Virus record (IMG/VR): IMGVR_UViG_3300030061_002036
Span: 9,894-70,494 of that record
DNA: 60,601 bases
Strand: one strand, 5' to 3'
Origin: a virus
Shown: piece after piece, positions 1 to 60,601 of the stretch
Layout of the letters: the number at the start of each line of letters is the position of its first letter
Position numbering within the stretch: position 1 is the first letter of the stretch
Translations under genes and position numbers: made by a program
The notes under the pieces: model-generated
What the model saw: the letters and a program-made list of their open reading frames with translations, nothing else
The model's database searches: none
What the model was told of the DNA's origin: nothing

Positions 1-2
1 CA

Positions 3-3000
3 GGTGATTTAGCTTGTAGATGGAGTTCTGGGAATTCAACAGGAGCTCCTTTTATAGGAGGAACTGGCCCAGCTGTTAATCAAATAACGGGAGCAACTAT
101 AAATTATAACGCTATTAATTATATATCTAATTCCCCATTTGCAACTAATAGATCTACTGATGATGGTTCTTGTTTAACATGTCATTGGAGCACTGGGAAA
201 TTAATGACAGATGCTTGGGACCCAACCGATGATAGCCCAGCACAGTGGGAATTTTATAAGACAAATCCTCCTCCAGTAGGAAATGTTGGCGGAGGTCCTG
301 GACAAGTTGATTATCAAACAGGTACAATAGTTGAAGGAACAGGAAATATTTTAGAAAACAATTTTCCAGGAATAAATTATAGCAGTGTTAATACTTCTTC
401 TATAAATATTTCAGACACATTAACTGGAGGTTTTGCAGCCCTTAGTTCTGATCCTGGATTTTATAAAATGGAAACTCCAGCTTCTACTTATCTAGGACAT
501 GCAATGGATACTTTAGATTATGGAGCAATAAACATTCAAACACATCTTTATAGTCAATTTATATTAGCAATTGCCGTAAGTAAGGGAACTACACCTATAG
601 GTTCTGATCTTCAAATGAGATATGAATTATCTAAATGGGATGGATCTGCATGGGTACTATGTGAAGAAAGAGTTACTACTGATTATTTTAATGGGGTTCC
701 TACAACAATGCAATTATTTACTTCTGGTACTAGTACTACAGGAACAAATCTTAGTTATGGGCAATACAGATTAAGAGTTAGAGCAGAATTACAATCCGAA
801 CCATATACTGGACAAGAAAAAATATCTCTTTGTTTTCAAGACTTATTTTTTAATTTAAGAGTACGAGTATGTCCTATTCATTTTAATACAACAGATGGTA
901 TAAATATTCCAGATCCAAATGATCGAATAGTAGATCCTTCGCTTAACTGTAGTTGCTGTGAGGCTACAATACCTACTTTAACACAAACAGGAGATTGTAC
1001 AGTAGGGTTTACACAAAATATTGTAGCTAATTTTGACTGTACTCCAGATAATTTAGCTACTGCAGTAACAGCAGAATTATGGTTTACTCCTGCGGGAGGT
1101 CCTGGAGCAGGTGTTGCTGTATCGCTTGGGAATTTTCCTGCAATAACAGGTGCGCCAGTAACTTCAGGAACTATGGCCTTTGGCTCTAATGTTTCAGGAA
1201 ATGCAGCTATTTACGGAGGAGATTATTATATAGTCTCTACTTATACAACAACTTCGGGAACGTGTGATCCTTTAACTAGTCCGTCTATAACTGTAACACC
1301 TTTACCTACATGTGATTGTCAAGATAGTAATGCTGTAAACTGGTTAGCAATAGTTCCTAATGGAAATGCAGATTGTGTAGGTGTTATTGGAGGAACTAAT
1401 TATGATTGCTGTTCATACCCAACAAGCTGTGATCCTCCTGTAGTAGCTGTTGCAAGTGATCCGTGTAATGTAACTGTAACTCTTACAAATACTTGTGACT
1501 TAACAACTCCTCCTGACGATACTCCAGCTGTAAGATTACAATTTTTTGATCTAAGTACTAGTGGTGGAGTATATGTGGCGGCTCAATCTATGATTGTACA
1601 TAGTCATAATATTGCTCCTGGAAATGTTACACCAAGTCTTACATACACACTTACAAATGATTGTAGTGTAAATCAACTTGCTGCGTTTTCAGGAACTGGT
1701 CCATATATAGTACGACAAGTACAACAGTGGATACCTAATTATACAATTGAATCGTTTTCAAATACTTTTGACTTATATTCTGGAACTAATCCAACAGGTA
1801 CAACAGATTATCCTGTTATATGCGGGTGTACAAATCCAGCTGCTGGAAACTATAACCCGACAGCAGCTTGTGACGATGGTAGTTGTCTTATCTCTGGGTG
1901 TACTGATGGAGGCTCAACTGGCTATGACGCTACTATAGGATTATATGCTACTGGAGCTTTAGATGATGGTATCGATGCAAATAATTACGATCCTGCAGCT
2001 AACTTTGATGATGGAACGTGTACTTACAATCCTGAGCCTTATGCAGCGTATACAATGTCTAGGTGGATAAGACTAGATTGCGGTAATGGTTGGTGTAATC
2101 CAAGACTTGAACTTGGCTGGACTAATGCTGAGTATGATATGGTAGGTAACTTTATAGAATATCCAGACACTATAACAATACTTTTTGGCTTTAGTACAGA
2201 CGACGGTGCAACATGGACAGATAGTACTCTAGGAACAATGTGGGGAGTAATTCCTCAAAATGGTACGCAAGGATGGGGAATAACGCCTACTATTCAGCCT
2301 ATAGCAAATATATTTTGGTATTGGTTCCAAGAAGGATTAATTGCATCTGCAGATCCGTTTGATTGTAGAATTAGATGGAACATTAAAGCAACATATCCTA
2401 ATTATCCTGATGCTTATTCTGCAAATGCTGCACAAATATCTGGAAGCCCCTTCCAAGGAGGCTACAAAGAATTTCTTTATGTAAATCCACACACTGTTAA
2501 TAGTCTTTTACCATTAACTGGATATTCGCAATTACATGTTCTTGATCAAAGTAATGGTACTCCAGGACAACAAACTTATTGTAATCCTAATACGCCTATG
2601 CAGTTATTTACAGATAATTCTAGCATGCAAATAGCACATGCTGGAGCGCCCGGAGAAAATGCAATAATCTTAGCAGCTCCTTGTGGATGTACTGATGACG
2701 GAAACGTAACTATAGGAACTGCATGGACAAATCCAACAACATCTCTTTATAATTCACCTTTTCCAGGAACACCTGCAACAAATGTAATGACTAACCCAGG
2801 ATTAGGAATAGACAATGGTACATGTGAGTATCATGGATGTATGGATCCTAGTGGTGGTGCACCTTATGATCCTAATTATACACACGATTGTACAACTATT
2901 TGTGGAACCCCAACTTGTTGTTGTGTATTTGCTGGATGTACAGATCCATGTGCTACAAATTATGATCCTACAGCAACAGTAGATGATAGTTCGTGTATTT

Positions 3001-6000
3001 TACCAGATCCAGTAAGTAGCGGGTCTTGGTCAGCAGGAGCATGTAGTAGTTCTTATACAATAATAGTCCAAGATTCTTCTGGTTCTAATGCAGCTTGGGG
3101 CTTTTTAGCCGCAGCCATGACAGTTACACATGATGGAACAGTTTTAGGAACATTTCCTGTTACTACGACAATACCAAACTTTTTAACTGTACATCCACAA
3201 ATGAGTTGCAGTACCGGTGTATATAACTTTTTTACACAGGGAGCTGGAACTTATGTATTTGACTTTGTTATTACTTATCCGTCAGGATGTACAGATACTG
3301 TCTCACATACTGTTATAGTAGATAGTACTCATATACCTATCTGTGGGTGTGTAAATTGCCCAACTTGTAGTAACTATGACCCTTCAGCTACATGTGATGA
3401 TGGTTCATGTGCAGGCTGTACTGATTTTACTGCGTGTAATTATAATCCAGGAGCGTCTATAGATGACGGATCTTGTTACTATTGTGGATGTACTGATCCT
3501 AGTGCTGCTAACTATAACGCTAATGCTACGGTAGATGATGGTTCGTGTTTATGGTGGCACATTTGGCAAGCGTGTGGAACTTCAGATCAAACTGCGATTG
3601 GATCAGGTAATACTTCAGGGGCAGTATCATTAGCCCAAAATAATGCAGCATTATTAATAATTAATCCGCTAGCAGTTCCAGGTCAAACATTTATTTATCC
3701 TTATTGGGATGGAACAGCTTGGGACACAACTCAATGTTGGGAATATATTGGACAATCTAATACAGCTGCGTTTTATAATGCACCTAACAGTGTTGGGCCT
3801 GTCCCATCACAATGGATTGTTACAGCTCCTGCTGTAACATATGCAGATTGTACAGCATGTATGCCAGTACCCGGATGTACAGATCCGTTAGCTACTAATT
3901 ATAATGCGTCTGCTACAGTAGACGATGGATCTTGTGTTTACCCATGTTGTGATGCACCAACATTAGCACAAGCAGCTGGACACTTAGATAGTTGTGATGC
4001 AGAATATGTAATGAATATTAATTGTAATAGTCCAGCTACTGATAATGCAGATACTATTGTTACAACTTTAGAATTTGATGATTCTGGAACTTGGCAAATA
4101 GCTAATACTAGTACACATAATCCGGGAGGAACAGACAATATAGCTTCACATACTTTAACATATCACTATAACTGTTCTGCTGATGACTTTGGAGGCTATG
4201 GAACAGGAACATATAGAATTAAATCTGTTATTACTTATTCAAGTGGTCATACGTGTACACAATATTCTACGTTAGAATCTATTACTTTAGATGCAGGTGG
4301 ATGTACAGACCCAACCGCAACAAACTACGATCCAAATGCAGTGTGTCAATGTGTAACTTGTTTATTTAGTCATTGTTGTGATACTCCAGTATTAACTTTA
4401 GATTTATCAAATGGTATCTGTGATCAATCTTTAGAGTGCGCTGTTACATGTAATCCAGCAGCCGATGATGGGTATACAGCTTTATGGCAAAGATGGAGCT
4501 CTGGATCATGGACTACAATACAAACAGATACAAGTAGCGCAGCAACGGGAGGAGTTACATTAACGTTACCTAATGCTTTATTACATACAGCTAGTGGAAC
4601 TTCAGAAAATTATAGAGTTGTATTTACAAGTGATTATACTGCACCTACTCCTGATTGTCAAGTTATATCTAATGTATTAACAGTAGTAGCTCCGATATTA
4701 GGTTGTATGGACGGAGGCTCTACTGAGTATAATGTTACTACAGGATTTCCAGGGGATGGAATTACTGACGGATTAACAGCATCTAATTATGATGCAACAG
4801 CTCAATGTCCTGGAGTAACTTGTTGTATAGACGGGTGTACAGACCCATTGGCTACTAATTATAATTGGAATACAGCAAATTCTGTAGATGTTACTACATT
4901 AGGACATGCAGCAGCTACTTGCGATGATGGAGGATGTACATACGCGTGTTGTTCAAATCCTGTCCTATTAATAGACATTTCAAGTCCATGTTCACCATTT
5001 ATATTTTTTGAATATGTTGATACTGCATGCCCAGCAACTCCTACACAAATTACTATAGATTGGCTTCATGACGGTAATCCAGCCTCACAACAAATTGTTG
5101 CTGCTCCTGTTACAAATACTATTTATAGTTTATCTAACGGCGTTATAACACCATATGGAGATGGTACATGGACAATAAATGTAACATTGGTATTTGGAGG
5201 GACTAGTATTCCAAATTGTATTATTACTGATTCTATTCCTATAGTTCTTCCAGTATTTGGATGTACTGACCCTTTTGCGCCTAACTATAATCCACTAGCA
5301 ACATGCGATGATGGATCATGTTTATCTCCAATTTTAGGCTGTACAGATTCTGCAGCATTGAATTTTCATCCTACTGCAACTCAAGACGATGGGTCTTGTA
5401 TTTATTGTGGAACAGGGTGTACTGACGCTGCGGGAGGCCCGTATTCTAATTATGACGCAGCAGCAATTTGTGATTGCGACGGCTATTGGTTACAAGAAGG
5501 ATATTGTGATGACGGCGCAGGTAATGTAGCTTTAGCTTATGATCCTACAGCCTGTTCAGCTTTAGGAGGTGCACATAATTGGGTAGTAACATATACTAAT
5601 AATACTACTTCTCCAACATGGGATAGCTGCTGTTTACCATGTGTATATGGATGTACAAACATTTTATATTCAAATTATAATCCAGCAGCAACATGTCCAT
5701 GTACTGAAACTTTAGGAACTGAGCCGTGTAACGCTAGTACACTTTCGGTTACAGGTGACGATTGCTGTTGCACTAGTTGTGTATATGGTTGTACAGATGA
5801 TGGTAATCATAGTCAAGGTTGGTGGGATGGTGCAAATATAGCTTTATATGATTATGCCACAGCTACAGGAATTATAAGCTATGGGCTAGATCCTAATGAT
5901 CAGGCAAATGGCGGCGCTATAAATTTTGATGCATCTGCTACTTGTGAAGATGGCTCATGTACATACGCAGGATGTACCGATTGTGGTACATATTGGGAAA

Positions 6001-7331
6001 GTCAAAATGGTTTATTCTGTGATGGAGTTGGACCAGCTTCAACTGTAGGAGCGTCAAATTATAATCCTAATTTAGCTGCTGATTGCGCAAGAGTAAATAT
6101 ACCAAATGCAAGTCCTGATTATACTTGTTGTACTTATCCTACAGGAGGATGTACAGATGGTGTGATGCCAGCTTTAAATTATGATCCTTTGGCAGTTGTA
6201 GATAACGGATCATGTATGTATTGTGATGTTCTTACAGGAAACTATGAAGATGCTGCAGGAGTTGATCAAGCCTCTTGGGCAACGGGTACGTATGTACAAA
6301 CTCCAACTACTGATCCAGCTACGGCAGATGGAACTTTATTTGTATCTTTTAACCTTACTGCTACAGGAGTAATACTACAAAATACTCCAGAGTTTTTATC
6401 CGGAACTAATAGATTTGCTATAGAATTATATTCTGTAATGAATCAATGTGATACTTGGGATACCGGAACGCTTATAGTATCTAGCCCTAATGTACTTACA
6501 ACACAAGCAACAATTACGAATTTATTTACTGGATTACCTTTTGGATATTATGCAGCTAAATTAGTTGTAAATAATCTAATAGGAACAGTAGAACCGACAG
6601 AATGTTGGATTGATTTATGCACTGAAGTGCAGAGTAATGTTTGTACTGATTTAACAGCGTCTAATTGTAATACTTGTACACCAGCTCCTCCTATAGTAGT
6701 TCCAGCATCGTTAGTAGTATCAGATAATAGTTTATGTGTCTATCCAGGATATTGCGCATGTACGATAGCTTTAACAACTGTTGTTGGTCCTATATGTACA
6801 AATACAGCTGATATAAATGCTACATTAACTTGTGCAGTTGCTACTGATATTAGTTGGCAATGGCTTGATGGAAGTGGCCTACTAATTTCTTCAGGAACTA
6901 CTGCAGCATTTACAACGGGCATAATTTCTACGTTATCTATTACTGCTAACGGTACATATACATTTGAATATGATGAAACAAGCACTCCATATTTAACTTG
7001 TGCAACTCAAACTAATAATGTAGTAGTAACAAGTATATTAAATTGTGCTTGTACAGATTCTACTGCGTCTAACTATGACGCAACAGCTACTCATAATTGC
7101 CTTGGACTACCTGTACCTGACCAGTCCGCAGGATGGAATTCTCAACCATGTTGTTTATATTGTATATATGGATGTACAAGTGCAACTGCTTTAAATTATA
7201 ACCCGTTGGCAACATGTGATGACGGGTCTTGTATTGAACCTGGAGATGGATGTTGTGATCCATTAGCTAGTAACTACAATTCATTTGCTACAAACTGTGT
7301 AGATGCGTTGTGTGAATATTGTAACGAATAA
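3..7331 (+). CDS. Giant Cys-rich repeat virion-surface/adhesin-like protein, 5' truncated
   Basis: The reading frame is open from base 3, so the gene starts left of the window. The ATG at 204 is internal, because the codons before it already encode the same style of protein, including a DDGSC motif. At least 2442 residues are visible. The protein is built from more than 20 Cys-rich modules of the type CTDPxAxNYNPxA..DDGSC, separated by beta-rich segments of 60-150 residues. Many segments open with a CC pair and look like immunoglobulin-like or SprB-like domains. No catalytic motif, transmembrane helix or C-terminal sorting signal is seen; the end is CNE. Such repeats are common in secreted proteins of marine Bacteroidetes. 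Position among tail and lysis genes suggests a fibre, tip or surface adhesin. Function is inferred; the frame itself is certain. Confidence 0.85.
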   Translation, partial: GDLACRWSSGNSTGAPFIGGTGPAVNQITGATINYNAINYISNSPFATNRSTDDGSCLTCHWSTGKLMTDAWDPTDDSPAQWEFYKTNPPPVGNVGGGPGQVDYQTGTIVEGTGNILENNFPGINYSSVNTSSINISDTLTGGFAALSSDPGFYKMETPASTYLGHAMDTLDYGAINIQTHLYSQFILAIAVSKGTTPIGSDLQMRYELSKWDGSAWVLCEERVTTDYFNGVPTTMQLFTSGTSTTGTNLSYGQYRLRVRAELQSEPYTGQEKISLCFQDLFFNLRVRVCPIHFNTTDGINIPDPNDRIVDPSLNCSCCEATIPTLTQTGDCTVGFTQNIVANFDCTPDNLATAVTAELWFTPAGGPGAGVAVSLGNFPAITGAPVTSGTMAFGSNVSGNAAIYGGDYYIVSTYTTTSGTCDPLTSPSITVTPLPTCDCQDSNAVNWLAIVPNGNADCVGVIGGTNYDCCSYPTSCDPPVVAVASDPCNVTVTLTNTCDLTTPPDDTPAVRLQFFDLSTSGGVYVAAQSMIVHSHNIAPGNVTPSLTYTLTNDCSVNQLAAFSGTGPYIVRQVQQWIPNYTIESFSNTFDLYSGTNPTGTTDYPVICGCTNPAAGNYNPTAACDDGSCLISGCTDGGSTGYDATIGLYATGALDDGIDANNYDPAANFDDGTCTYNPEPYAAYTMSRWIRLDCGNGWCNPRLELGWTNAEYDMVGNFIEYPDTITILFGFSTDDGATWTDSTLGTMWGVIPQNGTQGWGITPTIQPIANIFWYWFQEGLIASADPFDCRIRWNIKATYPNYPDAYSANAAQISGSPFQGGYKEFLYVNPHTVNSLLPLTGYSQLHVLDQSNGTPGQQTYCNPNTPMQLFTDNSSMQIAHAGAPGENAIILAAPCGCTDDGNVTIGTAWTNPTTSLYNSPFPGTPATNVMTNPGLGIDNGTCEYHGCMDPSGGAPYDPNYTHDCTTICGTPTCCCVFAGCTDPCATNYDPTATVDDSSCILPDPVSSGSWSAGACSSSYTIIVQDSSGSNAAWGFLAAAMTVTHDGTVLGTFPVTTTIPNFLTVHPQMSCSTGVYNFFTQGAGTYVFDFVITYPSGCTDTVSHTVIVDSTHIPICGCVNCPTCSNYDPSATCDDGSCAGCTDFTACNYNPGASIDDGSCYYCGCTDPSAANYNANATVDDGSCLWWHIWQACGTSDQTAIGSGNTSGAVSLAQNNAALLIINPLAVPGQTFIYPYWDGTAWDTTQCWEYIGQSNTAAFYNAPNSVGPVPSQWIVTAPAVTYADCTACMPVPGCTDPLATNYNASATVDDGSCVYPCCDAPTLAQAAGHLDSCDAEYVMNINCNSPATDNADTIVTTLEFDDSGTWQIANTSTHNPGGTDNIASHTLTYHYNCSADDFGGYGTGTYRIKSVITYSSGHTCTQYSTLESITLDAGGCTDPTATNYDPNAVCQCVTCLFSHCCDTPVLTLDLSNGICDQSLECAVTCNPAADDGYTALWQRWSSGSWTTIQTDTSSAATGGVTLTLPNALLHTASGTSENYRVVFTSDYTAPTPDCQVISNVLTVVAPILGCMDGGSTEYNVTTGFPGDGITDGLTASNYDATAQCPGVTCCIDGCTDPLATNYNWNTANSVDVTTLGHAAATCDDGGCTYACCSNPVLLIDISSPCSPFIFFEYVDTACPATPTQITIDWLHDGNPASQQIVAAPVTNTIYSLSNGVITPYGDGTWTINVTLVFGGTSIPNCIITDSIPIVLPVFGCTDPFAPNYNPLATCDDGSCLSPILGCTDSAALNFHPTATQDDGSCIYCGTGCTDAAGGPYSNYDAAAICDCDGYWLQEGYCDDGAGNVALAYDPTACSALGGAHNWVVTYTNNTTSPTWDSCCLPCVYGCTNILYSNYNPAATCPCTETLGTEPCNASTLSVTGDDCCCTSCVYGCTDDGNHSQGWWDGANIALYDYATATGIISYGLDPNDQANGGAINFDASATCEDGSCTYAGCTDCGTYWESQNGLFCDGVGPASTVGASNYNPNLAADCARVNIPNASPDYTCCTYPTGGCTDGVMPALNYDPLAVVDNGSCMYCDVLTGNYEDAAGVDQASWATGTYVQTPTTDPATADGTLFVSFNLTATGVILQNTPEFLSGTNRFAIELYSVMNQCDTWDTGTLIVSSPNVLTTQATITNLFTGLPFGYYAAKLVVNNLIGTVEPTECWIDLCTEVQSNVCTDLTASNCNTCTPAPPIVVPASLVVSDNSLCVYPGYCACTIALTTVVGPICTNTADINATLTCAVATDISWQWLDGSGLLISSGTTAAFTTGIISTLSITANGTYTFEYDETSTPYLTCATQTNNVVVTSILNCACTDSTASNYDATATHNCLGLPVPDQSAGWNSQPCCLYCIYGCTSATALNYNPLATCDDGSCIEPGDGCCDPLASNYNSFATNCVDALCEYCNE
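1824..7298 (+). repeat. Dispersed CTDPxAxNYNP…DDGSC protein repeats
   Basis: More than 20 degenerate coding repeats of about 20-25 codons lie within the giant protein. The first visible Gly-Cys start is at 1824 and the last Cys is near 7298. The core is GC(T/M)D.xA.NY(N/D)P followed by D(D/N)GSC. Some copies carry long inserts between the halves, for example around 5790-5965. Unlike the array at 11.0-11.9 kb, these are spaced irregularly by other domains. The paired Cys and acidic residues suggest a disulfide-closed, possibly calcium-binding loop; this is inference. Confidence 0.85.
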
Positions 7332-7343
7332 AAAAATAAAAAT

Positions 7344-7640
7344 ATGCCTTCAAATTTAACCTTAAATACAGCAATACTTAACAAAATGCAAAAGTGTCTT
7401 GCCCGCGATGGAGATACTTTACTTAATAAAATAGAAACTGGACGTATAGATGATTGTTCTGTGTTAAGCATGACAACGTTTGCACTTATAGATTATCTAT
7501 TAACAAAGATAGACCCGTTACCTCTAGAGTGTTTAATTCCGTGTGATGTAGAGTATTCTGGAAATATGACCGATGCGTCGCATGGTTATTTAAATAAATT
7601 TATTAACTTTGCAAATCAACACTGCAGAAACTGTTCATAG
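7344..7640 (+). CDS. Hypothetical protein, 98 aa
   Basis: A small cytosolic-looking protein with no signal peptide or membrane helix. It is mainly helical in the first half and ends in a Cys-containing tail (HCRNCS). It starts 12 bp after the giant repeat gene behind an A-rich leader (AAAAATAAAAAT) with no Shine-Dalgarno sequence, as expected for a Bacteroidetes phage. I do not recognise the family. Its place between a surface-type gene and small virion-type genes suggests a structural or assembly accessory, but nothing in the sequence shows that. Confidence 0.7.
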   Translation: MPSNLTLNTAILNKMQKCLARDGDTLLNKIETGRIDDCSVLSMTTFALIDYLLTKIDPLPLECLIPCDVEYSGNMTDASHGYLNKFINFANQHCRNCS

Positions 7641-7677
7641 TTTTGTGGTATAATTTTAATAAAAACAATATATAAAA

Positions 7678-8109
7678 ATGGAAACAATGACAAAAATTGA
7701 GAGTAAAATGGTAACCTTTAAAGGCCCTAAAAATGAATTAGTAGAGGTATTAAATGGTCTCTATTCTACAGCAGAATTAAAAGGTAAAAAGTTTGCTTTA
7801 GTAAGTAGTAAAAATATTCAACTTATTAAAACTTTTTTACAAGATGTAGAAGAGCTTGCTAAGCCTTCTCCTGAGTTTATTACGTTTGCAGAAACAGTAA
7901 AAGCTTTAAATGGAGATAAAGCAGCTATTGATGCGGCAGAAGCAAAAGAACCAGAGTTAGTTAAAGCAAGGCAGGAGCAATTAGATGTTGTTAATCAAAT
8001 GCTTGCAGAAGAAGCAGAGATTAAATTATTTGCATTAACTACAGAAATGTTACCAGAAGACATTGTATCTCACCAAATAACTTTATTAAATAAAATATTA
8101 ATCGATTAA
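7678..8109 (+). CDS. Hypothetical protein, 143 aa
   Basis: Charged, Lys/Glu-rich and predicted alpha-helical, with a central stretch (roughly residues 55-115) rich in Ala, Glu and Lys that could form a coiled coil. No signal peptide or transmembrane helix. The start at 7678 follows an AT-only leader; a second in-frame ATG three codons later is possible. It resembles the short helical proteins often found beside phage tail or capsid decoration genes, but I cannot name a family. The 13-bp gap to the next gene suggests co-transcription. Confidence 0.72.
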   Translation: METMTKIESKMVTFKGPKNELVEVLNGLYSTAELKGKKFALVSSKNIQLIKTFLQDVEELAKPSPEFITFAETVKALNGDKAAIDAAEAKEPELVKARQEQLDVVNQMLAEEAEIKLFALTTEMLPEDIVSHQITLLNKILID

Positions 8110-8122
8110 ATTAAATTAAAAA

Positions 8123-8488
8123 ATGGCAAATCTAACAACAAAAATTACTTTAACTAGTACTGATGCTTCTACAGATTCATTAAGCGTAGTATTAACTAAA
8201 GCCTTAACAACAACTACTCCTTCAGAAGGTTTATCTAGAGTATCTGTAGCTACTTCAGGACAACACAATGTTTTAACTACAGCTGATAACACAGCTATTA
8301 CATATGTATATTTAAAAAATTGTGATGGTGCAAATATTATTACGGTAAAAACAGATGCCGGAGCAGCTTTTATGGATCTAGGTCCTTATGAATGGGCATT
8401 CATGCCTATTAAAGGAACTATTGGTCTAGAGGCTACTGCAAATACAGCTCCGTGTGTATTAGAGTACGGATACTGGACTAAAGCGTAG
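8123..8488 (+). CDS. Small beta-rich virion-type protein, 121 aa
   Basis: Composition is Thr/Ser/Ala-rich with short alternating hydrophobic strands and no charged helices. It has no signal peptide. The pattern resembles small decoration, stabilisation or fibre-accessory proteins of phage particles. The gene ends in two consecutive TAG codons, 9 bp before the next ATG. No family is recognised; the structural role is inferred from composition and neighbourhood. The 114-residue gene at 12.2 kb has a similar size and style but no obvious sequence identity. Confidence 0.72.
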   Translation: MANLTTKITLTSTDASTDSLSVVLTKALTTTTPSEGLSRVSVATSGQHNVLTTADNTAITYVYLKNCDGANIITVKTDAGAAFMDLGPYEWAFMPIKGTIGLEATANTAPCVLEYGYWTKA

Positions 8489-8497
8489 TAGTTACTA

Positions 8498-8776
8498 ATG
8501 GCTAAGGAGCTGAATGAAGATACTGGCTTTACAGTCAGTATAAAGACACTTGTAGCAATTGGATTTGCTATGGCTACTATTATTAGTATGTGGTTTATGC
8601 TACAAGCTGATATAGAGGAAGCAAAAACGCTTCCTGCTGCTCCAGATCCAGAAGTAACACGTATGGAGTTTGACATGAAAGATCAAATGATCCGTCAAAC
8701 AATTATGGATACCAAAAAGGATGTGGAGGAGATTAAAGCTTCTATTGAGAAAATAGAAGATAAATTATATAAATGA
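8498..8776 (+). CDS. Single-pass membrane protein with C-terminal coiled coil, possible lysis accessory
   Basis: A 92-residue protein with one transmembrane helix at about residues 17-36 and a charged helical tail (about 50-92) with heptad-like spacing of Ile, Met and Leu. This layout is typical of inner-membrane spanins or XhlA-like holin partners. It lies in a group with a second membrane protein and exported proteins. Its stop overlaps the next start (ATGA at 8773-8776), suggesting translational coupling. A spanin/lysis role is inferred from topology; no lipoprotein outer partner is obvious next to it. Confidence 0.72.
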   Translation: MAKELNEDTGFTVSIKTLVAIGFAMATIISMWFMLQADIEEAKTLPAAPDPEVTRMEFDMKDQMIRQTIMDTKKDVEEIKASIEKIEDKLYK

Positions 8777-9123
8777 TGAAAATAGAATGGAGAGTATTTT
8801 TAACTTGTGTGCTATTTTTCTTTTTATTGTTGTGGTCTGGAATTTGCTCTGCGCAGATAACCGCAATACATATTAATGCAGGATGGAATACTGATAATGA
8901 TGTAGAATGGTTTTCAAAGTTATCAGACTGTAAACAAAAAACTCTTCTTGCGGATAAGGATGATAACCAAAAGAAATATAAATTAGCTGTTGTACCTACT
9001 ATTATATTATTTAAAGACGGAGAAGAGGTTGCTAGGTTTCAAGCTGATCTTAGTTTTAAAATGGTGGTAAAAAGAGAAGACGTACAAGATGAGATAGACG
9101 ATCAATTAATGAGTGATTTTTAA
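8773..9123 (+). CDS. Exported thioredoxin-fold protein lacking the CxxC motif
   Basis: The 116-residue product begins with a signal peptide of about 28 residues: positive start, long hydrophobic core, cleavage expected at CSA|Q. The mature part has the order expected of a thioredoxin fold: an early NAGW element where thioredoxins have WCxxC, then the conserved VVPT cis-proline loop and an FKDGEEV strand-turn. The active-site Cys pair is absent, replaced by NTDND, so disulfide exchange by the classic mechanism is unlikely. A single Cys follows in SDC. It sits immediately before a small membrane protein and a Cys-rich secreted protein. A chaperone-like or binding role in the periplasm is possible; this is inference. 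Confidence 0.75.
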   Translation: MMKIEWRVFLTCVLFFFLLLWSGICSAQITAIHINAGWNTDNDVEWFSKLSDCKQKTLLADKDDNQKKYKLAVVPTIILFKDGEEVARFQADLSFKMVVKREDVQDEIDDQLMSDF

Positions 9124-9124
9124 T

Positions 9125-9355
9125 ATGTGGAAATTATTTCAAAATAAGAATGATATAAATGAAAAGAATATAATTGGGTTTATATCTTTTGGTGTTATGG
9201 TGCTATTTGCATTTGCAGATCTCATTACTAGTTTTGTGTTTTCAGGTGATGATGCTTATTTATTAATTAATGATACTATATATAATTCTTTTGTTCTTGT
9301 AACATTAGGATGTTTTGGCATTAGTGCATTTGAAAAAGTAAAAAGTAAAGAATGA
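9125..9355 (+). CDS. Small two-helix membrane protein, holin-like
   Basis: A 76-residue protein with two hydrophobic segments (about residues 17-38 and 49-65 from the chosen start) and a Lys-rich C-terminal tail ending KVKSKE. This layout suits a small holin or a membrane accessory. The ATG at 9125 is preferred because it directly follows the upstream stop (TAATATG), while the longer reading would need a GTG at 9113 inside the preceding gene. Its stop overlaps the next start (ATGA at 9352-9355). A separate, more recognisable holin lies at 17.1 kb, so this one could be an antiholin or unrelated. Confidence 0.7.
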   Translation: MWKLFQNKNDINEKNIIGFISFGVMVLFAFADLITSFVFSGDDAYLLINDTIYNSFVLVTLGCFGISAFEKVKSKE

Positions 9356-12201
9356 AAAATATTTTATTAATATTATTATTACCAGTATTAGTATTCTCTC
9401 AGGATACTTGGGTAAACTTTAAAGTGCAATTTGATTTTTATGCGCCTTCAGAGTCTAATTTCTTTATGGTTAATGATAGTTCTGGAACTCAAGCAATTTT
9501 TTATCAGCCTACAGTAGCATATGAATATTTAGACACTACAATACTTCTTACTTCAGGGAGTTATACAGTAACTCTTAATGATACTTATGGAGATGGATGG
9601 GTTTCACAAAATCCAGCTCATTTTAAAATGGCTAATGCATGTCAAGGTTTAATTATAAATTGGGACCCTGTATTAGGCTCTTTTTATTTAAGAGATACTA
9701 CAGTTAATATATTACCTTGTGCTCCTCCTTATGGGGCATGTTTAGATCCTATTGCAATTAATTATGATTCATTAGCTGCTTGGGATGATAGTACTTGCGT
9801 ATATCCTCCTTGTACTGGTTTAGATACTTTTTATGTATTAAACTATTGCTCTGGAGCTCAAAATAAAGTTCATTATAAATGGTCTAATATGCCTAATCCT
9901 AACTGCAGGATGTTGGCTTACACTAGAACAACAGATATAAATACATTAGGAAATACTTGGTATAACTATCCAGCAAACTTTTCTAATACAGGATTATTAT
10001 ATAGTAATTCTCAAAATAATACTACATATTATTTCTTGGGAATGCTTGCTGACTCAAGTTTAACAGATACTCTGATTGTAACAACGCAAGAATGTATACC
10101 AGGATGTATGGACCCACTTGCTTTAAACTACAATCCTTGGGCTAACTCTGATGATGGTACATGTCAAATGCCTCCGGCTAATTGTGTAACAGGCGAGTCT
10201 AATATAGTAGTATCAATAATGCCAGATACTTATCCAGGAGAAACATCTTGGGAAATAGCAGATACAACTGGAACTGTCTTAGCTACATCACCAGCGTATT
10301 CTATACCTGGAGTTCCTGTTATTACTGAAGTATGTATACCAAATGGGACAGTAATAGAGTTTACTTTATTTGATTCTTTTGGAGATGGATTATGCGGTTC
10401 GTGTTACGGAGGTGCTGATGGAGGAGCAGTAGTACAGACATTATGTGAAGATACTTTAATAGCTATATTACCAGGAAATGCTGATTTTGGAAATGATACT
10501 TCTGTTATATATACAGTGGCACCGTGTATACCTAATATTATATATGGATGTACAACACCAGGATTTACAGAATATAATCCGCAGGCTACAGTAAATGACT
10601 CATCTTGTGTAACGCCTGTTATATTAGGTTGTGTTGACTCAACATCGCCAGATTATGACCCTATAGCAAATACAATGGAAATAGTTCCCCAATGCCAATA
10701 TACATTAGTAATTACTGATGAAGCTGAAGATGGTTGGTACGGAGCTTGGGTAGGTATACTGCAAGATAGCACAGTGTTAGGGCCTTTTATGATGGGTCCT
10801 TATGATGGGTACTCAGAAGAATTTATTATCAGTTTAAATGCGTTTAGTCCCGTAGAGTTAATGTTTTTTGCTCCAGGACAATCTGCAACAACAGCAAGTC
10901 AATGTGGATTCTTTTTAATAGGGCCTGAAGGTGATACTACACTATCAGGGGGAACTAATCCTTGGACGGATCCTATGTTACAATTTCCTTATAGGTATCA
11001 TAATATTCCGTATTGTGGTAATATATGTACACCAGGAGTAATTGGGTGTATGGATCCTATAGCATTAAACTATGATTCAATGGCTAATATGCCTGACACA
11101 TGTATATCCGTTATTTTAGGATGTACAAACTCTTTAGCATTTAATTATAATATAATTGCAAATGTAGATGATTCTAGCTGTGTTCCAATCATTATAGGGT
11201 GTATGGATATAACAGCATTTAATTATAACCCCTCAGCTAATACAAATGATTCAGCATCGTGTGTTCCTGTAATATATGGCTGTATGGATAATACTATGTT
11301 TAATTATAACCCAGCAGCTAATACTTCAAACGGCTCATGTATACCAATAGTTTTTGGATGCACAGATGCTTTAGCTTTTAATTATAATGTTTTAGCAAAT
11401 ACAAGTAATAATTCATGTATTCCATTTATATATGGATGCACAGATCCAGACGCTTTAAACTATAATCCTTCTGCAAATACTGACGATTCATCATGTGTTT
11501 CAATAGTTTATGGGTGCACGGATATAACAATGTTTAATTATAATCCAAATGCGAATACTGATAACGGGTCCTGTATTCCTTTTATATATGGATGTACTGA
11601 TAGTATAATGTTTAATTATGACCCATTAGCAAATACTGACAATGGAAATTGTATCCCTTATATTTATGGTTGTACTGACCCTAGCATGCTTAATTATAAT
11701 CCGCAAGCAAATACAGAAGATTTTAGTTGCATTTCTTATATTTATGGTTGTATGGATAGCACTGCTCTTAATTATGATTCATTGGCTAATACTGACAACG
11801 GTTCGTGTGTGGCTGTGGTGCAAGGGTGTATGGATCAAAATGCGTGGAACTACAATCCATTAGCAAATATAAATCATGGACACGATTCTTTAGGCTGTTT
11901 ATATGCAGCAACGTGGTGTATAAATGGATCTGGAAATCCTTTCTTTTTAAATGATGAATGTTATGCTTGGGTAATTGATGTAGATGATTACTGCTGTGAA
12001 AATGAATGGGATAATATATGTCAAGCAACTTATGACTATTGTCAAGGTACCTGGTCTGGACCTTTACTTAAAAGAGGAGATAAAACTTTAATAATGATTA
12101 CCGATTTATTAGGAAGGCCAACAATTCAGACTGATAAAAATAAACTTCTTCTCTATATTTATAGTGATGGAAGTATTGAAAGAAAATTAATTAATAAATA
12201 A
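9352..12201 (+). CDS. Secreted Cys-rich repeat protein with T9SS-like C-terminal tail
   Basis: A 949-residue exported protein. Residues 1-16 form a signal peptide (MKNILLILLL…VFS|Q). The N-terminal two thirds contain three GDGW-type motifs (DTYGDGW, DSFGDGL, EAEDGWYG), common in Bacteroidetes secreted beta-sandwich domains, interleaved with CMDPxAxNYNP modules. From about residue 565 comes a tandem array of 26-residue Cys repeats. After a Cys/Trp-rich patch the last 40 residues read TDLLGRP…YIYSDGSIERKLI, close to the end of type IX secretion sorting domains (DxxGR…Y.Y.dG….K.). The shared repeat links it to the giant protein at the left edge. Likely displayed on or released from the host surface, or used in the particle; the export signals are clear, the role is inferred. 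Confidence 0.85.
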   Translation: MKNILLILLLPVLVFSQDTWVNFKVQFDFYAPSESNFFMVNDSSGTQAIFYQPTVAYEYLDTTILLTSGSYTVTLNDTYGDGWVSQNPAHFKMANACQGLIINWDPVLGSFYLRDTTVNILPCAPPYGACLDPIAINYDSLAAWDDSTCVYPPCTGLDTFYVLNYCSGAQNKVHYKWSNMPNPNCRMLAYTRTTDINTLGNTWYNYPANFSNTGLLYSNSQNNTTYYFLGMLADSSLTDTLIVTTQECIPGCMDPLALNYNPWANSDDGTCQMPPANCVTGESNIVVSIMPDTYPGETSWEIADTTGTVLATSPAYSIPGVPVITEVCIPNGTVIEFTLFDSFGDGLCGSCYGGADGGAVVQTLCEDTLIAILPGNADFGNDTSVIYTVAPCIPNIIYGCTTPGFTEYNPQATVNDSSCVTPVILGCVDSTSPDYDPIANTMEIVPQCQYTLVITDEAEDGWYGAWVGILQDSTVLGPFMMGPYDGYSEEFIISLNAFSPVELMFFAPGQSATTASQCGFFLIGPEGDTTLSGGTNPWTDPMLQFPYRYHNIPYCGNICTPGVIGCMDPIALNYDSMANMPDTCISVILGCTNSLAFNYNIIANVDDSSCVPIIIGCMDITAFNYNPSANTNDSASCVPVIYGCMDNTMFNYNPAANTSNGSCIPIVFGCTDALAFNYNVLANTSNNSCIPFIYGCTDPDALNYNPSANTDDSSCVSIVYGCTDITMFNYNPNANTDNGSCIPFIYGCTDSIMFNYDPLANTDNGNCIPYIYGCTDPSMLNYNPQANTEDFSCISYIYGCMDSTALNYDSLANTDNGSCVAVVQGCMDQNAWNYNPLANINHGHDSLGCLYAATWCINGSGNPFFLNDECYAWVIDVDDYCCENEWDNICQATYDYCQGTWSGPLLKRGDKTLIMITDLLGRPTIQTDKNKLLLYIYSDGSIERKLINK
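11044..11898 (+). repeat. Tandem 78-bp (26-codon) coding repeat array, 11 units
   Basis: Successive Gly-Cys starts lie at 11044, 11119, 11197, 11278, 11356, 11434, 11512, 11590, 11668, 11746 and 11824. Spacing is 75, 78, 81, then seven times 78 bp. Each unit encodes (I/V)YGC(T/M)D…NYNPxANTD(D/N)GSC. The 81-bp unit has one extra codon (SAS). Near-constant unit length with high similarity suggests expansion and contraction by recombination or slippage. Confidence 0.93.
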
Positions 12202-12211
12202 AATAATAGAT

Positions 12212-12556
12212 ATGGCACAACAAACAATAACTAATCAAATATTATCTAACCTACACGATGTTATGTTAGATACAATTGAGCCTGGAAGCACAACTCTAAT
12301 AGATGAAGCTGCTAAAGAATTTACAGGCCCTTTCTACGCTGTAACAGCTTTAGCTGATACTATTATTGATGTAGATCAATGTAAGACAGGAATAAAACAA
12401 AAAGCTGCAGGAGCTGCATTAGAAGACTTAACAACAGCAAATATTACTGTTACACAAGGAATGACTATTTATAGTCACTTTGAATCAATTGAACTAGTTT
12501 CTGGAAGCTTATTAGCTTATGCTAGAAAAGGTGTAACTGTAACAGTTGAAGCATAA
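12212..12556 (+). CDS. Small virion-type protein, 114 aa
   Basis: A 114-residue soluble protein. The N-terminal 30 residues are helical, followed by short beta strands rich in Thr, Ile and Val. No signal peptide or membrane helix. The gene starts 10 bp after the secreted repeat protein and its stop overlaps the LamG gene start (TAATG at 12554-12558), so the two are probably translated together. It may be a decoration or adaptor protein partnered with the lectin-like product. I do not recognise the family. Confidence 0.72.
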   Translation: MAQQTITNQILSNLHDVMLDTIEPGSTTLIDEAAKEFTGPFYAVTALADTIIDVDQCKTGIKQKAAGAALEDLTTANITVTQGMTIYSHFESIELVSGSLLAYARKGVTVTVEA

Positions 12557-13416
12557 TGTTAACTATTGGAAATCCTATAAGTAAAAATCGTACTTGGACC
12601 CGTGCGTATGTTGTAAGAGGAGGAAAGCAGTCAATTGAGCTTGATGGTACTACTGACTATTTACGAGCAGGCGATCATGAAGATTATACATTTAGTTCTG
12701 GAGCTGGGTCAGCAAATGATATGCCTTTTAGTGTATCTATGTGGGTAAAAGCAGACGGAGCACAAAATTTTACGATTATGGCTAAAGCTGATAGCAGTGG
12801 AGATTATGAATATAGAATATTTATGCTGTCTAATAAACTTTTTGTCGATTTACATACAAATACTTCTGGAAATTATAATAGAGTAGCCACAACTTCTACT
12901 CTTACATATGCTGGAGCTTGGACACATTTTGTAATTACTTATAATGGAGATATTGCAAATAATGATGACGGAAGAAAAAGAGGAAGACGTATATATATTA
13001 ACGGAGTACTTCATGCTATGTCGCCTGCGGCAGGAGGTTCTTATACTGGTATGAATGACGAAGTTTCTAATTTAGTTTTTGGGCATATGCTAGACACAGC
13101 AAATTTTGATCTTGATGGTATGATGGCTGATATAATATTATGGAAAAATTATGAGCTAACACAAGCAAATGTTAATTATATACTTGGAAAACAAAACACA
13201 GTTTATTATAGTGTTAATCCTACTAAAGCTCGGGTTAACTATAGCAGTGCTGCTGCGGCTGCGTGTGTAGGATGGTGGCCGTGTGCTGTTGTAGATGCCG
13301 GTGAAGTAGTAGATGAATCTGTAAATACTAATAATTTAGCGTTAATAAATAATGCAGCAATTTCAGCGGCATCTGACGATAATACTCCAACAGCATCTAA
13401 ATTGCCTAATACATAA
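12556..13416 (+). CDS. LamG/concanavalin-like lectin-domain protein
   Basis: A 286-residue protein without a signal peptide. Residues about 25-205 fit a laminin-G/concanavalin-A jelly roll: an early SIELDGTTDYL strand, FSVSMWVKAD, a central …AGAWTHFVITYNG element, YINGVLH, and a late DGMMADIILW strand. These are the typical landmarks of LamG_3-like domains in phage tail and capsid-surface proteins. Such domains bind glycans, so it probably helps the particle bind host or environmental polysaccharide. Lack of export signal fits a virion component rather than a secreted one. Start is coupled to the preceding gene by TAATG. Confidence 0.82.
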   Translation: MLTIGNPISKNRTWTRAYVVRGGKQSIELDGTTDYLRAGDHEDYTFSSGAGSANDMPFSVSMWVKADGAQNFTIMAKADSSGDYEYRIFMLSNKLFVDLHTNTSGNYNRVATTSTLTYAGAWTHFVITYNGDIANNDDGRKRGRRIYINGVLHAMSPAAGGSYTGMNDEVSNLVFGHMLDTANFDLDGMMADIILWKNYELTQANVNYILGKQNTVYYSVNPTKARVNYSSAAAAACVGWWPCAVVDAGEVVDESVNTNNLALINNAAISAASDDNTPTASKLPNT

Positions 13417-13420
13417 ACGA

Positions 13421-14455
13421 ATGAAATATATATTATCAATATTATTTTTTGTTATAAGCTTAACAGTAGATGCTCAAGAGTTTAAAAAGTATTTTAAATT
13501 TGCAACTTTTTATGGAGCTGTAAATGGTGGAACTTCTATCTCTGATATAGATGTATACTCTATAACCAATGGGCTAGAAACTTCTACAGTTCAAACACCG
13601 TTTGATTATACTATTACATTAGGAGTAAGAAAGATAGCAAGATTTGGATATGAAAATAGAGCAAATACTTTTTATGATGGAACAGAGACTTCTTGGTCTG
13701 ATGGAGCTAGCATAGGTAAAGTAAAAGGTTTGGAGTTTTTATTTGAAGCAGATATTAAAAGACAAGAAGGCGTAAATTACTTAGACCAACATCACTTTAT
13801 TAGGTACGTAGCGGATAAATACATACTAAAAGGAGAATATTTAGAAGATGGTTTTGCAGATATAAAATACTTCGAAACTTCTCAAAGGTATAGATACAAT
13901 AAAGGAAAAATATCTTTTAATATTGGATTGTCTCAGAGATTATCTGAACCTTACGGTTATGATCCTTTAGAAGAATGGATATTAGATAATGGTGATATAC
14001 ATTATACGTATTTAGCTATACAAGAAGGATATAAAATAGATGTATTTAATAGTGAGTATAAAGATCCAAATGGTAATATAGTAGCTACAAATGTAGAAGT
14101 ATGGGAAGAAATTATAATTCCTCAAGTATTAGCAGATTATGTAGAAAGAAAAAGAAATGAGTTAGATAATAAAATGCAACAATCTTTAGTAATAGGTATA
14201 GATTATTATTACTATAAAAAAAGTTTTTGGTTGCATACTTGGATTAATTTAATGCCTTGGCACTATGACGATGGAGGGGCATTTTCTTATCATAAGTATA
14301 ATAACAATGAACAATGGTATGATTACTCAGGTGGATTAATATTTGGTTATAAATATAATAAACACTTGGGAACATTTGTAGAAGGAAAGTACAATAAATA
14401 TTGGAATCGTGAGTGGTACGATTTTAAATTTGGAATTAATTATGTAATATTTTAA
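13421..14455 (+). CDS. Exported outer-membrane beta-barrel-like protein
   Basis: The ATG at 13421 is preferred over one at 13352, because it begins a clean signal peptide (MKYILSILFF…VDA|Q) and avoids a 65-bp overlap with the lectin gene. The mature protein, about 325 residues, is rich in alternating aromatic/polar strands and Tyr, and ends in …FGINYVIF. A terminal Phe after alternating residues is the usual signal of outer-membrane barrels. Short periplasmic-turn-like and longer polar loops alternate, fitting a barrel of perhaps 12-16 strands, a count that is inferred. A phage-made outer-membrane protein could block receptors, change permeability or serve superinfection exclusion. No known family is named with certainty. 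Confidence 0.75.
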   Translation: MKYILSILFFVISLTVDAQEFKKYFKFATFYGAVNGGTSISDIDVYSITNGLETSTVQTPFDYTITLGVRKIARFGYENRANTFYDGTETSWSDGASIGKVKGLEFLFEADIKRQEGVNYLDQHHFIRYVADKYILKGEYLEDGFADIKYFETSQRYRYNKGKISFNIGLSQRLSEPYGYDPLEEWILDNGDIHYTYLAIQEGYKIDVFNSEYKDPNGNIVATNVEVWEEIIIPQVLADYVERKRNELDNKMQQSLVIGIDYYYYKKSFWLHTWINLMPWHYDDGGAFSYHKYNNNEQWYDYSGGLIFGYKYNKHLGTFVEGKYNKYWNREWYDFKFGINYVIF

Positions 14456-14466
14456 AAATAAAAATT

Positions 14467-14571
14467 ATGAAAAAGAAAATTTGTAAATGGGTAATGGCTA
14501 TAACTTTTGGTTTAGTTTGTTTTAACTGGTGCGAGTGTGCTTGCGGAGAAGATAATTGCTGTCAAGCATAA
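14467..14571 (+). CDS. 34-aa Cys-rich exported peptide
   Basis: A short frame encodes MKKKICKWVMAITFGLVCF followed by WCECACGEDNCCQA. It has a Lys-rich start, a hydrophobic core and seven Cys in 34 residues, six in the last 17. It lies 11 bp after the barrel-like gene behind the same AAAATAAAAATT-type leader used by other genes here. The layout looks like a signal peptide or membrane anchor plus a disulfide or metal-binding knot. A lipoprotein reading is possible but no perfect lipobox is seen. Its small size means chance cannot be fully excluded, though leader and position favour a gene. Confidence 0.55.
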   Translation: MKKKICKWVMAITFGLVCFNWCECACGEDNCCQA

Positions 14572-14587
14572 ATGTAAATTATAAACT

Positions 14588-14797
14588 ATGCCTATAACTA
14601 ATAAACAAATACACGAAGAATTAAGAGATCTTAAGGAAGATGTAAGATTTATTAAAAAGAGATTATTAGATCCAGATGATGGAACTATCTCAAGAGTTAA
14701 TAGAAATACTAGTTTTAGAAAGGGTACCCAAAAAACTCTTTGGTCTATTTGGTTAGTTTTAATAGGCATACTAGGAAAATTAATATTTTGGAATTAA
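14588..14797 (+). CDS. Small coiled-coil/C-terminal membrane protein (XhlA-like layout)
   Basis: A 69-residue protein with an N-terminal charged helix (about 5-30, Glu/Lys/Arg-rich heptads), a short polar stretch and one C-terminal transmembrane helix (about 50-66) ending at FWN. This is the layout of XhlA-type holin partners. It lies 10 bp before a DUF5675 gene that may be lytic. No sequence family is certain, and the lysis role is inferred from topology and neighbours. Confidence 0.7.
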   Translation: MPITNKQIHEELRDLKEDVRFIKKRLLDPDDGTISRVNRNTSFRKGTQKTLWSIWLVLIGILGKLIFWN

Positions 14798-14807
14798 AAT
14801 AAAAAGA

Positions 14808-15272
14808 ATGAAATTAAAAGTATTAAGATTTAGTAGTCAAAAAGATTCTACTAATGGTTTATTATTTGATGCAACTGAAGGTATGAAATTTTTATGCTAT
14901 ACGCTAGAAGACGAAAAAAGAGAAGTTAAAGTTAAATCAGAAACACGTATTCCTGCAGGAACGTATAAAATCTTATTAAGAAAAGAAGGAGGATTTCATG
15001 GTAGATATGAAAAGAAGTATGGATCTATGCATAAAGGTATGCTATGGTTACAAGATGTTCCAGGATTTCAGTGGATCCTTATACATACTGGTAATACTGA
15101 TGAGCATACTGCAGGATGTTTGATTTTAGGAGATACACAAGAAAATAATGTAATAGCTGAAAACGGCTTTGTTGGCAGGTCTACATCTGCGTATAAACGT
15201 ATATACCCTATAATAGCAAAGGTTTTAGAAAATGAAGAAGAAGTAACAATTGAATATATTGATTTAGATTAA
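14808..15272 (+). CDS. DUF5675-family protein, putative lysis-associated enzyme
   Basis: A 154-residue protein of the DUF5675 type. It has an early YTLED strand, the R(I)PAGTYKI element near residue 48, and a late catalytic-looking segment, ILIHTGNT…HTAGCLI (H93, H100, C104). His plus a T-x-G-C loop resembles L,D-transpeptidase active sites. DUF5675 genes are frequent in phage lysis regions and have been suggested to act on peptidoglycan, but the reaction is not established to my knowledge. No signal peptide, so export would need the holin. It ends in a TAATG overlap with the fibre gene. Confidence 0.85.
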   Translation: MKLKVLRFSSQKDSTNGLLFDATEGMKFLCYTLEDEKREVKVKSETRIPAGTYKILLRKEGGFHGRYEKKYGSMHKGMLWLQDVPGFQWILIHTGNTDEHTAGCLILGDTQENNVIAENGFVGRSTSAYKRIYPIIAKVLENEEEVTIEYIDLD

Positions 15273-16765
15273 TGAAAGTTATAGGCCAAATAGCACACGA
15301 AGAAACTGTAGAGCATGGTCAGTTAAAACTGGGAACTACAGCTACAACAGCATTAGCTGGTAATACAGCTTATGACATTTCTTGTGTTGATGGGGCTAAC
15401 TCTGACGAAGAAAATATAAGATTAACTAAATCGTTTGCAGGTACTAATATAGCTAGTGTTACGGATGATGTTGTATTAGAGGCAGGCACAGGATTGAGTA
15501 TAGCTAGAAGTGGAGATAAAATAACATTTACTAACACTGAAACAGATACGGTATTAACTTCTGAACAAGTTGAAGATATTATCGGAGCAATGGTAACCGG
15601 CAATACAGAAACAAATATAGCTGTAACTTATGATGACTCAGGAGGTAAACTAAACTTTGTTTCTACAGACACAGACACAGTTTATACCCATCCAACGGGT
15701 GCTGGTTATAACCATATACCTTCTGGAGGGTCTTCTGGACAATTTTTAAAGTATGCGTCCGCAGGTACGGCGACATGGGCTGCAGACAATGATACAACCT
15801 ATTCAATTCAAGATGGAGAGTTATCGCAGAATAACTTTACAAACACTTTAAAAACTAAATTAGACGGCATTGCAGCAAGTGCTAATAATTATTCTCATCC
15901 TACAGGTAATGGAAATAACCATATACCGGCAGATGGATCTTCTGGGCAGTTTTTAAAATACTCATCAGCAGGAACTGCAGTTTGGGCAGCTGATAATAAT
16001 ACTACTTATAGCGAAGCTAGCGGTAGTAGTGAAGGTCTTATGTCTACTGCACATCATGATAAATTAGATGGAATAGAAAGTAGCGCAGACGTAACAGATG
16101 CTACAAATGTTACGGCAGCTGGAGCGTTAATGGACAGTGAATGTAGTAGTTTAGCCTCTGTAAAAGCATTAGATCAAGGAGTTGCTACAGGTGATTCTCC
16201 GCAATTTGCGGGTATTAATTTAGGGCACGCTAATGATACAACTTTTGCTAGAACTGCTGCTGGAACTGTGACTATAGAAGGCAAGCAGATAAGTACTAGA
16301 GAAAAAGTAATACATATAGAGCACGCTAATTTTACTGATGATCTAGGTACAACAGAACATTTTATACCATTTATATCATCTTTTGAGCATGCTAGTTTTG
16401 CTAATGAAAAAGTACCAATGATTATGCCTGTTAATGGGAAATTATTAGGAGTGCATTATAAAGCTAATAATCACACACATACAAGCAGTAACGAAGTAAC
16501 GTTTAGATTGTATGATGTAGATGATGGAGAACTTTGGGCTGATGGTAATAAAACAGTTATAGGAACTAAAGTAGTAGACGGAGTAAATAGAGTAAATATG
16601 TGTTCTGCTGATTTTCAAGATTTAACAACTACAGGTGCTTCTGGTAGTAATGCTTTTACTGCTAGTGAGTTAGTAGGTGTTAGTATACAAAATTCGCAAG
16701 ACCTGAGTACTACAACTAAGTATTCTGTTACTATGATTTTTGAATTAGATTTTAGCTCTTACTAA
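15272..16765 (+). CDS. Tail-fibre/appendage-like protein with internal duplication
   Basis: A 497-residue protein of fibre composition (Gly, Ser, Thr, Asn-rich, almost no long helices). Residues about 140-178 and 209-247 are two copies of a module, HPTG.G.NHIP…GQFLKY.SAGTA.WAADN.TTY, starting at bases 15689 and 15896, exactly 69 codons apart. A later DKLDGI…TDATNV stretch is also typical of marine phage fibres. The C-terminal third (after about residue 345) forms a separate beta domain that may be the tip or lectin part. Coupled by TAATG to both neighbours. Probably a trimeric appendage; the receptor is unknown. Confidence 0.82.
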   Translation: MKVIGQIAHEETVEHGQLKLGTTATTALAGNTAYDISCVDGANSDEENIRLTKSFAGTNIASVTDDVVLEAGTGLSIARSGDKITFTNTETDTVLTSEQVEDIIGAMVTGNTETNIAVTYDDSGGKLNFVSTDTDTVYTHPTGAGYNHIPSGGSSGQFLKYASAGTATWAADNDTTYSIQDGELSQNNFTNTLKTKLDGIAASANNYSHPTGNGNNHIPADGSSGQFLKYSSAGTAVWAADNNTTYSEASGSSEGLMSTAHHDKLDGIESSADVTDATNVTAAGALMDSECSSLASVKALDQGVATGDSPQFAGINLGHANDTTFARTAAGTVTIEGKQISTREKVIHIEHANFTDDLGTTEHFIPFISSFEHASFANEKVPMIMPVNGKLLGVHYKANNHTHTSSNEVTFRLYDVDDGELWADGNKTVIGTKVVDGVNRVNMCSADFQDLTTTGASGSNAFTASELVGVSIQNSQDLSTTTKYSVTMIFELDFSSY

Positions 16766-17091
16766 TGGCGTATACTCATCAACATATAATAGGAAGTTCA
16801 GGATTTATAACTAAAATACGTAGCATTGTTACAGATACTACTACACTACAAGAGCTAACGTTAAGTAGTGTAAAAGATAATGGAAGCTGCACAGTTGATT
16901 TATTTATCTATGGTAATCATGCTCCTGTAACTGGACAAAAGTTTTATATAATAAAAAATTTAATAATATTAAAAGGTACAAGTGTAACATTTGATTCTTC
17001 TGATATAGGCTATGATAATAAATTATATGATCTATATATACAAGTATCAAGTAATAAAGATGCGCTTGACCTTAAATTAAAAATAACATAA
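16765..17091 (+). CDS. Beta-rich small protein, possible fibre partner
   Basis: A 108-residue protein that starts within the fibre gene's stop (TAATG). It is composed of short strands with features such as CTVDLFIYG, a KFYIIKN strand and LYDLYIQV, resembling a compact beta-sandwich. No signal peptide or membrane helix. Similar small beta proteins downstream of fibres in marine phages are often cofactors or accessory tip subunits. The family is not recognised; the partner role is inferred from translational coupling. Confidence 0.7.
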   Translation: MAYTHQHIIGSSGFITKIRSIVTDTTTLQELTLSSVKDNGSCTVDLFIYGNHAPVTGQKFYIIKNLIILKGTSVTFDSSDIGYDNKLYDLYIQVSSNKDALDLKLKIT

Positions 17092-17093
17092 TT

Positions 17094-17486
17094 ATGAGTA
17101 TATTAACAAAAATATTTTCAAGCGGTGCTACAGAGCTAGTAAAAGGTGTAGGAGGAGTTATAGACAGCTTACATACATCTACAGAAGAAAAACTTGAAGC
17201 AGAGCGCAAGATAAAAGAAATGATAATGGGATATGAGGCAGAAATGCAGAAACAAGTAACTGAGAGATGGAAAGTAGATATGAATTCAGATTCATGGCTA
17301 TCTAAAAATATAAGACCAATGGTTTTAATATTTCTAGTAGTGTCTACAGTATTAATTATATTTATTGATGCTGGAGCTATTTCTTTTGAAGTTAAATCTT
17401 CTTGGGTAGACTTATTGCAACTAGTATTAATAACAGTGATTGGAGCTTATTTTGGCGGACGATCGCTAGAAAAAGTAAAAAAATAA
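17094..17486 (+). CDS. Holin of the GTA/3TM type
   Basis: A 130-residue protein with a short N-terminal amphipathic/hydrophobic segment, a charged helix (about 28-62), then the hallmark WLSKNIRPM leading into a transmembrane helix (about 74-94), and a second helix (about 106-121) ending GAYFGGRSLEKVKK. This order fits the GTA_holin_3TM family (Pfam), which permeabilises the inner membrane at lysis. The gene lies 2 bp after the preceding one and 4 bp before the ring gene, so it is expressed with late genes. It is the most recognisable holin in the window. Confidence 0.85.
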   Translation: MSILTKIFSSGATELVKGVGGVIDSLHTSTEEKLEAERKIKEMIMGYEAEMQKQVTERWKVDMNSDSWLSKNIRPMVLIFLVVSTVLIIFIDAGAISFEVKSSWVDLLQLVLITVIGAYFGGRSLEKVKK

Positions 17487-17490
17487 AACT

Positions 17491-18204
17491 ATGACATTAG
17501 ATGAGCTTGCTTATAACTTATTAAATTTGATTCGAGGAGGAAGACAAAGTCAAGATGAACATATCTCTTTAGATCAGCTTAAATTCAATATTAAACATTA
17601 TAGAGCAATGTTTATTCGAAGAGATTATGCTAAGCATGGATTTAATAGTAGACATATTGAACAGGACTTAGGATGCTTAGAGCTTATAAAAGTAGATGCA
17701 ACTAAGTGCTGTAACTTACCAGAAACTGGATGTGATGTATATAGAACTGTTAAGAAAATACCAAAAACAGTTAGGTATAATTTTACAGAAGCTCTTTCTC
17801 ATATAGGTGATATAACTGGGGTAGGTACGATACCTTTTGTACCATCTAATACAGTTCAATGGTTACCTTATGATAAATATACTAAAGGTAAGTATAAAGC
17901 ATATATGATAAAAGATTATTTATATATTTACAATGCAGATGGTTTAAAATATATAAATGTACGAGGAGTGTTTGAAGACCCATCTGATCTAGCTGAATTT
18001 GATTGTGGACCTTCATCATGTTACGATGACAGCGCTACTGATTTCCCTATGCCTATGGATATGATAGAGAGAGTTAATTCTGGATTATTAAGTAAAGAGC
18101 TATCATTATTAGCGGGATCATTTAGTGACACCGTTAATGATAGAGCACAAGATCCTAAAACTATAGTACCAAGAAATATTAATACAGGACAATCTCCAGA
18201 ATGA
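17491..18204 (+). CDS. Ring/neck (tail-hub) protein, crAss-like type
   Basis: A 237-residue protein that opens with LAYNLLNLIRGGR, followed by a stretch (IKHYRAMFIRRD…IEQDLGCLELIKVD) that I recognise as a hallmark of a crAss-like virion protein placed among the ring proteins between capsid and muzzle. There is no signal peptide or membrane helix. It overlaps the next gene by ATGA at 18201-18204. Assignment to a particular ring position is not possible from motif reading. Context (holin before; IHF-like, second ring protein and muzzle after) supports the call. Confidence 0.75.
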   Translation: MTLDELAYNLLNLIRGGRQSQDEHISLDQLKFNIKHYRAMFIRRDYAKHGFNSRHIEQDLGCLELIKVDATKCCNLPETGCDVYRTVKKIPKTVRYNFTEALSHIGDITGVGTIPFVPSNTVQWLPYDKYTKGKYKAYMIKDYLYIYNADGLKYINVRGVFEDPSDLAEFDCGPSSCYDDSATDFPMPMDMIERVNSGLLSKELSLLAGSFSDTVNDRAQDPKTIVPRNINTGQSPE

Positions 18205-18677
18205 CACATACCCTTAGAAATATAACTAAAGCTTATATTAAAGAGCACGGAAATATAGACACTAATTTATTTAGAGATATATGTTCTGAATTTAATATAT
18301 TAGTAATAGATTATATGCTAGAAGGAAAAGAGTTTAATATGGGAAATAATCTTTCTACATTATCTATAATTAGACGTGAAAGAGATCCCAGATCTCCTAG
18401 ACTAGATTGGGGAGAAAGTAATAAATATAAAAAAGAGTTATTAAACGACGGTAAAGATTTATATAATGTAGACACAGGCCAAGGAGTTAAATGGCATATC
18501 TATCATACTGATGCTTTCTATTGTAAATACTATTGGAGAAAAGGGAAATGTAAAATAGCTAATAAATCAGTATATAGATTTGACGCTACTCGAGGAGTAA
18601 AAGGAAACAAAGAAAAGTTAATTCATTTATTAAAGAAAGATGATTTAGCATATCTAAAATTTAAAAAACATAAATAA
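18201..18677 (+). CDS. IHF/HU-like DNA-binding protein within the virion module
   Basis: A 158-residue basic protein. The N-terminal 60 residues (ITKAYIKEHG…FRDICSEFNILVIDYMLEGKEFNMGNNLSTLSI) follow the helix-helix-strand order and the late Gly-containing strand of HU/IHF subunits. The C-terminal half is Lys-rich with aromatic residues and is specific to this group. crAss-like phages carry small IHF-like genes in their structural block. It may bind the DNA end in the neck or act as a transcription co-factor. The similarity is moderate; an unrelated neck protein remains possible. Confidence 0.62.
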   Translation: MTHTLRNITKAYIKEHGNIDTNLFRDICSEFNILVIDYMLEGKEFNMGNNLSTLSIIRRERDPRSPRLDWGESNKYKKELLNDGKDLYNVDTGQGVKWHIYHTDAFYCKYYWRKGKCKIANKSVYRFDATRGVKGNKEKLIHLLKKDDLAYLKFKKHK

Positions 18678-19561
18678 TGGCAGTATATAAAACAATATCA
18701 AGTAAAGTAGTTATACGTAAAGTCTTTCGAGATCTGCGGCCAGATGATGACAATTGGATTGACGATGCTATAGAATGGATAGGAGAAGCTCTAGAGCATA
18801 TAGGTTCATCAGCACAGCTGCAACAAAAGCAATGCGTTTTAACTGTTAAGAATCATAAAGTATTATTACCTTCTGATTTATATTTTATTAATCAAGTAGC
18901 AATTAATAATAGTGTTTCTCCTACTACACAATCTGAACTTACAGATTTACTTGCTCAGATTAAAAAATTACAAGCAGATATAGCAACGGCTCAAGCTGCT
19001 GGATTAGATTATGCAAATACTGCTAATATATTAAATCAGATAAATTCAAGAATTGTAGTACTAGAAAATATTTATTTTAACGATGCTAATAAATTAAACG
19101 CTTTACAATACGGAGCAAGCACATTTCATAAAAGTATGCATTGTGCAGGGTGTGTGAATGAGAATGCTATTTACGATGAAACCTATATTGTAGATGATGG
19201 CTACATTAAAACTTCTTTTGCTAGCGGAAAAATATGTTTAAGCTATCAAGCATTTCCAACTGATGCAGATTGTTATCCATTAGTTCCAGATGATATAAGT
19301 TTTAAGGAAGGTTTATTTTGGTATATATATAAACAACTTTTATTAGCTTATCCTACATTTAAAAAGAATGGAATAAATTATACTTTTGCTGATGAGAAGT
19401 GGAAATATTATTGTACACAAGCTAGAAATGCAGCTAATTATCCGGATATAGATAGGTATGAATCATTCTTAAATCAATGGACTAGATTGATTCCGCATAT
19501 TAGCAGACATGATGAAATGTTTGAAGGATTAAATAATAGAGAAAATTTACATAGAGAATAA
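18677..19561 (+). CDS. Ring/tail-tubular-like protein with central coiled-coil insertion
   Basis: A 294-residue protein. The first 75 residues (VVIRKVFRDLRP…DDAIEWIGEALEHIG…VLLPSDLYFINQVAI) match the pattern I know from crAss-like ring or tubular proteins, related in role to P22 gp4/T7 gp11-type adaptors. Residues about 80-135 form an inserted Ala/Gln/Leu-rich helical hairpin. The C-terminal part has helices around FKEGLFWYIYKQLLLAYP. Start and stop are both TAATG junctions with neighbours. The adaptor role is inferred from pattern and its position just before the muzzle gene. Confidence 0.75.
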   Translation: MAVYKTISSKVVIRKVFRDLRPDDDNWIDDAIEWIGEALEHIGSSAQLQQKQCVLTVKNHKVLLPSDLYFINQVAINNSVSPTTQSELTDLLAQIKKLQADIATAQAAGLDYANTANILNQINSRIVVLENIYFNDANKLNALQYGASTFHKSMHCAGCVNENAIYDETYIVDDGYIKTSFASGKICLSYQAFPTDADCYPLVPDDISFKEGLFWYIYKQLLLAYPTFKKNGINYTFADEKWKYYCTQARNAANYPDIDRYESFLNQWTRLIPHISRHDEMFEGLNNRENLHRE

Positions 19562-22500
19562 TGGAAGAACAAAAGTTTTTAAAAGGGTTATTTAAGGACT
19601 CAGGAGAAGTAGATCAGCCGAGTAATACTTGGAGATATGCTTTAAATGCTTTGATGAATGAACAAAAAGGCTCAGTTTCAAATGAGTCTGGTAATAAACT
19701 TTCAGGTTATATTAAAGCAACTTTACCTTCAATTCCTGGCCAAAAACAATGGCCTCATTGGGAAAAGATAATTGGAGCTATTGAAATAGATCTTAACAGA
19801 GCTATTTTATTTGTATGCGATACTCGTCCTTTGATAATAGACCCTACAGACGTTGATAAGAATTATTACCCTCGCCACTCTATACAGTTGTGGGACGGGG
19901 TTAAATCTGAACATCAGAAAGTAACAATGTTATTTAAACCTGTTACATCTTTTGTTATGGGAGCTCAAAACACTACAGGGTGCGCGCCTGTGGATTTAAA
20001 CTTTAAAGAAACTCATCCTATAGAAGGGATATTTAGAATTGACTCTAAAGAAGATGTAATTATTTATTGGACTGATGATTTAAATCCTCCGCGAGCTCTT
20101 AATATAACTAGGCAACTAAGACATATAACAGTTACTAGTCCTATAAGTCAGTCTAAGCTATATGGATTAGACCCTTGTAAAAGCCATAGAAAACATATTA
20201 ATTTATTAAATCTTTTTCCAGCCGCAGGAACTATTCCTCAGATTAATTCAAGGTTTGCAAATGCTAGTTTTAATTTAATAGGCCAAGGAGGAGGGCTGCT
20301 AACAGGAGTTTATTATTTAGCTGTAGCTTATATAGATGAAGATTTTGTAGAAACTAATTATTTAACTGTTTCAAATCCAGTATCTATTGTTCCAGAATAC
20401 TCTTACACTAGACCAACAACTAAAAGAGACGGAGCTAAATCAGGAACACAAACATCTAAATCTATTACTTGGAACGTTCAAAATCTTAATACTGATTATA
20501 AGTATATAAAATGCGCAGTTATAAGAAAAAAAGATGATGCTGTAGACGTGTTTAAGTTGACTGATAAAGTTATTACGGGAGATATGGCTCTTGGAACAAA
20601 TATGTTACAGATTACATTTTCTGGTACTGAAGGGTTTGAACCTCTTAAAATGGAAGACGTAATGATTGATACAGTTGGGTATGATACAGCTAAATCAATT
20701 ACACAAATGGACAATGTATTGTACATGGGTAATTTAACGGGGTCTCCTGATTTAGGGTATCAAAAGTATGCTAATAATATTAAAGCTAGCTCACATGTTA
20801 GAAAAATTGAAAACTTTGATCAGCAAATTTTAAGTGTTGATAATTTATATTCTGGATTTGCAAATACTCCTGTAGACTCATTTGGGTCTGGATCAACAGG
20901 TGTAGCGATTGATGACAAAAATTCATACAGAGATCCGGAAATGAATACTTTTTATAGAGGGTATAGAAGAGGAGAAGTGTATGCGTTTTATATTGCCTTT
21001 GTTTTGAATAATGGAAGTATGTCATATGCTTATCATATACCAGGAAGAGAGCCTATTCAAGCTCAACCTATCTGGCCTGAACGGTACAGTTCTGCTTTTG
21101 GAGGTTCTACTACTAGAGGTGATTATGAATATTGGGCACTTCCAATAGGAGTAGGTAATAATCCAATTTTAGACCATCAAAGAGAGCTTCATAATGGTAC
21201 AAAAATATTTCATTTTTATGATGTAAGTGAGCATACGTCAGGCACAGATGCTAATGCGCGGCCTAACGGAGCTCCTAGAAATATGAGATATTGGCATAAT
21301 TTAAATGAAGTGTACCCACACACTCCAAACTCAGAAGTATGGGATAAAAGTACATACAAAGATCCAACAACTGGCCTTTCAATAAACTTAGTTAATGGCT
21401 TTTATAACAGCTGTCCTAACTGTAATAACGGAACAACATATGAGTATCCAGGAGGTATGCATGGTATGTATGTTAGGCATCATCATATGCCTTCAAATAT
21501 TAATCCATTTGCTACAATGATTTCAGAAGATGTTTGGGGAGGGTCTCAAGAATCTGCTACTATTGATGTTACAACTCCGGGTATTTTTGCAGGCAGTTTC
21601 TTTACTGCTATTAATCAGAATAATTTTTGGCATAGTTCTGGCTATTCAGATACTAAAAATTGCCAAGGTAAATATCAACCGTTAGCTGCTCCAACCCTTA
21701 TTAATTATGCAGCTGGGACGCTGGGTACAGAAGCACCGCCTTTTAACGCGAGTTTAGACAAATTTGTATCTGTTCAAGATAACACACAAGTAGTAGTAGA
21801 TGTCTATTTATTAGTAAGCAATGATAATAATGGGTGTACAAGAACTTTTAGCTACAAACTTAAATATAAAAAATGTGGAAGTTGTTCTACACAAACTGCG
21901 GCCAGCGGCTCTCGTGAAGTAATGTCAAACTGGGTGTCCCTTGTTAACTTTCAAGACACCGTCTTTGTAGATGCCGGAGGATCTATCTGGATGGAAGGGA
22001 AGGGAGATCAAGGAGGTACCTCTTTGAATTGGTGTGCGCATAAAGGACCTGATTGTGGATCTCATGAAAGGCATATTAAATATAACCAGGGCCCTTCTTA
22101 TGGAATAACTTGGACAGTGTCACAAGTAACTGGAACTGGTCAAGATTATGACGTTAATTTAAATCATGATGTTAATGTATTAGGAGTAAGCTTTGATGAT
22201 ATTAATATTCCAAAATCATATTATGATAAGATTCAAGGATTTAGAATATATTATGCAAAAAGATCTTTTTCTAATAAGCGTATGATTGGACAAGCTCCGG
22301 TTATACCAATGACTAATAGTAATGGAAGAATTGGTATTTGCAGCGAGGTATTAAATGGTGGAACAAGTAATACTCCTAATCCCACTGATATTATGGATCA
22401 GACTTTAAATATCAGCGGGGGAGGAGCTGAACCATTTATTGCTAAAGAGGCATGGGCACTAGAGCCAAGTGCTTATAGCATTACTAATACACCAGGGCAA

Positions 22501-25500
22501 AGTCTACAAAATCAACACTCTGTACAAGATAGTGGAGGTAGTTTTAGCAGCGTTGGAACTGGATTTGATGCTTATAAATATTTTATTTTTTATGATTTTA
22601 ATTTACTAAGAACGCATTCTACAATTTCTCCAGCTACATATATAGAACTAACTTATGTTGTGAATAATTGGGTATGGAATGGTCCAGACATTAAACAGTC
22701 AAAAAAAATGTTGTCAGAAATAAGTCTTACTTCAGGAGTTCCAGATGTTTCTGACTCTGGATTATATAAAATTACTGAACGGTGGGGGTGGGATGACCCT
22801 GCAGATCCTAGAAACTGTTATCCGGAAAATATAAAGTCTGCTATATTTGCAGGAGGAAGATACTTTGAAGCTAATAAATTTATGGGTAACAGATACCTCT
22901 TACAAAGATTCTTGTCGCAAAAAGCTAAAACATATTTAAATGGAGATAGTATTTTAAAAGCTAAGCCTTTAGGGTTTCCGGGCCAAATAATAAATACGTA
23001 CGGAGATTCTACTATAGCCTTTGCGCTTAGAGATAGAACTGAATTGCCAGCCTTATACTCTTCACAAGATGGAACATTAGGGGCAACTTATTTTAATGGT
23101 GGCGCAGTTTCTAATTCTGCTACACAGTGTATATTTGGAACACCAGATCCGGCTGGTTCTGTAGTATTTCCTTTCTTAGCTAATCCTAACTTGGGAATTA
23201 GCACATATACTAATTTTTATTTAGAAGCTAACGAAGAAACTGAAGCAGACGCTACTTCAAGTATGACTTATATAGCTAATTTATGTGCATTTAAAACAGA
23301 TGTATATAGATCTATAGATAATCAAGATTTAGTCTGGACAGGTTTTCAAGTAGTAGGAGAAGATTTATATAATTACTTTTTTGATGATGAATATCAGATA
23401 ATAGATTATCAAGATCCAACTTCAAATAGCTATGGTACTACTGTGGCTAATCCTAATTTTGGATTACAATGGAGGCCAGACACATTTTTAACCGATACTA
23501 CTACTTTTCCGCAAATTACAATTGTTGGGGATGGTATAGCGGGAAATGCAAATTTAACTTTTAATCCAGATGGAACAGTATCCGGAGCAACTTTAACTAA
23601 TCCTGGGTCAGGATATACATATGCCTCAGCTTCAGCTGATTATAATGGCGCGCCGATGAATTGGTTAACATTTACAGTAACTGTGGGTGGAGGTAATATT
23701 ACTAATATACAAGTTAATTATACTACAAATACATTTAAAATTGAAACTGGAGAGTGTATGTCATATTGTACTGGCGGTGATCCTTCAATTTACGACAATC
23801 AAAATATATGTGAAAATGGTCAATGTACGCATTTTGGCGCACCAGTTGATGATGACCCTAACGGCATTACTGGAATCAGCACTCCTCTTACTGATCAAGC
23901 TACATGCGAGTCTCACGGATTTGCTGTAACTTTTCAGGCGGGACTGCCTCCTATTGTAAATACTTACTCCGGGCTGACGAACGCTGAAGCAGCAGCTGCA
24001 GACGGAGGATCTGTTACAATGTTTCTTCCATATGTATGGATGCCTCCGGCAGGTTTGTATGTAAATGACTGCGGAGGAATTTATGGGGGTGATACTATAA
24101 TTTCTAGACACGGAATATCAACCGGCGCATCTGTTTTAGAAGAATCTAGAGAGTCAAATCCTACACATGCTATACATCACCATATAGTAGAAAGTGAAGA
24201 TAATATTAACTTTAGACATATGGAAAATAAAGATAGTACTTATTTCCCTAGTCAAGTAGCTATAGATGTTTTGAAAGAAATAGGAGTAACCCTTGACCCT
24301 ACTAGCGAGAAAAACTTAAAATATGATCATAACTATTCAGCGCTTAATGATGTTAGAACAGCTTTTCCACTACCTTTAAAAGTTACCGATCAGTCTAACT
24401 TTCCTACAAGAACTATTAGAAGTACAGTAAATGATGCTACAGGTATTAAAGATAATTATAGAGTATGGTTAGCAAATCAGTTTAAAGATTTACCTAAAAA
24501 TAGAGGAGAGTTATGGAAGCTGTCTACATTTGCTAATTTAATTTATTTCCATATGGAGCAAAGTTTATTTAAAGCTGCGGGTAAACAAACTATGCAAATG
24601 GGAGACGGTTCTGACGCTTTTGTTGGGAGTGGTGATATATTTAAACAAGAGCCTACAGAAGTTGTACAAACTGAAGGAGGTTATGGAGGTACTCAATCTC
24701 AGTTTGCAGCATTAACTACTAGATATGGATATTTCTTTGTAGACAGAAAAGGTAAAAAGGTTTTTATGATGAAAGACCAGCTCTTAGAAATTAGTGCTTT
24801 AGGAATGGAGAACTGGTTTATAGAAAATATGGATTTTGAATTAATAACTAAATACGGAGCTTCTGAATTAGATAGAGTAGACAACCCTATCGCAGGTTTA
24901 GGTTTCCATTCAACATGGGATCCATACAACAAACGTATTATATTAACTAAACGAGAGTTAAAACCTACACAAGCTTTTAAAGATGGGTGGGCTTTACAGG
25001 GGCCTCCACCTGGGTATAGTGTAGGTGAAATTAGATGGCATGGTCCTAGCAACAGTTTCCAAGTTTACTATACAAGTAAAGGTATGGTTCAAGGCTGGAG
25101 AAATATTATGTGGGGAGACGAAACTTATTTTACCAAAGACGGTTGGACAATTTCATATTATCCGGATCAAGCTGTATGGTGTAGTTTCCATAGTTATGTG
25201 CCGTATCTATATTTTAACACATCGGAAACATTTTTCTCAGTGACAGATAAATATCCGGTGTGGACAGGTATTGGTGATGCTACTTACCCAGCAATTACAG
25301 ACTTTATGACGGTTAATGGTACTACGATGGGGAATAAAGGAATATGGGAACATAATTTTGGGCTTAAAGGACTTTTTTATCAGGATAATCTAGGGGCTGT
25401 TCTTACTCAAGATGCGGCATTAGCTATATGGAATACTAATCGAAGTACTTTTGAGCTCGAGGTAATACAAAATACTTTAAGAGGATTTGACACATTAACG

Positions 25501-26001
25501 GCTAGTATAGGATTTATGGCAGATGTTTATAATACAGAAACGGTTAGAGTTTTAAATCACGGCTTTACTAGTTTTTATGTTTATAATACTTTCCAAATTT
25601 CAGGAGATGAAGTATCTTCTCCTTTAGAATATTTAGTAAACGTAAGACGTATTGGCAATAAATGGAAAATAAATAAGTTTAGAGATTTTGCTGCAGATGT
25701 AGTACAAACTGATAATTATTATGTACCAGATGCAACTTGGTCTGGGGGAGTTACTACTACTAACGTTACTGGAAATGTAAGTGCGGGCACACAAACATCA
25801 GATCAGATTAATTCTATGTTTACTAGGTCTGGCATGTCAGAATTAGTTACACCGGCATATTTAGATTTTACTAAGAATATGCAACAACAACGTAAATTTA
25901 TAGATAAATGGATAGGAATTCGTTTAATTTATGATAATATTACAAATAATTTATTAAATTTGTATTCTACCCATGTAGAAGCAAGAAAAATGTATAGATA
26001 A
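19561..26001 (+). CDS. Muzzle/tail stabilisation protein (P22 gp10-like region, enlarged)
   Basis: A 2146-residue protein. The N-terminal start FLKGLFKDSGEVDQPSNTWRYALNALMN followed by IGAIEIDLNRAILF is the typical opening of the crAss-like stabilisation/muzzle protein, related to P22 gp10. It forms the distal end of the short tail. Most of it is beta-rich. A Cys-rich patch near residues 730-800 and a second region near 1320-1500 interrupt the backbone. The second begins with a GNANLTF…NPGSGYTYA element seen in surface adhesins and then carries several Cys (ECMSYC, ICENGQC). The last 500 residues return to muzzle-type sequence. Length is well above the typical size, probably because of these inserts. 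Confidence 0.78.
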   Translation: MEEQKFLKGLFKDSGEVDQPSNTWRYALNALMNEQKGSVSNESGNKLSGYIKATLPSIPGQKQWPHWEKIIGAIEIDLNRAILFVCDTRPLIIDPTDVDKNYYPRHSIQLWDGVKSEHQKVTMLFKPVTSFVMGAQNTTGCAPVDLNFKETHPIEGIFRIDSKEDVIIYWTDDLNPPRALNITRQLRHITVTSPISQSKLYGLDPCKSHRKHINLLNLFPAAGTIPQINSRFANASFNLIGQGGGLLTGVYYLAVAYIDEDFVETNYLTVSNPVSIVPEYSYTRPTTKRDGAKSGTQTSKSITWNVQNLNTDYKYIKCAVIRKKDDAVDVFKLTDKVITGDMALGTNMLQITFSGTEGFEPLKMEDVMIDTVGYDTAKSITQMDNVLYMGNLTGSPDLGYQKYANNIKASSHVRKIENFDQQILSVDNLYSGFANTPVDSFGSGSTGVAIDDKNSYRDPEMNTFYRGYRRGEVYAFYIAFVLNNGSMSYAYHIPGREPIQAQPIWPERYSSAFGGSTTRGDYEYWALPIGVGNNPILDHQRELHNGTKIFHFYDVSEHTSGTDANARPNGAPRNMRYWHNLNEVYPHTPNSEVWDKSTYKDPTTGLSINLVNGFYNSCPNCNNGTTYEYPGGMHGMYVRHHHMPSNINPFATMISEDVWGGSQESATIDVTTPGIFAGSFFTAINQNNFWHSSGYSDTKNCQGKYQPLAAPTLINYAAGTLGTEAPPFNASLDKFVSVQDNTQVVVDVYLLVSNDNNGCTRTFSYKLKYKKCGSCSTQTAASGSREVMSNWVSLVNFQDTVFVDAGGSIWMEGKGDQGGTSLNWCAHKGPDCGSHERHIKYNQGPSYGITWTVSQVTGTGQDYDVNLNHDVNVLGVSFDDINIPKSYYDKIQGFRIYYAKRSFSNKRMIGQAPVIPMTNSNGRIGICSEVLNGGTSNTPNPTDIMDQTLNISGGGAEPFIAKEAWALEPSAYSITNTPGQSLQNQHSVQDSGGSFSSVGTGFDAYKYFIFYDFNLLRTHSTISPATYIELTYVVNNWVWNGPDIKQSKKMLSEISLTSGVPDVSDSGLYKITERWGWDDPADPRNCYPENIKSAIFAGGRYFEANKFMGNRYLLQRFLSQKAKTYLNGDSILKAKPLGFPGQIINTYGDSTIAFALRDRTELPALYSSQDGTLGATYFNGGAVSNSATQCIFGTPDPAGSVVFPFLANPNLGISTYTNFYLEANEETEADATSSMTYIANLCAFKTDVYRSIDNQDLVWTGFQVVGEDLYNYFFDDEYQIIDYQDPTSNSYGTTVANPNFGLQWRPDTFLTDTTTFPQITIVGDGIAGNANLTFNPDGTVSGATLTNPGSGYTYASASADYNGAPMNWLTFTVTVGGGNITNIQVNYTTNTFKIETGECMSYCTGGDPSIYDNQNICENGQCTHFGAPVDDDPNGITGISTPLTDQATCESHGFAVTFQAGLPPIVNTYSGLTNAEAAAADGGSVTMFLPYVWMPPAGLYVNDCGGIYGGDTIISRHGISTGASVLEESRESNPTHAIHHHIVESEDNINFRHMENKDSTYFPSQVAIDVLKEIGVTLDPTSEKNLKYDHNYSALNDVRTAFPLPLKVTDQSNFPTRTIRSTVNDATGIKDNYRVWLANQFKDLPKNRGELWKLSTFANLIYFHMEQSLFKAAGKQTMQMGDGSDAFVGSGDIFKQEPTEVVQTEGGYGGTQSQFAALTTRYGYFFVDRKGKKVFMMKDQLLEISALGMENWFIENMDFELITKYGASELDRVDNPIAGLGFHSTWDPYNKRIILTKRELKPTQAFKDGWALQGPPPGYSVGEIRWHGPSNSFQVYYTSKGMVQGWRNIMWGDETYFTKDGWTISYYPDQAVWCSFHSYVPYLYFNTSETFFSVTDKYPVWTGIGDATYPAITDFMTVNGTTMGNKGIWEHNFGLKGLFYQDNLGAVLTQDAALAIWNTNRSTFELEVIQNTLRGFDTLTASIGFMADVYNTETVRVLNHGFTSFYVYNTFQISGDEVSSPLEYLVNVRRIGNKWKINKFRDFAADVVQTDNYYVPDATWSGGVTTTNVTGNVSAGTQTSDQINSMFTRSGMSELVTPAYLDFTKNMQQQRKFIDKWIGIRLIYDNITNNLLNLYSTHVEARKMYR

Positions 26002-26002
26002 A

Positions 26003-27520
26003 ATGAACACAAAAAAACGACTTATAAAGAAAAAACGTATACAGTATAAAGGAGGCGGCCTATGGGCTAACATACATGCTAAAAGAAAACGAATTAAAGA
26101 TGGTTCAGGCGAGCATATGAGGACTCCTGGAAGTAAAGGGGCTCCTACTAATGAAGCTTTAAAACGAAGCCAAGAAACAGGAGGTTTACGACGTTTGTAT
26201 AATACTGGAGGACAGTATGATAATAACACTGTAAGTGCAGCAGGGCAGGGTAATCCTAGTACTACTATTATTGCAAATGAATCTAACCCAGAATTATTAA
26301 GAACAAGAGAAGCGGCTTTTAATCAGTTAAAAACAGATCAGACTAACAACATGGATGTTGTTAACCAAGAGATAGCAAATGAAGCGGCACAAGGCGAAGC
26401 AAACATAGCTAACGCAGCGGCAGCAGGAAATGCTAAGGTAGAAGGTTACGCACAAGGGGTAAAGACTACAGCTGAGGGAATTAAGAAACTTAACCCAGAT
26501 GCCTTTAGCAAAATGGGGAATAAACTTAAAGGTACGATGGCTAACATGGCTAGAAATAGAGAAGTTAGACAAGTGCTTAAAGGGACAGATAAAGCTTTAG
26601 ATGCAGCTAAGCAGTTGCAAAAAACAAATCCTATAGCAAAAGCAGCTAATGCAGAAATGGTAAGTAGAACTGGAAAAATGCTAGACATGGGAATAAATCC
26701 TTTGAAAGATACTCCTGGATTAAAGGTTCCCACGCTAGGGCAAAGTTTAAGTAAGTCTGCCCCTGGCATGGATCTTGGACTTAGTAAGGTAAAAGAAACT
26801 AGTTCTCTTTTTAAAGATGCTCCAGATGCTTCAAAACTCTTTGGCTCTGGTAAGGATACACTTATGGGAACTAAGTCAGCATCTGAACTTCGAAATCTGT
26901 CTGGTGTAACTTCAGGAGGAGGTAGTCTTTTATCAAGCGCAGGATCAGAGGTTGCTAAGAAAGGTTTGAGTAGCGCAATGGGTTGGGGAAGTAAAGGATT
27001 AATGTCAACAACTGGTGTAGGAGCTGCAGGAGTAGGAACTGGTTTAGCTAAATTTGCAACATCTGGTGCTGGTATTGGAACTATTGCATCTCTTGCAGGT
27101 AAAGGTGTAACTGCATTAGCAAATGATAATGATGCTACTACTATGAATACAGGAGAAGGAATTGGAGCAGGATTATCAGGAGCAGGAGCAGGTATTGGTG
27201 CGGTAGCTACAGCTGGAGCCTTGATGGGATCTACAGTACCTGTAGTAGGAACGCTTATTGGTGCGGGTGTAGGAGCCCTTTATGGAGTAGGTAAAGCTAT
27301 GTTTGCTAGAAATAAAGCTCGAAAAGAAAAGACTAAGATGGACACAGAAGTTAGAAACAAAGCAAAGAAATATAATACAGAGCTTGGAGAAAATTATGCA
27401 CAACAAAAAGGAAGAATGATGGCTCTTCAAACTAAAATAAAAGAGCAGTCTGGATCTGATACTGGAAACGTTACTGTAGCTAGATTTGGAGGACACCGAT
27501 TAAGAAGAGCAACTGTTTAA
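26003..27520 (+). CDS. Cargo-type virion protein with hydrophobic C-terminal helices
   Basis: A 505-residue protein. A basic N-terminus leads into GGGLWANIHAKRKRIKDGSG and MRTPGSKGAPT, a pattern I associate with virion proteins of crAss-like and other Bacteroidetes phages. Residues about 90-230 are helical and Ala-rich; residues 330-440 form several Gly/Ala hydrophobic stretches that could insert in a membrane, then a charged helix and the tail ARFGGHRLRRATV. This layout fits an internal protein ejected to form a channel. It directly follows the muzzle gene by 1 bp. Function is inferred. Confidence 0.72.
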   Translation: MNTKKRLIKKKRIQYKGGGLWANIHAKRKRIKDGSGEHMRTPGSKGAPTNEALKRSQETGGLRRLYNTGGQYDNNTVSAAGQGNPSTTIIANESNPELLRTREAAFNQLKTDQTNNMDVVNQEIANEAAQGEANIANAAAAGNAKVEGYAQGVKTTAEGIKKLNPDAFSKMGNKLKGTMANMARNREVRQVLKGTDKALDAAKQLQKTNPIAKAANAEMVSRTGKMLDMGINPLKDTPGLKVPTLGQSLSKSAPGMDLGLSKVKETSSLFKDAPDASKLFGSGKDTLMGTKSASELRNLSGVTSGGGSLLSSAGSEVAKKGLSSAMGWGSKGLMSTTGVGAAGVGTGLAKFATSGAGIGTIASLAGKGVTALANDNDATTMNTGEGIGAGLSGAGAGIGAVATAGALMGSTVPVVGTLIGAGVGALYGVGKAMFARNKARKEKTKMDTEVRNKAKKYNTELGENYAQQKGRMMALQTKIKEQSGSDTGNVTVARFGGHRLRRATV

Positions 27521-27531
27521 AATAAAAACTT

Positions 27532-30087
27532 ATGGCTAAAAAACAACCAAAAAAGAAGAAGGATATTAATAAAAAGATTGTAGATGCTACTGTAAATTAT
27601 GCAACAGATCCAGTTAATCAAGCTCTGATGATGCTTGGTCCTGTAGGTATGGGAGCTGGTAAGCTTGGAAAAATGGCACTTAAAACTAAGGTAGGTCAAA
27701 AAGTTTTAAAGTCTAGTAAAGCTTTTCTATCGGATTTAAAGATTCTTAGAAATAGACAAGCGGGTTATCAAAGCGCGTTAAAGAATAGAAATGCAGCTCA
27801 GATAAAAGACTCTAAATATCTTACAGAAAAGCAAAACTCTTTAAATGCTGTAACTTCGGAAATAGATCAGCTTGAAAAATTAACAAAAAATAAAAGTTTT
27901 AATTTTAATAAGGTAAATGATTATAGTGTAAAGAAATATAATCATGGGGGAACTCATGCGTATACTGGCCCGGCTCTGCCGAAAGGTATGCCAAATATTC
28001 CCGCTCCAAGTGGAGCAACTGTTGACGCTACGGATATGAGTATATCTGCAAGAATGAAAAGAGGAGCAGATAAAATAGCTAACTTTAGCATGGCTCCTGG
28101 AGGAAGTTCTCACGGAGCTCCTACTCAAATATTAGCAGAGATGACAGGTGTACCTTCTTTATTAAGATTACCACAATCCTATAAAAATGTTAAAGAAGAT
28201 CCAAGCGGGAAAAATATATTTAAAGCTGCAGCAAATACTTTTGGGGTAATACCTGGCGCAACAGCACTTACTAAAGGTGCAGGTCCATTATTAACAAATG
28301 CTAATAGAGTATTAAAAAGTGCGCCAGTAGGTATGATAGGTAACCTGTTTAAAGCTAACAAACTTAAAGATAAGATGATAGAAGCACGGGATGGAGGAAT
28401 GAGGTATTATCAAGGAGGAGGAGTAGCATTACCAGGAGGTGAAATGCAACCTATACCAGGAAGTGATGCAGTAGAATTTGCGGGAGCTTCTCATGAACAA
28501 GGAGGTATAGAGTTAGATCCGCAAACTGAAGTAGAGGGAGGAGAAACTATGGATCAAGTTACTATGAGAGATGGAGGTAAGAGTGATTACTTTTTTTCTG
28601 AACATTTAAAACATGGGGGAATGCCTTTTTCAGCTAGGCATAAGCAAATCTTAGCAATGGGAGGAAGTCAAGAAGAAATAGATAACCTAGCGCAAGTACA
28701 AGAGCAGGCAGCTGGAAGAAACCCACAACAAGTAGCTGGAATGGGAGGTAAGCGTTTATATGCTGTTGGAGGAATAAAAGGACTGCCAGAAGATATTGCA
28801 TCTAATATATCATCTGCTTATTATAGCGACGATCCAGGAGAGATACCTAGTTTAATATCAGGAAGTCAATATTATTCTACTGATAAAAGAGGCGGAACAG
28901 GTAGTTCTAACTCTGACGATATTGAAGAGATTATTGAAAACGTTATTGAGCAAAATACGGATGCGAATGTTACAATAGAAAAGACAGATAAAAAAAATAC
29001 CAAGAAAGAGTCAGTTGTTACCAAAAAAGACGACGTAGAAGAAGTTGTTGACACAGTAGATGATATATCTCCAGTAGATAATACAAAAGAGGTTCAAGAA
29101 AATACAATAACTGATCCGGGAGTTTACGGTGATGAAGATGGTAACTATTGGAAGTTAGATAAAGATGGTAACTGGCAAGTTATGTGGAAAGGAGAGCACT
29201 CATATGAAGATGGAGCGCCTTTAGATTTAAGAAAATCTGACGGAGCTTTAAGTTTTGTAGAAGGTCTTGAGGATAAATCATCTGGAGACACAGATTCTTC
29301 TGTGCCTTATAAGCGTAGAAGGGGCTCAGTGGATGCTGTAACTGGCGCGGCAATGGCAGGACAGTTTTTACCTGCTATGCAAGCTATGTCTGAAACTCCT
29401 GATTATATAAATACACATGAGGCAGCTCCAGGTAACGTAGCTGTATCTGCTGATATAGGAAGAAAAACTCTAGATAGAGTTAATATGAACACTGAAAGAG
29501 AAAGAAACGCAGCTGACTATAGAAGTATGAACAGATTTATTGAGAATAGTGGTTTAGGTCCTGCAGGAATGGCTAATCGAATGGCAGCTTATGCAAGAAA
29601 GCAAGCAGGAGATAGAGAGATAGGGGCAAAAGAAGCTCAAATTAATGCAGGAATTTCTAACCAAGAAGCTCAGATTAATACTGGTATAGATAAACAAAAC
29701 GTTGCTAATATGATGGCAAACTCTCAGTTTAACGCAAGGCAGCAAAATGCAATTAATATGTTTAATGCAGGACAAACTTATAAAACAGACGAGTTTAATA
29801 GAGGCGCTGATGCAGCAACTAAAGATAGACGACTAATGGGATTACAATCAGCTATGACAACAATGGCTGGTATTAATAGAGATAGATTAGCATACGAGGC
29901 ACAGGATAGAATGGCGCAAGCTATATCAGGAAATACAGGAGTATTATCTAGAGAAGAGTTAGCTAGAGATTTAGCCCAAGCTTATCCAGATCTGAATCCT
30001 GGGTCTGAGGAATTCCAAAAGATGACAGAAGATACATATCTTAAAATGCTAAAGAATAATCAAAATAAAGAACAATCTAATGGCTAA
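27532..30087 (+). CDS. Large cargo/internal virion protein with PIPGSDAVEF box
   Basis: An 851-residue protein. It begins basic (MAKKQPKKKK), has a short hydrophobic helix near residue 27-40, a linker, then the conserved block EMQPIPGSDAVEFAG / SHEQGGIELD / TEVEGGETMDQV / FSEHLKHGGMPFSARHKQIL (about 305-380), which I recognise from many Bacteroidetes phage virion proteins. A low-complexity acidic region (about 460-530) follows, and the C-terminal 250 residues are helical (Asn/Gln/Ala-rich, coiled coil). Gly-Gly motifs recur throughout. Start 12 bp after the previous gene; it overlaps the next by 8 bp. Likely packaged cargo or scaffold-like; the exact role is unknown. Confidence 0.72.
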   Translation: MAKKQPKKKKDINKKIVDATVNYATDPVNQALMMLGPVGMGAGKLGKMALKTKVGQKVLKSSKAFLSDLKILRNRQAGYQSALKNRNAAQIKDSKYLTEKQNSLNAVTSEIDQLEKLTKNKSFNFNKVNDYSVKKYNHGGTHAYTGPALPKGMPNIPAPSGATVDATDMSISARMKRGADKIANFSMAPGGSSHGAPTQILAEMTGVPSLLRLPQSYKNVKEDPSGKNIFKAAANTFGVIPGATALTKGAGPLLTNANRVLKSAPVGMIGNLFKANKLKDKMIEARDGGMRYYQGGGVALPGGEMQPIPGSDAVEFAGASHEQGGIELDPQTEVEGGETMDQVTMRDGGKSDYFFSEHLKHGGMPFSARHKQILAMGGSQEEIDNLAQVQEQAAGRNPQQVAGMGGKRLYAVGGIKGLPEDIASNISSAYYSDDPGEIPSLISGSQYYSTDKRGGTGSSNSDDIEEIIENVIEQNTDANVTIEKTDKKNTKKESVVTKKDDVEEVVDTVDDISPVDNTKEVQENTITDPGVYGDEDGNYWKLDKDGNWQVMWKGEHSYEDGAPLDLRKSDGALSFVEGLEDKSSGDTDSSVPYKRRRGSVDAVTGAAMAGQFLPAMQAMSETPDYINTHEAAPGNVAVSADIGRKTLDRVNMNTERERNAADYRSMNRFIENSGLGPAGMANRMAAYARKQAGDREIGAKEAQINAGISNQEAQINTGIDKQNVANMMANSQFNARQQNAINMFNAGQTYKTDEFNRGADAATKDRRLMGLQSAMTTMAGINRDRLAYEAQDRMAQAISGNTGVLSREELARDLAQAYPDLNPGSEEFQKMTEDTYLKMLKNNQNKEQSNG

Positions 30088-32176
30088 TAAATATTCAAGA
30101 TTTGAACTAAAACCTTATGAATCTCAATATGTAGATCCAGGTTCTGTGCAAGTAGCAGGTGTATTACGTAAACGATATGACGATAATATGCAAAATTATA
30201 ATATGCTAAATAGAGCTGCTAACTCTATTAATACTTTAGAGGGGGATAGGCATATTAAACAAAATGCAATTAATAAAGTTGAATCAGATTTTCAAAGAAC
30301 TATTGAAGTTGGTAATTTTGAAAATGCAGGAAGAGTAGTAGGTGATGCAACTAATGATTTTATAGGCAATAGAGGATTACAATTAGCACAACAATCTTAT
30401 TCTTCAAGACAGCAAGAATTAAAAGTGATAGATCAATTAAGAGCTAATGGTAAACAAGTATTAGATTTTAATGAAATTAGAAATGAAAATGGAGAAGTTA
30501 TAGGGCATAGAACAGATGCTCATAGCTCTTATCATCAAGATCCTAATACAGGAAAGATGGTAGAGAATGTATATCGGCCAGGATCTGAGATGCAATTAGA
30601 CTACACACAACGTATGGAAAGTCTGTTAGCAGGAATAGCTAAGTCTGGAGGAGGTAAAATGACAAAGTCTGATATAGCTGGATATGTTAAATATATAACT
30701 AGTCAAGGAGTATCTAGAAGTAGAGCGCATAAAGTAGTTGAAGCGGCTTTAGGCGCATATATAGACACTGATGAAGGAACTCAAGATTATAGACGATTAA
30801 CAGAGATAGAAGGCATGTCTGATGGAGATGCTAAGCTAGATATGATTAACAGAATGCAAGGCGTAGTAGAAAAACAAATTGCTAGTATTACTTCTCCACA
30901 TTATATGAAAGCTCCTGAAGGAGGAAGCGGGTTTGGATATAACGGGCAAGGCTACGATTATGCAGGAGGTCAAATAGTTAGAGACGAAGGATTAGAAGAC
31001 TATACATCATTAAAAACTAATTTAAGAGATTTAACAGAAAAATTAGATACTCATCCTAAAGGTAGTGATAAGTATAATAGCGTTTTAGATGAAATTAGAG
31101 CAACAAAAGAAAAAATGACTTTAACTACAGATGCAGTTTCTCACAGTCATCCAGAAATAAAAGCAAGTTTAGAAACTGGAAACAAAGCTTTAGGGAAATA
31201 TCAAGATTTACAAAGTATGTTCTTTAATATGACTACTAAAACAGGGTGGAAACCTACTGCTTTTTGGAGTACGGTTGGAGATTTCTTTACAGGAAATATC
31301 GGTACGTTCCAGGAGCGCGGGGTTTCAAATATATGGGCTTCTGATAATGTAGAAAAAGGAAATCTTAAGTTTCTGTTTGATAGAGATGGAGTTATTGAAC
31401 ATATTAATAAAACGCACGGAACGAACTATACAGAAGCAGATTTACCAGGTATTAAAAAAGCAGCTGAAAATTATTTAGAATGGATGCAAAAAGAGGGTGA
31501 TGATACTTATGACAAAATAGATGATTTAACTACTATTAAACAGTCGGATAGAATAGTATATGCTTTGGATAATACTAAGCAGCAAAATGCTGCCAATACT
31601 CATTTAAAACAATTTCAATTTTCAGACTTTAATTTCCAATTTTCAAGTGACGACGAAAGAATTGCAGCAAAAGAGGCTTGGGACGCAGACGCAAAACAAA
31701 AAGGTGCAGAAGGAAGAAAAGACCAGATACAATTTGCAGGTATGACTATTCCGTCTTTAAATGAAACTGGAAAATTACTTTTCTATCTTAATGGTAAGTT
31801 GCACATAGCTACGCCTAAAAGTGGAGATTTAGCTCAAACTATTACTTCAGGATTATATGACAGTTTAGGAGCTACCCATATGAGTCAAACTCATGAACTA
31901 GCTCAAGCTTATGAAAGAGGAGAGCTAGATAATGGAGGATTAATTGATCAACAATTACAGCATATTTATCATCAACACACTCAAATGAATACAAGTGAAA
32001 AAGATTTTAATGCTGTTTTACAAATGCATGAGAACAGAGTAGCTAATTGGGTGCAGACAGGGCTAGGCATTACGCAGGAAGATTGGAATAATATGTCTCG
32101 AGAAGAGCAAGCTGTTCATTTCAATACATTTAGAAAACAAAAGTATAATCCAAATGTTTCTAAGACCTTACTATAA
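30080..32176 (+). CDS. Internal/cargo virion protein, 698 aa
   Basis: A mostly helical 698-residue protein that starts with a YESQYVDPG element and VLRKRYDDNMQNYNMLN, similar to the openings of crAss-like cargo proteins. No signal peptide or long membrane helix. The middle is rich in Gln, Asn and charged residues. It begins 8 bp before the end of the previous gene and ends 11 bp before the polymerase polyprotein. Position between two cargo-like proteins and the virion polymerase suggests it is packaged and ejected with them; no enzymatic motif is seen. Confidence 0.7.
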   Translation: MANKYSRFELKPYESQYVDPGSVQVAGVLRKRYDDNMQNYNMLNRAANSINTLEGDRHIKQNAINKVESDFQRTIEVGNFENAGRVVGDATNDFIGNRGLQLAQQSYSSRQQELKVIDQLRANGKQVLDFNEIRNENGEVIGHRTDAHSSYHQDPNTGKMVENVYRPGSEMQLDYTQRMESLLAGIAKSGGGKMTKSDIAGYVKYITSQGVSRSRAHKVVEAALGAYIDTDEGTQDYRRLTEIEGMSDGDAKLDMINRMQGVVEKQIASITSPHYMKAPEGGSGFGYNGQGYDYAGGQIVRDEGLEDYTSLKTNLRDLTEKLDTHPKGSDKYNSVLDEIRATKEKMTLTTDAVSHSHPEIKASLETGNKALGKYQDLQSMFFNMTTKTGWKPTAFWSTVGDFFTGNIGTFQERGVSNIWASDNVEKGNLKFLFDRDGVIEHINKTHGTNYTEADLPGIKKAAENYLEWMQKEGDDTYDKIDDLTTIKQSDRIVYALDNTKQQNAANTHLKQFQFSDFNFQFSSDDERIAAKEAWDADAKQKGAEGRKDQIQFAGMTIPSLNETGKLLFYLNGKLHIATPKSGDLAQTITSGLYDSLGATHMSQTHELAQAYERGELDNGGLIDQQLQHIYHQHTQMNTSEKDFNAVLQMHENRVANWVQTGLGITQEDWNNMSREEQAVHFNTFRKQKYNPNVSKTLL

Positions 32177-32187
32177 AACCAATATAT

Positions 32188-35100
32188 ATGTCAAATAAAA
32201 AATATCTTTGGGATTACAAAGATGCGGAGTTAGATAACAATAACCTCGAAGAGAAAAAAGAACCTACGTTTCAAGAGTGGAATGAAACTTTTCATTATAC
32301 TCCTGGACAAGCAACGGGCTTTGTAGTAGACGACAAAGAAGCAGAAGAAGTTCGTGATCTTATAAAAGATAGAGGTGCAGTACATTACGGTGCAGATGAT
32401 GTTCAAGAGTTAATAGCGGCAGATCAATCTACTGCAAATAAATGGGCCAACGCTTTAATAAAGCTTGCTCCTAAAACTTTAAATGTTGCAGTTGGAGGTA
32501 TAGCTATGTTGCCTTCAGCTATAGGGACTACTGCGGATTGGTTGGTGGGAGGACTTGAAGAAGGTGAGGCTTGGAAAGATATATATGATAACGATTTTCA
32601 CAGATCTTTAGACGGTATAAATGAGTGGTTAGACAAAGAACTTCCTAACTATTATACTAAAGAAGAGCAGAAAATGGGATTTATTAGAAGTATAGGAACA
32701 GCTAATTTTGTTAATGACTTTACTAATGGGCTTTCTTTTGTAGCTGGTGCGGTACTATCAGAACTGGCATTATCAGCAGCTACTGCAGCAACGTTTGGAG
32801 CAGCAGCACCTGCGCAAGGAGCGGGTACGGTTGGTATAGTATCAAGAGCAGCGTCTACCCTCAAAAATATTAGTAAAGGTAAAGCTGTAACTAATCCAAC
32901 TAGAGGGACTAAAGTAGCTGAAAAATTTTATAATACTGTTCCTAAGTTAGGATCAAGAATAAAAGCTGGAGGAATGCTAGGACGACGATTATTAACCGGA
33001 GCAGGATACGAATCAGGAGTCGAAGCAAGGCATCATATTGATTCTGTTTATTCTGAATTAAGTTCTGCTGAAGAAGCTAAACTGGGAAGACCATTAACAC
33101 AAGAAGAACAGGCCGACATCTACGATCTAGCTTCAGCTAGCGGTAATGCTGTTTTTACAGCTAACTTAGCTTTGGTAGGAGTAGGAAATATAGTTGCTTT
33201 TCCTAAACTGTTTGGACCTGGCTATAAAACAGCTTCAAAAAATTGGGGGAATGTTATGAGAGGGTTAAAGGGTGATTTAACATCTCCATACGTTGCCGCA
33301 CATAAAGCATGGAGTAAACAAAGAAACTTTTTAAATGCTGCATACCATGTACTTAAGCGACCGGCTTATGAAGGATTTGTAGAAGAAGGAGGCCAGTCTT
33401 GGTTAGATGTTGCGGGACAACATTCAGCAGCAGATTTTTATATGAGAGGTAAACGTCCTACTCAACTAGAGTCCGTAAAAGGATTAATACAAGGAATGCA
33501 TCAAACTGCTGTAGAAACTTTTGGTAGTAATCAAACTCAAAAAGAAATGGGTATTGGATTTTTACTTGGTGCGCTAGGTTTACCTACATATTCACGAACG
33601 CGAGGCACAGAAACTGTTGATCCTAAGACGGGTAAAAAGACTAAAGGTAAACGTGAATGGGGTATGATGGGAGGTTCTTATGGTTCTTATCAGGATATGA
33701 AAGCAGCTCAAAATAGAAGTGAAGCTTTAGCAGACTATGCTAATAAGTATCCTGATGCATTCCAAGCTTTAAAAAGTAACTTTGATTTATTAGTTAAAGA
33801 CGGAACTCTTTCTGAAGAGATGGATGTAGCTATGGCTACTAATAATATGTTTGCATGGAAGAGTGCTAAAGATGATCAATTTTTTAACTATGTAAGATCT
33901 AGAACACAAGCTGGATACTTTAACGATGTAGTAGATGATATAGAATCTATTAGACAGCTGGATAATAAAACTTTTGCAGAAGCATTTGGATACGATCCAG
34001 AAATGTCAGATACAGAACTATCTGCAAGAAAAGATAAAGTAGTAGAATCTGCTTTACGTAAGGCTAATTTAATCAAAAAGGCTAGTAAAACAATAGACAA
34101 TTTATATCAAGGGGAAAACGATGCTATAAGAGAAAGTATGGAACATGCATTAGCTTCAGTAGAATTAGTAGGAATAAGAGAAGAGTCTATATTAGATAAA
34201 ATAGATGAACTAACTGATGGTAAATTAAATCTACGGGCAAGTGAAGGTGTAAGCAAAATATTAAAAGAAACATTAGGCTCTGGTACAGTATCATTTGCAG
34301 CGCGTGCGGCGGAGATTAGAGAGCAATTAAAACAAAATAGTAATTTAGGACCTGACCACCCAAATAAATTTCCTGCAGACACTGTTCAGGAGTTAGAAGC
34401 AGCTGCGGAAATGCTAGAAAAAGGGCTTGGTGACTTACAATACTCTAACGCTGTAGATGATATAGAGTTTATGAAGAAATGGCAAGCAGAAGATCCAGAC
34501 GGATACAATGCCAGCCCGCATAGAAATGAAGTAGCTCAAATGTTATCTGATCTTAGAAAACTAAGAGAAAGAAGACAAGATGCTATTCGTATGTATAACC
34601 AGTTAAATACTAATTTAGGGGAAGCAGAGTTTAATAAACATGTAGAATACTATACTGATGCTTATGCTAAGCAAGAAAAGGCAAGACAGGAAGCTGCTAC
34701 TGAAGAAGCTGTTGAAACTCAAGATCCGCAAGCTTTATATAATGTTAATTCAGAAGCTGAGTTTATTATAAAAGATCCTAAGAACGGTAAAGATTTATTA
34801 GTAAAGTTTGCAGATAAAGATCATATCCAAGGAGTTGAAGATCCGTCAAGACGTTATAGTAGTAAATTGCTAGCAACACATTTTGTAAGAACAGCATCTC
34901 CTTCAACAGTTGAGGTAGATCCAGAACCTACAAACGAAGGAGAAATTTCTGTAGAAACTTCAGAGGAATACGATTTACCAATACGTGATCAAATAAAAAA
35001 GCCTAGCCTTGAGCATATAGGATTTGGTAAAACTGCAGGACAGATGAGTGGTGATATGTCCCCGGAGCAACAAAACTTTTACAATTACTTACACAGTACA

Positions 35101-38100
35101 ACAAACTTTTCTAATGTGGAGATAGAACTTGTCTCTCCTAAAAATAATAAGTATAGCTGGTTAGAGTTTTACGATAAAGATGATATAAAAGCTGTTGTTG
35201 TAAATAAAAAGTCAGGCACTCCTAAAAAGTTTAAGGGAGACTATGTGCATACATCTATTATGTTACCAGAATTAACTAAGGACGGCACTCCTAGATTTTA
35301 TGATTTAGACTCGTTGCCTAAAGAGTTTATTGACGCACGCGTAGAAGAGTTTAAACAGTTGCGAAAGACTGCAGCGGAAGGAAATGTTAGGCTGCCAATT
35401 ACTGGAAGGTCTGCCTTATTTGCAAGTCAGGCTACAAAAGATAATATAAATAATGAAGCTTATTATAGTATTGTAAAAAGAATTGTACCTACAAGAAAAG
35501 ATATAGCAGATGTTGATTTACGAATAGCTACTTCAAATAAAGTGCCTATTAATGCAATTGAATATAATGTAATTCCAGGTCTTCCTTTTATAGTGCATAA
35601 TCAAATGCCGATTACATTATTTAAACGAACGTTAACTGAAAAAGAAAATACTACAATTACTAATTTATTAGTAATGTATTCTCAAAATATGATTTCTAAA
35701 GATCCATCTGTTCAAGAAAATCCAGATCAAATTCTAGACAGTGCTGTTGGTCAAGGAGAGAATTTAAAGATAATAGATGCAATTAGAAGTATGATTAGAT
35801 TTGGAGGGTATAAAGATGGGGCATCTAATCCAGAATATCAAATAAAATTAACTAATAAAGGAGTGCTACTTAAAGGAAGAACTGCTTTAACTTGGAAAGC
35901 TTTAGCAAATGAAGATCCAAAAGCTATTGATAAATTAAAAACTTTTCTTAGCAATAAGATTCATGACATTAATAATAATATACTAAGAAGTAACGATGTA
36001 TATTATCATGTATCTTTAACAGAAGAAGGTTTAGATGTACAAGACTATACAAATTATAAAGAGTATTTATTAGCTCCTAGAGAGCTTACTGAGGAAATAC
36101 CATATAGAACAGCACTAGCGCCTATGTCTACTGATATGGATGCTCCACAATTTGCAGGAGGATATTTAACATTTGACATACCTTCAGCTGCTACTACGCC
36201 TAAAAAAGAAAGTACAGATAGTAGGCCTGCAGCTCAAAAAGAAGTAAATAAATTTGATACGTTTCAAAATATAATGACTGAAGGCACTGAATGGGCATTA
36301 GAAGGAGTTAGTACAAAAGGAGAGCCTAGATCTGCAAATTTTAAAGTAGTATCTCAAAATGGAGCAGCAACTGTTGTTGTACTACCTGGAGAGGATAAAC
36401 TATACTCTGCTTGGATTCAAGAAATAATACAGCCAAATTTAGTTAATCCAGATTATGCGCTAGCTAATTTTCATATAGACGTTAGAGGCATTTATGAAAT
36501 GAGTGTAGATGATTATAATAAAGTTAAACCACGTTTATATTCGAAAGAAGTTACTAGAGTTAATCCTTTTGAAGCAGTAGAAGAACAAACAGCAAATACT
36601 AGAAATGATATTAAACAAAAGGTAGAAGATGTTCCAGGTTATCTGTATAGTTATAAAGGAGTTCCAGTACTTCATAAGACTGATATTGTTACACAAGAAG
36701 GTACTCCAGGTACAGCTCAACGAACTACTTTGTTTGGCGGAGATGTTATCTATATAAATAAAACAAAAATGAAAGCTGCGTTTAAATCAAAAGCGTGGAC
36801 AACTCCTAGAAAATTAAAAGACGGTACATCTATTATACCAATACCTACAAATGCATTTCCTACATTAAAAGCTTTTGAATCTTTTATTATAGAGCATGAA
36901 TATCAACATACTCAAATAAAACAGAAGAAAGGAGAAACGATGGGAGAGTATGAAGATAGAATAAACCAGGCTGCTTTTAAAGCGTTAACACCTGAAGATG
37001 AGTCTACTGCAAATGAGAGTCCTAATCCTTTTGGACGTACTAGAAACAGACGTGCTCCAGGAGACACAAAAGCTTTAGAATCGCAACGTAAACTAAGAGG
37101 TAAGTATAAAAAAATAAACATAGCAGAAGAAAGACAATGGTTTGAAGGCAAGTTTAATATGCCATTTAATACTATGAAAGGGCTAGTATCTGGATCTAAT
37201 TACGGAGAGTTTAGACAACTAGCTGATGTTATGATTTCAGAGATGGCTATTGAAGGAACTACATTTCATGAGGCTTTTCATGTAGTACATGATTATTTTT
37301 GGACTCCAGAAGAAAAAGCACAAATATATAGAGATTATAAAAAATACACTAAACAGCCTAACATTACTAACGCTCAGATAGAAGAGGAGTTAGCAGAAGA
37401 ATTTAGACATTATATGTTAAAGGATGGATTGAGTGTAGTACCTCCTGTAAAAGGGCTTAAAGCTTGGTTTAAAAGATTATGGGATTTTATAAAATCTCTT
37501 GGTACTTCTGAAAGATATAGTCCAGAAGGGATTAGACTTGCTAATTTGTTTGAGTCTATTAGAACGACAGATTATAGGACTCCTAAACATGAGAAGACGG
37601 CACTATTAAATAGATTTCTTATATCTATTAACCCTACTACTAAAACATTAGAAGGCGCAAATGTATCAGAAACAAAAGCTATTCTTGATGGATTTGTTAA
37701 CTCTGTTTTTGATGAGCTGGATAAAGAAGAGTCTAGTTTACATTTTACTGATTTATTGAATTTAACTACTAATACAGAAGTAACAGCTGAATTTGGAGTA
37801 CTTATGCAGCATGGATTTGAAAACATGTTAGGAGTTCTAAGAAATCAAGTACAAGAACAATTAGCTGACGGCACCTGGGCAGATCGTACAGATGTTAGCA
37901 CAGCAGAACGAAATGCTGTTTATGATAATGCAGAATTTTTACAAGCTAATCAAGCAGAAATATTTGATTTGTTTACAGATTGGTTAGAAACTTTTGGCAT
38001 AAACATGGAGATAGAGTTAAATGAGACGGAAGCTACTAAAGAAAATAACTTTGGAGCTACTCATCAAGTTTTAGAAACTTCTGCAAGAGGAAATTCTCCT

Positions 38101-41100
38101 AATGTTATTAAGCTACTTATTGCTAGCTTACCTATTAATAGTGCTACTAGTACTACTATGGGACTTTACGGGCTAGTAGACTACACTAATGTATTTGACT
38201 CTTTACATAATGAGTTAGCCGGTGTTCAAGATTTTGCAGGTCAAGTGCAAGCAATAAAAAATATGGCTATGAATAGGCCTGATATTGCTCAACCTTTAGG
38301 CGTATTATTAAATAGACTAAAAGCTACTCACCAACCTTCAGAGTTAAACTTTAAACAAATCTCATTAAGAAATAAATTTATACAGCAATTTGATAAAACT
38401 AAAAATACTTATTATTTAAATTTAATTAAAGACCCTGTTACTATACACGCTACAGATTCTAATACATCAAGAACTGAAGATAAAATACGAAATGATTGGC
38501 GCTCTAATTTCAGAGAAATGGCATTATCAGAAAAAGGATTTTTTAAAATTAATGATGAAACTGGAGGAATCATACTAGACCCTAACAAAAAGTTTAAATT
38601 TGGAGCTAAGCAGGCTACTTATAAAACTCTCCCAAAATTCAAAGGGGACAGCTATTTTAATTTTTTAGACTTACTTGGAATTAATTTCACTAATAAAGCA
38701 GCATTAAAAAATAATCCAGACTTATTGACTGAGATTATGGACCATGTTATTAATATTAAAGAATTCTTTTTAAATAAACAAGCAAACGATACGGCTCTTG
38801 AAGTAGAGGATTTGTTTAGAGAAGAAGATTCAGGTATTGCAGCGCGATTAAATAAGCTAGTATCAATGGAGTTACCATATTATACTAATACAATCGAGCT
38901 ACAGCATATTACTCCAGAAGGTAAAAGAGCATATGGTATTACATTAGGTAATTTTATGACTCGAGTAGCTAACTCTTTAAGTAGAGGAGTGGTTCCTAAG
39001 TATCTGCAAGATGCGGGTACTACTGTTAGTGGTTCTAAGTGGCTTGAAACGGTGCAAAAAGGAGGCGGAATTAATGTAGTTATATTAGAAGGGGCTACAG
39101 AAGATGAGAAAGGCTCTACAGGAAATGTTACTAAAAATTTAACACCTACAGATAGAGATGCAATGTATATTAATAATACATTAAATGGTAGGTATCCAAT
39201 GCTACAAGCTTCTGAAAAGAAAACAGTATTTGGATTTGAAATACTAGATAAGAAAGGTGTAATAGGAGCGCGTAAGATAAATAGGGCTAGATCTATTTCT
39301 GATTTATTAGGACATCTTAAAAATGAAATAGAAATTACTTTAAATCTTGTTAGAGACAATAAAGGGAATGATATAAAAGGATTTAAAAATACAGCTAGAG
39401 GTTTAAGAGCTTTTGATTATTTAAATGCTATGCCTTTACCTGGAGGCAAGACTCTGATAGATGTTTTACAAGATGAGTTTGGGACTATATCTGCTGATGA
39501 AATAATGAAACAAAATTATACTCTTTTTGCGGGAGAGGTTGCCTTAAATGTAGATAAGCATATAGAAGAAACTACAGAAAGACTTATTAAAAATGGCATG
39601 CTTAAAATATATCCTAGCGGATTAATACATTTAAAAGGAATAGATGCTGAAACCTTTGGTAAGACTTTAGGACTGACACGTCCTACTAATAAAGAAGGAA
39701 ATAAAATAGATTATAAACAAGTTATTGGAGAGAAGTTAAAACTGACTCCAGAAGAGCTTAGACAATTTGTAGAAGCATTTGTTTTAAGAGACCAGTTATC
39801 AGCTTTAGAGCAATTAAAATTGTTCTTTGGAGATTTAGCATTTTTTACTGAAACTTCTCTATATAAAAGAACTGCAGGTCCTCATGGAGTTAAGAAGTTT
39901 GCTATTACAGGGGAGTTTATTTCAGATTGGCTTAATCAAAATATTAAAAGATTTGATAATAAAATAGCTGACGATAGGGTGCGAACTATAATGTTAAGAG
40001 ATGTAACAGCTTCTTCTCAATATTATAATGAGTATGCAAAGTTAGTTGGACCTGAAATAGCTGATGCTTATCTTAATTATAATGAGGCAGATGCTCAAGG
40101 ATTTATAACAATAGATGAGTATATTGAATTCTTAACAAGAACAAGTGATATAACAGAGAAACACTTAGATTTATATCAGAAAGTGCAGGAAGGATTACCA
40201 TTAACTTCTGAGGAAATGATTTATTTTACACCTTTAAAACCTCAATATTATGGGCCTTCAGAAGCTGAGGGTATGTATAGTCCTGCATATTATAAACTAT
40301 CTTTAGCTGTACTCTTACCGCAAATGCTGCAACGAGTGAATCCTAAGAATGGAATAATGGAAGAAACAGCCTTAGCACGTTTACATGAAGATATGGTTAA
40401 TAATCAAGTAGGTATAGCTGTATTTGAAAGTGGTATTAAAATTGGAGGTAAAGTTGATCCGGCATCTGGATTGTCGCAAAGGTTTTATAATAGAACAGGG
40501 GAGTATTCTAAAATGAATCCAAATAATATCCAAACATTATACTATGATTATTTAGGAGTACAAGTAGATATGGGAACTGCAGTTAAAGATAAATCTTCTT
40601 CAGGAACACAACGTAGGGCTTTAATATTAGCGAATCTTATGGAGAATGGGAAGGGGGATGAGAGTACTGTGAAGAGTTATAATGATGCGCATAATGCTAT
40701 GACTAACCATAACTTTCAAAACTTTGTACATAAACTAGGGTTTAAAGCTGATTCTGAAGCAGAAAATGGATATGTACAAGTAGCAGATGCTGAATACTTA
40801 AAAGAAGCTTTACTAAATGAGACTCGCCAAAGGAAATTAAATGATAATGAAATGGACGGGCTAGAGCTATTATTAGAAAGTGAAGACCAGTTTCTAGAAC
40901 TTGTTAGTAATAAACCCGCATTAGATAGTGTATTACATTCTTTATTTGCACGAGATGTAATAGAGAAAAAACGTTTTGGAGGAGCATACGCCCAAGTATC
41001 TTCTACAGGATCAGAGATAGCATCAGAGGGAAGAGGTATAACATTAAAGGCTATGAAACAATCCGACCATAGTTATGGTTCTAACACATCGCCTCTTAAA

Positions 41101-44100
41101 TTTTATAGAATGTCTAAAGACGGAAAAAGAGTATTAGGCATGGAAGTAATGCTTCCGCACTATTTTAAAGAGTTTTTAGGGAATGAAATACGTGTTATTA
41201 ATAATCAGATTGTAGACGCCGACGGAAATGTAATTGCAGGTAAAGAGTTATTAGATATTTTTGCCTTTAGAATTCCTACAACAGGTTTAGGTACAATAGA
41301 AGTTATAAGTATTAAAGGGTTTTTACCTAAAGAAGCAGGAGAAGCTGTTATGACGCCATCAGAGATAGTAGTTAAATCTGGATCAGATTATGATATAGAT
41401 AAACTTACTTTAATATTTCCTAACTATACTGTAATTAGAGAAGGTAACGCTAAACGCTTAGTTAAAATTCCTTATTTATCTGAGAAGATAGAAGATTTAG
41501 AAAAAGTACAGGCTCTTCGTCGTTATGACAGGCCTACATATAAAAGATTTATAGAAGAGGCGGGATTAAAAGAAGGGGATGTATTTAGAAAAGCATTTGA
41601 TGACATAAATAAAGAATTAAATAAATATAAAAAAGATTTGTTTGATTTATATAATACAGAAGAAGTAGCTAAACTAGATGGAAAAATTTCTTTATTAAAA
41701 GAAGACCGAGCAACAGCTAAAACAGCTAGTAAACGAAAACTTATTTCTAATCAAATTGAAGATTTAATTATGGATAAGATGGCTATAGTGTCTGGCTATA
41801 CTAACCAAATTTATAAAATTGAAGAGAGTTTTAATGAGTTAGATAAAGCATTAGCAAAGTCTTCATATTTTAAATCTTTGCCTAATGAGTACAAAAATGC
41901 TACTAAAGCCTTAGAAAATAGAGAGATTGATATATCACGTGATATAGCTACTAGACCTGAAATGCTTGCACAGCTGTTACGTCCTACAGGAGCTGCTAGA
42001 TTAGAGCAATTGGCGGATAGATTATCTCTTGATACTGGTATACCTTTACAAGAAGACCTGTCTTATAATTCTATTTTAGGATTTAATCATAGACAAAATA
42101 TGGGACAAAGATTTTGGGAAGGTAAGGCAGCTTTAGGTATAGCAGCTTTAGAAAATACTATGCACGTAAAAATGCAGCAAACTAACGCAACTCAAACAGT
42201 TACAGATGCAAATTATAAATTTGCAGAATTACTACAATTTGAGGAAGAAGATTCTTTCGAAAGGGATGAGAAATATAAAGAGATGAAAGCAAAGATAGCC
42301 GCCCAATACGGAGAGGCAGACAAAACATACGTAAACTATTTAGGATTCAGTAAAGATCAAGGAAAAACAGGATACTATGTTAATGAAATGCTAGGAGAAT
42401 TTGTTAATGCTTTTGTTGACGTAGCTAATAAACCGTTTGTATATGGATTAAATGCAAATATGGAAACTGCCAATACAATATTTACTTTATTACGTAAAGG
42501 AATGAGTATAGATACAATAGGTACATTTTTAATGCAGCCAGCTTTAAGAGATCTTACCGCTGAAGTTCCAAAAGCTAAGTCATTTATTTTAAACCTTAGT
42601 AGGAAAGACATAGTAGACAATATTTATAATAAATATGAAGATATAGCAGGTAAGGAAAGACTTGATCCGCAAGAGATTCATATAGAACAATTACAACGAG
42701 GATTAATGATGGGCAGAGATTTCGAATCTCTTAGCAAGCAACAACAACAAACATTTGGAGCGCTTCAATTAGCTGTTCTTGACATGTATAAACAAGCAAG
42801 ACTAGATGCTCGAGATGTTAGTCAAGTTACTTCTGCATTGGCTTATGATACAAATCCGCCTATGAATAGAATGGCTGCAAAAATAAAACAATTAAAATTG
42901 CAAAAGATTGGGGCATATGGATTTAAAACTGGGTTTTCAGTAGATATAGGAACTTTAACAACTGACTCATGGATGTCACAAATGGTTACAGCTACAAATG
43001 AAATCTTACCTTTATATAAAGATTTCTATTTAGTAGATACAAGCCCTATTGTAGAGAGAATGTTAGATGAAATAATAAGCAAAGCAGCATATAAACCAGA
43101 GCATGATCTAATAGCAGCACTAAATATACTTGAACATGATTACGTAACGTTTTTACTGTCAGGACTAACTGATTTAGAATCAGAAACTTCTCAGTTATTG
43201 CAAGGACCAAACAGTGTAGCAAGAAGATGGAGAGCTTTCCAAAAAGCAAATCCTGATAATTTATTATCTAAAGAATTATTTTCAGAATTACAAATACATA
43301 AAGATCCAAAGAATTTAGGATATAATATAGATGGTGTGAGAGCATTTGCAAGAAAATTACCTGCATTAGAGTCTAATTTATTGACAGAAGCATTTATGGA
43401 GCTATATAATGGATCTCCAGCACATAGAGATTTAGCAATTGATTTAATGAAAGTAGCTATACTTCAATATGGCATGAATAAATCTCCAAGATCATTTATG
43501 AGGATTGTTCCAGCTGGACTATATTCTAAAATAGCTAAGGAAATGGTTGATGAGTATAAGATTAGTAGATCCTTGGAGAGCAAGGGAATTATCAGTTCAG
43601 ATACCGCGGACGATATGGCATTTTTAGACCAATTTCCAAAAAATAATTGGAATAACGATATGATAGTTCCTACTGTTAGACCTGTATCCTTGACACCGGA
43701 CATGTCTGAAGAAGATATGAGAAACGCCTACCCAAGAATGGAAGATGGTGTATTATATATGAGGGGAAGAGATGCAACATATGTAAAGACATGGGTAGTA
43801 GATCCTAGTATTTCAGAAGAGAAAAGAAAAAGGTTAGAAAAGGCCGGTAAACGATTACCTGTAGTTGCTAGATTATTTAAAGCTATTCCAGGTTCTCCTG
43901 AAGACAAATTAGTTGCATATAAAAATGTTCCTAAATTAGGAAATGGAGTTAATTTAAAAGAATATAGTCTTAATTCTCAAAAGTCTTCTATTATTAATTT
44001 AAATAATGACTTAATAGGGTCTACTACTGAAGTTAAAACACAAATAAAAGATACACGAACTCCTGAAGAAAAAGTATTTGAAGGAAATATTTTTGATTTA

Positions 44101-44541
44101 AATGGTATTCCAGTAATTCCTATTAACTTACAAGGGGATCATGCAGATGGAATAGCACTTCAAGCTAAAAAATTAAATCTAATACAAGACAAGTTTGATA
44201 ATTCATATCAAGCAGGTAATACAAATAAGATAAATAACTTTACTCGAGGTAGATTAATTATAACTGTCCCTATTAAGGGTTCTGCTACTGCCCCTATTAA
44301 TCTAGAGCTTCTTAGTAAAGGAATGGCCAAAGTGGCAGCTATTGCAAAAGCAAATCCAAATCAGAAAATTTTAGTACCTTTGTCAAGAGATAGTAATACA
44401 CTTATTGATGATATTATCCCTGTCTATAAAAAATTAATGACTTCTAGTCCAAATATAAGTATAGTATTAGCTTCTACTAGTAACTTAACACAAAGAGGCA
44501 TTGAAGATAATGAAGTAATTAAAAAACTATTAAATTGTTAA
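32188..44541 (+). CDS. Giant virion RNA polymerase polyprotein with two HExxH metalloprotease-like motifs
   Basis: A 4117-residue protein. Residues 95-250 hold Ala-rich hydrophobic segments as in ejected cargo. Two zinc-metalloprotease signatures follow: HEYQH at 1570-1574, and HEAFH at 1694-1698 with a Glu-rich LAEEF element 40 residues later. The polymerase core shows R-I-P-T at 3028-3031 followed by SGSDYDIDKL (D3067, D3069, D3071), the metal-binding DxDxD of double-psi beta-barrel RNA polymerases as in phi14:2 gp66. C-terminal residues about 3970-4117 resemble a macro-like domain (NLQGDHADGIALQAKK). Likely packaged and ejected to transcribe early genes. It is roughly double the 2180 residues I recall for gp66, suggesting fusion with other cargo. 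The AACCAAT leader before its ATG resembles the minus-strand leaders only weakly. Confidence 0.82.
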   Translation: MSNKKYLWDYKDAELDNNNLEEKKEPTFQEWNETFHYTPGQATGFVVDDKEAEEVRDLIKDRGAVHYGADDVQELIAADQSTANKWANALIKLAPKTLNVAVGGIAMLPSAIGTTADWLVGGLEEGEAWKDIYDNDFHRSLDGINEWLDKELPNYYTKEEQKMGFIRSIGTANFVNDFTNGLSFVAGAVLSELALSAATAATFGAAAPAQGAGTVGIVSRAASTLKNISKGKAVTNPTRGTKVAEKFYNTVPKLGSRIKAGGMLGRRLLTGAGYESGVEARHHIDSVYSELSSAEEAKLGRPLTQEEQADIYDLASASGNAVFTANLALVGVGNIVAFPKLFGPGYKTASKNWGNVMRGLKGDLTSPYVAAHKAWSKQRNFLNAAYHVLKRPAYEGFVEEGGQSWLDVAGQHSAADFYMRGKRPTQLESVKGLIQGMHQTAVETFGSNQTQKEMGIGFLLGALGLPTYSRTRGTETVDPKTGKKTKGKREWGMMGGSYGSYQDMKAAQNRSEALADYANKYPDAFQALKSNFDLLVKDGTLSEEMDVAMATNNMFAWKSAKDDQFFNYVRSRTQAGYFNDVVDDIESIRQLDNKTFAEAFGYDPEMSDTELSARKDKVVESALRKANLIKKASKTIDNLYQGENDAIRESMEHALASVELVGIREESILDKIDELTDGKLNLRASEGVSKILKETLGSGTVSFAARAAEIREQLKQNSNLGPDHPNKFPADTVQELEAAAEMLEKGLGDLQYSNAVDDIEFMKKWQAEDPDGYNASPHRNEVAQMLSDLRKLRERRQDAIRMYNQLNTNLGEAEFNKHVEYYTDAYAKQEKARQEAATEEAVETQDPQALYNVNSEAEFIIKDPKNGKDLLVKFADKDHIQGVEDPSRRYSSKLLATHFVRTASPSTVEVDPEPTNEGEISVETSEEYDLPIRDQIKKPSLEHIGFGKTAGQMSGDMSPEQQNFYNYLHSTTNFSNVEIELVSPKNNKYSWLEFYDKDDIKAVVVNKKSGTPKKFKGDYVHTSIMLPELTKDGTPRFYDLDSLPKEFIDARVEEFKQLRKTAAEGNVRLPITGRSALFASQATKDNINNEAYYSIVKRIVPTRKDIADVDLRIATSNKVPINAIEYNVIPGLPFIVHNQMPITLFKRTLTEKENTTITNLLVMYSQNMISKDPSVQENPDQILDSAVGQGENLKIIDAIRSMIRFGGYKDGASNPEYQIKLTNKGVLLKGRTALTWKALANEDPKAIDKLKTFLSNKIHDINNNILRSNDVYYHVSLTEEGLDVQDYTNYKEYLLAPRELTEEIPYRTALAPMSTDMDAPQFAGGYLTFDIPSAATTPKKESTDSRPAAQKEVNKFDTFQNIMTEGTEWALEGVSTKGEPRSANFKVVSQNGAATVVVLPGEDKLYSAWIQEIIQPNLVNPDYALANFHIDVRGIYEMSVDDYNKVKPRLYSKEVTRVNPFEAVEEQTANTRNDIKQKVEDVPGYLYSYKGVPVLHKTDIVTQEGTPGTAQRTTLFGGDVIYINKTKMKAAFKSKAWTTPRKLKDGTSIIPIPTNAFPTLKAFESFIIEHEYQHTQIKQKKGETMGEYEDRINQAAFKALTPEDESTANESPNPFGRTRNRRAPGDTKALESQRKLRGKYKKINIAEERQWFEGKFNMPFNTMKGLVSGSNYGEFRQLADVMISEMAIEGTTFHEAFHVVHDYFWTPEEKAQIYRDYKKYTKQPNITNAQIEEELAEEFRHYMLKDGLSVVPPVKGLKAWFKRLWDFIKSLGTSERYSPEGIRLANLFESIRTTDYRTPKHEKTALLNRFLISINPTTKTLEGANVSETKAILDGFVNSVFDELDKEESSLHFTDLLNLTTNTEVTAEFGVLMQHGFENMLGVLRNQVQEQLADGTWADRTDVSTAERNAVYDNAEFLQANQAEIFDLFTDWLETFGINMEIELNETEATKENNFGATHQVLETSARGNSPNVIKLLIASLPINSATSTTMGLYGLVDYTNVFDSLHNELAGVQDFAGQVQAIKNMAMNRPDIAQPLGVLLNRLKATHQPSELNFKQISLRNKFIQQFDKTKNTYYLNLIKDPVTIHATDSNTSRTEDKIRNDWRSNFREMALSEKGFFKINDETGGIILDPNKKFKFGAKQATYKTLPKFKGDSYFNFLDLLGINFTNKAALKNNPDLLTEIMDHVINIKEFFLNKQANDTALEVEDLFREEDSGIAARLNKLVSMELPYYTNTIELQHITPEGKRAYGITLGNFMTRVANSLSRGVVPKYLQDAGTTVSGSKWLETVQKGGGINVVILEGATEDEKGSTGNVTKNLTPTDRDAMYINNTLNGRYPMLQASEKKTVFGFEILDKKGVIGARKINRARSISDLLGHLKNEIEITLNLVRDNKGNDIKGFKNTARGLRAFDYLNAMPLPGGKTLIDVLQDEFGTISADEIMKQNYTLFAGEVALNVDKHIEETTERLIKNGMLKIYPSGLIHLKGIDAETFGKTLGLTRPTNKEGNKIDYKQVIGEKLKLTPEELRQFVEAFVLRDQLSALEQLKLFFGDLAFFTETSLYKRTAGPHGVKKFAITGEFISDWLNQNIKRFDNKIADDRVRTIMLRDVTASSQYYNEYAKLVGPEIADAYLNYNEADAQGFITIDEYIEFLTRTSDITEKHLDLYQKVQEGLPLTSEEMIYFTPLKPQYYGPSEAEGMYSPAYYKLSLAVLLPQMLQRVNPKNGIMEETALARLHEDMVNNQVGIAVFESGIKIGGKVDPASGLSQRFYNRTGEYSKMNPNNIQTLYYDYLGVQVDMGTAVKDKSSSGTQRRALILANLMENGKGDESTVKSYNDAHNAMTNHNFQNFVHKLGFKADSEAENGYVQVADAEYLKEALLNETRQRKLNDNEMDGLELLLESEDQFLELVSNKPALDSVLHSLFARDVIEKKRFGGAYAQVSSTGSEIASEGRGITLKAMKQSDHSYGSNTSPLKFYRMSKDGKRVLGMEVMLPHYFKEFLGNEIRVINNQIVDADGNVIAGKELLDIFAFRIPTTGLGTIEVISIKGFLPKEAGEAVMTPSEIVVKSGSDYDIDKLTLIFPNYTVIREGNAKRLVKIPYLSEKIEDLEKVQALRRYDRPTYKRFIEEAGLKEGDVFRKAFDDINKELNKYKKDLFDLYNTEEVAKLDGKISLLKEDRATAKTASKRKLISNQIEDLIMDKMAIVSGYTNQIYKIEESFNELDKALAKSSYFKSLPNEYKNATKALENREIDISRDIATRPEMLAQLLRPTGAARLEQLADRLSLDTGIPLQEDLSYNSILGFNHRQNMGQRFWEGKAALGIAALENTMHVKMQQTNATQTVTDANYKFAELLQFEEEDSFERDEKYKEMKAKIAAQYGEADKTYVNYLGFSKDQGKTGYYVNEMLGEFVNAFVDVANKPFVYGLNANMETANTIFTLLRKGMSIDTIGTFLMQPALRDLTAEVPKAKSFILNLSRKDIVDNIYNKYEDIAGKERLDPQEIHIEQLQRGLMMGRDFESLSKQQQQTFGALQLAVLDMYKQARLDARDVSQVTSALAYDTNPPMNRMAAKIKQLKLQKIGAYGFKTGFSVDIGTLTTDSWMSQMVTATNEILPLYKDFYLVDTSPIVERMLDEIISKAAYKPEHDLIAALNILEHDYVTFLLSGLTDLESETSQLLQGPNSVARRWRAFQKANPDNLLSKELFSELQIHKDPKNLGYNIDGVRAFARKLPALESNLLTEAFMELYNGSPAHRDLAIDLMKVAILQYGMNKSPRSFMRIVPAGLYSKIAKEMVDEYKISRSLESKGIISSDTADDMAFLDQFPKNNWNNDMIVPTVRPVSLTPDMSEEDMRNAYPRMEDGVLYMRGRDATYVKTWVVDPSISEEKRKRLEKAGKRLPVVARLFKAIPGSPEDKLVAYKNVPKLGNGVNLKEYSLNSQKSSIINLNNDLIGSTTEVKTQIKDTRTPEEKVFEGNIFDLNGIPVIPINLQGDHADGIALQAKKLNLIQDKFDNSYQAGNTNKINNFTRGRLIITVPIKGSATAPINLELLSKGMAKVAAIAKANPNQKILVPLSRDSNTLIDDIIPVYKKLMTSSPNISIVLASTSNLTQRGIEDNEVIKKLLNC

Positions 44542-44545
44542 CTTT

Positions 44546-45199
44546 ATGGCATTAACCGATTATCAGATTACATATTTAACCGAAGAATTTAGAGTATTAT
44601 CTCGTGAAGAGTTAAATAGTCTTAGAGCAGAAAATCCAAAAGCATATACTGAATATAATGGATGGTATGATTTATTTTTATCTAATCAAGATATTTTTGA
44701 AACTGCTGTAGAAAGATACGGGGTAACACTTAGAGATGATGAAGGAGAAGCTTTACCTCCATCAGATCCAGACTTTCAAGCCTTTGAAGATATAATTGAA
44801 ACTTCTGCATCTGAAGTTCTTGGAGCGGCTCAAAAAGCAAAATCAGTTGAACAAAATATTAAAAAAACACTAGGTGAAGAGTCTGATATAGAACAGTATA
44901 GTGATAATCATTTTCTTATTAAAAGAGAGCCTAAACTTCTTCGAGCGGAAGATAAAATTACTCAAGTTCAAATTACAGCTGCAGAATTAGCTACTGTTTC
45001 TGGTCTTCATAAACGTAAATTATTAGACGCTCGTGCTAACTATGATCCATTTGTTTCTGTACCTGTAACAGATTCAGCCGGAAATGTAACATATACTATA
45101 TCAGATGATGCCTTAATCTCATTTGTAGAAACTATGGAAGTTTCTTCGATTGTTAAGGAAATTAAAAATGAAAACTACAAGAATAAATATAATAGATAA
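44546..45199 (+). CDS. Hypothetical protein between the two giant cargo genes, 217 aa
   Basis: A 217-residue, acidic, mostly helical protein. It has a central predicted coiled coil (about 85-120) and a small beta segment around KLLRAEDKITQVQI. No signal peptide or membrane helix. It starts 4 bp after the polymerase polyprotein and ends in a TAATG overlap with the nuclease-containing giant protein, so all three are probably made together. A packaging, chaperone or linker role for the giant proteins is plausible but unsupported by any motif I know. Confidence 0.7.
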   Translation: MALTDYQITYLTEEFRVLSREELNSLRAENPKAYTEYNGWYDLFLSNQDIFETAVERYGVTLRDDEGEALPPSDPDFQAFEDIIETSASEVLGAAQKAKSVEQNIKKTLGEESDIEQYSDNHFLIKREPKLLRAEDKITQVQITAAELATVSGLHKRKLLDARANYDPFVSVPVTDSAGNVTYTISDDALISFVETMEVSSIVKEIKNENYKNKYNR

Positions 45200-48100
45200 T
45201 GGCGTGTCCTAATAAAAATCATCCAACCTGGAAAAATTTAGTAGCTAAAGTAGGTGAATATGAAGCTATGTCTTTATATATGCGTAATGATGAAAGCACC
45301 CCTAGTATAGGAAGAGATTTAAAAATACCTAAAAGCGGCATAGTTTCATATCAGCAAAAAATAAATATATTAAAAAGAATAAGGCCGTATAATACTAAAT
45401 TAGGGACCGGACACAGAGTAAAATTTATTCCTACGGGAGAATCTTATGAAGGAAAAAGAGAATACACATATGTAATTACAATTGAAGAAAATTGGAAAAG
45501 AAATAAAGATAGTCAAATGGCTTTATTTCAAGATAAAGCAGACCAAACAAAAGAACGAAACGAAAGAATTGAAGATTCAATGAGAGTGTTCTTAGACACT
45601 ATTGGAGTTGATTATCAAACTGTTGATCAAATTACTGATCGAGACGGAAATGCTTTAGGATTTGCAGCTAAAGCTGATATGCTTAATAAAGTTGTTGAAG
45701 TAGTTGAAGATAAAGCTGGAATTGATACTTTACCAGAAGAGGCTGCGCATTTCTTTGTCAATATCTTAGAAGCTGAAGGAGACCCTTTATATCTGTCATT
45801 GTATAATAATATAGATAAATATAAAGTCTTTGATGAAGTTGTAGAAAATCCAAATTATCAAAATTACTCAGAGGAAATGCAACGTAAGGAAGCTATTGGA
45901 AAAGCTATTGCAAAACATATAATAGGAAATGACAGTGATGCAGAATTATCTGATAACTTATCTAGATTACAAAGGTGGTGGATTAAACTCTTAAACAAAA
46001 TAAAAAAATTCTTTAATAAAACAGTTGATGATCCATATAGAACAGCTGCTTTGAACATGCTAAATAATGAAGTTAATCAAAATGCTGCAGAATTAATAAC
46101 TGAAGAGCAAATAGAATTAGGAGATCTATATCAAGATTCTCCGCAGGACAAACAGGCAAATGTTAAGAAATTACTTGACGAAACGGAAACAGATTTAGAA
46201 ATGCGTTTACGAGATAATGAAGAAATAGCAGCTACATCTAAAGCTATACTAGATCTTCCGGAAGGTAAACAAACTAGTATGTATTACAGCCGTAGTCGAG
46301 GATCATTTGTTCAAGGAAGAGTTTCTCACATGGCTCAAGAAAAGCTTATTAAAAAGAAAGGTAAGCAATGGATGAGAGAAATTAACCAAAGGCCAGTAAA
46401 TGAACACAAACGTACTCAAGGTACTGTGCATCACTCTACTATGCAAAATTTAGTAGACTTTTGGAGAGATTATACTGGAGCTAATAAAGAAGCAGAAAAT
46501 AGACGATTAGAAGCTATAAAAGAAGCTGCTACTAATGTTGAAGGTTTAAAGATAATGACTAAAGAGCAATTTGCTATCTTATCAACTAATGTTAAGAAAA
46601 TTATAGGGGAAATTAAGAAACAGCAAAAAGAAATAGATCCTAATGGAAAGGCTGATATACGATCAGAAGCAATGTTATATGCTCCTGCAGAAAAAAGAGG
46701 GTTATATTATGGGGATACGGCAGGTACAGTAGATTTATTAGCTGTCTTTTCTGACGGCTCGGCATCTATTTATGACTGGAAATTTATTAGTCCGAGCCAA
46801 ACAGCTGGATTTGGGCAAAAAAGAATGATAAGAGAAACGCCTTTCAGGTCAAAAGAAGATGGATATAATATGCAAATAGGAGCATATAAAAATATTCTTC
46901 AAAATTTTTACAGAGTAAAGAAAGTTAGACGTACAAGAATAGTTCCAGTACATGTGCAGTATAAATGGGTAGGTAAATCAGGAGAGAAAACTATGTCTCC
47001 TGTAGTAGACACGCTTAAGATGGCTTACGATTTACAAGTAGAAGACGGTAAATTTGTAGAAGTAACAGGAGATCCATATTTAAAACAAATACCTGTAGCA
47101 GATGAATTAACAGATAAAAAGGGACTAGATAAGATCTTAAATCAAAAAATTCAAGAAAGAGCTGTTTTAAAAACAAAAATTGAAACAGAAAAAGATGCTC
47201 AGAAAAAACAAAAATTAAGAATAAAATTAGAAAAGCGGGATCTAGCAATTAAGGAAATGCAACGTTCAGGAGATTTATACAATCTTATAGCGGATGCAGC
47301 TGCTACTATAGTAGAATTAGAAGATAGACTGCCTATTACTGATAAAGAGGATGTGAATTATATTCAATTTGATGAATTAGAAGATTTTGTAAGAGATATT
47401 TCATCAGGAGTTTTACTAATAGGAGATTCTACTGAATATCTAAAAAATTTAGAAGATAAAGAGCTTAAAGATAAGTTAGAAGACGTAATGGATAGGTGGG
47501 CTAAACCGCTAAATCAAATGTATGACACATTACGAGATTATAGAAGTTTAAGAATTCAAGAGTTGGGAGAATCTAGAGGTATAAAAGATGTAACTAGGCC
47601 TCAAAGAGAATATGGATTTGGTAAATGGTTTGAACAATCTTCTAGTAGTCTACATCCTATATTTCAACTCGCAAGAGATCATGTAGAAAGAGCTAATAAT
47701 GAGGCTCGAATTAAAACAAAAGAAGTTTATGAAGAAATAGAAGTTCTTAGAAATGATATAAAAGAAAAATCCGGCTTAGGGTTACAAGAAGCTTATGATG
47801 TAATGTTTAATACTGAGACTGGTAATTTACATCCTCGTATTACAAAAGAATTTTGGGAAAGAAAAAAGAAAGCGATTGAGGAAAATGATTCTAATTGGAT
47901 GAAAAGAAATTATAAATTAAAATCAGACGCACAGAAAAGATATTTAGAAAGACGAAAGAAATTTTTTGCTTATGTAGATAGGAATTTTGCAGATTACCAG
48001 GCTTTGTATAAAGACCAAAAGTTAGTTACTCCTCGAAAGAGTCAAAAACAGATGCGTGATAGATTAAAAGCTCAGTGGGAAGCCAAAAATAATATTAAGC

Positions 48101-50169
48101 AAAACTCTATGTGGACTGGCCCCGAAGCGTATATATATACAGAGTTAAGAGAAGAAACTTTAAATGATAATTATTCTAAAGAGTTTAAAACTATAATGAA
48201 TAATCCTTCTTTATTAGCATTTTATGAGTATTATCAGAAAAAGAATAGAGAATTTAGTGAAATAACTAATATGAGATTTGCAGATAATTTTGTAGGAAAT
48301 ATTCATCAAGATATAATTGACTCATTTTCAGAAAATGGATTTGGATTTAAAGATTTGTTAACGAAAAGTTTAGAGTCTTTGGAAATGAGGCAAGATGAAA
48401 TTACTCCGGAATCTGTAGATGAGCACGGAAATCTAATACAAACTATTCCTTTATTATACACTACGCCAGGAACGTTAATAGATCCAGCTACAGGAGAAAT
48501 AAACTTTAGATTAAAGAGTAGAGATTTAGGTAAATCTTTAGTGGCGATGGCAGCAACAGTTTATAATTACGCAGAAAAATCAAAAATTGAAGCTATTAAT
48601 CTATCTTTATTAGAATATCTTCAGGACTCTAAAACTGCTATACTACCTACTGATAGTAATGATAATTTATTAATGGGGAAAGCTGGTAAGATTATGGAAA
48701 AGATAGCACCGTCTGATGCTGCAGATTTCTTTCAAAGGTTATATATTAATTTTGATTTATATGGACAACGTATTCAAAGTAAAGATCAAAAATGGTTTGG
48801 GAAGTATAGTAGAAAGAAAGTTCTAGGAGGAATGAAAAGCCTTTTTAGTGCGCAGGCGTTAGGATTTGCCGTTGTACCTGCACTAGCTGCGGGCGTAGTA
48901 GGTAAAATCAGTACCTGGATTGAATCTAAAAAAGCAACATCTTTTACCACAAAACAACTTTTAGCGGCAGAAAAATCTGCAATAACTGATAAAAACAAGT
49001 TTAATGCTGTAGTTAACTATTTTGAAATCTGGCAAGAAGATATGACTGCTAGAAGAATGTTAAAAAGTTCAGCAGGAATTGTGTCAAGATGGGTTAATTT
49101 AGATACTTTATTTGCACCTTTTAGAATAGCTGATAATTTTTTAGATAACACAATTTTAAATGCAATGATGAGAAATTTTGGCGCAGATGCAAATGGAATG
49201 CCTAAACGTCTTAAGTATTTACCAGAAGGCAGTAAATCATTATATGAATTATTTGAAGTGTCTACAGAAGGTCCGGGCAATGAAGGAACAGTATTTACAG
49301 GCTTAAGTAAAGATGGGGAAGTTAGGTTTAGAGAAATGGCTCAACATATTACAGGAGGTATAAAAGGAAGTATGCGTTCTGATGATGTAAGTCCTATTGA
49401 TACTACTTTAATAGGAGATTTAGTAATGCATTTTAAAGGATGGGCTCCAAGATTATTACAAGAACGATTTGGTAAGTTTAGATATAGTCCTAAAATGGAC
49501 ATGTATGAGTGGGGAAGGTATAAAGTAGCTGCAAGCGAATTTATGGCAGAAAAGGATTTAGAAAGTAGACTGCAAACAGTAACAAAGACTTTTGCAAAAT
49601 GGGCGCTTGAGACAGTAACATTTGGAGCTGTAAAAGGGGTAAAAATGAATGAGGAAAATGCGGAGAAAGAGTATCATAAGTTTAAAATGGAAAATCCAGA
49701 CGATCCGGATATTCAAAATATGAGTAAAGAGGAATTTTATGATTCAAAAAGAGCACAATTAAGAGCTATGGCAGCGGAGTTAAAAGGTCTATTTGGAATA
49801 TTCCTTGCAATATTTGCATTAACAAGAGAGGGAGAGGATGAGAAGCCTATATATACTAAAACATGGGCTACAAGAAAATTAATGATGGTAATGATGAAAG
49901 CGCAGCTTGAATTAGGGTTTGCATTAAATCCAACAGATTGGACTCAAATGTTCAGAACTCCAATACCTTTAACAGGCTTGGCAGTAGAACTTCAAAAATC
50001 TTTCTTTAATTTTATACAAGAATCAAATGATTTAATTATGGGGAATGATAACCGGAGAGATAAAACTCCTTTTGGTTATTACACATTTAGGATGTTGCCA
50101 GGATTTAGGCAAGTGTCTAGGATGGGGGAATTTTATGCACAGGATAAGAAAAATCCTTATGATAGATAA
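45199..50169 (+). CDS. Giant cargo protein with PD-(D/E)XK nuclease core
   Basis: A 1656-residue protein. At residues 180-184 it reads EEAAH inside TLPEEAAHFFV, which looks like a zincin helix with the first His replaced by Glu. Residues about 395-560 hold a RecB/Cas4-like PD-(D/E)XK core: GTVHHSTMQN, then GTVDLL with D512, and IYDWKF with D526-x-K528, followed by QIGAYKNIL. The rest is largely helical, with a long coiled-coil region (600-960) and hydrophobic helices near residue 1215 and 1530. As the last gene before the convergent terminator and after the virion polymerase, it is likely an ejected protein that could cut host DNA or process phage DNA ends. The nuclease assignment is from motifs; delivery is inferred. 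Confidence 0.78.
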   Translation: MACPNKNHPTWKNLVAKVGEYEAMSLYMRNDESTPSIGRDLKIPKSGIVSYQQKINILKRIRPYNTKLGTGHRVKFIPTGESYEGKREYTYVITIEENWKRNKDSQMALFQDKADQTKERNERIEDSMRVFLDTIGVDYQTVDQITDRDGNALGFAAKADMLNKVVEVVEDKAGIDTLPEEAAHFFVNILEAEGDPLYLSLYNNIDKYKVFDEVVENPNYQNYSEEMQRKEAIGKAIAKHIIGNDSDAELSDNLSRLQRWWIKLLNKIKKFFNKTVDDPYRTAALNMLNNEVNQNAAELITEEQIELGDLYQDSPQDKQANVKKLLDETETDLEMRLRDNEEIAATSKAILDLPEGKQTSMYYSRSRGSFVQGRVSHMAQEKLIKKKGKQWMREINQRPVNEHKRTQGTVHHSTMQNLVDFWRDYTGANKEAENRRLEAIKEAATNVEGLKIMTKEQFAILSTNVKKIIGEIKKQQKEIDPNGKADIRSEAMLYAPAEKRGLYYGDTAGTVDLLAVFSDGSASIYDWKFISPSQTAGFGQKRMIRETPFRSKEDGYNMQIGAYKNILQNFYRVKKVRRTRIVPVHVQYKWVGKSGEKTMSPVVDTLKMAYDLQVEDGKFVEVTGDPYLKQIPVADELTDKKGLDKILNQKIQERAVLKTKIETEKDAQKKQKLRIKLEKRDLAIKEMQRSGDLYNLIADAAATIVELEDRLPITDKEDVNYIQFDELEDFVRDISSGVLLIGDSTEYLKNLEDKELKDKLEDVMDRWAKPLNQMYDTLRDYRSLRIQELGESRGIKDVTRPQREYGFGKWFEQSSSSLHPIFQLARDHVERANNEARIKTKEVYEEIEVLRNDIKEKSGLGLQEAYDVMFNTETGNLHPRITKEFWERKKKAIEENDSNWMKRNYKLKSDAQKRYLERRKKFFAYVDRNFADYQALYKDQKLVTPRKSQKQMRDRLKAQWEAKNNIKQNSMWTGPEAYIYTELREETLNDNYSKEFKTIMNNPSLLAFYEYYQKKNREFSEITNMRFADNFVGNIHQDIIDSFSENGFGFKDLLTKSLESLEMRQDEITPESVDEHGNLIQTIPLLYTTPGTLIDPATGEINFRLKSRDLGKSLVAMAATVYNYAEKSKIEAINLSLLEYLQDSKTAILPTDSNDNLLMGKAGKIMEKIAPSDAADFFQRLYINFDLYGQRIQSKDQKWFGKYSRKKVLGGMKSLFSAQALGFAVVPALAAGVVGKISTWIESKKATSFTTKQLLAAEKSAITDKNKFNAVVNYFEIWQEDMTARRMLKSSAGIVSRWVNLDTLFAPFRIADNFLDNTILNAMMRNFGADANGMPKRLKYLPEGSKSLYELFEVSTEGPGNEGTVFTGLSKDGEVRFREMAQHITGGIKGSMRSDDVSPIDTTLIGDLVMHFKGWAPRLLQERFGKFRYSPKMDMYEWGRYKVAASEFMAEKDLESRLQTVTKTFAKWALETVTFGAVKGVKMNEENAEKEYHKFKMENPDDPDIQNMSKEEFYDSKRAQLRAMAAELKGLFGIFLAIFALTREGEDEKPIYTKTWATRKLMMVMMKAQLELGFALNPTDWTQMFRTPIPLTGLAVELQKSFFNFIQESNDLIMGNDNRRDKTPFGYYTFRMLPGFRQVSRMGEFYAQDKKNPYDR

Positions 50170-50170
50170 G

Positions 50171-50200
50171 AAAAGGGGCATTAAGCCCCTTTTTCTTTCT
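50171..50200. terminator. Bidirectional terminator between convergent blocks
   Basis: A perfect 9-bp stem (AAAAGGGGC at 50171-50179, GCCCCTTTT at 50185-50193) closes a 5-nt loop and is followed by TCTTTCT on the plus strand. The plus-strand giant gene ends at 50169 and the minus-strand SET gene ends at 50208, so this 38-bp gap serves both transcripts. The A/T flanks provide a U-rich tail in either direction. Confidence 0.9.
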
Positions 50201-50207
50201 ATAATGT

Positions 50208-50543
50208 CTACTCTTCACACAGGTAATTACATATATCATATAAACTATATGTTAATGTTAATTCTTCACCGGCTTCAATCTTTTTTATAGTTTTCAATTT
50301 TTTGTAATCTGTATTTTCATCATCGTCTATTAATTCACAGTTAGCTTCTTCAGAATGATTAATAAATCCGCCAAGTGGCGTACGTATATATTCATGCTGA
50401 AAATTTGGATCATACACATGGCTAATACCAACTTCAATATCTTTTGGCACATCATCTTGAGCAAATATACCTGCTCCGTGTATTCCTGAAGGTCCTATAG
50501 CTAAATAGTCCGGCAATGGTTTGTAAGGTTTTTTATTTTTCAT
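50208..50543 (-). CDS. SET-domain protein (putative protein lysine methyltransferase)
   Basis: The ATG at 50543 is preferred; the longer reading would start at a TTG (50549). The protein of 111 residues has the key SET landmarks: SGIHGAGIFA near the start, GGFINHSEEANCEL (the NHS(C/x)xAN core) and EAGEELTLTYSLYD at the end. It is the minimal size for a SET domain, without pre- or post-SET zinc sites; terminal CNYLCEE has two Cys. SET proteins transfer a methyl group from SAM to lysines. In a phage it could modify a host or virion protein; the target is unknown. It is the last gene of the minus block and overlaps the preceding one by 11 bp. Confidence 0.82.
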   Translation of the reverse strand: MKNKKPYKPLPDYLAIGPSGIHGAGIFAQDDVPKDIEVGISHVYDPNFQHEYIRTPLGGFINHSEEANCELIDDDENTDYKKLKTIKKIEAGEELTLTYSLYDICNYLCEE

Positions 50544-50955
50544 TTTCAATTTCTTTTTGTAAATTAGCTAACGCGCGCCAAGCAACCTTTGCAGAATGTC
50601 TTAGGCCATCAGTATCTAAACTTCCCGCATCAATTAAATGCCGTGATAAGGCGTCTAATTCATCAGTAGATTTATTTCGATCCCAATGTAAAGGCGTTCC
50701 AGGATGATGCTGCGCGTTACCTGCTAACGAAACACGTGCTATTTCTTTAATAGCATCAGGAAAATATTTTAAAACTCCACTGAACACAGGAGTTCTTTTT
50801 CTATTTTCTGCTTCTGTATTTGGAAAAGCTTTATTACGCTCTGTATCCCAATAATGTTCATTATGGATTGTAGTATCCATAGTTTCATTAGGAATAGTAT
50901 AACTCTTTCCAAACTCCATACCATCAGGTACAGACATTTTTACTTTCTTTGTCAT
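50533..50955 (-). CDS. DUF5664 / MazZ-like dATP/dGTP diphosphohydrolase
   Basis: A 140-residue protein with the full DUF5664 signature: RKRTPVFSGVLKYFPDAIKE, ARVSLAGNAQHHPG, LHWDRNKSTDELDALSRHL and DGLRHSAKVAWRALANL. Members of this MazG-related family include MazZ, which hydrolyses dGTP/dATP and supplies dGMP for 2-aminoadenine synthesis in some phages. Acidic residues E71, D98 and D101 plus H106 are in place for metal binding. Genes for aminoadenine synthesis (purZ, datZ) are not in this window. Most likely a nucleotide-pool enzyme. It starts in an ATGA-type overlap with the gene upstream on the minus strand (stop at 50952). Confidence 0.85.
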   Translation of the reverse strand: MTKKVKMSVPDGMEFGKSYTIPNETMDTTIHNEHYWDTERNKAFPNTEAENRKRTPVFSGVLKYFPDAIKEIARVSLAGNAQHHPGTPLHWDRNKSTDELDALSRHLIDAGSLDTDGLRHSAKVAWRALANLQKEIENEK

Positions 50956-51683
50956 AGTATATATTTTTTAATGTTAAATTCTTCATTTTCTGGAATACTT
51001 AAGAGATCAACGTCTCCAATTTCACAGCCTAATAAACTTTCTAGATAAGCTTTACGCTTTTTACTTTTAAATAAAACTTGTCCTACTAAATCATCTATAT
51101 CTTTATTATGGAATTCTAATACTTTTAATCTATAAGTACTAGGAAATTTAGAATACTTTCCTTTTAAAAATAAAGATACTAAATTTTTATATCTTGGACG
51201 TATCTGTAAAGTATAGGCAACAAAATCTTCACCTATCTCTTCTCCTTCAATAAATATTTCAAAAGACTCTAAAGTACTTCTAAATCTATTAAGCAGCGGA
51301 TCGTTAAGTATTCTATATACTAAAGTTAATGTTCTATCTTCATTTAAATAAGCATTTACAAAATACTTATTCCATAAAAATAAATTTCTATTACCTCCTA
51401 AAAGAGGCATTAAGAAAGTTGCAGTTTTTGTACGAGTAAGCATAGAAATATCGTAATGAATTACTTCTCCAGTCTTATATCGCACAATTTCATTAGCTTG
51501 ATATTTAATACCTTTAACTTTTATAGTATCTCCTTGAGTTAAAAATATTCCTTTTTCTGTCTCTAAAGAGGTAATATCATCTTGTTGACTAAGATGGGGT
51601 ATTATTATCTTAGTTCCTCCTACTATTCTAAAACTAATAGCATTTATAGGAGTATAGATTAGTTTTTTGCATTTTATACCCAT
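50952..51683 (-). CDS. Hypothetical protein, 243 aa
   Basis: A 243-residue basic protein of mixed alpha/beta type. The N-terminal half is strand-rich, with SH3-like spacing around LTQGDTIKVKG and ANEIVRYKTGEVIHYD; a C-terminal Lys-rich helical region (LFKSKKRKAYLESLLGCEIG) follows. No signal peptide or membrane helix. It overlaps the flap exonuclease gene upstream by 10 bp and the DUF5664 gene downstream by 4 bp, so it belongs to the same replication/nucleotide operon. I do not recognise the family. A nucleic-acid-binding role would fit the charge but is speculation. Confidence 0.75.
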   Translation of the reverse strand: MGIKCKKLIYTPINAISFRIVGGTKIIIPHLSQQDDITSLETEKGIFLTQGDTIKVKGIKYQANEIVRYKTGEVIHYDISMLTRTKTATFLMPLLGGNRNLFLWNKYFVNAYLNEDRTLTLVYRILNDPLLNRFRSTLESFEIFIEGEEIGEDFVAYTLQIRPRYKNLVSLFLKGKYSKFPSTYRLKVLEFHNKDIDDLVGQVLFKSKKRKAYLESLLGCEIGDVDLLSIPENEEFNIKKYIL

Positions 51684-52429
51684 AATTCGTCTTCATTTTT
51701 CTTGGTTATTTCAAAAATTTCCAACTCAGGCAGCTCTATTCCAGTTTCTAGTTTTACTTCTTCAACAGTTTTTAATATATAAATTAACTGGAAAGTCTCC
51801 ACAAATCTAAGAATTCCTTCATGATTTCCAAACTTTTCTATATATTTATTAACTGTAAAAGCAGGCATTTCTACTCTTGCAACGTCTTTTAACCAAGATT
51901 CAGCAGTTTTAGGCCCTACTTTAGGCAAACCTGGGATTCCATCAGTAGAGTCTCCCATTAGCACTTGTTTCCATAAAAATTTATCTTTTTCTACCTCATC
52001 AACTACTACAGTTTCTGCTTTTCCATAATTATAATGTATTCCTCGATTCTGATATAACACATCCTTATCTGGACTACATATTACAGTCGTTCCAAAAGGA
52101 TCTGTATGATACACAGACACTAAATCATCTGCCTCTAACTCAGAAACAAATTTAAAATTCCAAGTTTGTTTTAAGTATTCTTTAATTGCTGGGAATATAA
52201 TTGGTTTATCTCCGTGTTTTCTATTTCCTTTATATTTTCTAGTTTTTGCTCTATTATATCTAAAACATTTACCACTTGTTAAAAATCCTGCAAAGTGGGT
52301 AGCTTTCGTCTCTTCAAACATCTGTCTTAATCTTGAATCAATACCTGCTAAAGCAATTTCTAAAGAAGGTTTATTCATTTCGTAATAGATTAGACTGTCA
52401 CCATCTATTAAGGCTATTTTATTTTTCAT
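51674..52429 (-). CDS. 5'-3' exonuclease / flap endonuclease (FEN family)
   Basis: A 251-residue protein with the full set of FEN acidic motifs: LIDGDSLIY (D9, D11), LEADDLVSVY (E99, D101, D102), SPDKDVLYQ (D121, D123) and MGDSTDGIPGLPKVGPKTA (D160, D163, then the helix-hairpin-helix). These match T5 D15/Pol I 5'-nuclease type enzymes that remove RNA primers and flaps with two metal ions. Basic residues around 56-75 may form the helical arch that threads the 5' end. It is separated from rIIB by a 66-bp gap containing a hairpin, and overlaps the next gene by 10 bp. The function is well supported by motifs. Confidence 0.92.
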   Translation of the reverse strand: MKNKIALIDGDSLIYYEMNKPSLEIALAGIDSRLRQMFEETKATHFAGFLTSGKCFRYNRAKTRKYKGNRKHGDKPIIFPAIKEYLKQTWNFKFVSELEADDLVSVYHTDPFGTTVICSPDKDVLYQNRGIHYNYGKAETVVVDEVEKDKFLWKQVLMGDSTDGIPGLPKVGPKTAESWLKDVARVEMPAFTVNKYIEKFGNHEGILRFVETFQLIYILKTVEEVKLETGIELPELEIFEITKKNEDELWV

Positions 52430-52447
52430 ATTTTAAATTTTAAGTTC

Positions 52448-52477
52448 GATATAAGGGGGCACAAGGCCCCCTATATC
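52448..52477 (-). terminator. GC-rich intergenic hairpin, possible attenuator or terminator
   Basis: GATATAAGGGGGC (52448-52460) pairs with GCCCCCTATATC (52466-52477), with one bulged A and a 5-nt loop. It fills the gap between the rIIB stop (52496) and the exonuclease start (52429). No clean T-run follows on the minus strand (GAACTTAAAATTT), so it may be a weak terminator, an mRNA 3'-end stabiliser or a processing site rather than a full stop. Confidence 0.65.
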
Positions 52478-52495
52478 TTACCAATTAAACACTAG

Positions 52496-53662
52496 CTACA
52501 GAGCATTAATCTCTGCAACTTCCCTGTCACATTGAGCTTTCTTTTCAGCTTTTTCTTCAACCGCTGTAGCCCGCATTTCGTCCCACTCAGCATCAGTCAT
52601 TGCTGCATAAGTAGAACTATGGTAAATTGAACCGTTCACTCCTGCTAAAGAAGAATGAACAAAGTACTGCTTACATCTAATAGCGCCGTCTTCATCACAA
52701 GGTACTGCACCTATATGCATAGGGTCAATAAATACATTGTGAATCTCACCGCTATACCAAGAGATATACTTTAAACCGCCTACATGAAGTCCTTTAACAC
52801 ATGATATAGTATCGTTAACGTTAACTTGCTTCCAATCAGCTAGTCTATGAGTACATCCAACTTTGATAAAATGTTGAGGACTACTATAGCCATTAGGTCC
52901 TTCACAGAAGAAAGCATCTCCACTTGAACCCATAATAGATGGTTCAAATAATCTGTCTTCTACATGCTCTGGTAATCCATCACCTTCTATCTCACCAGTG
53001 TCAGGATTGAAAGTACGTTTGTATCTATCAACTTGTTCACCGGTTTCTGTGTCATACTTATGAAGCACTTCTCTAGAGACTTTGTAACCATTTAGTAATC
53101 CCTCATGGGTGATTTTCATTTGGTACATCATTGCTCTTTTAGAAGCTGCTTCATCAGTAAGACCTTGCTCTATAAGTTCATCTTTAAACTTTGGGTGCTC
53201 ATACTGCAAATTAACAAAGTTAAAGAATCTCTCACAGAAATCGTTCCCGTGACCTTGCTTCATCTTTCTCCACAAGATTGGGTTACGTAACCATCTAGTC
53301 CACATTTTAACAAGAGGCATAAAGTCTAATTCTTTATCTAAAGAATCAAATATTCTATCTACTAATGCTTGTGGCATAGGTATTGTTGATACCACTCCAT
53401 TATGCTTAAGAAAGAATTCTCCTGTAGCTCTGTTAACATGAATGTATTCACATTGTGTTTCAATGGTTTTAGTATAGTCTACAACACATAAAGGCGCAAA
53501 CGACTTTAAAATTCTATTGTAGTCTTCCACTGTTTCTACAGTACTAGCTTGACTAGCTAATACTTGCATTTGATCGTACAGCTCTTTACTGTACTCAACT
53601 GTGAACGGAGTATCTCCGTATGATCCACAGATTTTGTTTTCTATTACATTTATTGTAATCAT
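52496..53662 (-). CDS. rIIB: rIIB-like protein
   Basis: A 388-residue protein of the rIIB-like group. Features include a short N-terminal beta region, a central helical region with MWTRWLRNPI, the KITHEGLLNGYKVSREV segment, and the C-terminal GCTHRLADWKQV / KGLHVGGLKY / DPMHIGAVP series that I know from rIIB-like proteins of many phages. It lies near the rIIA homologue, separated by the SplB-like gene, and its start carries the shared AACCAATTAAA leader. rII proteins of T4 act in host-membrane processes and superinfection exclusion; the function here is inferred. The C-terminus is acidic and helical. Confidence 0.82.
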   Translation of the reverse strand: MITINVIENKICGSYGDTPFTVEYSKELYDQMQVLASQASTVETVEDYNRILKSFAPLCVVDYTKTIETQCEYIHVNRATGEFFLKHNGVVSTIPMPQALVDRIFDSLDKELDFMPLVKMWTRWLRNPILWRKMKQGHGNDFCERFFNFVNLQYEHPKFKDELIEQGLTDEAASKRAMMYQMKITHEGLLNGYKVSREVLHKYDTETGEQVDRYKRTFNPDTGEIEGDGLPEHVEDRLFEPSIMGSSGDAFFCEGPNGYSSPQHFIKVGCTHRLADWKQVNVNDTISCVKGLHVGGLKYISWYSGEIHNVFIDPMHIGAVPCDEDGAIRCKQYFVHSSLAGVNGSIYHSSTYAAMTDAEWDEMRATAVEEKAEKKAQCDREVAEINAL

Positions 53663-53682
53663 AATTAATAATTTAATTGGTT
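53663..53682 (-). promoter_or_regulatory. AACCAATTAAA leader motif before rIIB
   Basis: On the minus strand the leader reads AACCAATTAAA, then 9 nt of A/T, then ATG (motif at 53672-53682). It overlaps the stop codon of the SplB-like gene. The same 11-mer occurs at the same distance before two other genes of this block, so it is probably a translation-initiation or expression signal. Confidence 0.6.
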
Positions 53683-54541
53683 AAAAAATATACCGTATTT
53701 TATTCCACGGTATTTTGGAATTGTGTAACTGTTTAAAATCAGCTATAAATTGAGATTTCATTCCTAATTTATATCTAACATTTTCTCCACCATACTGAGA
53801 TTTCTTTATTTCCTGTTTATTTAGGACCCAAAGATCTACTTCAGTAGCAGGATTTTTAGTTAAGTTAATTGTATGTTTCTTAAAGTTATGAGTCAAGAAT
53901 ATACATTCTGACAACACTTCTTTTTTATAGGATACATGATCATTCATCATATCAAACAACTCTGAGTAATCATCTAACCACCCATCGTAAACTATAATAG
54001 GACTATAATTTACGTGTACGTCATACCCTGCTTCTATAAATGTATTAATAGCTTTTATTCTATCTATAATTTTAGAAGTATGAGGCTCGTGTAGATCTGA
54101 CTTATGTTGAGGCATTAAGCTAAATCTAATACGTATTTTCTTTAGAGGATTAAAGTCTAACAACTTAGTATTTACATACTTTGTTGCAAAGCTGCCCATA
54201 GCAACAGGGTGATCTCTAAAGAACTCGAAGATTCTTTCCCACTCGTGGTGTTTAGCGTGCAGCGCAAAGTCCTCATTACAACTAATGTCGTAAGTTGTAA
54301 ACTCTGCATGCGTTTGATTAGGTTTTTCCACTGGTGTGAAATACGCATGATTATTGACTGAAGTCAATATATCACCCGTATTCACAGCAATAGATAATCC
54401 CTCATCTTTATGGCGTTTCATATAACAGTATGAACAGTTATATAAGCAGCCATAACCAAAACTTGGACTTATAAAATCTGTGGATCTACCAGAAGGACGT
54501 ATTTTAAACGTCTTCCTGGTATCCTTAGTTATGAGTCCCAT
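53681..54541 (-). CDS. SplB-like radical SAM protein
   Basis: A 286-residue protein. Near the start it has the radical SAM cluster motif CLYNCSYC (C32, C36, C39), preceded by FGYGC and followed by YMKRH, typical of the spore photoproduct lyase/SplB-related group. The rest follows the partial TIM-barrel pattern (residues around 90-270). Such enzymes bind a 4Fe-4S cluster and cleave SAM to a radical; SplB repairs UV thymine dimers, but phage relatives may do other chemistry. The gene lies between rIIA and rIIB and overlaps the rIIA stop by 13 bp, which links it to the rII operon. The radical SAM class is firm; the substrate is unknown. Confidence 0.85.
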   Translation of the reverse strand: MGLITKDTRKTFKIRPSGRSTDFISPSFGYGCLYNCSYCYMKRHKDEGLSIAVNTGDILTSVNNHAYFTPVEKPNQTHAEFTTYDISCNEDFALHAKHHEWERIFEFFRDHPVAMGSFATKYVNTKLLDFNPLKKIRIRFSLMPQHKSDLHEPHTSKIIDRIKAINTFIEAGYDVHVNYSPIIVYDGWLDDYSELFDMMNDHVSYKKEVLSECIFLTHNFKKHTINLTKNPATEVDLWVLNKQEIKKSQYGGENVRYKLGMKSQFIADFKQLHNSKIPWNKIRYIF

Positions 54542-57309
54542 GTTTCACGAGATTTTGCTCTTAAATAAATTCTTAGTTCTTTCTCAAGTTCAGGTGACAT
54601 GCCACACTTTCTGTTATGAAGAATTTCAAGTTCATCTAATAGCGGTTTAATTTCTTCTGCAAACTCAACTATATTATTATATTTAGCTAATAATTCTAAA
54701 TCTGCAGCGCAGCCTTCTCCTATATCAGATAAAACAAATAATTCTTCAGATTTTTGTTGTATTAAATCTGTATCATCACAAGTATTACAAAATTTTTGAA
54801 ACTCAAATATTTTATCCATATGTTTAACTATCGCCGGAGCGTGTTTTTCTACATATTGGTATTGAGTCTTGTCATAATGATTTTCTTTTAAATCTAAAAG
54901 TTCACAATAATCTTTTTGTAAGTTGTCATGTATACATCCTAAACCTTGCATAAATCTAAAGTCTCTTATTTTATCTAATTTAGATGCTGTATAAAATGTT
55001 GTTAATGATTTGTCCATAGTATATCCGTTATTATTAGTTAATTGTAAAAATATTTCATCAATGTGTTTCACATTAGGGTTTTGCGTAATATGCTTAACCT
55101 TATTTTGACTCACACGAATAAGTTGAGGCGTATCCCAGTCTTTTTTACGCTTAGCTGCCCAATCAGGATATTTGCCGCTGTAATTACTCATATATCTAAT
55201 AGGTACATGTTCATACCAAAAGACAGGATAATTACGGCCTGCCATCTCGCCGTCATTAGCATAATTAGGCGCATCAGGATAAACTTTATGAAAAGCTGGA
55301 GATATAAATCTTAGCATCATTGCAGCTACTTTCATCTTACCCTCATCTTCTTTAGTACAATAATAAATTCGATTGGTGCTATTCATAAGATCTTTTGCTT
55401 TTGGCTCAATCTTTTCCATAGTCCACGGATCTTCGTTATTGTTGTTTTTACGTCTATCCCATCTAACTGTATACGCAACCATACGTTTTTCTATTTCACG
55501 TCGCTCTGCTGGAGATAGATTACTAAATTTAGATTTTTCTGCAGCTTCAGCTTCTAGATCTTTACAATCAGATAGCCACTCTGCAGGAACTTCTATTTCA
55601 TCGTAATTTTTATACCACTCAGATTGTTGAATAAATTTATGAATAGCAGCACGTTTAGCTGTAACTCTCATTTTTTCTTTTGAAAGTTTAAGCTGTACAT
55701 CGCCAATAGTTTTAGCTATTTTTTCATCATATTTTTCATCTAAATCTTCTAATGTAAAAGTAGATACGTGATTTCTGTCATATGTATTTTCTAAATCTTC
55801 TTGTAATAAGTACATATCTTTATATTTACTCCAATCACCAGTTTTATAATAAAAATGTTTAGCATCAAATCCTTCCCAACCTTTTAATGGCTCTCTTTCT
55901 ACTTTACTATTTATTTCTTGAGGACGCATTAATTTAAATCCTTCAAATAACTTAGTAGCAGGACCATATTTAATTCTAGGATCAGGCCCAAACTTAGGCT
56001 TGATGTCATCTTTATTAATTATACGAGCTATTTTATTTAGAACTGGATTTGAACTGCTATTACCTGTAAGAATAGATCTACAAGCGTCAACCCACTTAAG
56101 AAAGTCAGTTTCTTTAAGTTCTTCTTGAACCATATCACTAGCTTCTTGTGCAGCCGCCATAATTACACCTTTAATGTATTTCTTAGTAGCTTCATTCCAT
56201 ATAACTTTTTCACGAGACGGAGTAACATCTACACCCTCTTGTAATACAGTTTCTGTCCCATCCTCATTAGTTATAACTTGACGTGTTGGGCATTTAAATG
56301 CAATAGAACCGTACATCTGCTCCATTTCTAATTCTTTAAAATCAATAAAACCATAATTAATACCAGTTGAAGCATTTTTATCTTTAACAAGTACAATGTG
56401 TGGTTTATTGAAATAATATGAATCAGAAACTATAAGGTTTTCAGAGTTAAATAAAACATCAGCTTTAAAGTCAACTTTTCTTTCATATCCTTCATCTTCA
56501 TTATCGATAGTTTTAAAGTTTACATTATTAAAGTACATTAACTGCTCTTCAATAGCTTCTTCAAACTTATTACGATTGTGCCTCTTAACACCAAACGACA
56601 CAGTAGTTCGATTCTTGCCATCATCTTCATTATCACCGCCATATAGCTCATAATATACTTTAGTACCATCACTAAACGTAATAAATGGATTAGGCTTACC
56701 TTCTTCTGCATTAAAAGAAGGTATAATAAAATCAGTTTTGTAATTATAACAATTACATTTAAATCTCATTCCATTATATATAGTTTCTATAGTATAAAAG
56801 TCTACACCTGTTGATAGTGCAGCTTTTGCACCAAGACCAAAGGCACCAAAATTTTCACTAGTATTTCTTTTCGTAGAATAACCTAGTTCCAATATACCTT
56901 CTAAACGTCTTGCGCCAATACCTACACCATAATCGGTAACTTTAAATATATCGCAATATCCAACACCTTCATTCTTTTCATATATTAGATCTATATGATT
57001 TTTATCACGGTTTAAATATCCAATACTATAATAATCTTTATTAAAATTACTATCTTCATACTGATCGCCGTGGCGTTCAATATAGTAGTCTTCAACTTTC
57101 TTTTCTCCTAATATTATTTCTCTAGCCACTTCTTTCTCCCGTTGAGAGTCACATGCATTTGTAACTAACTCTCTAATTGTAGATTGAACTGGCATAGAAT
57201 ATTGTGTAGATTGAAGAATGTCAAATACCATCTTCTCAGCGCCTTTGTTAATTTTCTTAGCTATGCCGGCGCTACCTTGCATAGGCTTATCAATTGTTTT
57301 GATACTCAT
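54529..57309 (-). CDS. rIIA: rIIA-like GHKL ATPase
   Basis: A 926-residue protein. The N-terminal 165 residues have the Bergerat/GHKL ATP-binding fold: IRELVTNACD (E47, N51, D54), VTDYGVGIG (D126, G128, G130) and the lid motif FGAFGLGAKAAL (154-165). The remainder is a long helical region without recognised catalytic motifs, as in phage rIIA-like proteins. Length is somewhat greater than T4 rIIA (about 725). The start is preceded by the shared AACCAATTAAA leader. It likely works with the rIIB-like protein at the membrane or in superinfection control; that is inferred by homology. Confidence 0.87.
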   Translation of the reverse strand: MSIKTIDKPMQGSAGIAKKINKGAEKMVFDILQSTQYSMPVQSTIRELVTNACDSQREKEVAREIILGEKKVEDYYIERHGDQYEDSNFNKDYYSIGYLNRDKNHIDLIYEKNEGVGYCDIFKVTDYGVGIGARRLEGILELGYSTKRNTSENFGAFGLGAKAALSTGVDFYTIETIYNGMRFKCNCYNYKTDFIIPSFNAEEGKPNPFITFSDGTKVYYELYGGDNEDDGKNRTTVSFGVKRHNRNKFEEAIEEQLMYFNNVNFKTIDNEDEGYERKVDFKADVLFNSENLIVSDSYYFNKPHIVLVKDKNASTGINYGFIDFKELEMEQMYGSIAFKCPTRQVITNEDGTETVLQEGVDVTPSREKVIWNEATKKYIKGVIMAAAQEASDMVQEELKETDFLKWVDACRSILTGNSSSNPVLNKIARIINKDDIKPKFGPDPRIKYGPATKLFEGFKLMRPQEINSKVEREPLKGWEGFDAKHFYYKTGDWSKYKDMYLLQEDLENTYDRNHVSTFTLEDLDEKYDEKIAKTIGDVQLKLSKEKMRVTAKRAAIHKFIQQSEWYKNYDEIEVPAEWLSDCKDLEAEAAEKSKFSNLSPAERREIEKRMVAYTVRWDRRKNNNNEDPWTMEKIEPKAKDLMNSTNRIYYCTKEDEGKMKVAAMMLRFISPAFHKVYPDAPNYANDGEMAGRNYPVFWYEHVPIRYMSNYSGKYPDWAAKRKKDWDTPQLIRVSQNKVKHITQNPNVKHIDEIFLQLTNNNGYTMDKSLTTFYTASKLDKIRDFRFMQGLGCIHDNLQKDYCELLDLKENHYDKTQYQYVEKHAPAIVKHMDKIFEFQKFCNTCDDTDLIQQKSEELFVLSDIGEGCAADLELLAKYNNIVEFAEEIKPLLDELEILHNRKCGMSPELEKELRIYLRAKSRETWDS

Positions 57310-57330
57310 AAATAAAATGTTTAATTGGTT
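57310..57330 (-). promoter_or_regulatory. AACCAATTAAA leader motif before rIIA
   Basis: The motif is at 57320-57330 on the minus strand, followed by a 10-nt A/T spacer (CATTTTATTT) before the ATG at 57309. It begins at the last base of the preceding stop codon region (zinc-ribbon gene ends at 57330). This matches the rIIB leader in sequence and spacing. Confidence 0.6.
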
Positions 57331-57527
57331 TATAATCCTAGACGTGCATCATCCATCCTATCTTCTAGATATGATTCTCTCATACGTTCTTGAAATTCAT
57401 AATCTTCTAACGGTTCTGGAAACTCTTCTTTGCACTTAGGGTTCTCACATATATAGACCTCATAACCTTCATGGTCTATAGTTTCGCTGTATTCATAGCC
57501 ACAGCAAGGGCTTACTAAATAAGTCAT
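57330..57527 (-). CDS. Small zinc-ribbon protein, 65 aa
   Basis: A 65-residue acidic protein. The first half shows two Cys pairs in ribbon spacing: SPCCGYEY and YICENPKCKEEF (CC…CxxxxC), suggesting one bound zinc. The second half is a charged helix (YEFQERMRESYLEDRMDD). It starts with the shared AACCAATTAAA leader and sits directly before rIIA. Small zinc-ribbon proteins in phage early operons may bind host RNA polymerase or nucleic acid, but no specific function can be read. Confidence 0.75.
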   Translation of the reverse strand: MTYLVSPCCGYEYSETIDHEGYEVYICENPKCKEEFPEPLEDYEFQERMRESYLEDRMDDARLGL

Positions 57528-57548
57528 AATTTAATGTTTAATTGGTTA
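57528..57548 (-). promoter_or_regulatory. AACCAATTAAA leader motif before the zinc-ribbon gene
   Basis: The 11-mer lies at 57537-57547 on the minus strand, with the 9-nt spacer CATTAAATT before ATG at 57527. The extended form TTAACCAATTAAA is shared with the rIIB leader. It is directly downstream of a terminator-like hairpin, so it may mark a new transcription or translation unit. Confidence 0.6.
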
Positions 57549-57550
57549 AA

Positions 57551-57611
57551 AAAGGAAGGGCCCAATCAGTGCGTTGCTTTATCTGACCTTAGTTAACACG
57601 CGTGGGCCCAA
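57551..57611 (-). terminator. GGGCCCA stem-loop with T-tract, terminator-like
   Basis: TGGGCCC (57603-57609) and GGGCCCA (57558-57564) can pair, and parts of GCGTGTT/AACGC inside extend the stem imperfectly. On the minus strand the stem is followed by TTCCTTTTTTAA. The GGGCCCAA octamer is also a direct repeat at both ends. Position between the nuclease stop (57618) and the zinc-ribbon start (57527) fits a terminator or partial attenuator. Confidence 0.6.
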
Positions 57612-57617
57612 CCTATA

Positions 57618-58064
57618 TTAAAGTTGTTTGATTAGATCAACAACCTCATCTACTTGTTTCTTATTCCTTGGCATAAATAAGACATAGTGATGATTGTTAT
57701 CTTTGAGATGTTTTTTAAACAGTTTCCACCTCAACGGAAATGATTCATTAGCATATCCTTTAGTTTCTATTATGAATTTACCATTCGGATCTACAAAATC
57801 AGGTGTGTAAGTAATTGGTCGTATCTTACTACCTTTATTATATAGTTTCTTTTGAGTTCCTTCATAACAAGCTTGAGGATATACTAATCCATTAAATATA
57901 GTGAATGTATTTTCTTCATATTCCACTAATATTTCTGCTTCTTCTAATTGTTTATAGCAGTAAAGTTCTAAATTCGATTGAAAATTTTTACCATCGTAAC
58001 TACTTTTCTTAGCATTTTTAACTTTAGTTCTTCCAGGTTTCTTAGCTCTTCTTTTCCACGCCAT
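57618..58064 (-). CDS. PD-(D/E)XK endonuclease, Holliday-junction resolvase-like
   Basis: A 148-residue basic protein with the phage endonuclease I-like pattern: N-terminal Lys/Arg-rich segment, SNLELYCYKQLEE (E33), YTPDF (D89), and FIIETKGYA (E100, K102), followed by a helix with RWKLFKKHL. This is the PD-(D/E)XK fold found in T7 endonuclease I and DUF1064-type proteins, which cut branched DNA during replication and packaging. It overlaps the phosphoesterase gene upstream by 23 bp, in line with a joint role in recombination. The exact substrate is inferred. Confidence 0.85.
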   Translation of the reverse strand: MAWKRRAKKPGRTKVKNAKKSSYDGKNFQSNLELYCYKQLEEAEILVEYEENTFTIFNGLVYPQACYEGTQKKLYNKGSKIRPITYTPDFVDPNGKFIIETKGYANESFPLRWKLFKKHLKDNNHHYVLFMPRNKKQVDEVVDLIKQL

Positions 58065-59211
58065 AATTCATGATATTAGTTTGGAGGTACCCTTCCAGAC
58101 CTCTATTCTTATTCCAGATATATGCTTGACCACATCTAAGTGTTCCAACATAGCCTTGTGTTTTATGCCACGTGTCGTTAGCGCAGATAGATGGTATAAA
58201 TCTAACTTTAGTTCCCATGTATTCATTTAGCATTTCTTTATGCTTATGCCCACAATGTACTTCTCTAACTTTACATCTACTCCACATTTCCGGCTGTTCA
58301 GTAGCAATTAATAGAGGAAGCTCTGCAGCTTTCTCTTTATCACCGTGTGTGAACATAATCATATTAGTACCATATTCATAATATTTACGTGACTCTAGAC
58401 TATTGTCTACAGTTACATTTTTATTATTATGATATAAAGCATCTAATACTTCACCAACATAAAACATACGCTCAAAGTCATGATTACCTTGTATAACTAC
58501 TACATCTACTGGAGCAAACTCTGCTAAATAGTCAATTGCTTTTGTAACTAAATGCCAATAACCTCTAAAAGATTGACGCCAACGCATACTATCTTGTTGA
58601 GGTGTTCCTTTAGTGGTAGCTCTACTCATACCTTCAGAATTAAGTCCATCATTACCTACAGGTAAAAGAAACCTTTCAATTTCTAAACCATCAGCTTTTC
58701 TATGTAAATCTTGAATAGCTTGTAAATAATTCTTTTCTAATGTTTCTGGAGATTCGTCAGTAATTTTACCATAATGTATATCTGGTAAAGATATTTCATA
58801 GCAAATAGGATCGTTAGGCTTTTTATACTTAAGCTTTGGAACTTTAGCAGATCTACTCTTAATATAATTTAGCAACTCATCTTTAACCTGTGGCTGTTCA
58901 TGCCATTGATTGTGTGTTACTATACTATACCTTTGTTCACCATTAAAGTTTTGCCAAAACTTAACAGACTTTACATCAGCCATAGTTAAGCCATTATCTA
59001 ATAGATGCTTAGAAAATGCCTGACTTTGACTCAACTCGTGACCATTGTCGTTATTCATTCTCTCTTGTACCCACTCTTCAGAGGTTACAATTTTCTTACA
59101 ATCTCTAATAATAGATACATCTATGTCCCATTTGTCTGCTAACCACTGCGCTCCTTTTTTTAAAAATCCTGGACGTGTTCTAAATTTTTCGATTAACTCT
59201 TCTCTGTTCAT
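58042..59211 (-). CDS. Calcineurin-like metallophosphoesterase (SbcD/Mre11-like)
   Basis: A 389-residue protein. The first 90 residues are basic and helical, with a helix-turn-helix-like stretch (LADKWDIDVSIIRDCKKIV). The phosphoesterase core follows: SLPDIHYG (D144, H146), VGNDG (N187, D188), QGNHDFER (242-245), FTHGDK (H289) and CGHKHKE (H322, H324). These ligate two metal ions in SbcD/Mre11-type nucleases and related phosphatases. No SbcC partner is in the window, so a DNA nuclease role is likely but not proven. It overlaps the primase gene by 32 bp and the resolvase-like gene by 23 bp. Confidence 0.87.
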   Translation of the reverse strand: MNREELIEKFRTRPGFLKKGAQWLADKWDIDVSIIRDCKKIVTSEEWVQERMNNDNGHELSQSQAFSKHLLDNGLTMADVKSVKFWQNFNGEQRYSIVTHNQWHEQPQVKDELLNYIKSRSAKVPKLKYKKPNDPICYEISLPDIHYGKITDESPETLEKNYLQAIQDLHRKADGLEIERFLLPVGNDGLNSEGMSRATTKGTPQQDSMRWRQSFRGYWHLVTKAIDYLAEFAPVDVVVIQGNHDFERMFYVGEVLDALYHNNKNVTVDNSLESRKYYEYGTNMIMFTHGDKEKAAELPLLIATEQPEMWSRCKVREVHCGHKHKEMLNEYMGTKVRFIPSICANDTWHKTQGYVGTLRCGQAYIWNKNRGLEGYLQTNIMNYGVEKKS

Positions 59212-60196
59212 TTAATATGTTTTTAAGTTCATTAAAATTACCTACCTTATGGATTAAATCTGATGGATCTTTTGATTTAAATTCATTAGGTATGTAAATG
59301 TTATTAAAGCCATATAAGTCACAAATTTTCTTAGCCATAGTTTGACCTGGGTTACTTTCCTTGTCAAAATCATTATCATATAAAATGTCTATTGTGTTGA
59401 ATCGATCTTTTAGCTCACTTATTAATGTCTCATCAGGCATCTGCATTTCACTTTGCATAGCTATCGAATGATACCCTGCAGTATGTAAACATATGACATC
59501 TTTTAGAGAAGAAGTAATGATAAGTCTCTCACCTTTATTCGGGAGTTGGTTATAACCTTGTATATCGGTTTTTCTTGTATTACTTAACCACTTATTTTTA
59601 TCTTCGTAAGGAGAATAGATTTTATATCGGTTTTTAAATTTAAAGGCATAAGTAATTGATTTACAAGTAAATCTGTTACCATTAACCCAAAAATGACTTA
59701 TTGGTTCGACAGCAAACATAGATAAAATTTTCTGAGTTACCAAATATTTAGACCAAAAATTGACATCTTCGGTGTTCCATTTGCGACGTCTTTTTTGTAT
59801 AAATACTGGAGGTTTAGAATAAATTGGAGCTTGTTGTCTATAGCCCATTACTCCCATAGTAAATTGTATCTTTTCATCTTTAGGGCTTAAATTTAAATTA
59901 AAATCATTATCGATTACTCTTAATGCTTCTATAAATGTACAACTGTATTTATATTTAATATAGTTAAAACAATCGAATGTATGATCTGAATGCCCAAAAT
60001 CTTTATATAACAACTTACCATTATAAGGAATAATAGATACAGTAGGAGATTTATCTGTCCTTAAATCGCTTAGAAATTTTTTACCTAATTCTTTAAAGTT
60101 AGAACAGTAATACACAAAAATGTCATACTCAGTAATTTTACTAAGTATGACACTTGTGTGTAAACGATCATCACTGCTTCTGCAGTCAATCACCAT
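59180..60196 (-). CDS. DNA primase with TOPRIM domain
   Basis: A 338-residue primase-like protein. The N-terminal 100 residues resemble the phage primase entry domain (SDLRTDKSPTVSI…YKDFG…FDCFNYI) but lack a classic four-Cys zinc site. Residues about 222-325 form a TOPRIM-like fold: LIITSSLKDVICL, then DILYDNDFD (D274, D276, D278) and SKDPSDLI. The usual catalytic Glu of strand 1 is Ser here (ITSSLKD), as I recall for other Bacteroidetes phage primases. It makes RNA primers for replication. Its start overlaps the SSB stop as TAATG. Confidence 0.85.
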   Translation of the reverse strand: MVIDCRSSDDRLHTSVILSKITEYDIFVYYCSNFKELGKKFLSDLRTDKSPTVSIIPYNGKLLYKDFGHSDHTFDCFNYIKYKYSCTFIEALRVIDNDFNLNLSPKDEKIQFTMGVMGYRQQAPIYSKPPVFIQKRRRKWNTEDVNFWSKYLVTQKILSMFAVEPISHFWVNGNRFTCKSITYAFKFKNRYKIYSPYEDKNKWLSNTRKTDIQGYNQLPNKGERLIITSSLKDVICLHTAGYHSIAMQSEMQMPDETLISELKDRFNTIDILYDNDFDKESNPGQTMAKKICDLYGFNNIYIPNEFKSKDPSDLIHKVGNFNELKNILNEQRRVNRKI

Positions 60197-60601
60197 TAGA
60201 AAGGATCGTCGCCTGCTACATCTGCAGTAACTGCTTCTTTTGTTTCTCCTTGTGGAGCATCAGGAAATTCCCAATCATCTCCGTCTTCAGTATCAGGAGT
60301 AACTAAGTTTGCAGTAGGATTATGAACTCCCCACTTTAAATCTGCATTAAAGTCTGCATTAAATGAACCATATTCTTTATTTAACTCATTAATAAAGTAA
60401 TCTGTACGATTAATGCTAGTTTTACCAAAATATTTAGTATATACGCTTTGATATTTATTATCTTTAACGCCTACTAGTACTTTAATCTGATTAGTTGCTA
60501 ATGCAGTTACATAAGTTCTTAATTCTGTTACATTACCTTGTGATAGTAAATCAATACTATCTAAAGTTACTTCTCCGCCTCTAAGAACATTAGCCCATGC
60601 A
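60196..60601 (-). CDS. Single-stranded DNA-binding protein, C-terminal part
   Basis: The minus frame is open from the right edge to a TAA at 60198-60196, about 134 residues. It contains GGEVTLDSIDLLSQGN, VKDNKYQSVYTKYFG, and a compact C-terminal domain end, then an acidic linker (EDGDDWEFPDAP) and the tail GDDPF. An acidic tail ending in DDPF is the protein-docking signal of bacterial and phage SSBs. Its stop overlaps the primase ATG (TAATG), and the replication context supports the call. The gene start lies beyond the window. Confidence 0.78.
   Translation of the reverse strand, partial: AWANVLRGGEVTLDSIDLLSQGNVTELRTYVTALATNQIKVLVGVKDNKYQSVYTKYFGKTSINRTDYFINELNKEYGSFNADFNADLKWGVHNPTANLVTPDTEDGDDWEFPDAPQGETKEAVTADVAGDDPF

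Follow-up and report, generated by a model that had tools for sequence, protein, structure and literature searches.

The open reading frame at positions 32188..44541 on the plus strand of the window (the whole 60,601-nt stretch analysed here, positions 9,894–70,494 of the 89,487-base IMG/VR virus record IMGVR_UViG_3300030061_002036) very probably encodes one giant virion cargo protein, in which a C-terminal RNA polymerase of the gp66 type follows an N-terminal gp47/gp67 cargo half bearing two metallopeptidase-like motifs, and which would be packaged, ejected and used to transcribe the early genes. Judged by homology, the gene is a gp67–gp66 fusion: the cargo protein gp47/gp67 accounts for approximately the first 1850 residues and is joined to the gp66 polymerase, and the gp65/gp49 partner is encoded separately downstream. 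The fusion explains why the protein had been described as about twice the usual length, since the two proteins of Cellulophaga phage phi14:2 are specified by two genes of 1797 and 2180 codons, together 3977 residues. The frame starts with ATG, runs for 4117 codons without an internal stop and is also intact in the full record. The first-pass annotation had placed RIPT at residues 3028–3031 and the aspartates of DYDID at 3067, 3069 and 3071 of this single frame, and these positions are exact; the two other motifs of relevance, HEYQH and HEAFH, start at residues 1570 and 1694.

The window represents most of the genome of a crAss-like phage, which the sequences of its terminase and capsid protein assign to the Crassvirales. 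TerL, encoded in the same record outside the window, aligns along almost its full length with Crassvirales terminases at 40–42% identity, and the major capsid protein (MCP) is approximately 32% identical to its counterparts in the order. Gene order around the fusion is also of the crassvirus type, with cargo genes followed by giant transcription genes and then a strand switch. Directly upstream, in the position of the crassvirus cargo genes, a 698-residue protein is encoded on the plus strand (30080..32176), and its place is kept in the related loci L012, L013 and L037. Downstream on the same strand, a 217-codon frame without clear family (44546..45199) precedes the gene for a 1656-residue RNA polymerase-associated protein (45199..50169), a homologue of crAss001 gp49 (profile match E=1.1e-47) that also matches gp052 of phage cr108_1 (E=5e-101). 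The gp65/gp49-like gene adjoins the polymerase core gene in many loci, and the order cargo, gp67–gp66, gp65-like is conserved across the relatives compared. A search of the window against Rfam gave no match. Further along, the minus strand of the window encodes a 286-residue radical-SAM protein of the spore photoproduct lyase family (53681–54541; PF20903, E=9.5e-29), which is thus crassvirus-encoded, and a 926-residue protein (54529–57309) with a weak match, below the curated cut-off, to GHKL/HSP90-type ATPases (PF13589, E=0.00054).

The polymerase half, from about residue 1850 to 3865, is, on the evidence of sequence and of a structural model, a crAss-like virion-type enzyme of the gp66 family, in which a single chain forms the two barrels of a DNA-dependent RNA polymerase. 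Its catalytic part, residues 2515–3865 (39730..43782), is homologous to phi14:2 gp66, which phmmer recovered among all solved chains (PDB 6vr4, E=2.8e-25) through two blocks, residues 2515–3100 aligning with gp66 861–1407 and residues 3387–3509 with gp66 1602–1728. A profile of residues 2920–4117 built with 27 environmental relatives had 6vr4 as its sole match (E=1.3e-65), colinear over gp66 1243–2100. The same structure was the only one below 0.001 when the AlphaFold model of residues 2920–4117 (mean pLDDT 67.6) was compared by Foldseek (E=3.7e-22, probability 1.00). The two-barrel fold is accordingly supported by the model for residues 2920–4117, and the upstream barrel by the alignment of residues 2515–3100 with gp66 861–1407. 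These results bear out the proposal of the first-pass annotation that a crAss-like virion RNA polymerase with a double-psi beta-barrel metal site is present, and the structural comparison with gp66 that it had suggested returned gp66 itself. The metal-binding motif DYDID (residues 3067–3071; 41386..41400) aligns with gp66 D1361/D1363/D1365, and R3028 and P3030 of RIPT (41269..41280), together with D3067, D3069 and D3071, are invariant in both an alignment of nine Crassvirales polymerases and one of 28 sequences. A Crassvirales genome and the gene order expected for the gp66 family were both found; in contrast, homology to the T7-like, N4-type single-subunit virion polymerases was not seen, 6vr4 being the sole polymerase recovered by phmmer and by profile. 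The N-terminal part of the polymerase region, residues 1850–2490 (37735..39657), is conserved among the loci and on its own gave no profile match to any solved domain in the PDB. Scans of the protein against Pfam and PHROGs were almost blank: the N-terminus hit a single PHROG, and no model of a polymerase was recovered; matches to FliL, occludin and TIMELESS_C were discounted as due to chance or composition. No relative emerged when viral contigs were scanned with the whole protein; the relatives discussed here were recovered with an alignment of the polymerase core.

The other end of the protein belongs to a family of known virion proteins. Residues 60–640 (32365..34107) form a crassvirus cargo module with profile matches to crAss001 gp47 (E=8.8e-130), phi17:2 gp39 (2.4e-123), cr85_1 (6.9e-121), phi14:2 gp67 (3.4e-79) and crAss002 (1.4e-61), and the N-terminus also matches phrog_32390 (E=2.1e-43). 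Three moderately hydrophobic segments are apparent from hydropathy in this module, at residues 100–120, 181–201 and 322–342. In crAss001, gp47, gp49 and gp50 were found in virions by mass spectrometry, and gp47 was named RNA polymerase-associated cargo protein (PMC10172136); similarly, the phi14:2 record annotates gp65–gp67 as virion proteins from MS/MS, so that both halves of the fusion have homologues detected in virions. The epsilon group, which includes phi17:2, is reported to be without the transcription block (PMC7886860), and the presence of the module in phi17:2 indicates that it has a role independent of the polymerase.

Between the cargo module and the polymerase lie two candidate metallopeptidase domains. 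The second of these, a zincin-like domain at residues 1641–1744 (37108..37419), has HEAFH at 1694 and EELAEEF at 1733, that is, an HExxH motif and the conserved downstream EExLAEEFR; it was found and aligned in 72 loci, and crAss001 gp47 carries HEAFH at residue 2157. The predicted order of its elements (helix, three strands, HExxH helix, Glu helix; pLDDT approximately 90) is that described for the zincins of phage polyvalent proteins (PMC5512222). A fold search of the PDB with the model of residues 1230–1870 gave nothing significant, the best peptidase-type match being PprI at E=0.67, and against a viral library the significant named matches were nearly all to crAss-like or other phage giant proteins. 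Peptidase activity of this mid region is a prediction from the motifs and the order of secondary structure. In many fused polymerases (L029, L033, L038, L042–L044, L046, L047, L050, L052, L056, L074, L082, L083 and others) HExxE replaces HExxH and the rest of the zincin-like domain is conserved, which possibly reflects an altered metal site or an inactive enzyme. The first candidate, at residues 1482–1599 (36631..36984), has HEYQH at 1570 and EYEDR at 1587. The H, E and H are invariant in an alignment of seven sequences, together with a downstream G.YED..N, and the domain is modelled with a pLDDT of approximately 90; it had no match in the PDB, and its relatives weakly match DUF4344, a ‘putative metallopeptidase’ family (E=0.05–0.09).

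The mobility of these domains is relevant to what the zincin might do. The HEYQH domain is C-terminal in other polymerases (L053, L054, L063, L070, L078, L080, L081) or lies in a neighbouring gene (L034), and in contigs from Sphaerochaeta, Mollicutes and Bacilli MAGs (L100, L101, L109) the zincin-like domain is a small separate gene of 201–253 codons upstream of the polymerase. It is conceivable, if rather unlikely, that the zincin-like domain rides on the polymerase chain for delivery and, once injected, acts as an effector on host proteins; this mobility and the polyvalent-protein precedent (PMC5512222) speak for such a role, and against it are the lack of a significant peptidase fold match and of evidence for a substrate or activity.

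The favoured reading is that the whole chain works as cargo. By analogy with its relatives, it would be packaged in the capsid beside the portal, ejected through the tail at least partly unfolded, the N-terminal module going first or aiding passage across the membrane, and refolded in the host to transcribe the early genes, the product of the separate downstream gp65/gp49-like gene acting as its partner. Packaging near the portal, ejection by way of the tail and early transcription are the most likely course given what has been described for related phages (PMC10172136; PMC10136315). The first-pass annotation had called the protein a polyprotein, a term that finds no support here, as evidence of processing is lacking and the giant virion RNA polymerase of phage N4 is packaged unprocessed (PMC5512222). 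A true polyprotein would be one in which the zincin-like domain or domains cut between the cargo and polymerase halves, before packaging or after injection, to release gp67-like and gp66-like products. In its favour, other crassviruses make the homologues as a pair of separate chains, the polymerase tree shows switches between fusion and splitting, and zincins have been proposed as autoproteases in polyvalent proteins (PMC5512222). However, the zincin is kept in crAss001 gp47, where the halves are already separate, phi14:2 gp67 is without any HExxH, a large set of fused relatives has HExxE instead, and the N4 polymerase that escapes processing has a similar domain. Self-cleavage is consequently an improbable alternative to an uncleaved cargo chain.

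The protein ends in an extension of approximately 188 residues (3930–4117; 43975..44538), which is common only to L012 and L013 among the relatives and had no match in the phage records searched. A GIALQAK stretch and two Foldseek matches to DarG-type macrodomains (E=3.7–3.9, not significant and in a low-confidence region) raised the idea of a macrodomain. The sequence tests lent that candidate no support: a Pfam scan of the segment, a genome search with PF01661 and the PDB profile were all negative, as was hhalign, a weak test given that the comparison reading frames included only one real macrodomain protein. We consider very improbable a more elaborate scheme in which environmental crassviruses inject a single chain that combines a cargo module for crossing the envelope, a metallopeptidase or two, the RNA polymerase and, within this subclade, a C-terminal macrodomain-like extension, with the zincin cutting its own chain at a fixed point in the infection and the extension countering a host defence such as DNA ADP-ribosylation.

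As a fusion, the protein is in large company. A single frame comprising the N-terminal module, the zincin and the polymerase is present in at least 30 other contigs, a count of frames not cut at their 5′ end among loci chosen by similarity to the 4117-residue protein, which applies to that selection rather than to Crassvirales as a whole; the complete versions are 3638–5107 residues long. Other related loci have the zincin and polymerase only, or split genes. Genes are split in the gut phages sampled and fused in most of the environmental group. When fusion was mapped onto a quick maximum-likelihood tree built from the polymerase core, nine changes were required, at least seven of them forced by well-supported branches, which is far fewer than in shuffles. 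The fused state is hence clustered on the tree, yet has been gained or lost several times. Giant crAss-like polymerases of up to approximately 6000 residues have been called a hallmark of the group in a review (PMC10136315). The suggestion that the polymerase is fused to further regions, with several modules on one chain, therefore stands, but not the exceptional character that it implied, because the extra half is the known gp47/gp67 and the fused form is common among environmental relatives; recognising it is good annotation and not a surprise. Relatives in which zincin and polymerase are joined also occur in large contigs of cultured bacteria, Hymenobacter sp. M29 (L118, 3638 residues, with the N-terminal module) and Spirosoma oryzae (L124, 3356 residues), which suggests that elements of this kind exist in integrated or plasmid-borne form. 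Polymerase relatives with the DxDxD motif are found in records titled archaeal MAGs (L102, CP070803.1; L114, QCWD01000004.1), reflecting either a binning error or an archaeal element.

The same comparison leaves hardly any room for an assembly or frameshift artefact that joined two genes. Frame breaks do arise in such contigs, as the near-identical pair L053 (split) and L054 (fused) demonstrates, but the closest relatives, L012 (4425 residues) and L013 (4424 residues), come from separate metagenomes and have the same uninterrupted arrangement at a core identity of about 41–45%, and the fused frame is common to 30 loci, which for practical purposes refutes an artefact. That DYDID sits in an unrelated protein and merely resembles a polymerase motif, a reading that has only the shortness of the motif to commend it, is ruled out by the three matches to 6vr4; RIPT and DYDID are far beyond chance: R3028, P3030 and the three aspartates are invariant in the Crassvirales alignment, and the flanking stretch of approximately 590 residues aligns with gp66 861–1407.

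Collectively these results add a crAss-like virion polymerase that is both divergent and fully intact and is covalently linked, as in many environmental crassviruses, to the gp47/gp67 cargo protein. The repeated switching between fused and separate forms suggests that, during delivery, the two halves share a compartment and work jointly, and fused forms could help to work out the sequence in which the cargo proteins exit the particle. The conserved zincin-like domain, for its part, is a putative enzyme of phages that rank among the most abundant known.

Several known systems resemble the fusion in part. Thermus phage P23-45 gp96 is a 5002-residue virion protein that likewise combines a two-barrel RNA polymerase with metallopeptidase and membrane domains (PMC10770324); unlike our protein, it is a tape-measure protein with the polymerase at its N-terminus, and it was not detected by sequence here. 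Flavobacterium phage Fpv1 has a 4401-residue ‘structural protein’ whose polymerase lies close to the C-terminus and whose gene neighbours one of 1596 codons, but core identity is only 23%, and the N-terminal module and zincin were not detected. The IMG/VR crassviruses L012 and L013 share the fused order, the C-terminal extension and the downstream gene, and differ in that the HEYQH domain was not detected. In the uncultured phage cr108_1 (gp054/gp053/gp052), zincin and polymerase form one frame and the separate gp052 corresponds to our 1656-residue protein, whereas the N-terminal module was not detected and the gene is split within the GSD|YDID motif by a group I intron. That intron (L002, NC_055878.1, 21805–22123; RF00028, 80 bits, E=9.6e-21) lies between GSD and YDIDK, and in the deposited record the two polymerase exons are listed as gp054 and gp053, hypothetical proteins unrelated to one another. 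Carjivirus communis (p-crAssphage) also has a giant catalytic polymerase annotated as fused, KP06_gp44 (4070 residues), and a zincin on the RNAP-associated gp45, annotated ‘RNAP associated protein fused to zincin protease’; there the record describes the catalytic protein as joined to an ‘unknown RNAP subunit’, with the zincin protein encoded on its own, the reverse of the arrangement in our phage. In crAss001, gp47 corresponds to the N-terminal module plus the HEAFH zincin, gp50 to the polymerase and gp49 to the 1656-residue partner, but the three are separate genes and gp47 is on the opposite strand. Phage phi14:2 has two genes in place of one, a gp67 devoid of HExxH and no C-terminal extension, whereas in other respects it is alike: gp67 matches the N-terminal module, the gene order is cargo–gp67–gp66–gp65, and gp66 (6vr4) is colinear with residues ~2515–3865, with a motif of the SGSD(F/Y)DIDK type common to both.

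Follow-up and report, generated by a model that had tools for sequence, protein, structure and literature searches.

A YENRIN-type zincin and the resident Crassvirales zincin are predicted side by side in one giant virion RNA polymerase chain

Organization of the giant virion RNA polymerase chain

The window, which is the whole stretch of 60,601 bases analyzed here, was taken from an IMG/VR virus contig of 89,487 bases. The following features of its giant chain and the neighboring region are referred to below:

32188..44541, plus strand: giant virion RNA polymerase chain, 4117 aa (ORF list, DxDxD motif, N-terminal phrog_32390 match, Crassvirales RNAP matches)
32395..33594, plus strand: gp47/gp45-like N-terminal module, residues 70-469 (phrog_32390, E 2e-43)
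36739..37008, plus strand: domain 1, residues 1518-1607, predicted YENRIN-type zincin (profile, AlphaFold core, structural neighbors)
36895..36909, plus strand: HEYQH, residues 1570-1574, predicted zinc site 1
36952..36954, plus strand: E1589 within YEDRIN, predicted to supply the third ligand of site 1 from the following helix
37009..37092, plus strand: putative basic low-complexity linker between the domains, residues 1608-1635 (from sequence, no homologue aligned)
37093..37596, plus strand: domain 2, residues 1636-1803, predicted resident Crassvirales zincin (profile, alignments A1/A3/A4, AlphaFold core)
37267..37281, plus strand: HEAFH, residues 1694-1698, predicted zinc site 2
37384..37386, plus strand: E1733, predicted third zinc ligand of site 2 (invariant in A1; helix 93-109 of the model)
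41386..41400, plus strand: DYDID, residues 3067-3071, catalytic DxDxD of the polymerase
45199..50169, plus strand: giant ORF, 1656 aa, putatively gp49-like by synteny only

The giant ORF had originally been described as a polymerase polyprotein, and this was found to be correct, as the region around DYDID resembles Crassvirales RNA polymerases (matches to E 2e-39). The phrog_32390 family matched by the N-terminus has a length of 1957 aa, which is also the length of p-crAssphage gp45. From its sequence, the 4117-aa chain is read as a gp47-like module fused to a DxDxD polymerase module. No PHROG match was found for the 1656-aa ORF further downstream, which may occupy the place of the third RNAP-associated cargo protein.

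HEYQH and HEAFH were both confirmed at the positions first given, 124 residues apart, and are the sole HExxH motifs across window ORFs of at least 80 aa. Composition shuffles of the 4117-aa chain contained a mean of 0.06 HExxH motifs, and two or more were obtained in 0.25% of the shuffles. No DNA-level relatives of the two-motif region were found among phage records, and a single 500-aa query did not retrieve any related loci; profile queries did retrieve loci.

Two other ORFs of the window showed matches to known phage proteins. Residues 34-145 of a 497-aa ORF (15272-16765, plus strand) matched virion structural proteins of Synechococcus phages with 40% identity and its remaining parts matched tail-fiber families, which suggests that tail parts may have been exchanged with aquatic phages. 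A 926-aa ORF (54529-57309, minus strand) matched RIIA lysis inhibitor families (E 9e-17), and such matches would not be expected for a crAss-like phage.

Domain 2 belongs with the zincin of Crassvirales polymerase chains

A tblastn search with residues 1372-1905 yielded 65 phage records at E ≤0.1, which belonged to Crassvirales wherever a classification was seen; all matches listed lay downstream of motif 1 and all spanned motif 2. An HExxH motif was present at the corresponding place in 24/24 fetched Crassvirales chains, and only one of them had another HExxH at any position (Dulem virus 41, 2,188 residues off). An alignment of 22 relatives (A1), from which the too divergent p-crAssphage and cr8 were excluded, showed H1694, E1695, H1698, E1733, A1736, and F1739 to be invariant. 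The Glu-rich helix noted about 40 residues past HEAFH is present: it comprises E1732-E1734 and E1737-E1738, and the invariant E1733 falls in a predicted helix. A profile made without the window found domain 2 at E 8e-28. By these sequence comparisons, site 2 is assigned as the resident CRASSVIRALES zincin of Crassvirales virion RNA polymerase chains. The crAss-like zincin is already known by annotation, p-crAssphage KP06_gp45 being annotated as a 'putative RNAP associated protein fused to zincin protease'.

For structure prediction of domain 2, the alignment rows consisted of the window and IMG/VR sequences only. The AlphaFold model contained an N-terminal helix, three strands, the HEAFH helix (56-69), and the E1733 helix (93-109), with a mean pLDDT of 81.7 and about 90-96 in the core. 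The nearest solved folds were PprI/IrrE (Z 6.7), lethal-factor-type zincins, ArdC (Z 5.8), and PPEP-1. Searches for a named peptidase family in Pfam (curated cut-off) and PHROGs yielded none for either domain of the window, with a weak Pfam match to DUF4344, 'putative metallopeptidase' (E 0.09), as the only one.

In some lineages a gene boundary lies just before domain 2, and in others just after it, the loci L046, L054, L058, L067, L085, and L090 differing in this respect from L045, L095, L100, L104, L107, L110, and L111. Thus, depending on the phage, the zincin is encoded either by the polymerase gene or by the gp47-like gene.

Exchange of HExxH and HExxE at site 2

Variation at site 2 was studied in 80 IMG/VR loci that were retrieved by the polymerase core to avoid selection by the motif itself. 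In most polymerase-anchored loci, domain 2 lay roughly 1340-1660 aa upstream of DxDxD; in several, no detectable domain 2 was present despite a long upstream sequence. The non-identical polymerase-anchored copies (n = 56) were divided into 32 with HExxH and 24 with HExxE. Across 170 aligned sites, the fifth motif position was His in 140 and Glu in 30, with no third state, and H1694, E1695, and E1733 were kept in 30/30 HExxE rows. The carriers of HExxE were L029 (3-11027, residue about 1172), L243, L246, L247, L250, L256-L261, L264, L269, L270, L277-L281, L284, L291, L293, L297, L301, L302, and L308-L310.

When the site 2 state was placed on a tree built from 130 columns with the site columns removed, 7 changes were counted, of which at least 3 were forced by well-supported branches of this otherwise poorly resolved tree. 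According to the codon table, a change from His to Glu takes two base changes; as no intermediate was seen, these sequences suggest that selection acts on the metal site.

Domain 1 represents a different zincin family

Site 1 appears, from its sequence, to belong to a different and apparently undescribed zincin family with the signature HExxH-x13-YE[ND]RIN. A DNA pattern written for this signature matched at least 119 stretches in viral contigs; it occurred once in the window, not at all in window shuffles, and no match was found in 257 Gb of bacterial and archaeal genomes. Sequence common to the members extended beyond the pattern, roughly as F..KAWT.P..GV.PL....FKT..EW..FV..HE..H......GE..A.YENRIN..AL, and the Glu of 'GE' (E1583 in the window) was invariant, though absent from the search pattern. 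A profile made without the window found domain 1 at E 4e-27, and a single copy was detected in the window's own record. A chance origin of HEYQH was ruled out by the domain 1 profile together with the absence of matches in the scanned cellular genomes. Six further members likewise gave no named family in Pfam or PHROGs.

The AlphaFold model of domain 1 (mean pLDDT 85.9, core about 95-97) contained a three-stranded sheet, the HEYQH helix, and a downstream helix with E1589. Its top structural neighbors were zincins or zinc hydrolases, namely YbeY (Z 6.6), PprI (Z 5.8), selecase and abylysin (both Z 5.1), CapP, and MATCAP; one plain Foldseek search with domain 1 returned nothing at E 0.001 or better. 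For both domains the best structural Z was 6 to 7 and thus under 8, the level that stands alone, and the predicted zincin fold is supported by the agreement of motif, layout, and neighbors rather than by Z alone. The original reading of HEYQH and HEAFH as zinc-protease-like sites agrees with these models: both motifs fall within helices predicted as zincin active sites, each followed by a conserved Glu, and in the structural comparison that had been proposed as a check, zincins dominated the neighbors of both domains. The first half of the refuting condition that had been set for that reading, a predicted structure in which neither site is in a zincin helix, thus did not hold.

Complete domain 1 was carried by giant proteins in every case. 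About a dozen distinct contigs contained it in DxDxD chains, usually 10-40 residues from the C-terminus and about 790-920 aa past DxDxD; in L113/L261 it begins the following ORF instead. Among six non-polymerase carriers examined, five matched phrog_342, the T7 gp16-like 'internal virion protein with endolysin domain', and one (L131) had an N-terminal phage lysozyme. Matches of domain 1 carriers to phrog_342 reached E 9e-65. T7 gp16-like ejection proteins with domain 1 were seen in the uncultured phages L139, L165, L160, L167, and L173. Domain 1 appears to be a mobile, virus-only zincin common to T7 gp16-like proteins and DxDxD chains, two unrelated ejected kinds.

Since the domain 1 set was selected by its own motif, counting intact sites within it would be circular. 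Nine vRNAP contigs were found to have a homologous domain 1 copy after DxDxD that reads RExxR. Dead RExxR copies inside crAss-like polymerase chains were located about 510-630 aa past DxDxD in L307, L268, L252, L253, L303, L305, L306, L158, L222, and L282. Dead variants in general read RExxR or KE..R. In the cultured pelagiphage EXVC031P, domain 1 is present (E 2e-20) and the HExxH is lost. The RExxR copies and EXVC031P are two independent observations showing that the domain 1 site can be lost. L158 and L222 combine a dead and an intact domain 1 within one chain, and L147 and L199 have a dead domain 1 in tandem, ahead of an intact copy.

The two sites do not form a conserved pair

The paired arrangement had been proposed as a functional device upstream of the polymerase. 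An hhalign comparison of domain 1 with domain 2 detected no relation (probability 1.4%), so at profile level there is no support for duplication of one domain. The 250 aa preceding site 2 contained no second HExxH in any of 24 Crassvirales chains or of 80 IMG/VR chains retrieved via site 2. A conserved tandem pair was rejected, as no other checked chain has both sites adjoining; among about 110 chains examined, domain 1 lies directly upstream of domain 2 in the window only. In L032, the nearest chain in which both modules occur, nothing aligned to window residues 1356-1639. The proposed pair is therefore best regarded, from these sequences, as a juxtaposition of two unrelated domains and not as a conserved device.

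Domain 1 and the HExxH of site 2 were both intact in five contigs (the window, L178, L152, L158, and L212), and further chains with an intact domain 1 had HExxE at site 2. Strict reciprocity, in which one site would be dead while the other is alive, was rejected by these five contigs.

Comparison with known systems

The RNAP-associated zincin of Crassvirales (PhiCrAss001 gp47, KP06_gp45) is homologous to domain 2, with HExxH-x34-ExxAxxF adjoining the polymerase module. Compared to these proteins, the window has the gp47-like and polymerase modules in one chain, as do many Suoliviridae, and it has a second zincin ahead of the resident one. T7 gp16-like internal virion proteins (phrog_342) share domain 1 with the window, often with an intact HExxH ... 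YENRIN, but are otherwise unrelated proteins without a polymerase.

The N4 virion RNA polymerase (Schitoviridae) is likewise a giant ejected RNAP and, according to PMC12633501 and PMC5512222, contains a zincin-type HExxH C1 domain; we found HELVH in it. It differs by its T7-type polymerase core, and at profile level it showed no match above noise to either the domain 1 or the domain 2 profile. The MPTase of polyvalent proteins, for which 12 clades have been published, is described in PMC5512222 as a core of three strands plus a C-terminal pair of helices, bearing HExxH and a Glu, in giant multidomain virion proteins. More than one MPTase copy is given there for about 8%, either of the MPTase carriers or of the whole set. 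The general notion that giant virion RNAPs, among other polyvalent proteins, contain zincins was published in 2017 (PMC5512222).

No paper dealing with a zincin together with crAssphage was found in the open-access literature. Within that literature we did not find descriptions of the YENRIN family, its sharing by two ejected kinds, its position here, or the HExxH/HExxE exchange, an earlier mention elsewhere being possible. The YENRIN family is apparently new as judged against Pfam, PHROGs, and the open-access literature.

Possible roles of the two domains

The reading we favor, with a chance that we place a little short of even, is that the domains are accessory metallopeptidases that are delivered with the ejected cargo and act after ejection in the newly infected cell. 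The capsid would hold the packed chain, which would pass through the tail in a partly unfolded state and refold in the host. There, both domains would bind zinc and, as accessory peptidases, attack host proteins, co-ejected cargo, or both. They would not be an obligatory cutter that frees the polymerase before packaging. In PhiCrAss001, gp47, gp49, and gp50 are virion cargo whose ejection is expected to take place in a partly unfolded state (PMC10172136). For both domains of the window, zinc binding, catalysis, timing, and targets are what we infer. A role that is accessory rather than essential is indicated by HExxE at site 2 in 24/56 copies and by the dead RExxR or KE..R copies of domain 1. 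Zincin folds may be non-catalytic.

An unlikely reading, though the strongest of the alternatives, is self-processing, in which one or both zincins cut the gp47/polymerase junction, at assembly or post-ejection, and free the polymerase. Self-processing is a general proposal for the metallopeptidases of polyvalent proteins, and domain 2 is positioned at the module junction. Besides, 13 of the 18 gene breaks found near domain 2 in 80 IMG/VR loci, which are interrelated, lie within 300 aa of the domain 2 HExxH on either side, and this clustering beside domain 2 leaves room for junction cleavage. P1 DdrB, which contains an MPTase, is cleaved before packaging (PMC5512222). However, the site 2 ligands are intact also where the junction is a gene boundary (PhiCrAss001, cr85, cr112, cr128, and Dulem virus 41), and 24 of 56 relatives have HExxE. 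Furthermore, PhiCrAss001 virions show bands at 270 and >300 kDa, known by size only (PMC6235969), and N4 vRNAP is packaged uncut with a zincin of its own (PMC5512222). The original suggestion of self-cleavage to free the polymerase is weakened by these points. As an obligatory step it is unlikely, because site 2 is kept where the modules are separate genes, is HExxE in many relatives, and because site 1 has dead copies.

Slightly more doubtful still is a structural role, in which the metal sites stabilize small domains obliged to unfold and fold again as the protein is ejected, and proteolysis plays no part. The exclusive use of His or Glu at the fifth position of site 2, the retention of E1733 in every HExxE row, and the switches forced on the tree are in line with it; what is conserved seems to be metal ligation rather than a protease motif, and dead domain 1 copies persist. 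On the other hand, the general-base Glu of HExxH is also invariant, which a purely structural site would not require, and the tree of 130 columns resolves poorly. The repeated His/Glu exchange fits a structural metal site and a protease equally.

The five phrog_342-matching proteins align best from profile position 211 or later, with the part upstream unmatched, and we take that upstream part to be the place of the T7 gp16 endolysin domain. Digestion of peptidoglycan peptides or of periplasmic or inner-membrane proteins by domain 1 at entry would be consistent with this, with the frequent occurrence of domain 1 in T7 gp16-like proteins and with the lysozyme of L131, but is very improbable, as domain 1 is fused in polymerase chains to a protein required in the cytoplasm and known cell-wall zinc peptidases were matched neither in sequence nor in fold.

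The YENRIN zincin may be an entry effector that can pass between unrelated classes of ejected protein, having spread between T7 gp16-like ejection proteins and the virion RNA polymerases of crAss-like phages, with the resident zincin toggling between HExxH and HExxE while keeping its ligands. The two together would then be evolving, tunable metallopeptidase cargo and not a fixed processing enzyme, a view that we hold tentatively and with somewhat less confidence than the accessory role itself.

Few parts of phage entry are understood as poorly as the giant proteins that podoviruses eject. One small zincin family that is present in two unrelated ejected kinds, and in none of the scanned cellular genomes, is a candidate for an enzyme of the entry moment. 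The His/Glu exchange at the resident site amounts to a natural test of whether any proteolysis is required.
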